The notes under the pieces are model-generated. The model was not told the DNA's origin. It worked only from the letters and a program-made list of their open reading frames with translations, and did not search any database. DNA of 35,231 nucleotides from Candidatus Hydrogenedentota bacterium. Its GTDB lineage: Bacteria > Hydrogenedentota > Hydrogenedentia > Hydrogenedentales > CAIZGN01. The stretch is taken from assembly GCA_903932505.1 (NCBI GenBank), contig CAIZGN010000511.1, forward strand, positions 1 through 35,231. The letters are read 5' to 3'. Every line of letters starts with the position of its first letter. Within the stretch, counting starts at the first letter, position 1. Positions 1 to 35,231 of this stretch are shown here, in pieces. The position numbers and the translations under genes were made by a program.

Positions 1-1
1 G

Positions 2-262
2 CAGCTCATGCTGCTCTATATGGCGATTTTGGGCGGGATAGGGACTGCGGGCGTTCCGGCGGCTTCGCTACCGTTCATCGTCGTGGTTCTCTCCACCGTC
101 GGGGTCAATCCTGCGCTCATAGCCCTCGTCATCGGGGTCGACCGAATTCTGGATATGTGCCGCACGGTGGTCAATGTGATCGGAGATCTGACCTGCGCGA
201 CCTATGTGGCGCGATCAGAAGGTGCAGAGCTCATGCCGGTGCTGACACCCACCGAGGAATAA
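2..262 (+). CDS. C-terminal fragment of a sodium:dicarboxylate/glutamate symporter (SDF family), truncated by window edge
   Basis: Frame is open to the window edge. Translation ...GGIGTAGVPAASLPFIVVVLSTVGVNPALIALVIGVDRILDMCRTVVNVIGDLTCATYVAR matches the conserved C-terminal SDF motif (GTAGVPGA / DRxxDMxRTxxNVxGD). Confidence 0.9.
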   Translation, partial: QLMLLYMAILGGIGTAGVPAASLPFIVVVLSTVGVNPALIALVIGVDRILDMCRTVVNVIGDLTCATYVARSEGAELMPVLTPTEE

Positions 263-288
263 AGTTCCCCTGCATTCACGAACGCCTG

Positions 289-1587
289 TCATGAAGCACG
301 AACTGCGGTCGATTCCGCTTTCTTTGCAGCCCGCGCAAAGTCCACGTAGCTTATGGCGAGAAGGACGATGCCGCAGACGCACAGCACGTAGCCAAATTGG
401 ATGAAGAATTCGAGGCGCGTGGCTTTGGCTTGGAAGATGTCCTTGTAGAGTTGCAGCACGGTCGAACCTGTATACCCGACAGCGTCACATACATAGATCG
501 CAAAAACGGCGGTTCCCACCGTGCGGGTTGCGGCAACCAGACGGTCGAAAAGCACGGATCCATAGGGCACGTAGGCGAGATACCCACCGAGACCGACCAA
601 AATCATCCAGGTAAAGCCACTGATCCACCCCGCTTGCAGAAGCAGTCCACTTGCGCCGATCAAGACACATCCCCCGATGAGCAGCCCATAAACCGCGAGC
701 AGGGCGAGGCGGTTGTTGCGTATCCACGATATCGGAATCAAGGTGGCAAGCACGCCAAATGCCACCCAGAATTCTGTTTTGGTGAAGACGCCCGGGGCTT
801 TTTCGTAACCAAGGGACTTAAACAATTCGACCCCATAATTGTCCCGGAAATCGCGGTAAGCGGTCAGGGCGAAATACACCACAAGAAGCAGCGACAGGCC
901 CACGGCAAAGCGGCGAATAAAGTCCCAGCGTTCCTTTCCGGTCATCGGACGCCGCAAGACGCGTTCTTCGATATCCGCGCGATTGGGGTCGGGCAGCATG
1001 TCCAGAACAAACGCCGACAGCATAAAAAATGGCAGGAAGACCGCTCCAGTAACAAAGGGCATCCAGTATTCTGGAACGCCCTGACTTAGAATGGAGCGCC
1101 CGACGTCTTTCACCACCCCGCTCGCGATGATAAAAGAACAACTCAGGCCCGCCAACTGGATTTCCGATGCCCGTCGACCTTCGAGATAGGCAACCACAAA
1201 TCCCCAAACCATCCCCAGAGGGAGACCGTTGAGAAAAATCGCTACGATTTTCCAGGGGTTGGGCAGCACCGCAAACAATAACAGGGCCGCCTCTGCGATG
1301 GCTATGGCCCCGATAAGGAAACTGAGACGTTGCCTGCGGCTGACTTCCGTGCATATTTTGATTCCGGCATATTTGGAGACGGTGTAGCCGATAATCTGGC
1401 TGATGACAAAAACGGTCTTGAGTTCCAAGAGACCACCAAAAACAGCCTCTCCAGGGTATAGGCCCGCCGTGAAGGGCTTGCGGAAAGCGTACATGCAGAA
1501 ATAGGTGGCAAACGATGCGGCCACAGCCCATGTCGTCAATACTGTGGAGGGCCACTGTTCGACCAGAGTTTGGATTCGTCTGCGCAT
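289..1587 (-). CDS. MFS-like multi-pass membrane protein (DUF5690-like)
   Basis: 432 aa, many hydrophobic segments. N-terminus TTWAVAASFATYFCMYAFRKPFTAG is typical of DUF5690/MFS proteins. Confidence 0.7.
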   Translation of the reverse strand: MRRRIQTLVEQWPSTVLTTWAVAASFATYFCMYAFRKPFTAGLYPGEAVFGGLLELKTVFVISQIIGYTVSKYAGIKICTEVSRRQRLSFLIGAIAIAEAALLLFAVLPNPWKIVAIFLNGLPLGMVWGFVVAYLEGRRASEIQLAGLSCSFIIASGVVKDVGRSILSQGVPEYWMPFVTGAVFLPFFMLSAFVLDMLPDPNRADIEERVLRRPMTGKERWDFIRRFAVGLSLLLVVYFALTAYRDFRDNYGVELFKSLGYEKAPGVFTKTEFWVAFGVLATLIPISWIRNNRLALLAVYGLLIGGCVLIGASGLLLQAGWISGFTWMILVGLGGYLAYVPYGSVLFDRLVAATRTVGTAVFAIYVCDAVGYTGSTVLQLYKDIFQAKATRLEFFIQFGYVLCVCGIVLLAISYVDFARAAKKAESTAVRAS

Positions 1588-1725
1588 TCTTCCTCCGTTT
1601 CATGTCTCAATTTAGCGAACGTGGATTATACGGAGCAAGTGTTAGAAATCTGTTAGACCAACTTGGAATCCGAGGAATTCGAAGAGTACTCCCGTTGCCT
1701 GAAACTCGCGAGCCATGCGATGCGC

Positions 1726-3864
1726 TTAGCGAAGATACCCCATGGAACGAAGCCGTTCCTGCATCTCCTCCTGAACACGTTGTACGTCCGGATCCGTGGC
1801 AGGAGTAGGTTCACCGCCGTGAATCTTTTGGGACCAGGCATCCAGTTGCTGAAAGAGCGGAGCGGCCATATCTTCAGCCCCCGGAAGAATGTTCGCCTGC
1901 TCCTTCGGATCGGCGGCAAGGTTGTGCAGCGCCAAAGGCGGCTCCCCATATCGTCGGATAAGCTTGAATTCGCCCTGTACGATGGCCTCGACCCCAACCT
2001 TGGTCTTTAGGCCGGTGGCATTGATAAACACGGGAGAACCGGCGAATTGCGAGCCTTCGGCCAACTGTGGAACGAGCGAGACGCCCTTCCACTCGCCAGC
2101 GGACGGCAGTCCCGCCAGCGCGGTGAGCGTTGGTGTGCAGTCGATGGCCGACACAGGGTTGGCAATCCGCTGATGCGCGACTCCTTTGCCCGCGATGAGC
2201 CAAGGCACGTGCACCAACTCGTTGTAGAGACTGTGGCCATGCCCCCATCGGCCATGGTCCCAGAGTTCCTCGCCGTGATCGGCTGTCACGCACACGATGG
2301 TTCGATCCCATTGCGCGGAGGCGTCTATCGCATCCAGCAACCGCCCGAAGCCCTCGTCCACGTAACGCATTTCGCCTTGATACAGGCTACGGACGTAGGC
2401 ACGGTCTTTCTCGGGAAGGGTATCGAGATCGGGTGGCGGAGCATCATATTGCCGACGAGCGGGCGCGAAGAAGGGCCATGCCCCCGTCAGCGTACGGTAT
2501 CGCGCCGGTGGATCGTAGGGATCGTGCGGATCCATGTAATGCACCCACAGAAAAATGGGACGTTGGCGTTCCGAGCGCAGGTATCGTAGCGCATATTCGG
2601 TGAGTATCCGGGTCGTATCAATCCATCGCAACGGCAAGATTCCCGAGAGGGCGGTTTCGGCAAGCGGTAGTTGGTGGAGAAAGCTCTGTGGGGTGTTTCT
2701 CTCCTCGTAATCCAACTGGAAGACGTGCTCGCAACCCGAGGTTGGTCCGCCGTTCCGGGTCAAGAGTAGGTTTGCCACCAGCCCAACTGTCTGGTACCCC
2801 GCGCTCCGGAATTGGTCTGCAAGTGTCGTGGCGGAATGCACATACCACCGGCGAGTTTCGGCCATGTCTGCCTCGGGATTGCCGGAGATTCCCACGGGAT
2901 ATTGCGAAGTAAGCAGGCCATACATCGAAGGGCAGGTCCATGGCGCGAGGGAATAGGCGTGGTCGAAGACTGTCCCACGCTCGGCCATTCGCTCGAATGC
3001 CGGAGTGGGTACGGGCCCCCCATAGACGCTGGACCAATTTGCCCGCATGGTATCGATGGTCACCATGAGCACATCGGGTTGCTTGAGGCGGGCGTGGCTC
3101 GCGGAGGGAAACGCATCCACGGTGGGCCCCGCAGCAAGGATCAACAGGGATACTGCGGATTGCGCCATTAACCACCGCGCACGGCCATTACGCCAAAGGA
3201 GCCATCCTGTCATCGCCAGTGGTACCGCTATGGATAGAAAGCTGGCGAGAAGTATTGTTCCTCGATGGGGGGACAGGAAGGCCAGACGCGTGGCGAGGTC
3301 GGACATCCCCATACCGGCGACCAGTGCCCCACCCCAAACGGCACCAAGCCATGGGATAGGTGCACGCGAGAAGGAGCGGGTGCGGGAAAGGAAGAGGGCT
3401 ATGCAGAAGAGTCCTCCGACGAAAAGAGGGAGGAACAGGAAACCGATCCTTGCGCGCGATGTGACATCGGGCGAAGATATAATCCACGCGCCCCCAATGC
3501 CCATGGCCGCGAGGAACCACAGGGTCGCCATGCAAAACCGCGCATGACGATTGAAAAAATGGCTCGAAATTCGACGCGACAGTCCGGCAAAGCACCATAG
3601 ACCCAGAAAAAGAACATACGCAACGAGCAGGACGCCTCCCCATTCCCGAAGGGACGGCGGCACCCAGTGTGCGTCCCGGTGTCCGCGTAACCAGTCGATA
3701 CAGACCCAGCCTATCGCAGTCAGCAACGAAAGAACGCCGTAGAACCAGGGGTCTATGTTATTTCCGGGGGCGGTACGCTGCATTTTGCTGTGCCTTGTGG
3801 CCATGTACGGCCGAACAATACGACCGTGTGGGGGGACAGCCAAGAGGGAAAGTGATGTCCACAT
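1726..3864 (-). CDS. Membrane-anchored sulfatase-fold protein (alkaline phosphatase superfamily)
   Basis: N-terminal TM segments, then PDVLMVTIDTMRANWSSVYGG...TPAFERMAERGTVFDHAYSLAPWTCPSMYGLLTSQYP...VCVTADHGEELWDHGRWGHGHSLYNELVHVPWLI. Start chosen at 3864 because GGGAAGG lies about 5 nt upstream. The ORF is open to 3900. Confidence 0.85.
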   Translation of the reverse strand: MWTSLSLLAVPPHGRIVRPYMATRHSKMQRTAPGNNIDPWFYGVLSLLTAIGWVCIDWLRGHRDAHWVPPSLREWGGVLLVAYVLFLGLWCFAGLSRRISSHFFNRHARFCMATLWFLAAMGIGGAWIISSPDVTSRARIGFLFLPLFVGGLFCIALFLSRTRSFSRAPIPWLGAVWGGALVAGMGMSDLATRLAFLSPHRGTILLASFLSIAVPLAMTGWLLWRNGRARWLMAQSAVSLLILAAGPTVDAFPSASHARLKQPDVLMVTIDTMRANWSSVYGGPVPTPAFERMAERGTVFDHAYSLAPWTCPSMYGLLTSQYPVGISGNPEADMAETRRWYVHSATTLADQFRSAGYQTVGLVANLLLTRNGGPTSGCEHVFQLDYEERNTPQSFLHQLPLAETALSGILPLRWIDTTRILTEYALRYLRSERQRPIFLWVHYMDPHDPYDPPARYRTLTGAWPFFAPARRQYDAPPPDLDTLPEKDRAYVRSLYQGEMRYVDEGFGRLLDAIDASAQWDRTIVCVTADHGEELWDHGRWGHGHSLYNELVHVPWLIAGKGVAHQRIANPVSAIDCTPTLTALAGLPSAGEWKGVSLVPQLAEGSQFAGSPVFINATGLKTKVGVEAIVQGEFKLIRRYGEPPLALHNLAADPKEQANILPGAEDMAAPLFQQLDAWSQKIHGGEPTPATDPDVQRVQEEMQERLRSMGYLR

Positions 3865-3939
3865 CGCATCCTTCCCATTGATCGAGTGCAATTGTAACAT
3901 TCAGTCCAGAAACGGACAAATCGCCTGCGGCTTGGTGGC

Positions 3940-5340
3940 TTACTCCGTCTGGGAGATTCTTTCCATGCGATAGAGGATACGCCCGCCGCCAGGTATGGGT
4001 TCCTTCTCGCAAACGACATACCAACGGGCAAAGGCGGACTCGAAGTGTTCCACGGAATAGCCGAAAAAGACGTCTTCCCTGCTTTCGAGGAGCCTTTGCG
4101 TTTGCGGATCGTCCTTGGGAATGAATTCGATGATGAGGCCGGGTGCCAGCCGAGCAAAACAAGCGGCCATCTTCGAAAAGGGAAGGTTGTTGCCAATCCC
4201 CAAGTGATGCACCAATGCCAAGGCCATGACGAGGTCCACGGGGCCGCGTTCGATCCATCCGCGCCGCTCCTCCTGCGCCCAGCCTAGATTGGGACTGGGG
4301 TTGGCGAGATCGAAACACAGAGGCAGAACGGATTCCATGCTCTCTTTACGAAAGGTCTGGTACATGAGTTCGACACAGGCGGGATCCATTTCGAAGGCGG
4401 TCACGTGCGCACCGACCTCAGCGGCAAGGCGGGCGTAACATCCTGTATTTGCCCCCAAGTCCCATACGGTCGTTGGGCGTATCGCTTGCAGAAAGCGTTT
4501 CACAAGCTCCTGCTTTTTTTGCACGCCCGCTTCCGTGTACGAATGGGTCTCGTAATAATCACTCCATTCAGAAACCGAATCCCGGAGTGAGAGCGCGTTG
4601 ATCGCGGCATCCAAGCTATCCAACAGACCCAGGTGGGCGTTGCGGCTGACGCGGGATTTGCCCGATGGTGCCCGGCCCTTCTTCTGCCGGACTTCGTCAC
4701 GGTGTTGGAACCAAGCCTGCGCGTGGAGGTGCAAGGCCAATCCTGGGCGCAGCCAGGTTTTTCGCGGCAGCAGCCGCGCCGCCAGCGTAACCGCGATGCC
4801 ATCCAAATGAATGCGCAGCAGCTGAGTAAGCCGGGTATCCACATGGGCCGAGAGTGCCAGAGGCGCGAGGAAATGTTGACAGAACTGCCGGTAGGCGGCC
4901 CAAGGCTTGCCCTCGACATACGGCTCGAACGAAAGGGTATCTATGAAGATGGGGCGGGGACCTTCAAAGACCACGTTATAGGCGCTGCAATCCTTGAGCA
5001 CCATGCCATGCCGGAGTGCGCGTCGTTGAACCTCGAGCGTAAGGCGGGCGGCGTCGCGCAACTGCGAGAAACACCACTCATAGGGGTAAGAAATGAAGGA
5101 CACCGGTTTCGGTTGAATAACAAAGACCGCTTCGGGTGTGCAGCCTTTCTCGATAGGCACTTCCGCGTGTTCGACCATCAGCTGGTCTTGAATGAGATCC
5201 TGATAGAGCCCCGTATCCATCAACCGGCGGTAGTTTTCGAGATAGACCGCGTGGATTTGCCGGAACAATACCCCGTTATCATCCCGGTATACGAAACCAG
5301 ATGGATCGCGAAAGGAGGCAGGATCGGGATTAGCGGTCAT
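3940..5340 (-). CDS. Class I SAM-dependent methyltransferase-like protein
   Basis: Translation from MTANPDPASFRDPSGFVYR...; contains TVWDLGANTGCYARLAAEVGAHVTAFEMDPACVELMY (SAM-binding motif I and following acidic residue). Start overlaps the upstream small CDS by 11 nt. Confidence 0.8.
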   Translation of the reverse strand: MTANPDPASFRDPSGFVYRDDNGVLFRQIHAVYLENYRRLMDTGLYQDLIQDQLMVEHAEVPIEKGCTPEAVFVIQPKPVSFISYPYEWCFSQLRDAARLTLEVQRRALRHGMVLKDCSAYNVVFEGPRPIFIDTLSFEPYVEGKPWAAYRQFCQHFLAPLALSAHVDTRLTQLLRIHLDGIAVTLAARLLPRKTWLRPGLALHLHAQAWFQHRDEVRQKKGRAPSGKSRVSRNAHLGLLDSLDAAINALSLRDSVSEWSDYYETHSYTEAGVQKKQELVKRFLQAIRPTTVWDLGANTGCYARLAAEVGAHVTAFEMDPACVELMYQTFRKESMESVLPLCFDLANPSPNLGWAQEERRGWIERGPVDLVMALALVHHLGIGNNLPFSKMAACFARLAPGLIIEFIPKDDPQTQRLLESREDVFFGYSVEHFESAFARWYVVCEKEPIPGGGRILYRMERISQTE

Positions 5341-5527
5341 GCGGCTTTTCTTGGTCGGGCGTGCGCCCCAACCAGCGCTGTACGGCCGACTTGACTCGCC
5401 TCCAGTACATCTTAAGTGTGAAAAGGCCACCCAAGACCAGACCAACGAGCGCCTGAAACACAATGGCACCGGTACCGGCATCGATATAGGCCAGCTTCGG
5501 GATTCGATCACTAAAGCACTGGGTCAT
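5330..5527 (-). CDS. Small single-TM protein with YIDAGTG motif
   Basis: 65 aa: MTQCFSDRIPKLAYIDAGTGAIVFQALVGLVLGGLFTLKMYWRRVKSAVQRWLGRTPDQEKPHDR. Resembles recurrent small 'Y(I/L)DPGTGS + TM + basic' proteins beside sulfatase/methyltransferase genes. Confidence 0.7.
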   Translation of the reverse strand: MTQCFSDRIPKLAYIDAGTGAIVFQALVGLVLGGLFTLKMYWRRVKSAVQRWLGRTPDQEKPHDR

Positions 5528-5598
5528 GTTTCACATCCTCTCCGAATGTATCATAGAAATCAGGGGGCCCCATTTCAACTTTTGCGGCCGGGCGTAAT

Positions 5599-7185
5599 TC
5601 ACTTTCCATTGCGCACCACTATGCCCTTTGGGTTCTCGGCGTCGACCTGAAATATCTGGGGGCCTTGCGGCGGGGAAAGATAGGTTTCGTCCTTCAACGC
5701 CGGATAATCCAATCCGAGAAACTTGCGCAGGATAGCTCGGCAGGTATTGACGGGGGTGATCTCAGGATACAATACCCCTTCATAGGCGCGGTCGGGAAAA
5801 TACACCGCATTCAATATGGCGGTCCGGTCGCGAATCCAATCTTCCCATGTTCCGGTCCAGGGCCGCTCCGGGATGTCGTGGACGGTTTGCAAAGTGGTGC
5901 GGGGCCCGTGGTCGCCTTGGATGATAATGATCGAATTGGGATTACGCGCAAGAATGGCGGCCGTTACTTCGGGAATGCGCTTGCCAAGATATTCGCTTAC
6001 TGTCCGCCAGCCTTCCTTGTAGGGAAGCGGTTCGTCGAGTATCCGGCCATTGGCGGTGTAGTTGTGTGGTATATGGGGCGCGAGACAATGGGCGAGCACA
6101 TACATGGGTTTGGTGCTGCGCTCCAAGGACGACAATTGCTCGAGGATGAAGGGCACGCGAAAATGCCAACGTCCATTTTCCATTCGATTCACCACCGAAC
6201 GCCATGGGGTCATATCCGCCAGCGTCTTTTGGTAATGGGTCAATATGGACGCTCTCGGCCGGATCAGGCGATCGGCCTGCGCCGTCTCTGTCGCGGTGAC
6301 ACCCCAGTCGATGAGTGCCACGATTTCATAACCCTGCTGTTTCATCAGTGGCATCAGGGTGTTTTCTCTGATTAGGGTAAATAGTCCCGGGAGATCGGCA
6401 TCCAGACCTTCCGGTGCCATCGACAAATCGAGGTATTGCATGTTGAGTGTCGCGGACAGCGACAACAGTGTCTTCTGATAATTCGAGTGGCTCTGATCCG
6501 CGACGTAGAAGCCCTGTTTTCGTAAGGCATCGAGAAAAGGCGTATCATCGTAGCCAAAATAGTCGCGCAGGTAATCGGCGCGCGGAAACGAGTCGAAGAC
6601 CAGGAAATAGATGTCTGGCAGTGAAGCCGTGTCTTTGCGGGGTGGCGATGCGGCTACCTTAGTTGTGGTCGCTGGATGCGAGGTTTGCTGTTGCAGGAAC
6701 ATTCCGTGCGCCAGACCGGCGAGCAACGCGCCGACCACTGCGGCCGAACCCACATTCAGCGCTGTGGTAATGGGAGCCGCCAACGCCCACTGAACTCGAC
6801 GCAAGCGCCAGAGTACCGTCAAACCAAGGGCAATGGTCAACGCGCAAAGCAAACCCAATTTGAGTGAACCCACCATGGAGGAGAAGGCAAAGTGACTGCG
6901 GACGGTGTTCAGTATGAATCCGTACCCATAGAACGGAATCCAGAACAAGCTAATCGTCAGGCCGCGTAGGAGGCGGTCGGGCAGAATCGGCCATAATGCG
7001 AGCCACAGAAACATCGCCGTACCCAACATGATGACGATTGGAAGTATCGATTCGTAGGTCTGCACCCATCCATAGTTTGAAGCCTGTACGGATAGTACCG
7101 GGAAAATCGCCCACAGAAAGGGATGAAATACCCACGGTTGCCGCGTTGCGGGACTGGAAGGCTTTGATTCCATACTAAAGTTCAT
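5599..7185 (-). CDS. Membrane sulfatase-like / LTA-synthase-like hydrolase or transferase
   Basis: N-terminal TM helices, then LPDIYFLVFDSFPRADYLRDYFGYDDTPFLDALRKQGFYVADQSHSNYQKTLLSLSATLNMQYLD and SIIIIQGDHGPR. Start chosen at MNFSMESK so that it does not overlap the upstream gene. Confidence 0.75.
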   Translation of the reverse strand: MNFSMESKPSSPATRQPWVFHPFLWAIFPVLSVQASNYGWVQTYESILPIVIMLGTAMFLWLALWPILPDRLLRGLTISLFWIPFYGYGFILNTVRSHFAFSSMVGSLKLGLLCALTIALGLTVLWRLRRVQWALAAPITTALNVGSAAVVGALLAGLAHGMFLQQQTSHPATTTKVAASPPRKDTASLPDIYFLVFDSFPRADYLRDYFGYDDTPFLDALRKQGFYVADQSHSNYQKTLLSLSATLNMQYLDLSMAPEGLDADLPGLFTLIRENTLMPLMKQQGYEIVALIDWGVTATETAQADRLIRPRASILTHYQKTLADMTPWRSVVNRMENGRWHFRVPFILEQLSSLERSTKPMYVLAHCLAPHIPHNYTANGRILDEPLPYKEGWRTVSEYLGKRIPEVTAAILARNPNSIIIIQGDHGPRTTLQTVHDIPERPWTGTWEDWIRDRTAILNAVYFPDRAYEGVLYPEITPVNTCRAILRKFLGLDYPALKDETYLSPPQGPQIFQVDAENPKGIVVRNGK

Positions 7186-7193
7186 TTGGATTC

Positions 7194-9296
7194 CTACCGG
7201 GTACGCCGTTGAAAGAGGGCTTGCGTTTCCCATTCGGGGGCCAGCGTGGCGGTCAACCAGAGCGGATATTGCTGCGCATTCTGAACCTCGGCCACCCGTA
7301 CTAATTTCGCGCGGTTCGAGGCGGGAAGCACGAGCCCCCGGAAATAACTGGATGTCTCGCGTAGGGTAGGCGTGGCCGGCCGGTGGAACGCATAAACTGG
7401 AAAAAAGATTCGGGTGGTTCCTGATTGTGTTATGGTGAGCACAAAATCCCAGTCCGGCGCGAAGTCGAACTGGGACGCGGCGTACTCGACCCAGCCGTTG
7501 ATCGGTCCTCGGGTGGTGTCGAATTCGGCCATCAGGTAGGCGGCATCGAAGCCTGTTTCTCGCGGCGGTGCATTGAAGAGGGCGCTGCCATCGCTTCTTG
7601 ATAAGGTAACGGAGACCCTTGTGTCAGCCTCGGGAACATCATGGCATTCCAAGGCTTGGAGCGGGGCACTGGAGTAATTCTGGAGCAACATCTGCATATG
7701 GTGTTGCTGATAGACCCTCGCGAGGGAAAGCGGCACGAATAGCAGGAGGAGAAAAGCCACGGCGAAGAACGTACACCGCTGCAGCTCAGGGATGCGCCAC
7801 GGGGGGGTGGGGTTCCACGTTGGTCGTTTAGCCGTGCGCAACAGCGTCCATCCACGTTCAAGCAGAAAGAGCATGGCAATCAACGAGACAAACTGCAAGT
7901 GAAAGTTGTGTCGGCCAGCGAATTGAATGGCGGCGTAACCGCCGAAGAAACACAGGAGGAAGAACAACCCAAACGCGCGTCGCAGGTGGAAGGCTGCGAC
8001 CAGCAACAAGGCGAGCGGTACACCATAGTGCGAGTAGCGTACCAATGCGGCGTGGAGGTATGCACGCCCGGTGGCCAGTTTATCCATCCACGGGTTTGCC
8101 ACCCCGCGTGGTGCCGCCGCACCCGGGTCTGCTCCCATTTCATCAATCGTGCGGCGAACCGCCATCCATGAACGCAGGAGAAAATCGGCGGGGAAGGCCC
8201 CAAACAGTTCGCGTGAGTAGTCACGCCCCACGTCCTCGTAGTCTTGGGTACTCAGTTCGATGGTACGAAATGCGCCTTCCCGATGTTTGGTATAGGTCTG
8301 GAAAATTCCGATTGTTTCAATGTCGAAATACCGGTGTACAACGGTGTAGGGCACTCCACCCGCGCCCAGACGTCCGTCATAGATGCCGCAGAGGCCCTGA
8401 ACAAGATGGTGGTATTTTTCGCTCGCGTCCATTTCACGTTGGGCTGGAAAGGAGGCGGCGTAAAACGCGGCCCATGCCACGGCCACACTCGCAAGGCGAA
8501 TTCGCCAAGGGTGCTGGATTCCGCCCAGGAAAAACAGCAGAACGACACTGATGGCAGGCATGGCGATGAAGGTGTCTTGCCGGAAACCGTAGCCCACGCC
8601 AAGCACCACACCTGCAGCGGCCGCCCATCCAAACAGGGCACGACGGGAAACCGTTCGCTGCAACAAAAAAATCGCGATGGCGATGGCGGCCAACAGGAAG
8701 GGAGCCTTTGCGTAGTCCCGCAGTCGCAGCAAATTGTTCAACTGCATCGGGGAAAAGACCAAGAGGAGGGAACCCAGAAATGCGGTCGGGCGTGAAACCG
8801 CCAGCCGAAACAAGGCGTAGAACGCCATCGCCGAAAATGCATAGAAAAGTCCGTACAGAGGCGCGAGCGCGCTCCATGAAATGCCCGTCAATTTCCAGAC
8901 TGCAGCCACCGTATAAAACAGGTATTGGTGGCGGATTTGATAGCCCTCCACGGGTAGTTGAGGAACGACGGCAGGCAACGTGGCCGGGTCGAAGCAGTCG
9001 ATGGGGGGGCGCTCCGTGAGGCTCGGCAGAGGGGTCAAAAAGGCCTTCAGTTCGGGCAAAGCCTCGAGATTCGGGTTGATAAATCCGCGCCCCGATGCCA
9101 CCATGACCGCCGGGCCCATGAATTCCTGATAATTCGCGGGGGTGCCCTCATAGTGGGAGAAGTAGATTGTGCCGAGGGCGAATGCAAGGAGGAGCAAAGT
9201 GGCCGGGGCCACCGCATACGGAACACGCCGCCATGCGGATTGCCACTTTTCCTTTTTTTTATTTTCGTCGGTCAAAGGGAAGCTTGCGTTCATCAT
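7194..9296 (-). CDS. Polytopic membrane protein, GT-C/GT39-like putative glycosyltransferase
   Basis: 700 aa, about 10 hydrophobic helices, with a large C-terminal extracytoplasmic region. Architecture resembles ArnT/PMT-like proteins. First gene of the minus-strand operon. Confidence 0.55.
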   Translation of the reverse strand: MMNASFPLTDENKKKEKWQSAWRRVPYAVAPATLLLLAFALGTIYFSHYEGTPANYQEFMGPAVMVASGRGFINPNLEALPELKAFLTPLPSLTERPPIDCFDPATLPAVVPQLPVEGYQIRHQYLFYTVAAVWKLTGISWSALAPLYGLFYAFSAMAFYALFRLAVSRPTAFLGSLLLVFSPMQLNNLLRLRDYAKAPFLLAAIAIAIFLLQRTVSRRALFGWAAAAGVVLGVGYGFRQDTFIAMPAISVVLLFFLGGIQHPWRIRLASVAVAWAAFYAASFPAQREMDASEKYHHLVQGLCGIYDGRLGAGGVPYTVVHRYFDIETIGIFQTYTKHREGAFRTIELSTQDYEDVGRDYSRELFGAFPADFLLRSWMAVRRTIDEMGADPGAAAPRGVANPWMDKLATGRAYLHAALVRYSHYGVPLALLLVAAFHLRRAFGLFFLLCFFGGYAAIQFAGRHNFHLQFVSLIAMLFLLERGWTLLRTAKRPTWNPTPPWRIPELQRCTFFAVAFLLLLFVPLSLARVYQQHHMQMLLQNYSSAPLQALECHDVPEADTRVSVTLSRSDGSALFNAPPRETGFDAAYLMAEFDTTRGPINGWVEYAASQFDFAPDWDFVLTITQSGTTRIFFPVYAFHRPATPTLRETSSYFRGLVLPASNRAKLVRVAEVQNAQQYPLWLTATLAPEWETQALFQRRTR

Positions 9297-9420
9297 ATCT
9301 TCACCAATAACATAATTCCAGAGATTATTTACTTACAGCCCAAAGGGGCCAAAGCGAAGCCATATCAGGTCAAGCAGGTTCGGAATCTGCTGCTGCGGTA
9401 CAAACTTGGAGGATTACTCT

Positions 9421-9630
9421 TTGATTCGATATGAGATAATACTTTATTGGAGCGACGAGGACAACGCCTTTATCGCCGAAGTCCCCGAGCTTCCCGGATG
9501 TTCCGCCGATGGTCAGACCTACCAAGAGGCTATTGAGAATGCGGAATTGGTCATTCAGGAGTGGATTGAAACCGCAGAGGAACTCGGTCGACCAATTCCC
9601 GTCCCCAAGGGGCGGTTGCTCTTCGCGTAA
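9421..9630 (+). CDS. HicB-family antitoxin-like protein (orphan)
   Basis: IRYEIILYWSDEDNAFIAEVPELPGCSADGQTYQEAIENAELVIQEWIETAEELGRPIPVPKG is the typical HicB fold sequence. GGAGG at 9408-9412 sits 8 nt before TTG at 9421. Confidence 0.8.
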   Translation: MIRYEIILYWSDEDNAFIAEVPELPGCSADGQTYQEAIENAELVIQEWIETAEELGRPIPVPKGRLLFA

Positions 9631-9638
9631 TCAAAAAA

Positions 9639-9671
9639 ACGGGCGCGGGATGTTTTCGATCCCGCGCCCGT
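9639..9671 (-). terminator. Rho-independent terminator for the minus-strand isomerase gene (possibly bidirectional)
   Basis: Perfect 13-bp stem ACGGGCGCGGGAT / ATCCCGCGCCCGT with 7-nt loop. The A-run at 9633-9639 becomes a U-tract on the minus transcript. Confidence 0.85.
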
Positions 9672-9695
9672 CGTTATTTCTGTAGGTTCTGACTC

Positions 9696-11285
9696 TTAGG
9701 AAAGCTGTTTGCGTGCGTCACCCGCCACGCGAACCTTGAATCCCAGCTCCATACACGCCGCGACCATTTCCTGAAGGACATCGCCGTAGCCGATGACGAT
9801 GTGGTTGGACATGTGCGTGGCCATGAGTTCGTTGCGGTCGTAGCCGGGGATATGGACGTTGGCAATGGGCCATACCGGGGTGGTCTTGTCCAGACGCTCC
9901 TGCACTTCCGCTTCGGGCATGTCGAGCACTTCGCCGGTACCGCAGTCCATGCCCAGCACGCCATCCGCTTCCCAAGCGCGCGCCCAGGTAATGGTTCCGG
10001 GTTTGGAAATTCCTGCGCAGGTGCCACCACCGAGCGGGAAATACATGGCCGGCTGCCGGTAGATTTTGGTCTTCTTCCATCCGCCGAAGTGGGCCGGGGG
10101 GGCGGCACCACTGATCAGGAAGACCCACACAAACTTGCCATCGTATTCGCGGCCCCAACGTACATCGTGCAGGGTCGTTTCCGAGGGCATGCCCTTGCGC
10201 TCGAAGATTTCGTGCATGATGACCTGCGGAAGCCCGGCACCCATGTCGCCTTCGTTGAAGTGGGGGATGGCGCGACCCTTGGCCACGATTTGCTTTGTGT
10301 CGGGATCTTTCACCGGAGGCCGATCCTCGTTATTGAGCATGCCTTCCACAAGGTCGGAGGCAGGAACGCAGCGAACGAGGCCGTATTGGTAGGGAATGCC
10401 GATGGAACTCAGCCCATAACGTTCGACCATGCGGGCCGCTGCCGAGTACATCTTCATCTGGGAAAGAACCTGGGCGTGGGTGAGTTGCTTGCCGGGATCG
10501 GGGCCCCAGTCAAACCATGCACCCTTTTTGACGAGCCAATCAAGATGCGATTGCGCTTCTTCGTCGCTGACGAGGCTCATTTCAGCCACGAGGTCGGACT
10601 GATTGAGGTATTCAACGGGCATGCCGACCGCACCGAGCTTGGCCGGATCCATGACTGCATTGATCATGCCCATGCAGCCGGGATCGAGCTGACCCATGAT
10701 ACGGCGTTCGCGCTTGATGTCGGCAGCCAACTGCTTGCCGAAGGCCTTCGCTCTATTGGAAAGTTTGAGGTTCTCCGCATCCGAAACGTGCGAGGTGCTG
10801 TGCTTGATCTTCCCGGTATTGCACCATTCCTCGAGCTTCTTCATGAAATACTCGTCTTTGGTGAAATGATCGGTCCACAGACGAGAGTGCGCAACGTCGA
10901 GCCGCGCGAGGGTGCCGGAATGATTGAGCAGTGCCACCAAGCCCGGCCAGGTTCCGTCAAAATTTGCGAGCAGCAGCTTCGGCCCTTTGTGGGTTTGAAG
11001 CGGCCCGGACACGTGGTGCGAATAGGCCCAGCAACTCAGAACGACCACCACCGGCGCGTTCGGGTCGATTTCGGAGAGTGCCTTGGCCCCTTGGCTTTGC
11101 CGGGTGATGAATCCGTGCCTGCGCTTTTCGTCGTACTTCGGGAAGACCTTCGTCTCGAATCCCAGTTTCTTGAATGCCCGTTGCACTTCCTTCAACGTGC
11201 GATCCTGCATGGCCCAACACGCTTGCCCCGCAGATTCGCGGAAGTCGCCATTGGAGAGGAGGTAAATCGTATCGCCTTTTTTCAT
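9696..11285 (-). CDS. L-fucose/L-arabinose isomerase-like protein
   Basis: 529 aa: DTIYLLSNGDFRESAGQACW...PVVVVLSCWAYSHHVSGPLQ...LANFDGTWPGLVALLNHSGTLARL. Sugar isomerase-like fold by pattern recognition. Confidence 0.65.
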   Translation of the reverse strand: MKKGDTIYLLSNGDFRESAGQACWAMQDRTLKEVQRAFKKLGFETKVFPKYDEKRRHGFITRQSQGAKALSEIDPNAPVVVVLSCWAYSHHVSGPLQTHKGPKLLLANFDGTWPGLVALLNHSGTLARLDVAHSRLWTDHFTKDEYFMKKLEEWCNTGKIKHSTSHVSDAENLKLSNRAKAFGKQLAADIKRERRIMGQLDPGCMGMINAVMDPAKLGAVGMPVEYLNQSDLVAEMSLVSDEEAQSHLDWLVKKGAWFDWGPDPGKQLTHAQVLSQMKMYSAAARMVERYGLSSIGIPYQYGLVRCVPASDLVEGMLNNEDRPPVKDPDTKQIVAKGRAIPHFNEGDMGAGLPQVIMHEIFERKGMPSETTLHDVRWGREYDGKFVWVFLISGAAPPAHFGGWKKTKIYRQPAMYFPLGGGTCAGISKPGTITWARAWEADGVLGMDCGTGEVLDMPEAEVQERLDKTTPVWPIANVHIPGYDRNELMATHMSNHIVIGYGDVLQEMVAACMELGFKVRVAGDARKQLS

Positions 11286-11312
11286 GGTCCCAGTTCCCCG
11301 GCCTTAGTTTGT

Positions 11313-11327
11313 TTTCCCAGTGGGAAA
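11313..11327. promoter_or_regulatory. Operator-like perfect dyad TTTCCCAgTGGGAAA
   Basis: 7-bp inverted repeat around one central base, centred about 35 nt upstream of the isomerase start codon at 11285. Confidence 0.4.
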
Positions 11328-11423
11328 TGCCTTTGTTTCTTGGTCAAATGGCGCGGATGTCCACACATCGGACAACTCGGCGCGACTCAGCATACCATAG
11401 CGTGCGCCTTCCGGAAAAACGTC

Positions 11424-12956
11424 TCAGTTCTTCTTCACCGGGTCGACGCGTACTTCGACCCACACAAGCTGTGCCTCGGCTTCCGGGGCTGATTGTGACG
11501 CTTTCACGATGTTGTACCCATCCTTTAGGGCCGAAAGGGGAGCCTCGAATTGAAGCACCCGTGCGCAACCGGGAAAGTCGGCAGGGGTGGGATGGTCGGC
11601 GACCGAATTGCAGGGTATATCATTTATCGTGGCATTAAGCACCACGGTGCCCACACCCTCTCCTGCGGGCAAACCAAAGCGAACCAAGGTGGTGCCCGTT
11701 TTGGGGGCCGGGCCAAGGTATAGTTTGATTGCGCGACCACTGCGCCCACCGGCGGGAAGTTGGGTGTCGCTCGACATGCCCGGCGCAACGGTGTCCCGAT
11801 AGGTCACGATATGCCGCCGGGGTTTGGCCGTGGCCGCCTCAAGGCTCAAACCATCCTCCAGCAGGGTGCGATAGGCGGCTTCGCCACCAACCATGGGTGC
11901 CTTGTCCATGTAATTGAACAGGTAGACTGTGTCAGCCCCCCGGTGCATTGCGCCCGCCGCGAACCCGCGCACGGACTCGATGTCGTTCTCGATTGCCGGG
12001 CCACCGGCATAGGCCCGCAAGAGGATTTCCTGTCCGGCAGCCAATACTACTTTCGCGGCGGCGGGGCCGCATTGTTCGCGCCACTGCTCTATGGGGATAT
12101 CGTAGTCTCCCGTGGCCCAGAAGGGGGTGGGTACGAGCACATCCACCAGTCCCTCCTTGACCCAGGCCACCCCGTCCATGCCGAGTCCGCGTGCGGCCTC
12201 AGGCAGGGTGGGAACCCGCGCGGCGAGTTGTACAGGGTGTCCCCGTTTCGCACTAGACTCATTCGTCAGTGCGCGAATTTCTCGCATATAGGCGTTCAGT
12301 ATCCCCACACCCTGCGCCTCCTCCCCGGGCTTGAAGTGCCAGCCGAAGCGCATCCAGTCCAATTCGATTCCGTCAATGTCATAGCGGGCCAGCAATTCCA
12401 CGATCAGCTTGCGGTAGTGGTCTCGCACCTCCGGTATGGCGAAATTGAGGGCGCGCTCAACCCATGCGCCCGAGGTGCTTCCCGGTACCCGTCGGTACTC
12501 CGGGTGGTTCACCCAAAAGGTGCTGTGCATGTAGTTTGTCGGGTCCGACACATCGTGGACATCGTTCATGCGGACGGAAATCCAGGCTGCGATGCCTTTT
12601 TCGCGACAGCGCTCCGTCCATACCTTATAAGGATCCAGCCCTTGGTCAAACAGAATCTTGGCGTTCTCCACCCAACGTTTCGCGACCTCGTTATCGGGCG
12701 GAATCTTTTGGGCCCCAACCTCCCAGATCGAATCCCACACATCGCTTTTGTAACTCGTGCGCATCGCACTCGGACACAGAAATAGGTGCGTCGTCGTCGT
12801 CCCCGCATATTGGTCGACAAAGGATTTAAGTCCGGCTTCCGTCATCTCCTCTGCAGGTCGAAGACCGAAAAAATGACTGTTGTCCTCATTAATCATAATT
12901 CCCGGCGGTGCCGATACCGCGCTCGCAAGCGCACAAAGCAAAGTCAGCCATTCCAT
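11424..12956 (-). CDS. Secreted GH10-like/DUF187-like glycosyl hydrolase family protein
   Basis: Signal-like MEWLTLLCALASAVSAPPG; then WISVRMNDVHDVSDPTNY...IPEVRDHYRKLIVELLARYDIDGIELDWMRFGWHF, the (beta/alpha)8-barrel style of glycosyl-hydrolase-like proteins. Confidence 0.65.
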   Translation of the reverse strand: MEWLTLLCALASAVSAPPGIMINEDNSHFFGLRPAEEMTEAGLKSFVDQYAGTTTTHLFLCPSAMRTSYKSDVWDSIWEVGAQKIPPDNEVAKRWVENAKILFDQGLDPYKVWTERCREKGIAAWISVRMNDVHDVSDPTNYMHSTFWVNHPEYRRVPGSTSGAWVERALNFAIPEVRDHYRKLIVELLARYDIDGIELDWMRFGWHFKPGEEAQGVGILNAYMREIRALTNESSAKRGHPVQLAARVPTLPEAARGLGMDGVAWVKEGLVDVLVPTPFWATGDYDIPIEQWREQCGPAAAKVVLAAGQEILLRAYAGGPAIENDIESVRGFAAGAMHRGADTVYLFNYMDKAPMVGGEAAYRTLLEDGLSLEAATAKPRRHIVTYRDTVAPGMSSDTQLPAGGRSGRAIKLYLGPAPKTGTTLVRFGLPAGEGVGTVVLNATINDIPCNSVADHPTPADFPGCARVLQFEAPLSALKDGYNIVKASQSAPEAEAQLVWVEVRVDPVKKN

Positions 12957-13329
12957 ATCTGTGTTCCTTTCCGTTGGACGTCGCCGACGTGGCGGGTCAC
13001 CTCCGCACAGCCTATCACGATTCCGGTGAGGTTTCCGAATCAAACTCTGCGGTGCAAATAGTGTCAGCTCAGGCGCAGCATTCTTCCCCGCTTTTCCCTT
13101 GTGTCTAAAGTGGCTTCTTACGAATTAATCAATCAACTATGACTAATATTTAGTAATATTCCATTGAAGATGCGTCTCAAGTTCTCTTTCTCTTGTCATG
13201 GAAGCATCTTCTCTATGAGATAATCGCATATTTTTTATTCGGCGACTTGGTTGTTTTCCGTCGGTTTTTATGCTAACCTTTGGAATATGGCTATCAAAAT
13301 GGCCTCTGAATGAGAAATTGACCATTTTT

Positions 13330-13345
13330 TGGCCCAAATCTTGCT
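13330..13345 (+). promoter_or_regulatory. Putative sigma-54 promoter (-24/-12)
   Basis: TGGCCCAAATCTTGCT matches TGGCACG-N4-TTGCW, with GG (13331-13332) and GC (13343-13344) separated by exactly 10 nt. About 49 nt upstream of the EBP start. Confidence 0.65.
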
Positions 13346-13353
13346 CTTTTTCT

Positions 13354-13376
13354 GGGGATTTGTGTAAGAAATCCCC
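13354..13376 (+). promoter_or_regulatory. 5'-leader hairpin in front of the EBP gene
   Basis: GGGGATTT-gtgtaag-AAATCCCC, perfect 8-bp stem, starting at the TSS predicted from the sigma-54 promoter and ending 5 nt before AAGGAG. Confidence 0.6.
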
Positions 13377-13393
13377 CAAGAAGGAGATATCCG

Positions 13394-14425
13394 ATGCTAA
13401 CAACAAAACTAAGCGGTGCCGACATAAAACGTGCGCATCGCCCACTGCACAAGGAACTTTTGGGTTCCAGCGACAGTATGAAGGCCGTACGCGACCTCAT
13501 TGACCGGGTGGCTCCATCGACCTTGACGGTGCTTATCACAGGGGAAACGGGTACGGGTAAAGATCTGGTGGCTCGCTTGCTGCACGATAAATCGGAACGC
13601 AGTCGTGGCCCCTATGTGAAGGTCAATTGTCCGGCCATTCAAGAGACTTTGCTCGAAAGTGAACTCTTTGGCTATGAAAAGGGTGCTTTTACCAGCGCAA
13701 TGAGTACAACTCCTGGTCGTCTGGAGTCCGCCCATGAGGGGACGCTTTTTCTGGACGAAATTTCCGAAGCGTCGCTTGTGGTGCAGGGTAAATTAATGAT
13801 GACCATGGAGGGTGAGCCTTTCATGCGGGTGGGGGGCGTCCATCCTATCCATTCGGACGTTCGAATCGTCGCAGCCACCAACATCCCATTGGAAGAGCTC
13901 GTTGCGCGTAAAAAGATGACGGAAGAGACGCTATTTCGCCTGGCCGAGGCGATTATTCATCTTCCTCCACTCCGGGAACGGTGCGAGGATATTCCGCTGC
14001 TTGCGGAACATTTTAATCACAGCTTTTGTGTTCAACAAGAGCGAACGTATGAACCACTCCCGGATTCCGTGGTTGAGCAAATGCAAGAGCTGGAGTGGGA
14101 GGGTAATGTTCGCGAATTGGCCGGTTGTGTCCGGGAATATCTCGTATCCGGTTCTTCGGAAACGCTGAAAGGGGTGCGCCGTTCGGAAATGTTGGAAGAG
14201 CCGTTCGGCACCACGCCCGGTCGCAAGGATCGTTCGCAGCCGACGCGGACGTTTATTCCGTTAAAAGAAGCCGCGCGCTTGGCCGTCGAAGAAACAGAGC
14301 GTCGCTTGATTCAAGAAGCGCTAGAGTATACGCTGTGGAACAGGAGAAAGGCAGCCAAGCTGCTTGGTGTAAGCTATAGTTCACTTCTCAGGAGGATCGA
14401 AGCGTACCAAATCGGTAAGGTTTGA
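13394..14425 (+). CDS. Sigma-54-dependent transcriptional activator (AAA+ and Fis-type HTH, no receiver domain)
   Basis: GETGTGKDLVARLLH (Walker A), ELFGYEKGAFTSA, GTLFLDEI (Walker B), RLAEAIIHLPPLRERCEDIPLLAEHF, C-terminal HTH NRRKAAKLLGVSYSSLLRRIEAY. RBS AAGGAG 7 nt before ATG. Confidence 0.95.
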   Translation: MLTTKLSGADIKRAHRPLHKELLGSSDSMKAVRDLIDRVAPSTLTVLITGETGTGKDLVARLLHDKSERSRGPYVKVNCPAIQETLLESELFGYEKGAFTSAMSTTPGRLESAHEGTLFLDEISEASLVVQGKLMMTMEGEPFMRVGGVHPIHSDVRIVAATNIPLEELVARKKMTEETLFRLAEAIIHLPPLRERCEDIPLLAEHFNHSFCVQQERTYEPLPDSVVEQMQELEWEGNVRELAGCVREYLVSGSSETLKGVRRSEMLEEPFGTTPGRKDRSQPTRTFIPLKEAARLAVEETERRLIQEALEYTLWNRRKAAKLLGVSYSSLLRRIEAYQIGKV

Positions 14426-14468
14426 TGAGGTAACGGTTCCTGAACCGGCTGGAAAGGCAATAAGAATA

Positions 14469-15695
14469 ATGAACAGGTTGTTGAGTCCCTTTGCGATGCT
14501 ACTGTGTGCGGTGGTTTTTGTTGGGTTGGGTGGCTGCGCCACCGATTCGTCGACAAAAAAAGTGGTTACGGGTCTAGAGGAGGCAATCACAGTTCCCAGT
14601 GATACCACGGGTCTAGCGCAGGCCTCGGCGGCGGCCCCCGCAGCGGATGCCCCTGCTACCGTTCAATCGGCTCCCATTACCGAACCGGAGAAGTACAGGA
14701 TTGGCGCGGGCGATATGCTGCGATTCCAGTCCTTCAACGATGAATCCCTGAGCGGGGAAGTTCGGGTGCGCTATGACGGCTATATTTCCCTGCCACTCAT
14801 TCAAGACTTCATGGTTAAGGGTTTGACCCGCGATGAGGCCGAGGCGCAGTTGAAGGAGGCCTACAAGAAGGAGTTTATTGAGCCGCGCCTTACACTTTCC
14901 ATTCGAGATTCACGCAGCAAGTCTTACTATGTAATGGGCGATGTAACGCGTCCGGAAGAGTTCGTGTATGACCGTCCGGTGACCCTACTGGATGCCATCA
15001 ACACGGCGGGTGGCGTGCGTCAGCGCCAACAGAATTCTGTGTCCTTCGTGAGTCAGCAGTCTCAATTGACCAAGGCCTTTATCATTCGCCATCAAGAAGG
15101 CAAGCGCATCGTGACCAAGTATGACCTTCGTGGCTTTGATAAGGGTGGCGAGCACCTTACGGACACGATGGTTATGCCGGGTGACATCATTTATGTGCCC
15201 GAGTCCGTGCAGCTGGCGTATGTGCTTGGGCAGGTGGCCCGGCCGAGCGCCTATCCGGTTTCGGAAGGAATGGGCCTGCTTGAGTTGATGACCGTTGCTG
15301 GTGGACCGAATGAAGTCACGGGGAAACTCGGGGACGTCATATTGATTCGTCAAATCAGCGAGAAAGAGACCCGTGTGGGCCGGGTTAACCTGCGTGCCGC
15401 GATGAAGAATGGTATCAAGGTTGAAATTCAGTCGGGGGACATCATTTACGTGCAGCGCAAGGGGCTGGTGAAGCTTTCCCAGTTCGTGTCGCAGATTCAG
15501 AGCGTTGTGGCACCCACGATGAGCATGTACATGCAGGCGTATGACGCTTATTATACGGATCGTCGCTATCAGCAGATGATGTCCAGTTCCGCCTCCTCCT
15601 CCGGCGGCACCCTGCTGAGCCTTGAACAGACCCTTCGCAATTTGAGCGCACTCACCACAACGACAACTACCACGCCGACGGTCACCGCGCCGTGA
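14469..15695 (+). CDS. Polysaccharide export lipoprotein, Wza-like (polysaccharide export N-terminal domain and SLBB)
   Basis: Lipobox VGLGGC; YRIGAGDMLRFQSFNDESLSGEVRVRYDGYISLPLIQDFMVKGLTRDEAEAQL, then SLBB-like YVMGDVTRPEEFVYDRPVTLLDAINTAGG and YVLGQVARPSAYPVSEGMGLLELMTVAGG. Confidence 0.93.
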   Translation: MNRLLSPFAMLLCAVVFVGLGGCATDSSTKKVVTGLEEAITVPSDTTGLAQASAAAPAADAPATVQSAPITEPEKYRIGAGDMLRFQSFNDESLSGEVRVRYDGYISLPLIQDFMVKGLTRDEAEAQLKEAYKKEFIEPRLTLSIRDSRSKSYYVMGDVTRPEEFVYDRPVTLLDAINTAGGVRQRQQNSVSFVSQQSQLTKAFIIRHQEGKRIVTKYDLRGFDKGGEHLTDTMVMPGDIIYVPESVQLAYVLGQVARPSAYPVSEGMGLLELMTVAGGPNEVTGKLGDVILIRQISEKETRVGRVNLRAAMKNGIKVEIQSGDIIYVQRKGLVKLSQFVSQIQSVVAPTMSMYMQAYDAYYTDRRYQQMMSSSASSSGGTLLSLEQTLRNLSALTTTTTTTPTVTAP

Positions 15696-15727
15696 TTGTT
15701 TTTCTGGGGATTTGACCAGGAGATTTC

Positions 15728-18073
15728 ATGACCACCGAATTTTCGAGAATGAGCCAACCCTCCATGGAGGAAACCACTGCGGCTCCAGCGATGGATTTCC
15801 GCATCGACTTTAAGCGGCTGATTTTTGTTCGGCTTCCGTTGATGATTTTGGTTGCCGCTGTAATTGCCGTTCCGTCTACGCTTGCCGCGTGGTTTCTTGT
15901 GCCGTTGGAGTATGAGGCGGGAGCCACGCTGGAATTTCAAGCGGCCCGCCCCAAGATCATGGACTCCGGTTCACAAGATCGTCAGGGTGTGTCGTATGAA
16001 ATGTACGTGAACACCCAGATGGCCCTGATGGCCGGGGACACGATTCTGCAGAACGTGCTTCAGGATCCCTCGGTGCGATCCCTGCCGGTGATTGCAAAGG
16101 AGTCTGACCCGGTTGAATACCTCAAAGGGAAAATCCAGGTTTCCCGCATCGGCCGAAACAGCGAGCTGGTTCGTGTAAGCTATCGATCGGTAAGCCGGGA
16201 TGGCGCAAAAGAAATCATCAAGCGACTTATCAGTTCGTATCTGGAATACGCCCTTCGCGGGGAGGCGGCCTCTGGCGGGCAACGCATGGAGGCCCTTTTG
16301 AAGGCGCGGGACAGTTACCAGCAGGAAATGGATCGCCAGCTTGGGGAAAAGACTAAGATATCCACCGATCAGGAGGCTCCCTCGGCAAGTGCTGCGGTGC
16401 TGGACACCGCAGGGTTAAACATTCAACGGGAAGCCTTGGTGCGGGCGGAAGAGTCCGTGATTGCATTTGTCGGGCAAGCCGCTAAGCAACAGGAAAAGAA
16501 CGCACAACTGAAAGCCTTGGAAGAGAAACTGAAAAAGAGCCCCGACGGCTCAATCTATGAATTTAGCATTGAGGAAGCCGTGAGGAACGATTCAAAGGTA
16601 ATGTCGGCCCGTGACCAGTATCTTAAGAGGGACTCTGAAGTTGCCGCGCTGGAGACGCAATTAACCCCGGAATCCAATCGTCTCAAGGCCGTAAAAGCGG
16701 ATCGTGACGCGCTCAAGAAGCAGGAGAGCGAGGCCGAAAGCAACGCTCGCCGTGAGGTTCTGAGCACGCTGATTTCTCAGTCTGAAAAGGAGCTGGCGGC
16801 CACGACCAAAGATGTTGAGGATCAGAAGGCGCGTGTGGAGTCCATACGCACCCGAATTGCGGAGTTGGAAGCGCAATTCAAGGATCGTTCCAATAAGGCG
16901 GTAACAACCCAGGCGGGTCTCGACGAAATCAACATGCGCCTTGAGGAGTCCCAAAGGCATCTCTCGGAAGTTCGCCAGGAAATAGCCGCAGTTTCGATTG
17001 AAAGTTCCGCCCCGGCTCGGGTGCAGGTGGCCGCTCAGGCGGATGTACCGAATGATCCCGATTATGGTAGGCGCATCAAATTTGTGTTTCTTGCGGTGAT
17101 GGCGTCGATTGCCCTTGGCGCAGGAACTGGAATACTGCGTGAATTAGCGGAAAAGCGTGTTCAGTCCCCACAAGACGTTTCCTCGATTACCCGGCTTCCC
17201 GTGCTGGCGTCCATTCCCCACGCCAAGGAAGACAGCCTCATAGAAACGGTACGGGCGCATCTGGTGACGTCGGAATTTCCGTATTCGCCGATGGCTGATG
17301 CCTATCGGCGGATTCTTGCACGGATCGTTTACCCACCCGATAGCGCCGTAGAGATCAACTCGCTCCTTGTTGCCAGTCCAACCCGGGGCGACGGAAAAAC
17401 CTCGGTGGCCTGCAATCTTGCCATCATGCTCGCCCGCGCAAACCGTCGCGTACTCTTGATTGACACCTGCGGCTGGGAACCCGCGATAGAGGCTTGCTTT
17501 GGCCTTTCTCGCGCTGCCGGTCTTTCTGAAATCCTGTACCAGGACGTGGAACCCTTGGCCCTCACCCGGCCCACAGAACTGGTCAACTTGGAGATTCTCG
17601 GCCCTGGTCTGCACGGACGAGAACTTTGCGGAAAGCTGGCATCTCGTGCGATGATGTCCCTGTTGGAACACGTTGAGCGCGAGTTTGATCATGTTATTAT
17701 CGATTCGATGGCCGCCCTGTTGATGTCCGATGTAAAACTTATCGCACCCGTTGTGGATGGTGTCTTGCTGGTTGTGGGAACTGAAGTGGCAAGCCGTGGC
17801 ATGGTTCGACGTTGTCTTGCCGAATTGGAACAGGTGAATGCCGATATACTCGGCGTTGTTCTAAATGGCGTACGCCCGACACGTGGCGGCTATATGCGCA
17901 GAAACATGGATATGTATTACCGCTATTCTGATAACGCTTCAGATGCGGTCTTGGATGCTCAAAGTGACGATTTGCCGGATATTCGCCTTGCGGACGAGGA
18001 GATGGGGGAGGAGGATGCCGAACCCATGATTCTTCTTTCGGTTGAAGACCGCGATGATGAAAAGACCCTGTAG
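15728..18073 (+). CDS. Wzc-like polysaccharide co-polymerase with BY-kinase-like ATPase domain
   Basis: N-terminal Wzz-like TM, long coiled coil, then SLLVASPTRGDGKTSVACNLAIMLARANRRVLLIDTCGWEP and FDHVIIDSMAALLMSDVKLIAPVVDGVLLVVG. C-terminal MDMYYRYSD. Confidence 0.9.
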   Translation: MTTEFSRMSQPSMEETTAAPAMDFRIDFKRLIFVRLPLMILVAAVIAVPSTLAAWFLVPLEYEAGATLEFQAARPKIMDSGSQDRQGVSYEMYVNTQMALMAGDTILQNVLQDPSVRSLPVIAKESDPVEYLKGKIQVSRIGRNSELVRVSYRSVSRDGAKEIIKRLISSYLEYALRGEAASGGQRMEALLKARDSYQQEMDRQLGEKTKISTDQEAPSASAAVLDTAGLNIQREALVRAEESVIAFVGQAAKQQEKNAQLKALEEKLKKSPDGSIYEFSIEEAVRNDSKVMSARDQYLKRDSEVAALETQLTPESNRLKAVKADRDALKKQESEAESNARREVLSTLISQSEKELAATTKDVEDQKARVESIRTRIAELEAQFKDRSNKAVTTQAGLDEINMRLEESQRHLSEVRQEIAAVSIESSAPARVQVAAQADVPNDPDYGRRIKFVFLAVMASIALGAGTGILRELAEKRVQSPQDVSSITRLPVLASIPHAKEDSLIETVRAHLVTSEFPYSPMADAYRRILARIVYPPDSAVEINSLLVASPTRGDGKTSVACNLAIMLARANRRVLLIDTCGWEPAIEACFGLSRAAGLSEILYQDVEPLALTRPTELVNLEILGPGLHGRELCGKLASRAMMSLLEHVEREFDHVIIDSMAALLMSDVKLIAPVVDGVLLVVGTEVASRGMVRRCLAELEQVNADILGVVLNGVRPTRGGYMRRNMDMYYRYSDNASDAVLDAQSDDLPDIRLADEEMGEEDAEPMILLSVEDRDDEKTL

Positions 18074-18169
18074 AGGGACTTAATGGCCGGGAAGAACGCT
18101 CGTCTTGTTGTGTTTAGGGGGCGGACGAATCGTTTTATCCGCCTAAGAACAGGAAGGACTTAGGATTTC

Positions 18170-21100
18170 ATGCCCAAGAAACTCATTATCGCCATATTGG
18201 TGCTTTGCGTGTTGGCTCTTCTCGGGGGAATCGGCGGAATTGCCGGGTATTTCTGGCTGAAGGAGCATCGCACCCAGCAGGCACTCACCCAAGGTGACGC
18301 TTCGTTTGCCAAAGGTGATTTCAATGACGCACGACGGCAGTATGCCACCTATCTGCGTGTTTACCGGCAAGATTTGGATGTTCTCACCAAGTTCGCTGAT
18401 TCTTGCGCCAAGGTAAAAGAGAATCGTCCACGAATTCTGCGCGACATAATGCTGTCCTACAATCAGATTGCGCTTAAGCGCGTGGGTGATGTGGATGCCG
18501 TTAAGAAGCTTATTGACCATTGTGAGCGTACCCATTCGTGGACGGACTTAGAATATTACTCAGATTACTACGGTAAACAATTACCCGACTTGGAGTGGTT
18601 GCACTATGAACACGCGCTGGCGCTTGATCGTCTTAACCGGTCACAGGAGGCGATGAACGCCTTTGATGCGCTTATCAAGGAAAAGACACTGCATGCGGAT
18701 GTGTATGGGCGTCAGGCGCGTTTACTGACTGACTTGGGCTTGGGAACCCGCGCTGAAGAGCTTTTTGATGAGGTCTTCAAGCAGAAGCCGGAGGATCCGG
18801 CTCTTCTGGCGCAACGTGCGCTGTATCGTCTTACGCAAAACGATATTGTCCGTGCGCAAGAGGATATTGACAAATCGCTTTCCCTGGCACCGGAACTTGG
18901 CACTACGCAGATGGTTGCGGCACGTATCGCTCTTCGCCAGACCCAATGGGACAAGGCTATCCAATACGCGCAGGGCGCACTTGACCGGGGGGAGGAACCC
19001 CAGCAGGCGTATGTTCTGTTGATTTCGGCTCATCAGGAACAATCAGGATTTGCGGCTGCCCTGAAGGTGATGGAATCCATGGATCCCATGGTGCGTCTGG
19101 ATAGCCCCGACCTCTTGCTGGTGCACCACGAGTTGCTTCTCGGTTTGAGCCAAATGGATAAAGCGAAAGCCGTGCGACTTGAGTTCACCGTAGCGTATCC
19201 CAACAACCCACAGTTTGGGGAATACATGCAGGCCCGGGAGATGCTCGCCTCTGGAGAGCCTGCCGCCGCAGCGGATAAGCTCGTGACTATCTCCGAGAGT
19301 CTGCCAAGCTTTCGACAAGCACGCTACTATTTGGCCGTTGCCTTGATCCAGTCCTTTCAACAGGAAAGGGCGAAGACCGTTCTTGAACTGTTTATTCGAA
19401 CGTTTCCTGGGGATGTGCATGCGCAGGCTTTGTACGATCGGGAGTTTGGCGGCGTTCGAAAAGACGCGACCACGGTTGCCGCATCCGCCAAAGAACTGCT
19501 TGCCAAGGAGGATTCCACCGCTGCGGCTTTGGTTCAATCGGCGCAGTCCCTCTTCGATGCCCAGCAATCTTTGGATAAGGCGGCCCCCGCGCTTGGAACG
19601 GTACAAACTCTCTTGGATAAGGCACTGAAGCAGGATCCCAAGTACCCCAATACCTATCTGGTGTACGCCGATTTTCATTTGCGCCGGGGTGATCCTGCGG
19701 AGGCCAAAGCTTTTTTGGAGCGTGGCGTACAAGCGTGCGGCACCCTCGATGGCTCGGAGATGGTTCAGGCTTGGATTGCCTTGGCGGAGAACAACGAGCA
19801 GGGCGCTTTGGACGCTTTCCAGACCCAGCTTAACCAAGTCGACCTGACCTCCAACACGGTGCGCCGTTGGGCAAATTCCTTCGCCGCGCGGGGGCATATC
19901 GAAACGGCGCTCGCCTTGCTTGCCTTGGGTTCAAAGAAATTGCCGGCCGAAAAAGCCGCAGATTTGTTCGCCGACCCGGTTTCCCTGTGTATTCGGTTTG
20001 GTGATTATGACCGTGCGCAAAAAGAACTCGAGACATTGGAAGCGCAAGCGGTTCCAAACGGGGGGACTGTCGACCCACGAATTCTTTCCTCCAAAGAACA
20101 ACTAGCCCAGCTGCTTGCCCGTTCCTCAACGCCGCGACAAACCGCCGAGGCCAAGAAGCTGGTCGAGCAGCTGTTGCAGGTCGCAAGTGGCGAGAAGCGA
20201 TATAAACTTTTGATGGCGGAGGTGCTATCGCGTCAGACACCCCCGGACTTTGCTGGGAGTAAGACGATTCTCGATCAGGCACTCGAAGTCAACGCGAATG
20301 ATGTTGCCGTCCTGCAGGCGCAGGCGAGTATTGCCATGCTTCAGAATGATGTCTCGAAGGCTCTTGATTTTGCGAGGCATGCCGCTTCTGTGGCTCCGCA
20401 GGATTCGGTGGTCGGCATGGGGTTGGCCAAAATCCAATTAGCGGGACAGCAATATGGCGAGGCTCAGGCGACCCTTGAGCAGGTCTTGATGACTACCCCC
20501 AATGACCCGCAGGCCTTGGAGCTGCTTATAACCGCATACATGGCCAACGGTCGACTCGATCAGGCTAACAGCATAATTCAGCGCATGGAAAAGGTCGCCA
20601 ATAGTGACCCGGGCATGGCTTGGCGTGTTTCCCTATTGAAAGGACGACTCTCGGCCGCGCGTGGGGAAAACTTGGGGAACGTAGAAGCCATGCTCCGTAC
20701 CCGGTATGTCGCCAATCCGAACGACCTTGAATCCCTGCGTTCGTTGGCGGAAGTGGTTGCTCGTCAAGGGCGGGATGCAGAAGCCGAACAACTTCTGCAG
20801 GGTTTTGCGGACAGCCACCCGAATTCAGAGGACGCTTTGGTTCTGTTGGGCCAGTATTTTCTGGCAAAAAATACCCCGGAAGCAAGCACTCGCGCTTCGG
20901 TGGCCTTTACCAAGGCGCTTGTGGCCCATCCAGATTACGCATCCGCATTACGCGGGCTTATGGACCTTTACTTGCGCTCCAATAGTCTGGCTCAAGTGCT
21001 ACAGCTTTGCGAACGCTATTTGTCCATACATCCCGCAACGCCTGAAATCTTATACAAGAAGGCCCTCTTGCAGTTGCAGATGAATAAAGACCGTGACGGT

Positions 21101-21418
21101 GCTATGGCCACGATTGAACAGGCCATAGCGCTAAGTAAAGAGCCGGAGTATTTGTATTTTCGCGGCATGCTGCAGTTGGACGCAGGGAAGAATCAGGAGG
21201 CTTTGACGGATTTCCAAGAAGCGGGAAAGATACGTGATGTCAATTCTGCGGACTTGGATATGGGTATGGCTGAGGCTTATGCGGCGTTGAATGACCCTGA
21301 ACCGTCTGCCCGCTATCTGGATTCCGCCAAGCGTAAACTGGATAATGGTGCCCCTGGTAACAAGGAGCGCTTGGATCGGTTGCTCAAACGAATCGCCCAA
21401 GAAGGTGAGGGTAAATGA
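18170..21418 (+). CDS. Large membrane-anchored TPR protein (PrsT-like, exosortase-locus associated)
   Basis: 1082 aa, N-terminal TM LIIAILVLCVLALLGGIGGIAGYFWL, numerous TPR-like repeats (e.g. GDFNDARRQYATYLRVY, KEPEYLYFRGMLQLDAGKNQEALTDFQEA). Directly precedes exosortase. Confidence 0.85.
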   Translation: MPKKLIIAILVLCVLALLGGIGGIAGYFWLKEHRTQQALTQGDASFAKGDFNDARRQYATYLRVYRQDLDVLTKFADSCAKVKENRPRILRDIMLSYNQIALKRVGDVDAVKKLIDHCERTHSWTDLEYYSDYYGKQLPDLEWLHYEHALALDRLNRSQEAMNAFDALIKEKTLHADVYGRQARLLTDLGLGTRAEELFDEVFKQKPEDPALLAQRALYRLTQNDIVRAQEDIDKSLSLAPELGTTQMVAARIALRQTQWDKAIQYAQGALDRGEEPQQAYVLLISAHQEQSGFAAALKVMESMDPMVRLDSPDLLLVHHELLLGLSQMDKAKAVRLEFTVAYPNNPQFGEYMQAREMLASGEPAAAADKLVTISESLPSFRQARYYLAVALIQSFQQERAKTVLELFIRTFPGDVHAQALYDREFGGVRKDATTVAASAKELLAKEDSTAAALVQSAQSLFDAQQSLDKAAPALGTVQTLLDKALKQDPKYPNTYLVYADFHLRRGDPAEAKAFLERGVQACGTLDGSEMVQAWIALAENNEQGALDAFQTQLNQVDLTSNTVRRWANSFAARGHIETALALLALGSKKLPAEKAADLFADPVSLCIRFGDYDRAQKELETLEAQAVPNGGTVDPRILSSKEQLAQLLARSSTPRQTAEAKKLVEQLLQVASGEKRYKLLMAEVLSRQTPPDFAGSKTILDQALEVNANDVAVLQAQASIAMLQNDVSKALDFARHAASVAPQDSVVGMGLAKIQLAGQQYGEAQATLEQVLMTTPNDPQALELLITAYMANGRLDQANSIIQRMEKVANSDPGMAWRVSLLKGRLSAARGENLGNVEAMLRTRYVANPNDLESLRSLAEVVARQGRDAEAEQLLQGFADSHPNSEDALVLLGQYFLAKNTPEASTRASVAFTKALVAHPDYASALRGLMDLYLRSNSLAQVLQLCERYLSIHPATPEILYKKALLQLQMNKDRDGAMATIEQAIALSKEPEYLYFRGMLQLDAGKNQEALTDFQEAGKIRDVNSADLDMGMAEAYAALNDPEPSARYLDSAKRKLDNGAPGNKERLDRLLKRIAQEGEGK

Positions 21419-22317
21419 CCGAAGAAACGACCAAAGAGGCATCCACGCCGGTGGGGGCGTCTGCCAGCCCTGGCTTGGCTGTCGCAGGCAGCTTAGTCAT
21501 GACGGGCCTGCTCGCGCTCATTTACTGGGTGCCGGTTCAACAAATGGTGAGCATTTGGGGACTTTCGGACTCCTACTATTCGCACGGATACCTGATTGCG
21601 CCCATTAGCCTTTTCCTTGTGGGGCTCAAGTGGAAGGTCTTGCGAGAGATCCCCATAGCGCACTCTTGGCTGGGGTATCCCCTGATTTTGATATCCGTTT
21701 TCCTGCTGATTATCGGCGCATTCTTTGGGTTTTCCATATTCGAACATTTTTCGATGCCCCTGATGATTGCCGGCGTGTTGCTGGCTTTGCTGGGAACCCG
21801 ATGGATGTCCTACCTATGGTTTCCCGTACTGTTCCTCTATTTCATGGTTCCCATCCCTCCCTCTATCACCCAAAGCGTGGCCCTGACGTTAAAATTGGCC
21901 GCCACGAGCGGAGCTGTTTTCTTGGCCCGCCTCATGACGCTTCCCATGATTCACGATGGTTCTTTTGTTCTTTTTGGCAATGACAAGTTGCTCATTGGTA
22001 ATGTGTGCGGAGGCTTGCGGTCGCTGATTTCCATGCTGGCCTTGGGTTTTTTGATGTCGTATTTCAGCCGATGCCATTGGTGGGCGCGCTTGCTTATTGT
22101 GGGGCTCGCAGGGCCGATAGCCATCGCATCCAACATTGTCCGTATTTTTTTCTTGTGTGTTGTGGCGTATTTTTACGGCAGCCAGAACGCCACCGGTATC
22201 GTGCATGACGTGTCCGGGTTTATCATGTTCGGACTGGCTTTCGGGCTGTTTATTGGCGTGGAATCCTTTCTTCGCAAGTGGGCGCATCAGCCTGAAGCGG
22301 AAGGAACCGTGTCATGA
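21415..22317 (+). CDS. Exosortase family transmembrane transpeptidase
   Basis: About 8 TM helices; catalytic-type Cys NVCGGLRSLISML, Arg SNIVRIFFLC, His IVHDVSGFIMFG. Followed by EpsI. ATGA overlap with the upstream gene. Confidence 0.92.
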   Translation: MTEETTKEASTPVGASASPGLAVAGSLVMTGLLALIYWVPVQQMVSIWGLSDSYYSHGYLIAPISLFLVGLKWKVLREIPIAHSWLGYPLILISVFLLIIGAFFGFSIFEHFSMPLMIAGVLLALLGTRWMSYLWFPVLFLYFMVPIPPSITQSVALTLKLAATSGAVFLARLMTLPMIHDGSFVLFGNDKLLIGNVCGGLRSLISMLALGFLMSYFSRCHWWARLLIVGLAGPIAIASNIVRIFFLCVVAYFYGSQNATGIVHDVSGFIMFGLAFGLFIGVESFLRKWAHQPEAEGTVS

Positions 22318-22940
22318 AGCACTTTATTGTTATTGCGATCCTCCTTTCGGGTACCGCGTACTGGCACGACTCCATCCAGAATGCGCACAGGCTTGCCGCT
22401 GAAAACGCGCCTGATTCCGGCTTGTCTGCTCTTCCCACGAAGATAGGTCAGTATACCCAGTGGGGAAAAGACCAAGAGACACCGGAGGATGTAAAGACGC
22501 TGCTTGAGACTAGTTCGATATTGGCTCGCACTTATCGCGGGGCTTCAGGACGTCCTATTCAAGTGACCATCGTGTATGCGGGGACGACGCGTCGAAGTCT
22601 CCATTTCCCCGAGGTGTGCTTGGTTGGCCAGGGTTGGGAAATTCGTGAGCAATCCACGCAGGATATCAGCTTTTTATTTTCCGCGACCCGTCTTGTGCTT
22701 GTGAAAGCCCAACGAAATGACGCCATCTTGTATTGGTTCAAGACCGGGGATCATTTCACGGGCAATTTCTTCGAGAACTCTTGGGTCTGGGCAAAGCAGC
22801 AGTTCGTTGGTGGGCGTGCCACCTCTGCCATGATTCGCATCAGCACAGCAATTGGCCCGGATGGGAAAGAACCTGCTTTCTTGGCCTTGGAAGATTTTGC
22901 AGAGAAACTGTCGCCCGCGTTGTTGGACTGCATGAACTAG
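22314..22940 (+). CDS. epsI: EpsI family protein (exosortase-associated)
   Basis: Signal-like N-terminus; VTIVYAGTTRRSLHFPEVCLVGQGWEI...LVLVKAQRNDAILYWFKTGDHFTGNF matches EpsI/DUF3485. ATGA overlap with exosortase. Confidence 0.88.
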   Translation: MKHFIVIAILLSGTAYWHDSIQNAHRLAAENAPDSGLSALPTKIGQYTQWGKDQETPEDVKTLLETSSILARTYRGASGRPIQVTIVYAGTTRRSLHFPEVCLVGQGWEIREQSTQDISFLFSATRLVLVKAQRNDAILYWFKTGDHFTGNFFENSWVWAKQQFVGGRATSAMIRISTAIGPDGKEPAFLALEDFAEKLSPALLDCMN

Positions 22941-23000
22941 CGGTCTTTAGACGCGAGTGTTTTGAAGGAAGAAAACCCCCGATAGGGACGGAGAGACCAC

Positions 23001-24227
23001 ATGAAATACCATCGCATGATTCTTGCGTGTCTGCTTTTTGCCTCGCTTGCCGTTACGGGATGTAGCGGTCGCAAGAGCGAACAATACCGCAGTGAGGGGG
23101 ACACCCTGTTCCGTTTGGCAAAATATGAGGATGCCTTGGGCGCCTATCGTCGTTCACAAGAAATGAATCCTAAGAATGTCCAAGCTACACTTGGAATCGG
23201 GCAATGCCTTGAAGCTCAGAAGAAATTGGAGGAGGCGCTAAAGGAATTTCAGGCGGCCATTACGACGGATCCGACCTTTGAGCCTGCCTACCGGGAAGCA
23301 TCCCATATATTGGTTCAGACGGGCCGGGGGGACGAGGCGTTGACGCTTGCGGATCAGCTCGCCAAGACGGATGCTGTTGCCGGTGCCGTGTTGGGATCCT
23401 CCATCCTGCTCGACGGGAAAAAGGCTGCGGAGGCGATTGCCCGTTTGGAGAAGTTGAGTGCCGAGCAGCAGACCAACCCCTCCGTGCAACTTCAGCTCGC
23501 CGCTGGTTATAAGGAAGCTGGCAATCTGGCGAAGGCCGAAGAGCTGGTGCGAGCCTACCTCGTGCAGGCCGCCAATCCCGCCGCATCCGCAGCCGCACAA
23601 TTGCTGCTGGTTGATCTTTGTGTCGCACAGAAAAAAGGGGATCAGATGGTCGCGGAGTTTCAGGCGCGTCTTGCCAAAGACGCCAATGACACATCCGCAG
23701 AACTGGGACTCACGGAAACCCTGATGCGCATCGGTCGTATTGATGACGCTGAGCCCTATGCCAAGAAACTTTATGACCGTCAGCCGGAATCTGGTTGGGG
23801 TAATTACCTGTTGGGTACGTGTCTTCTTGCAAAAAAGAAATACACGGAAGCGCTGCCGTATCTTGAAAGAGCGGCGTCGGTGTTGCCGCAGCAGCCGCAA
23901 GTGGCACGAAATCTTGCAGCAGCACGAAGTGGCGATAAGGGTGTCCCCGCCCCGCCGGCGGCATCCCAGCAGACGGCGACCGCTTCGACTACACCCCAGC
24001 CTCCTGTTCCCACGGCTCTGCAACCCCTGCCGAATGATTGGCGCAGCTTGTGGAAGCAGGCAGCCTTCAAGCCTTTGCTTGAGCACCGCAATGATTTCCT
24101 TGCCACGAATGAGCCCAATGTCGCCGAGACGCTCGCTTTGGCGGCCTTTTTCGTGAAGGACGAGGCGGTTCTAAGTGAATTGGGCCCCCAAGATTCCCCC
24201 AGCGTCCCCGTTGAATGGCTATTTTAA
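23001..24227 (+). CDS. TPR-repeat lipoprotein, likely N-terminal part of a frameshifted or coupled longer protein
   Basis: Lipobox LAVTGC; TPR-like YRSEGDTLFRLAKYEDALGAYRRSQEMNPKNVQATLGIGQCLEAQKKLEEALKEFQAAI. Overlaps next ORF in +1 frame by 53 nt. Confidence 0.85.
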   Translation: MKYHRMILACLLFASLAVTGCSGRKSEQYRSEGDTLFRLAKYEDALGAYRRSQEMNPKNVQATLGIGQCLEAQKKLEEALKEFQAAITTDPTFEPAYREASHILVQTGRGDEALTLADQLAKTDAVAGAVLGSSILLDGKKAAEAIARLEKLSAEQQTNPSVQLQLAAGYKEAGNLAKAEELVRAYLVQAANPAASAAAQLLLVDLCVAQKKGDQMVAEFQARLAKDANDTSAELGLTETLMRIGRIDDAEPYAKKLYDRQPESGWGNYLLGTCLLAKKKYTEALPYLERAASVLPQQPQVARNLAAARSGDKGVPAPPAASQQTATASTTPQPPVPTALQPLPNDWRSLWKQAAFKPLLEHRNDFLATNEPNVAETLALAAFFVKDEAVLSELGPQDSPSVPVEWLF

Positions 24228-25896
24228 GGCGATCCAGACGCGCCAGTCCGCACCTTTTCTTGAAGAAATGAAAGGATGGACAGAAACCGATGAAGAGCGA
24301 TCCGTGCTGCGTGCCAATGCGTTTGGCGTTGGGTTGGCCCTCTTGGGGGCCAGATTTAATGCCATGCACACCTTGACAAGTGCAGCCACCCAGTATCCTG
24401 CCTATGGGGTTACTTACTACAATTTGGCGCAGGTACTTCGTGCCTCTGGAGCTCCCGCCGTTGGCGCCCGGGCGTTGCAAAAACTGCTGCCACAAGCCAT
24501 CAGTAATGTCGAGCTGCACGGGATGGTGTACGGCCTGCTTCGGGAGGGCAGCAAGTATGCAGAAGCCCAAAATACCGCCGAGATGACCTACAGTTTGTTC
24601 CCCGGAAATGAAACCGCCTGTTTGAATCTTTCCCAAGCCTATCTCGACAATCAGGAGTCTAAGATGGCAGATGCGGTGCTTGTGCGTGCCGAACAGGAAA
24701 CGCCGGGTTCTCCGCAGATCCTGCTTGCCCTTGCCCGCCTCCGCATCTATGACAATCAGCCCGAAAAAGCGCTTGAGCTTATTGCCAGCGTTCCTGAGGG
24801 CCCCGAGGTACATGATGCACGGCTCTTTATTAACGTTTTCGCACAAGCCGGGCTGAAAAACTGGGCCTCTGTTTTGGAGCAGACCCCCGCTACGATTGAT
24901 GTGACATCGGGAACGGCGTTGAGGCTGATTCGCTCTGCCGCTTTGACCGCCCAAGGAAACACGGCTGATGTAAAGGCCCTGCTCGATCCAATAACGCAGA
25001 TCGTTCCTGAGGTGGAAATTGCGATCGGAGCTTTGGGTGGTACCGCTCCCTCGCGCCCCGCTGAGGCGGAATTGTGCCAGGCACTGCAAGCCAAGCCTGA
25101 AACGCTGGTTCAATACCTGTACGCCTTGTCGTGCCTGTCGGTGCCGGTGTACGGGCCTGGTGTATCCGCACTGCAAAGCGCATATGACGGAATTGGCGGC
25201 AATCCGGTTCTTGCAGGATATATCCTTCGCGTGATGGCCAAGTCTGATCCAGCCGCCAATCGTGAAGAAAGCGCGAAGACGCTTGCCGAAAAGCACGCTG
25301 ATTCCGCCGACGTCCAATTGGGTATTGCAGAAATCTATGGTTCTCTGAAAAAGAGCGACCTTGAATTGAAGGCGTTGGAACAAGCGGTTTCCCTGTCTCC
25401 GGATTTTGCAGAAGCGTGGCGGCGAGAGGGTGGTTTATTTGAAGATCAGGGGAATCTCGACGGTGCAATCGCTGCGTATGAGAAACTCCTTCAATTGCTT
25501 CCCGATGATTTGGCCGGAAACAACAATCTCGCGTATTGCCTGATGCAGGCGAAGAAGGATATGGACAGGGCATTGGCGTGCGCGCAACATGCGGCGGCCC
25601 TTCAACCGAAATCTCCGCAGGTGCTGCACACGTTGGGCGCGATTCAACTTCAGCGCAACGAGCTTGAAGAAAGCGCGAAGAACCTGAAGATGGCACTTGC
25701 CTTGCGCCCTGCCGACCCCACACTTGTTCTGGATTACGGGAAACTTCTCATGGCCCAAGGACAAAAAGATGAGGGATTGAAACATATTGCAATGTCTGTT
25801 TTGTATGGGAAACAATTTGACGTGCCTTTCCCCCGTAAGGACGAGGCCGATTTGATCCTTAAGGAAAACGGTCAGGCCGCTACACCGGGAACATGA
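24175..25896 (+). CDS. TPR-repeat protein, probable C-terminal continuation of 23001-24227
   Basis: GTG start, no signal peptide. TPR motifs such as DNQPEKALELIASV, GNLDGAIAAYEKLLQLLPDDLAGNNNLAYCL. Lies in +1 frame relative to the preceding lipoprotein ORF. Confidence 0.8.
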   Translation: MNWAPKIPPASPLNGYFKAIQTRQSAPFLEEMKGWTETDEERSVLRANAFGVGLALLGARFNAMHTLTSAATQYPAYGVTYYNLAQVLRASGAPAVGARALQKLLPQAISNVELHGMVYGLLREGSKYAEAQNTAEMTYSLFPGNETACLNLSQAYLDNQESKMADAVLVRAEQETPGSPQILLALARLRIYDNQPEKALELIASVPEGPEVHDARLFINVFAQAGLKNWASVLEQTPATIDVTSGTALRLIRSAALTAQGNTADVKALLDPITQIVPEVEIAIGALGGTAPSRPAEAELCQALQAKPETLVQYLYALSCLSVPVYGPGVSALQSAYDGIGGNPVLAGYILRVMAKSDPAANREESAKTLAEKHADSADVQLGIAEIYGSLKKSDLELKALEQAVSLSPDFAEAWRREGGLFEDQGNLDGAIAAYEKLLQLLPDDLAGNNNLAYCLMQAKKDMDRALACAQHAAALQPKSPQVLHTLGAIQLQRNELEESAKNLKMALALRPADPTLVLDYGKLLMAQGQKDEGLKHIAMSVLYGKQFDVPFPRKDEADLILKENGQAATPGT

Positions 25897-25957
25897 TGAT
25901 TTCCTTCCTGAGTGAAGGCCCCCATAACCCTTGCGGAAAGAATATGACCAAGATTGT

Positions 25958-27118
25958 ATGATTCAATTCCACTGCCAGCATTGCGGTAACTATATGAGGA
26001 TTGGCGCGGAGTATGAAGGCCGCGATGCGTGCTGCAAAGCCTGCAAGCGGTACATCATAATTCCGAAAGCCGACGGAACCTCCTTGGACGTTTTTTCGCT
26101 CCCCAGCGAGGAGCGGTTGAGACGCACAGAGCATCTGCTGCAATCCACCACCGAGCGTAACCAGCAGCTTCGTGCGCTCTTGGCACCGTATCAGGACGCG
26201 GGGGGACAACTCATCCCCCCGGCCCAGTTGCGTGCTGCCGCAGACCGCTTTTCGAGCGAAGGCATTCAGGAATTGGAGGGCTTGCGGCAGCAAATAGAAG
26301 ACTGGCGGGGTGAGCGAGAATGTCTTGAACAGCAGCACACCGAGTTGCTGGAACAAACACGAAGTACCGGGCAGATGCTCTCTGAATCACAGTCCATGTG
26401 TTCCCAGCTGGGGGAAGAACTCAGGGAGTCCCGCGCAACCGTTGCCCTCCTCCAAGTTTCACTTTCTGAACGCGAAGATCAGTTTCAGGAACTCGAGCGA
26501 AACCTGAGTCGGTGTAGAGATTCTTTACAGGAATCCGAGGGAGCACTTGAGGAGGGGCGGGGTTCATGGGCCGCCCGCGAGCAAACCCTTCTGACCGAAC
26601 TGAATCTGTTGCAATATGAATTCGAGCAAACGAATGAAGCGTTGGCAGGGTTCCGTGCCGAGCTTGGTGAGCAGGATACTGCGCGCCGTTCTGCCGAGTC
26701 CGAGATTGTTCGCTTGGAAGCGGATAACCATATTGCTAATACCCAAATCTCCGTTCTTAGTGGAATCATCGAGGAATTTGCCCTCGCCTTTGAGAGTCGT
26801 CTCGTGGAGGATGGTGCCATGTTCGACGATCCTGCCAAGGGCATGATAAAATCGCTGGCAGCGCGGTTCTCCCAATTGGAATTCCAGTTGAGGGATACTG
26901 CGTTAGAGTTTTCCGGGGTGGAGCGTATTGCGGTCGCGTTGCGCAGTCGGGCCGCTGACTTGGAGCGGTGCCTTACGGCCCAAGACTCTCCAACTGAGAC
27001 TATTGAAATTAATTACGAGGAAAACACGCCAGAGCCGTTCTTCGAAGGACAAATGTCCAGCGATGACCCGATGGCAGAAGCGTATATGCGGTTTCTCGGG
27101 CCGCAGTCCGGAATTTAA
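25958..27118 (+). CDS. N-terminal zinc-ribbon, long coiled-coil protein of unknown function
   Basis: MIQFHCQHCGNYMRIGAEYEGRDACCKACKRYIIIP (two Cys pairs), then about 250 aa of heptad-like E/Q/L-rich sequence. Confidence 0.75.
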   Translation: MIQFHCQHCGNYMRIGAEYEGRDACCKACKRYIIIPKADGTSLDVFSLPSEERLRRTEHLLQSTTERNQQLRALLAPYQDAGGQLIPPAQLRAAADRFSSEGIQELEGLRQQIEDWRGERECLEQQHTELLEQTRSTGQMLSESQSMCSQLGEELRESRATVALLQVSLSEREDQFQELERNLSRCRDSLQESEGALEEGRGSWAAREQTLLTELNLLQYEFEQTNEALAGFRAELGEQDTARRSAESEIVRLEADNHIANTQISVLSGIIEEFALAFESRLVEDGAMFDDPAKGMIKSLAARFSQLEFQLRDTALEFSGVERIAVALRSRAADLERCLTAQDSPTETIEINYEENTPEPFFEGQMSSDDPMAEAYMRFLGPQSGI

Positions 27119-27148
27119 GCTACCTTGAGCCGAAGGAAAGCGGGTTTC

Positions 27149-27745
27149 ATGAGTAAATTCATATTGACGTGCCAGTGTGGGCAGCGTATGCGGGTTCCAC
27201 GGAGTGCTGTGGGGCGCACCGGGCAGTGTCCCGCCTGCGGTCGGCATATTCCGATCACAAACGATACCCTTGTCCCCAAGAATACCTCGCGTTCTGGGGG
27301 AGGGATGCGAAACGCTGCTTTTCGAACGCAGCGGCAGGGACCCGGGGCTCGTGAAGACGACAAGCAGCGCTTCGGACAGGCCGTCGATTTATTCTACAAC
27401 AAGCGTTATGCCGAAGCCTTGTCTATATTTGATCTTCTTGCCAGCGACTATCCTGGGAACGCGGAGATTGAATCTGCACGAAGCGAGTGTTTGCGCCACA
27501 TGAAGCGTCGTTCCCTCGGGGACAGCAGTGAGCAGCTTGCCTTGCCGTCCACTGCTGAAATCAACTTGGCCACGGTCAAAGCGATTGTGTTGGAAAAACT
27601 GGCCCAAGGCACGCGCGACGAGGTGCAGTTGCAGGCGGCCACCCTCGCGCTTGAGATTTTGCGCATGGAAGCCCAGCAACAAGTGGCAGGGGGTGCTGGA
27701 CATCACCACAGAAGCGGTGAATCCGCCGTGACTGACGAGTCCTAA
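27149..27745 (+). CDS. N-terminal zinc-ribbon protein with TPR-like segment
   Basis: MSKFILTCQCGQRMRVPRSAVGRTGQCPACGRHIPI; QAVDLFYNKRYAEALSIFDLLASDYPGNAEIESARSECLRHM. AAGGAAAG RBS before ATG 27149. Confidence 0.7.
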   Translation: MSKFILTCQCGQRMRVPRSAVGRTGQCPACGRHIPITNDTLVPKNTSRSGGGMRNAAFRTQRQGPGAREDDKQRFGQAVDLFYNKRYAEALSIFDLLASDYPGNAEIESARSECLRHMKRRSLGDSSEQLALPSTAEINLATVKAIVLEKLAQGTRDEVQLQAATLALEILRMEAQQQVAGGAGHHHRSGESAVTDES

Positions 27746-27766
27746 GAGCGGTTTTGCCAACCCGGA

Positions 27767-29164
27767 TTATTCGTCCTGCGGCTTCTCGTTGAGTGCCGTG
27801 GAGCGGATTCCCAGAAATTCATCCAGCATCGCTTCCGTCATCTCTGCATCCAGACGGAGTTCCTCCAGGGCAGCCCCGTAATCCGCAAACAAGCCCTGAC
27901 TTTCCTCCAGCGATCCGCCCGGCGCGCAGGCCATGACATTGGCCAAGGAAACAATCGCCACATACTGCTTGGCGGTGGTGGCCAATTCCGGTGTGTGATG
28001 GAAGCGGATGGGCTCGGCAATTTCACTCGGAAGATTCCAGTATTGGGCCAGACTGTACCCGGCTTCCGTGTGGGAAAGGCCAATCACACGGGATTCTTCG
28101 GCCACCAGAGCGCGCCCCCACAGGGGTTCGGGCATAAGATCCGCATAGTTGGGTTGCAGCTCCACCAAGACCACGCGCCCGATGTCGTGGAGGAGTCCGG
28201 CGGAGAATACACCCGAAAGACGGCGCAGACCGGCGGCTTTGGCCACAATGCGCGCGGCGGCCGCACTGCACATGGATTCGAGCCAGAACGCCTTGTAGTC
28301 GAAATGTTTGAGCTTGTTGGCGAGATCCGCCACGGCCACCGACAGGACAATGCCATAGGTTTCATGCAGACCCAGAAGCGACACCGCGAGCGTGAGGTCA
28401 TTGATGCGATTGGGGAAGCCGTAGGCGGCGGAATTGGCCACGCTGAGCACTTTTGCGGCCACCGGCGGATCCAGCGTCAGCACGCCCACAACCTCATTCA
28501 CCGCACTGGCCGGATCTTCCATGATTTCACGCACCCGCGAGACGGTTTCCGGCAATGCGGGCAAAGAGCCCACCTGACGAATGAGATGGGCAATATGTCC
28601 GAGTTTGGTTCCTGTTTCCAGGCGTTGTGGATCAAGCGGCGGTGCCACTTCAATGGAAGCAGAGGGCGAATCTCCGCTACGGAGTCCGTAGTGGGTATTG
28701 AGCGCGGTTTCAATGTTGTTCCGGTCGCAAATTACGATGCGCGGGGTAAGCCCGGTGGCTTTCTCCAGCGCAGTCAAGGCGGCTTCGTCGAGCGGAGACG
28801 CGGAACCCAAGAGTAGAGTCCCGGCGGTACGATCCATGGGAACCACCCCCAGATTGTGCGCGGTGGTACGGTCGAGAAGTCCAAGCAGGCCCGGATCAAT
28901 GTCGAGGTGTGAGGGATCAACCTCGGTCTTTCCGGCACTTGACACAAAAAACTCAACGAGTGTTTCTGCGGAGAGATGACCGAGGGATATAAGGCAATCG
29001 ACCAAGGTGCCGCCACGCTCTTTGCGAAGGGCTATTGCAGCATCTAATTCTTTTTGCGTGATCACACCGGCTGCGACCAAGGAACGACTAACCTGGCGGT
29101 CGGTCGCAATTTTCTGCATCTCCCGGTCAGAGACGGTGTTGTCAGTGGCGGAATTCGGAACCAT
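27767..29164 (-). CDS. MshEN/GspE-N-like and HDOD domain protein
   Basis: N-terminal SRSLVAAGVITQKELDAAIALRKERGGTLVDCLISLGHLSAETLVEFF; then HDOD-type LPALPETVSRVREIMEDPASAVNEVVGVLTLDPPVAAKVLSVANSAAYGFPNRINDLTLAVSLLG...AGLLHDIGRVVL. GGAAAGG upstream of ATG at 29164. Confidence 0.85.
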   Translation of the reverse strand: MVPNSATDNTVSDREMQKIATDRQVSRSLVAAGVITQKELDAAIALRKERGGTLVDCLISLGHLSAETLVEFFVSSAGKTEVDPSHLDIDPGLLGLLDRTTAHNLGVVPMDRTAGTLLLGSASPLDEAALTALEKATGLTPRIVICDRNNIETALNTHYGLRSGDSPSASIEVAPPLDPQRLETGTKLGHIAHLIRQVGSLPALPETVSRVREIMEDPASAVNEVVGVLTLDPPVAAKVLSVANSAAYGFPNRINDLTLAVSLLGLHETYGIVLSVAVADLANKLKHFDYKAFWLESMCSAAAARIVAKAAGLRRLSGVFSAGLLHDIGRVVLVELQPNYADLMPEPLWGRALVAEESRVIGLSHTEAGYSLAQYWNLPSEIAEPIRFHHTPELATTAKQYVAIVSLANVMACAPGGSLEESQGLFADYGAALEELRLDAEMTEAMLDEFLGIRSTALNEKPQDE

Positions 29165-29292
29165 ACAAGTACCAACCTTTCCATGGGGGGCGCATGCCTG
29201 AACCAAGGTATTAGCTATTTCCGCAGCCCGTTTGGGGCGACGAAGCCACGGCCGCTTCCTCGCGTGCCGCAGACGCAAGTTCTGGTCTACGG

Positions 29293-29319
29293 TCATCTAC
29301 CGGTGGACACTTGCGTTTA
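29293..29319 (-). promoter_or_regulatory. Weak candidate sigma-28-like promoter for the HDOD gene
   Basis: On the minus strand: TAAA-N15-GTAGATGA (consensus TAAA-N15-GCCGATAA); -10 matches 5/8. Confidence 0.25.
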
Positions 29320-29377
29320 CTCCCCTATTCTAACGTTGTGGGACGCCAGAGGCAAGTGCGCGGCGGATGGTCGAACC

Positions 29378-29404
29378 TAAAGCTATAAAGAAATCTGCCG
29401 ATAA
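29378..29404 (+). promoter_or_regulatory. Near-consensus sigma-28 (FliA/SigD) promoter
   Basis: TAAAGCTA-N11-GCCGATAA. TAAA at 29378-29381 and GCCGATAA at 29397-29404 with exactly 15 nt between; the -10 is a full match. Confidence 0.8.
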
Positions 29405-29457
29405 AAATAATACAATTGAAGGCAATTGGACCAACCCGACGCAGAAAGGAGGCTGCC

Positions 29458-29655
29458 ATGGACGGATTGACTGCTGTGGCCAGCGGCGTCGGGGCCGGTG
29501 TGAGCCAGGTTCGTATTCAGCGACAGGCTTCGCAACCCCAGATGATGGAACAAACGGGGAAAACGAAGGATGTCAACACCGCAGTACTGCGCCTCATAAC
29601 GCAGGCATTGTCGGCGTCTGGAGCGGCAGGACACGACCTCGACGTGCTGGCCTAG
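29458..29655 (+). CDS. Small YjfB-like putative motility protein
   Basis: 65 aa: MDGLTAVASGVGAGVSQVRIQRQASQPQMMEQTGKTKDVNTAVLRLITQALSASGAAGHDLDVLA; short MD..., Q-rich and ...G-(N/D)-LDV-A end as in YjfB family. AAAGGAGG RBS, sigma-28-type promoter upstream, own terminator. Confidence 0.6.
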   Translation: MDGLTAVASGVGAGVSQVRIQRQASQPQMMEQTGKTKDVNTAVLRLITQALSASGAAGHDLDVLA

Positions 29656-29671
29656 CCTCAAAAACTCCTTT

Positions 29672-29718
29672 GGCGGGGGTAGATTGCAAGGATGCGATCT
29701 GCCCCTGCCCCTCGTTTT
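29672..29718 (+). terminator. Rho-independent terminator of the YjfB-like gene
   Basis: 16-bp stem GGCGGGGGTAGATTGC/GCGATCTGCCCCTGCC (three G-U wobbles in plus-strand RNA), 6-nt loop AAGGAT, followed by CGTTTTTC. Confidence 0.85.
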
Positions 29719-29740
29719 TCTCTAATTCGGCTTCGGTCGA

Positions 29741-30565
29741 TTAGTTGTCTGCTTTCGGGGTCTCTCGCAAGAGGCAAATCATTCGTTGTCCATCATCCCA
29801 CCGCTGGAAATGATGAAAGGCCTGAATAAGATTATGGATGACCCGGCGGACAAGATAGCCGGTGGAGGCGGGTCGCGCCAAGATTTGGCGAGCCGCTTCC
29901 CATGACGGGCCTTGCATGCGCAGGAAAGACGACTCGGGGGTACAGAACCCGTGATGGTAAGGGTCGACCATATAGGTCACATCATTCACTTGGGCATAAG
30001 CGAAGAAATGTCCCGGCCACCGTGTGCCCCCCACCGAATACCCCAGTCGTCTGCCGACGAGGACATACAAACATCCGAGACTCACTGGAATACCCAAGCG
30101 CCGGTCAATGACACCGGGAAGGTCGAAGTGTTGCGGGTTTTCGTATTCGAATCGTGCGCCCTGAATGCCTTCTTCCACGAACAGAAAGTCCGAGAGGGAC
30201 AGCGGGTCTTGGGGCATGCCGGATTTCTGGAAGGACTGCGCGAGCGTATCGAGTTGCCCGGCGAGACGAGCGCCCTGTGGGATACCCGAAAGATAGCCGG
30301 AAAGAACCGACATTGCAAGCTCCAATTGGGTTTCCGCAACAGCATCCGTAAAACAACCGGGCCACACACAGGTCAGCCATTCGTTCCGATGTCTTGAAAG
30401 AAAGGCATGGACGGATTGCCGATTAAGTTCGGGAAGAGGCGCTAAGGCCGTATCCAATGAGAGGCCAAAGGAGGCGAAGGCGCGAACCAACCCCGCCTGA
30501 ACAACCTCTGAGGGGTCATCCAGCAGCGCCACCAGATGGGGCAGGTCGTGAACACTTACAGGCAT
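29741..30565 (-). CDS. Transglutaminase-like / SirB1-like family protein
   Basis: LSDFLFVEEGIQGARFEYENPQHFDLPGVIDRRLGIPVSLGCLYVLVGRRLGYSVGGTRWPGHFFAYAQ...VDPYHHGF matches the SirB1-type signature. Confidence 0.75.
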   Translation of the reverse strand: MPVSVHDLPHLVALLDDPSEVVQAGLVRAFASFGLSLDTALAPLPELNRQSVHAFLSRHRNEWLTCVWPGCFTDAVAETQLELAMSVLSGYLSGIPQGARLAGQLDTLAQSFQKSGMPQDPLSLSDFLFVEEGIQGARFEYENPQHFDLPGVIDRRLGIPVSLGCLYVLVGRRLGYSVGGTRWPGHFFAYAQVNDVTYMVDPYHHGFCTPESSFLRMQGPSWEAARQILARPASTGYLVRRVIHNLIQAFHHFQRWDDGQRMICLLRETPKADN

Positions 30566-30621
30566 CGCATTCCTCCCGAATCTTATCCCAGTATACGCGA
30601 TTGAACCATCGTTTTCAGGTT

Positions 30622-30649
30622 TTGATGATCCGAGGCGTTGGCCTATAAT
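30622..30649 (+). promoter_or_regulatory. Sigma-70-like promoter for the DUF4434 gene
   Basis: TTGATG (30622-30627) - 16 nt - TATAAT (30644-30649). Confidence 0.5.
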
Positions 30650-30754
30650 GGGGCTCTATTGGGTATGCGGTGTGGATCCGTTGAATTATGATTCGACGAA
30701 TGTAAACCGGGTAGGTCGTTGAACTGCCCCTACGGATTATCGGGAAGGTGTTGG

Positions 30755-31795
30755 ATGAAAAAGTCGAGTTTATTTTTTTGGCGATTTCGGAGCCTTCCCG
30801 TGCTTTTGTCGCTCTTTTTGTTTTCCATGGCTACATGGGGAGAACCCCAACCGACCCGATTGGTGGGAGTGCTGTGGTGGATGTCCACGGCGGACGTAGA
30901 ACGGACGGCGGAATCTTGGCGCGTGGACTTGGAGCGCTTTCAGGCCTTGGGAATGGACTTGCTGGTCGTATCAGGTTCCTTTGCGGATGCTCCCGGTTTG
31001 GAACCGATGAAGGGCTTTTTCGATGAGGCGGATCGGCGAGGTCTTCGGATATTCATCAACACCTTATCCGGCCCCGACTGGTGGGTGCAGACGGATGCCG
31101 CACCGGAAATTGCCCGCGCGGGCGAGTGCATACGAAATATCGCCAAACGCTACGGAATGCGGAAATCCTTCGCGGGGTGGTATGTGCCGTATGAGTTGTA
31201 CATGTTCTGGGGGCCGCAGGCCGACCTCATCCGAACCCTCTACCGGGAGGTGAGCGGAATTGCCAAAGCCACGCTGAATAAGCCCGTCATGATTTCGCCC
31301 TTCTTCATCTTGGACAAGGCCCAAAATTTGGGGGATTTTCGTTGGGCCACACCGGCGGAGTATCAGGAGTTTTGGACGGGTGTGTTGAAGCAGGCCCCCA
31401 TCGATATTGTGGCTCTTCAGGATAGCGGGGAGCACCTCTCCTATTATACCCTTGAGGATCGAAGACCGTTTTTTGCAGCGATGAAGTCTGCGTGCGATGC
31501 CACCGGCAAGACTTTATGGGCGAATATTGAAACCGGCGAGCTTGACGTTAATTCCCCAGAAGATTATGTAGCCCGGTTCGGGCGCAAGACGCATGTGAAC
31601 GATCCGAAGCTGACCCCGTACTGGCGGGGCGTGCCCGCCAAGAAGCTCAGTGATAAGCTCGGATTTGTGCGCGAATTCACGCCCACCGCGATTACCTGGG
31701 GATACCAGGAATTTGTGCATCCGACCGCCAAGCCCGAGGCCCAAAAGCTATACGAGAGCTATCTGGGTTTGGGGTTGGCATCCGGTCGCCCGTAA
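30755..31795 (+). CDS. Secreted DUF4434-like (TIM-barrel glycosidase-like) protein
   Basis: Signal-like N-terminus; RLVGVLWWMSTADVERTAESWRVDLERFQALGMDLLVVSGSFAD...IFINTLSGPDWW...KSFAGWYVPYELYMFW...VALQDSGEHLS. Confidence 0.7.
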   Translation: MKKSSLFFWRFRSLPVLLSLFLFSMATWGEPQPTRLVGVLWWMSTADVERTAESWRVDLERFQALGMDLLVVSGSFADAPGLEPMKGFFDEADRRGLRIFINTLSGPDWWVQTDAAPEIARAGECIRNIAKRYGMRKSFAGWYVPYELYMFWGPQADLIRTLYREVSGIAKATLNKPVMISPFFILDKAQNLGDFRWATPAEYQEFWTGVLKQAPIDIVALQDSGEHLSYYTLEDRRPFFAAMKSACDATGKTLWANIETGELDVNSPEDYVARFGRKTHVNDPKLTPYWRGVPAKKLSDKLGFVREFTPTAITWGYQEFVHPTAKPEAQKLYESYLGLGLASGRP

Positions 31796-31846
31796 CATAG
31801 CCAACCGTTGTCGTGAAGTTGTGTTCGACGTCTGCTTCTAACGGGA

Positions 31847-34800
31847 TTACTTTAGTATCGTGGCCCCCATGACGCCGAATACGATGTCGTTGGCCACGGC
31901 CTCTACCGAGATACTGTCCAAGGTTTTTCCTGCTTCAAGCGGGAAGTCTACGAGATGGGCTTCCGTATCAACGTTGACCGGTTTTGTGAGGTCCCCCGCT
32001 GCCGAGGAGCCCGCCGGACCAAAGCGACCGGCAAGGTTTTCGAATCCATTGGCAGCGGTATCGTGCCAGCGGCCGCACCACGTGTTCCAGCAGTCACCGA
32101 GCGTGTCCGGGGTGGTCAACTCTCGGGCCGACGTGGAGCCACCGGTATAGTGCAGGGTGACGCGGAGGTGCGTCATGTGGCTTTGCGCGGGGAAGGTGGA
32201 TCCGCTAATCATTAGATAGAGGTTTTTTCCCGATGCATGCACGGGGATCTCGATTTGAGAGGGGAAGACTCCCGCTCGGGTGATGATGGCGATATTGGGG
32301 CCTTCTTTTGCGGTTTTGAACGGAATGCCATCGGTTGTCCACGCGATTCCATCGGGGCCAACCTTGGCGCGCCAGGCTTCGTCGTTGGGTTGTTGATTTT
32401 GTCCACCGTGGTATCGGGTTGTGAGGTAGTCTTTCCAGTAGCCAAAACCGACGAGACTCGCGCCCGAGGGGGGCGGTGTGGCGTCTTTGCCCACCCGCTC
32501 CAGCGATTCCGGGATGGTGCTGCTGTACAGGGCGGCACAGTCGATGGTGTTCCAGAGGTTGAGGTCGTGCGCCGGAACACTTGGTGCCTTCCAGACCGGG
32601 GGGGCGGCAATAGGGGCTTTGGGGGGAATGGGCAGGGTAACCGGCCATTCGGCGGGCTGGGAGGACATGGACAGCTCTATAGTCCCTTTGCGGGCGGGAG
32701 GAGTCGCAATGACTACCCAGGTCACGCCGGGCGTAAGTTCCAGTTTTAGATCTACGGCGCGACCATCAATGGTGGCGGCTGGAGGTGTCGAGGATAGTGT
32801 GGGGTAACGGAGATGAACCGAGGTTTCGGTGGGGGATTCCCATTTGATGACGACAATGCTTTCCGTGCGTTGGCAGCTATAGGAGAAATGCGGCGTCTTG
32901 ATCGAGGCATCGTTCCAGCTGCGGGGGAACTGGGGGGAGAGTGCCACATAGCCTTCGGGGCGGTTGGGGCGTATTCCGAATAGCCCTTCAGCAACCGCGC
33001 GGCCCCACATGCTGATGGCGTCGGCAAATTCGTCGTTGGCGCGTTGGCGACCATCGATATAGGTGTGGCAGGAAAGTCCGCCGGGGGTGGGGCCGTTGAA
33101 TATCCCGCAGAAGGAAGCGCGCAGCAGGGCGTAGGCTGCGTCGCTGCAGCCCGCGAGATAGTTGGTTAGCGCGAAGTTCAATTCCTCGCCATAGGCCATT
33201 TCATGGGTGCTGTGCGTATACGAACGGGCCGTGTTCGGCACCCAATTGGAACTCCACACCAGTTTCCCGCCGCCGGGTGTATTCTCGGATTTCAGGTTGA
33301 TGTCGGCCCACTGCAGCATCTGGTAAATCTGGTAGGGATTCGCAGCACCGAATTCTGCGGCATGGTAAATGGTGGGTAATTCCGGTTGGCGGTGCAGCAT
33401 GCCCGCGCCACGTGTGTCGAGGTATTCCGCGAAGACCCCTTCGTCCGGCATCCACAGTTTTTCCTGCATGGCTGCGGCGATTCGGGCGGCATGTTCCGAA
33501 AAGGGTGCCGGATCCTCACCCGCGAGTGGCGCGAGGCGCGCGAGCAGTCGGTGCGCCTGCAACATGTAGGCGGAAGCCTGGGTACACTGCCCCTGGATAT
33601 ACCAATGCCCATCGCTGATCCATGTGTTGAGGGCGTTCTCATACAGGTACTGATTGCCCGGCTGAAGCCGCCGATTCTCCCATTCCACAACGCCTTTGAG
33701 AACCGGGAAAATCGACTTCATTAGTTCCGTGTCGTTGGTATACTCGAAATATTGCCGCACATGGTCGAGGAAGACCTCGTTCATGTTGTAAAACACGCCG
33801 CCGGGGCTGTCCAGCATGCTGCTGATAGCCCCCGCATCATCGCCTTTCTTGATGAGCGCCAGTCGGGTCTGATTTTCGATGCACCGTTTGATTCGGTCGG
33901 TCCATCCGTAACAGGTCGGACCGTACCAGCCGCGCCAACCGAGATAGCCGAAGCGCCAGGACCATGCCCCGTGCATAATGGTGGAGTCGCCCCAGGTGCC
34001 GTCGGTGGCAAAGGCCATCATGGTGGTGGCGGCATCGAGATAGGGGTCGGAGGTTTTGGTGACGATGCGCCCCGCGATCTCGCTGTTGCGCTCAAGGGCT
34101 TTCTCGTGCGCCTTTTTCGGGTGTTTGACCGCATGCTCGATATTCCCGCCCATACCCACCACGACATAGCCTTCGGCATGTCCAGAGGGTAAGCCGCCGT
34201 CCTGCACCACGACCCAACCACCGGGTTTCTCTGTCTGGTCATTGGCCCATTCCGCCGATGCGAGCAAAGCACCCGGTGAAACCTGAAAAGCCTCGGGCTT
34301 TCCAAATCCAGATTTTACCTGAAAGGAGCTGCCGCCCCGAACGACAGCTTCCCATTCCGGGAGATACCGTGGCACGGCAAAGGCCTGCTCCATGACGGAA
34401 TCCGTTTTGTCGAAGCGGCGCCGCAAGGCAAATGATTCTTTATCCCAGGAAACACGGTCCTTGGCACACTGGGCCGGGGTGAATGTATATTCCTTTGAAT
34501 CCATGGCATAGTTGGTGAAGAAAGCGGAAGCGCCACCATAGGCCCACGTAAGACTGGTGCCTTCGGCAAGGCCATCAACGCGGATATGCACCAATAGTCC
34601 GTCACTTTGAGCGAGTGCGATGGCCGCGAGGTGCACCGTCAAGCCGGGAAAGGCCGGATCAGAAAGGGTGTATTCCATACGTCCATCGATGTAGGCGACT
34701 TGAAGATTTGCCCATTGGTGCAGCCACTTCCCCTCGCCGTCCTTGGGGTGCAGTCCCAGATAGAGGTGTCCCAGCAATCCACCGCCACCGTGATAGTCAA

Positions 34801-35101
34801 AAAGGAATCGAGGTTCATTGTAGGCCAATACCAAGGGGCGAAATCCGCAGCATTCCATTTTGGCACGCTCGGCGTCGTTCCACAGCAGGGTTTTGTCTGC
34901 GGGCGGATAAAGCGGTCGGCGGTGCAGGCGTGCATTGCCCTGCACAACGCCAATTGTAGAGGCCGGGTCGATGCCAGAAGGCTGGGCGGGGATGGAGAGC
35001 TGCCAGCCACCGGATACGGGAACATAAACACCCGGCTGGGCGGAGGAGGCGTCTGTGAGGGACGCCAAAGCAGAGAGTACGAGGGCGACTTGAAGAAACA
35101 T
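31847..35101 (-). CDS. Secreted DUF4450-like (alpha/alpha)6 glycosidase-type protein
   Basis: 1084 aa, signal peptide-like start; SGGWQLSIPAQPSG...GFRPLVLAYNEPRFLFDYHGGGGLLGHLYLGL...TDRIKRCIENQTRLALIKKGDD...FPVLKGVVEWENRRL...VSLSPQFPRSWNDASIKTPHFSYS-type C-terminal region. Confidence 0.7.
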   Translation of the reverse strand: MFLQVALVLSALASLTDASSAQPGVYVPVSGGWQLSIPAQPSGIDPASTIGVVQGNARLHRRPLYPPADKTLLWNDAERAKMECCGFRPLVLAYNEPRFLFDYHGGGGLLGHLYLGLHPKDGEGKWLHQWANLQVAYIDGRMEYTLSDPAFPGLTVHLAAIALAQSDGLLVHIRVDGLAEGTSLTWAYGGASAFFTNYAMDSKEYTFTPAQCAKDRVSWDKESFALRRRFDKTDSVMEQAFAVPRYLPEWEAVVRGGSSFQVKSGFGKPEAFQVSPGALLASAEWANDQTEKPGGWVVVQDGGLPSGHAEGYVVVGMGGNIEHAVKHPKKAHEKALERNSEIAGRIVTKTSDPYLDAATTMMAFATDGTWGDSTIMHGAWSWRFGYLGWRGWYGPTCYGWTDRIKRCIENQTRLALIKKGDDAGAISSMLDSPGGVFYNMNEVFLDHVRQYFEYTNDTELMKSIFPVLKGVVEWENRRLQPGNQYLYENALNTWISDGHWYIQGQCTQASAYMLQAHRLLARLAPLAGEDPAPFSEHAARIAAAMQEKLWMPDEGVFAEYLDTRGAGMLHRQPELPTIYHAAEFGAANPYQIYQMLQWADINLKSENTPGGGKLVWSSNWVPNTARSYTHSTHEMAYGEELNFALTNYLAGCSDAAYALLRASFCGIFNGPTPGGLSCHTYIDGRQRANDEFADAISMWGRAVAEGLFGIRPNRPEGYVALSPQFPRSWNDASIKTPHFSYSCQRTESIVVIKWESPTETSVHLRYPTLSSTPPAATIDGRAVDLKLELTPGVTWVVIATPPARKGTIELSMSSQPAEWPVTLPIPPKAPIAAPPVWKAPSVPAHDLNLWNTIDCAALYSSTIPESLERVGKDATPPPSGASLVGFGYWKDYLTTRYHGGQNQQPNDEAWRAKVGPDGIAWTTDGIPFKTAKEGPNIAIITRAGVFPSQIEIPVHASGKNLYLMISGSTFPAQSHMTHLRVTLHYTGGSTSARELTTPDTLGDCWNTWCGRWHDTAANGFENLAGRFGPAGSSAAGDLTKPVNVDTEAHLVDFPLEAGKTLDSISVEAVANDIVFGVMGATILK

Positions 35102-35203
35102 GGGATGCCTTTCTTGAAATTGCCATGATGGAAGCAGCTGTGGTGATTGTAGGCAATTTCGGAGGGCATTTGGAAGCGTGTGGGTGGTTCTCGAAAGAGA
35201 AAA

Positions 35204-35231
35204 TGGCGGAGAGGGTGGGATTCGAACCCAC
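35204..35231 (-). tRNA. 3' part of a tRNA, probably tRNA-Ser (truncated by window edge)
   Basis: Reverse complement GTGGGTTCGAATCCCAC CCTCTCC G CCA: a 17-nt T-arm, acceptor 3' strand CCTCTCC, discriminator G and encoded CCA. The CCTCTCC-G acceptor is typical of tRNA-Ser. Confidence 0.85.

Follow-up and report, generated by a model that had tools for sequence, protein, structure and literature searches.

The hok mRNA is known to fold back on itself. Metastable folds have been described for the hok/AapA type I toxin mRNAs (PMC6733600), and in the icaR mRNA of Staphylococcus aureus a UCCCC motif of the 3' UTR pairs with the Shine-Dalgarno sequence (SD) (PMC3868564). The flaA mRNA of Campylobacter jejuni is both a target and a sponge of CsrA-FliW, and an apical hexaloop containing CANGGANG has been described for CsrA/RsmE (PMC4894983). 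The ANGGAN hexaloop is the high-affinity form for CsrA, and short stems were favoured in SELEX (PMC7652899). YjfB is an uncharacterised small protein of a flagellar sub-module in which it occurs alongside sigma-28 (PMC10802407).

We analysed a locus that resembles these systems in part. It lies in a stretch of 35,231 nucleotides (the window), taken from contig C511 of a 740-contig, 5.86-Mb Candidatus Hydrogenedentota MAG. Like flaA, it would give a late flagellar mRNA with an ANGGAN/CANGGANG hexaloop in a genome that has csrA and fliW. However, the CsrA sites of flaA lie in two hairpins of the 5' leader, whereas here the consensus hexaloop belongs to the 3' terminator and the open reading frame (ORF) encodes a 65-aa YjfB-like protein. 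As in icaR, the mRNA carries an anti-SD motif in its own 3' UTR, but the SD pairing at this locus is a prediction, and the locus also has a helix from coding end to coding start and a CsrA-type loop. As in the hok/AapA mRNAs, the ORF is small and the 5' fold is perhaps transient before a long-range 3' pairing; in contrast to them, no hydrophobic toxin or antisense antitoxin was seen here and both helices use coding sequence. The CsrB/RsmZ sponge sRNAs likewise display GGA in hairpin loops, but they are non-coding and have many such hairpins, whereas this locus has one consensus hairpin and a conserved translated ORF. Finally, the product resembles YjfB (PF14070, a putative motility protein) in length, sequence pattern, sigma-28 link and kinship via intermediates; the window gene's class differs in being monocistronic and in carrying RNA elements that are missing from its class B paralogues. 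We consider it somewhat probable that the locus makes a sigma-28 flagellar mRNA under CsrA/FliW control via a bistable fold, with translation set by the fold and by CsrA.

A previous sequence-only reading had proposed a self-contained sigma-28 unit here, and re-reading the sequence located its promoter, ribosome-binding site, 65-aa ORF and terminator where it had placed them. The sigma-28 (FliA) promoter TAAAGCTA-N11-GCCGATAA occupies 29378-29404 of the + strand, on which all features of the unit lie, with its boxes at 29378-29385 and 29397-29404. The SD AAAGGAGG is at 29445-29452, and the ORF (P0001, 29458-29655) runs from the ATG at 29458 to the TAG stop at 29653-29655. The intrinsic terminator hairpin (29672-29709) has a stem of 16-17 bp and is followed by TCGTTTTT and a U-rich tail to ~29720. 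The predicted transcript extends from ~29411 to ~29720, about 310 nt. We scored the promoter pattern TAA[AG]G-N13-16-CCGA[ATC] at 25-130 nt 5' of the ATG. It was conserved in 25 of the 28 orthologous (class A) loci and in none of 16 class B paralogues, was kept in 6/6 related loci without the RNA elements, and had a background of 0.9% of same-size windows. The three class A misses were a TTAAGA variant, a site outside the pattern or scored window, and a contig end. The spacing from the -10 box to the ATG was 47-61 nt in the loci. The sigma-28 motif alone was not enriched genome-wide (7 sites vs 6 for the reversed control); thus, the promoter is convincing because it is conserved, and the genome-wide count alone does not carry it.

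The earlier reading also depended on the genome encoding flagella. FliA is encoded (251.8 bits in the profile search, cut-off 189.6), as are FlgM, FliN, FliW and CsrA. The fliA gene is adjoined by a FliN-like (FliN/SpoA) gene, the FlgM gene sits behind another sigma-28-like promoter, and fliW-csrA form a tandem pair, with CsrA (90.7 bits) on C354 behind fliW. With these genes the organism has a sigma-28 system, and the earlier reading survives its main refuting condition, a genome lacking FliA. Judged from the conserved promoter and FliA in the genome, membership of the locus in the sigma-28 regulon is supported. Another sigma-28-like promoter in the genome precedes a 436-aa EF-hand-like protein (L044, 1501-2887), and a further one precedes a response-regulator-domain protein and then a MotA/ExbB-like ORF (L049, 1082-2606).

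The isolation of the unit from other flagellar genes was rightly noted: by tblastn, no window neighbour lies near any orthologue, and no conserved gene neighbourhood was found in the stretches compared. The divergent upstream neighbour (27767-29296, - strand), ~80 nt from the promoter, encodes an HDOD protein with an MshEN domain and is likewise not near the orthologues. The MshEN domain is known for cyclic-di-GMP binding, so this neighbour is possibly a signalling protein. Elsewhere in the window, a sigma-54-type activator, an SLBB/Poly_export protein, a ParA-like ATPase and several TPR proteins stand in a row that resembles an exopolysaccharide export cluster (13394-25896, + strand). Two sulfatase genes (1726-7233, - strand) and a fucose-isomerase C-terminal domain protein (9696-11285) suggest the use of sulfated sugars.

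The protein had been labelled YjfB-like, with a PF14070 HMM search as the check. P0001 had no match to this model even at E = 1, and so fell short of the 27-bit gathering cut-off; nor did it have a direct match in Pfam and NCBIfam. The kinship held through intermediates. PF14070 was matched (E<=1) by 5 of 24 aligned relatives, the best at 9e-8, and class B and L066 matched it at 18.6-32.4 bits, which places a sigma-28-linked relative above the cut-off (32.4 bits). In addition, hhalign joined the class A and class B paralogue profiles over their full length (97.6%, E 2.9e-12). On this profile evidence P0001 is homologous to YjfB-type proteins. Because P0001 itself is unmatched but the intermediates match, we call it YjfB-like and not a tested PF14070 member. 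Its AlphaFold2 model (pLDDT 56.8, pTM 0.26) was too poor for a fold search and showed one helix, at 36-53.

When 60 relatives were searched with the 65 residues, many families of the order proved to have orthologues, at about 35-55% identity over the full length, and the alignment search found at least one relative of the gene in 41 of 68 genomes. Gene and FliA occurred together in 37 genomes, FliA only in 8, the gene only in 4 and neither in 19 (Fisher p 5e-7), indicating that gene presence tracks FliA; several genomes that break this pattern are incomplete. The window gene belongs to class A, a set of orthologues that is spread over about 30 genomes of the order and bears the sigma-28 promoter. 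Class B was also found in many genomes of the order and frequently has a TATAAT-like box instead of the sigma-28 site; the copy in the same genome (G000:C391:11273-11452; L001, L079) has neither a sigma-28 site nor the RNA elements. A search of IMG/VR by a conserved 22-mer gave no related records, and tblastn against plasmids gave none.

The first RNA element is a helix around the start region (P1). The 5' UTR strand CCCGACGC (29435-29442) pairs with codons 10-12, GCGUCGGG (29486-29493), enclosing the SD and the AUG. Codons 10-12 are part of a strand, M (GGCCAGCGGCGTCGGGG, codons 7-13, 29478-29494), that can pair in P1 or in the helix P2 described below. Between P1 and an inner hairpin the SD lies on the bulged side; the hairpin pairs GCTG (29452-29455) with CAGC (29481-29484) and is less conserved (79% of cells paired). 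The class A upstream regions have CCCGACG in common just 5' of the SD, and nearly all of them have Val-Gly-Ala codons that read GUCGGGGCC, complementary to CCCGACG. Compensated variants were CCCGAUG/CAUCGGG (L017), CCCAAUGC/GCGUUGGG (L024-L027) and CCCGACA/UGUCGGG (L033). The last pair shows three Watson-Crick pair types, and at column 27/99 of alignment A3 G-C is replaced by A-U. In A3 (27 loci) 95.4% of P1 cells were paired, and 95-97% over the alignments; since the A3 and A4 loci were picked for carrying the element or the loop (27 of about 34 sigma-28-linked loci), the P1 and loop percentages are conditional on that choice. Changes on both sides occurred in 4/8 pairs. The covariation score was 0.287 against 0.177 in shuffles (0/500 reached it) and at most 0.134 when the strands were slid (A3, A7); the data are related MAGs of one order and the alignments lean to conserved blocks, and because the sequences are related, these and the following shuffle counts are not probabilities. 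P1 emerged unprompted from RNAalifold for A3 and again for the full-length alignment A7. Folded by itself, the 5' fragment took the P1 form in 23/25 loci.

The codons of P1 are also constrained. Wherever orthologues have these residues, Gly12 is GGG and Ala13 is GCC (26/26 in one codon count, 25/25 in another); elsewhere in the same genes, glycine is GGG in ~15% of cases and alanine is GCC in about a quarter. This indicates that the P1 coding stretch is held at the nucleotide level. When synonymous codons were redrawn in 25 loci, the real P1 duplex was stronger than the mean (mean z -1.8). Taken together, a conserved, covarying P1 helix around the start region is demonstrated computationally. 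A GGA in the 5' UTR (29428-29430), 20 nt from the GGA of the SD, is a weak candidate for a second CsrA site. About two thirds of the orthologues have such a further GGA 16-24 nt 5' of the SD GGA, the spacing sought being about 18 nt, and in the rest it is absent or elsewhere; the SD itself contains GGA, as most SDs do.

The second helix, P2, pairs the last codons of the ORF (CCUCGACGUGCUGGCC) with the codons that P1 uses. Its 3' strand is CCTCGACGTGCTGGCC (codons 60-65, 29637-29652), the alternative partner of M, and its core pairs GCGUCGGGG with CCUCGACGU. Some families extend the core by GGCCAGC/GCUGGCC, and the other set, on our reading, by RGGC/GCCU. Over 16 pairs, 85.8% of the cells were paired; slid partners gave at most 44.8%. 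Two-sided changes were seen in 8/16 pairs (9 two-sided cells), and covariation was modest (0.175 vs 0.146 shuffled). A change from D to N in L025 (GAC to AAC) brings back Watson-Crick pairing with GUU. The codon-by-codon comparison gave a second constrained block at codons 59-64 (CAC GAC CTC GAC GTG CTG), with Leu61 as CTC in 24/25 and Asp60 as GAC in 23/23. CTC has a background of 5% in the rest of the same genes, but 8 of 18 class B leucines at the equivalent place are CTC, so part of the Leu61 bias is ordinary usage. By contrast, within two AT-rich genomes (G013, G019) the class A codons are CTC GAT GTG, and the class B codons at that place are TTG/TTA GAT GTA/GTG. On synonymous redraw, each of the 25 loci had a real P2 duplex stronger than the mean (mean z -2.3 and -2.7). 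At the computational level, both coding blocks are therefore shown to be synonymously constrained, and P2 as an alternative helix is well supported by the alignments, short of proof.

P1 and P2 are mutually exclusive because both need the same strand. When full transcripts were forced into one or the other, the mean gap was 2.2 +/- 3.3 kcal/mol, of about -125. The P2 state additionally pairs the SD with the 3' UTR in seven loci, whose SD is mostly free in P1.

The 3' UTR carries an anti-SD motif, ACTCCTTT (29664-29671), complementary to the SD. In 21/25 loci CTCC lay between the stop and the hairpin, whereas dinucleotide shuffles gave 5.0 +/- 1.9; the form of the motif is CUCC(UUU), and exact CTCCTT was present in 12/25. 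SD/anti-SD pairing was tried as the global minimum of unconstrained folds and was found in few orthologues, which is why we infer it and go no further. The enrichment before the hairpin (21/25 vs 5) also fits processing of the 3' UTR into a sigma-28-dependent sRNA, whose CUCCUUU would pair with the SDs of other mRNAs and whose hairpin would be a stable 3' end; E. coli has UTR-derived sRNAs that depend on sigma-28 (PMC10578931). We consider this very unlikely, as it leaves the CsrA-consensus loop, P1 and P2 unexplained, and the loss of the CUCC motif together with P1 suggests a partner in cis.

Under the preferred reading of CsrA control on a bistable fold, the terminator would matter as well. 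Its stem changes on both sides in 12/13 pairs (score 0.706 vs 0.295 shuffled and at most 0.299 slid). Its loop is a CsrA-type hexaloop, C-AAGGAT-G in the window (loop 29688-29693), and C-ANGGAN-G with CANGGANG in 25/28 orthologues. L032 and L039, two of the three loci that lack it, also have decayed 5' elements; the third (L091) is at a contig end and of doubtful class. The conservation of stem and CsrA-consensus loop is thus evident computationally. The stem is long, unlike the short stems favoured in SELEX (PMC7652899), and CsrA is predicted by analogy to bind the hexaloop. CsrA was present in 45/68 genomes; of the 25 that bear the hexaloop, 22 encode it. Two of the three loop-bearing genomes without a CsrA match are incomplete (60% and 83%); the third, G031 (94% complete), carries the element with a loop stem that is interrupted directly under the closing pair. 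The literature collection searched gave no paper treating Hydrogenedentota together with CsrA.

No other part of the transcript is as constant as the loop, as would be expected if the locus were a CsrA sponge or dual-function RNA, in which an abundant sigma-28 transcript titrates CsrA by its terminator loop (and the 5' GGA sites) after hook completion and the protein is secondary. The Campylobacter flaA mRNA is a proven sigma-28-class CsrA target and sponge (PMC4894983). However, a single consensus hairpin is unlike CsrB/RsmZ, the codon-level constraint around the SD and AUG suggests control in cis, and the protein sequence is conserved too. We regard this explanation as rather unlikely.

The 5' and 3' elements occur together. 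In a third small group of relatives (L028, L029, L035, L066, L080, L084), the promoter was retained (6/6), and P1, the CUCC motif and the CsrA-type loop were lost together; L084 is a partial exception, with ACGGAT in a wider loop. The group offers a natural comparison set for the role of the RNA elements. Class B has neither element. That element-free sigma-28-driven relatives survive (L028, L035, L066, L080, L084) is what an ordinary sigma-28-dependent YjfB gene would predict, its RNA features serving mRNA stability and termination only, and a terminator is expected in any case. A stable mRNA, however, needs no covariation in a start-region helix, no invariant loop letters and no fixed synonymous codons, which makes this explanation unlikely, somewhat more so than the sponge. 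With conserved folds that can pair in two exclusive ways and a CsrA-type hairpin at its end, the mRNA is probably a regulatory device in its own right.

Among the 68 genomes, models of the 5' element (R1) and the 3' element (R2) each found the locus once per genome; R1 gave no credible other, and every R2 hit at E below 1e-4 was this locus. Extra R1 matches in G022 (at an rmlA-like start) and G039 were dismissed as chance, since no such ORF is there. Rfam had no gathering match in the window, and allowing E up to 10 gave nothing above chance level.

In the preferred mechanism, the 5' part of the fresh transcript would fold as P1, with the CCCGACGC/GCGUCGGG helix closing the domain, the SD bulged out and the AUG inside or beside the inner stem. 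Once the 3' end is made, the last codons would invade and take the switch strand to form P2. This would free the 5' strand of P1 and bring the anti-SD CUCCUUU of the 3' UTR to the SD. A CsrA dimer would bind with high affinity at the terminator hexaloop C-ANGGAN-G and less tightly at the SD region, keeping the mRNA in an untranslated state. FliW, freed by flagellin export, would then remove CsrA and release the mRNA. The sign of control, which could be the reverse, the role of FliW and the function of the protein are all putative in this scheme. More tentatively, and at somewhat less than even confidence, the locus may represent an undescribed RNA family that uses its own codons as both switch halves (5' UTR/codons 10-12 vs codons 60-65/codons 7-13), coupled via the CsrA-type terminator loop and the anti-SD to FliW-CsrA, and perhaps also acting as a CsrA sponge.

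With a length of about 310 nt, this compact element lends itself to tests in vitro and in laboratory strains, for a phylum that is without genetics. If the mechanism is true, the terminator hairpin would also be a CsrA site, and the mRNA would switch between two folds built of its own codons, tying the state of flagellar assembly to translation. The uncharacterised YjfB family would then be placed in a regulatory context, that of CsrA/FliW, and given a role that can be tested.
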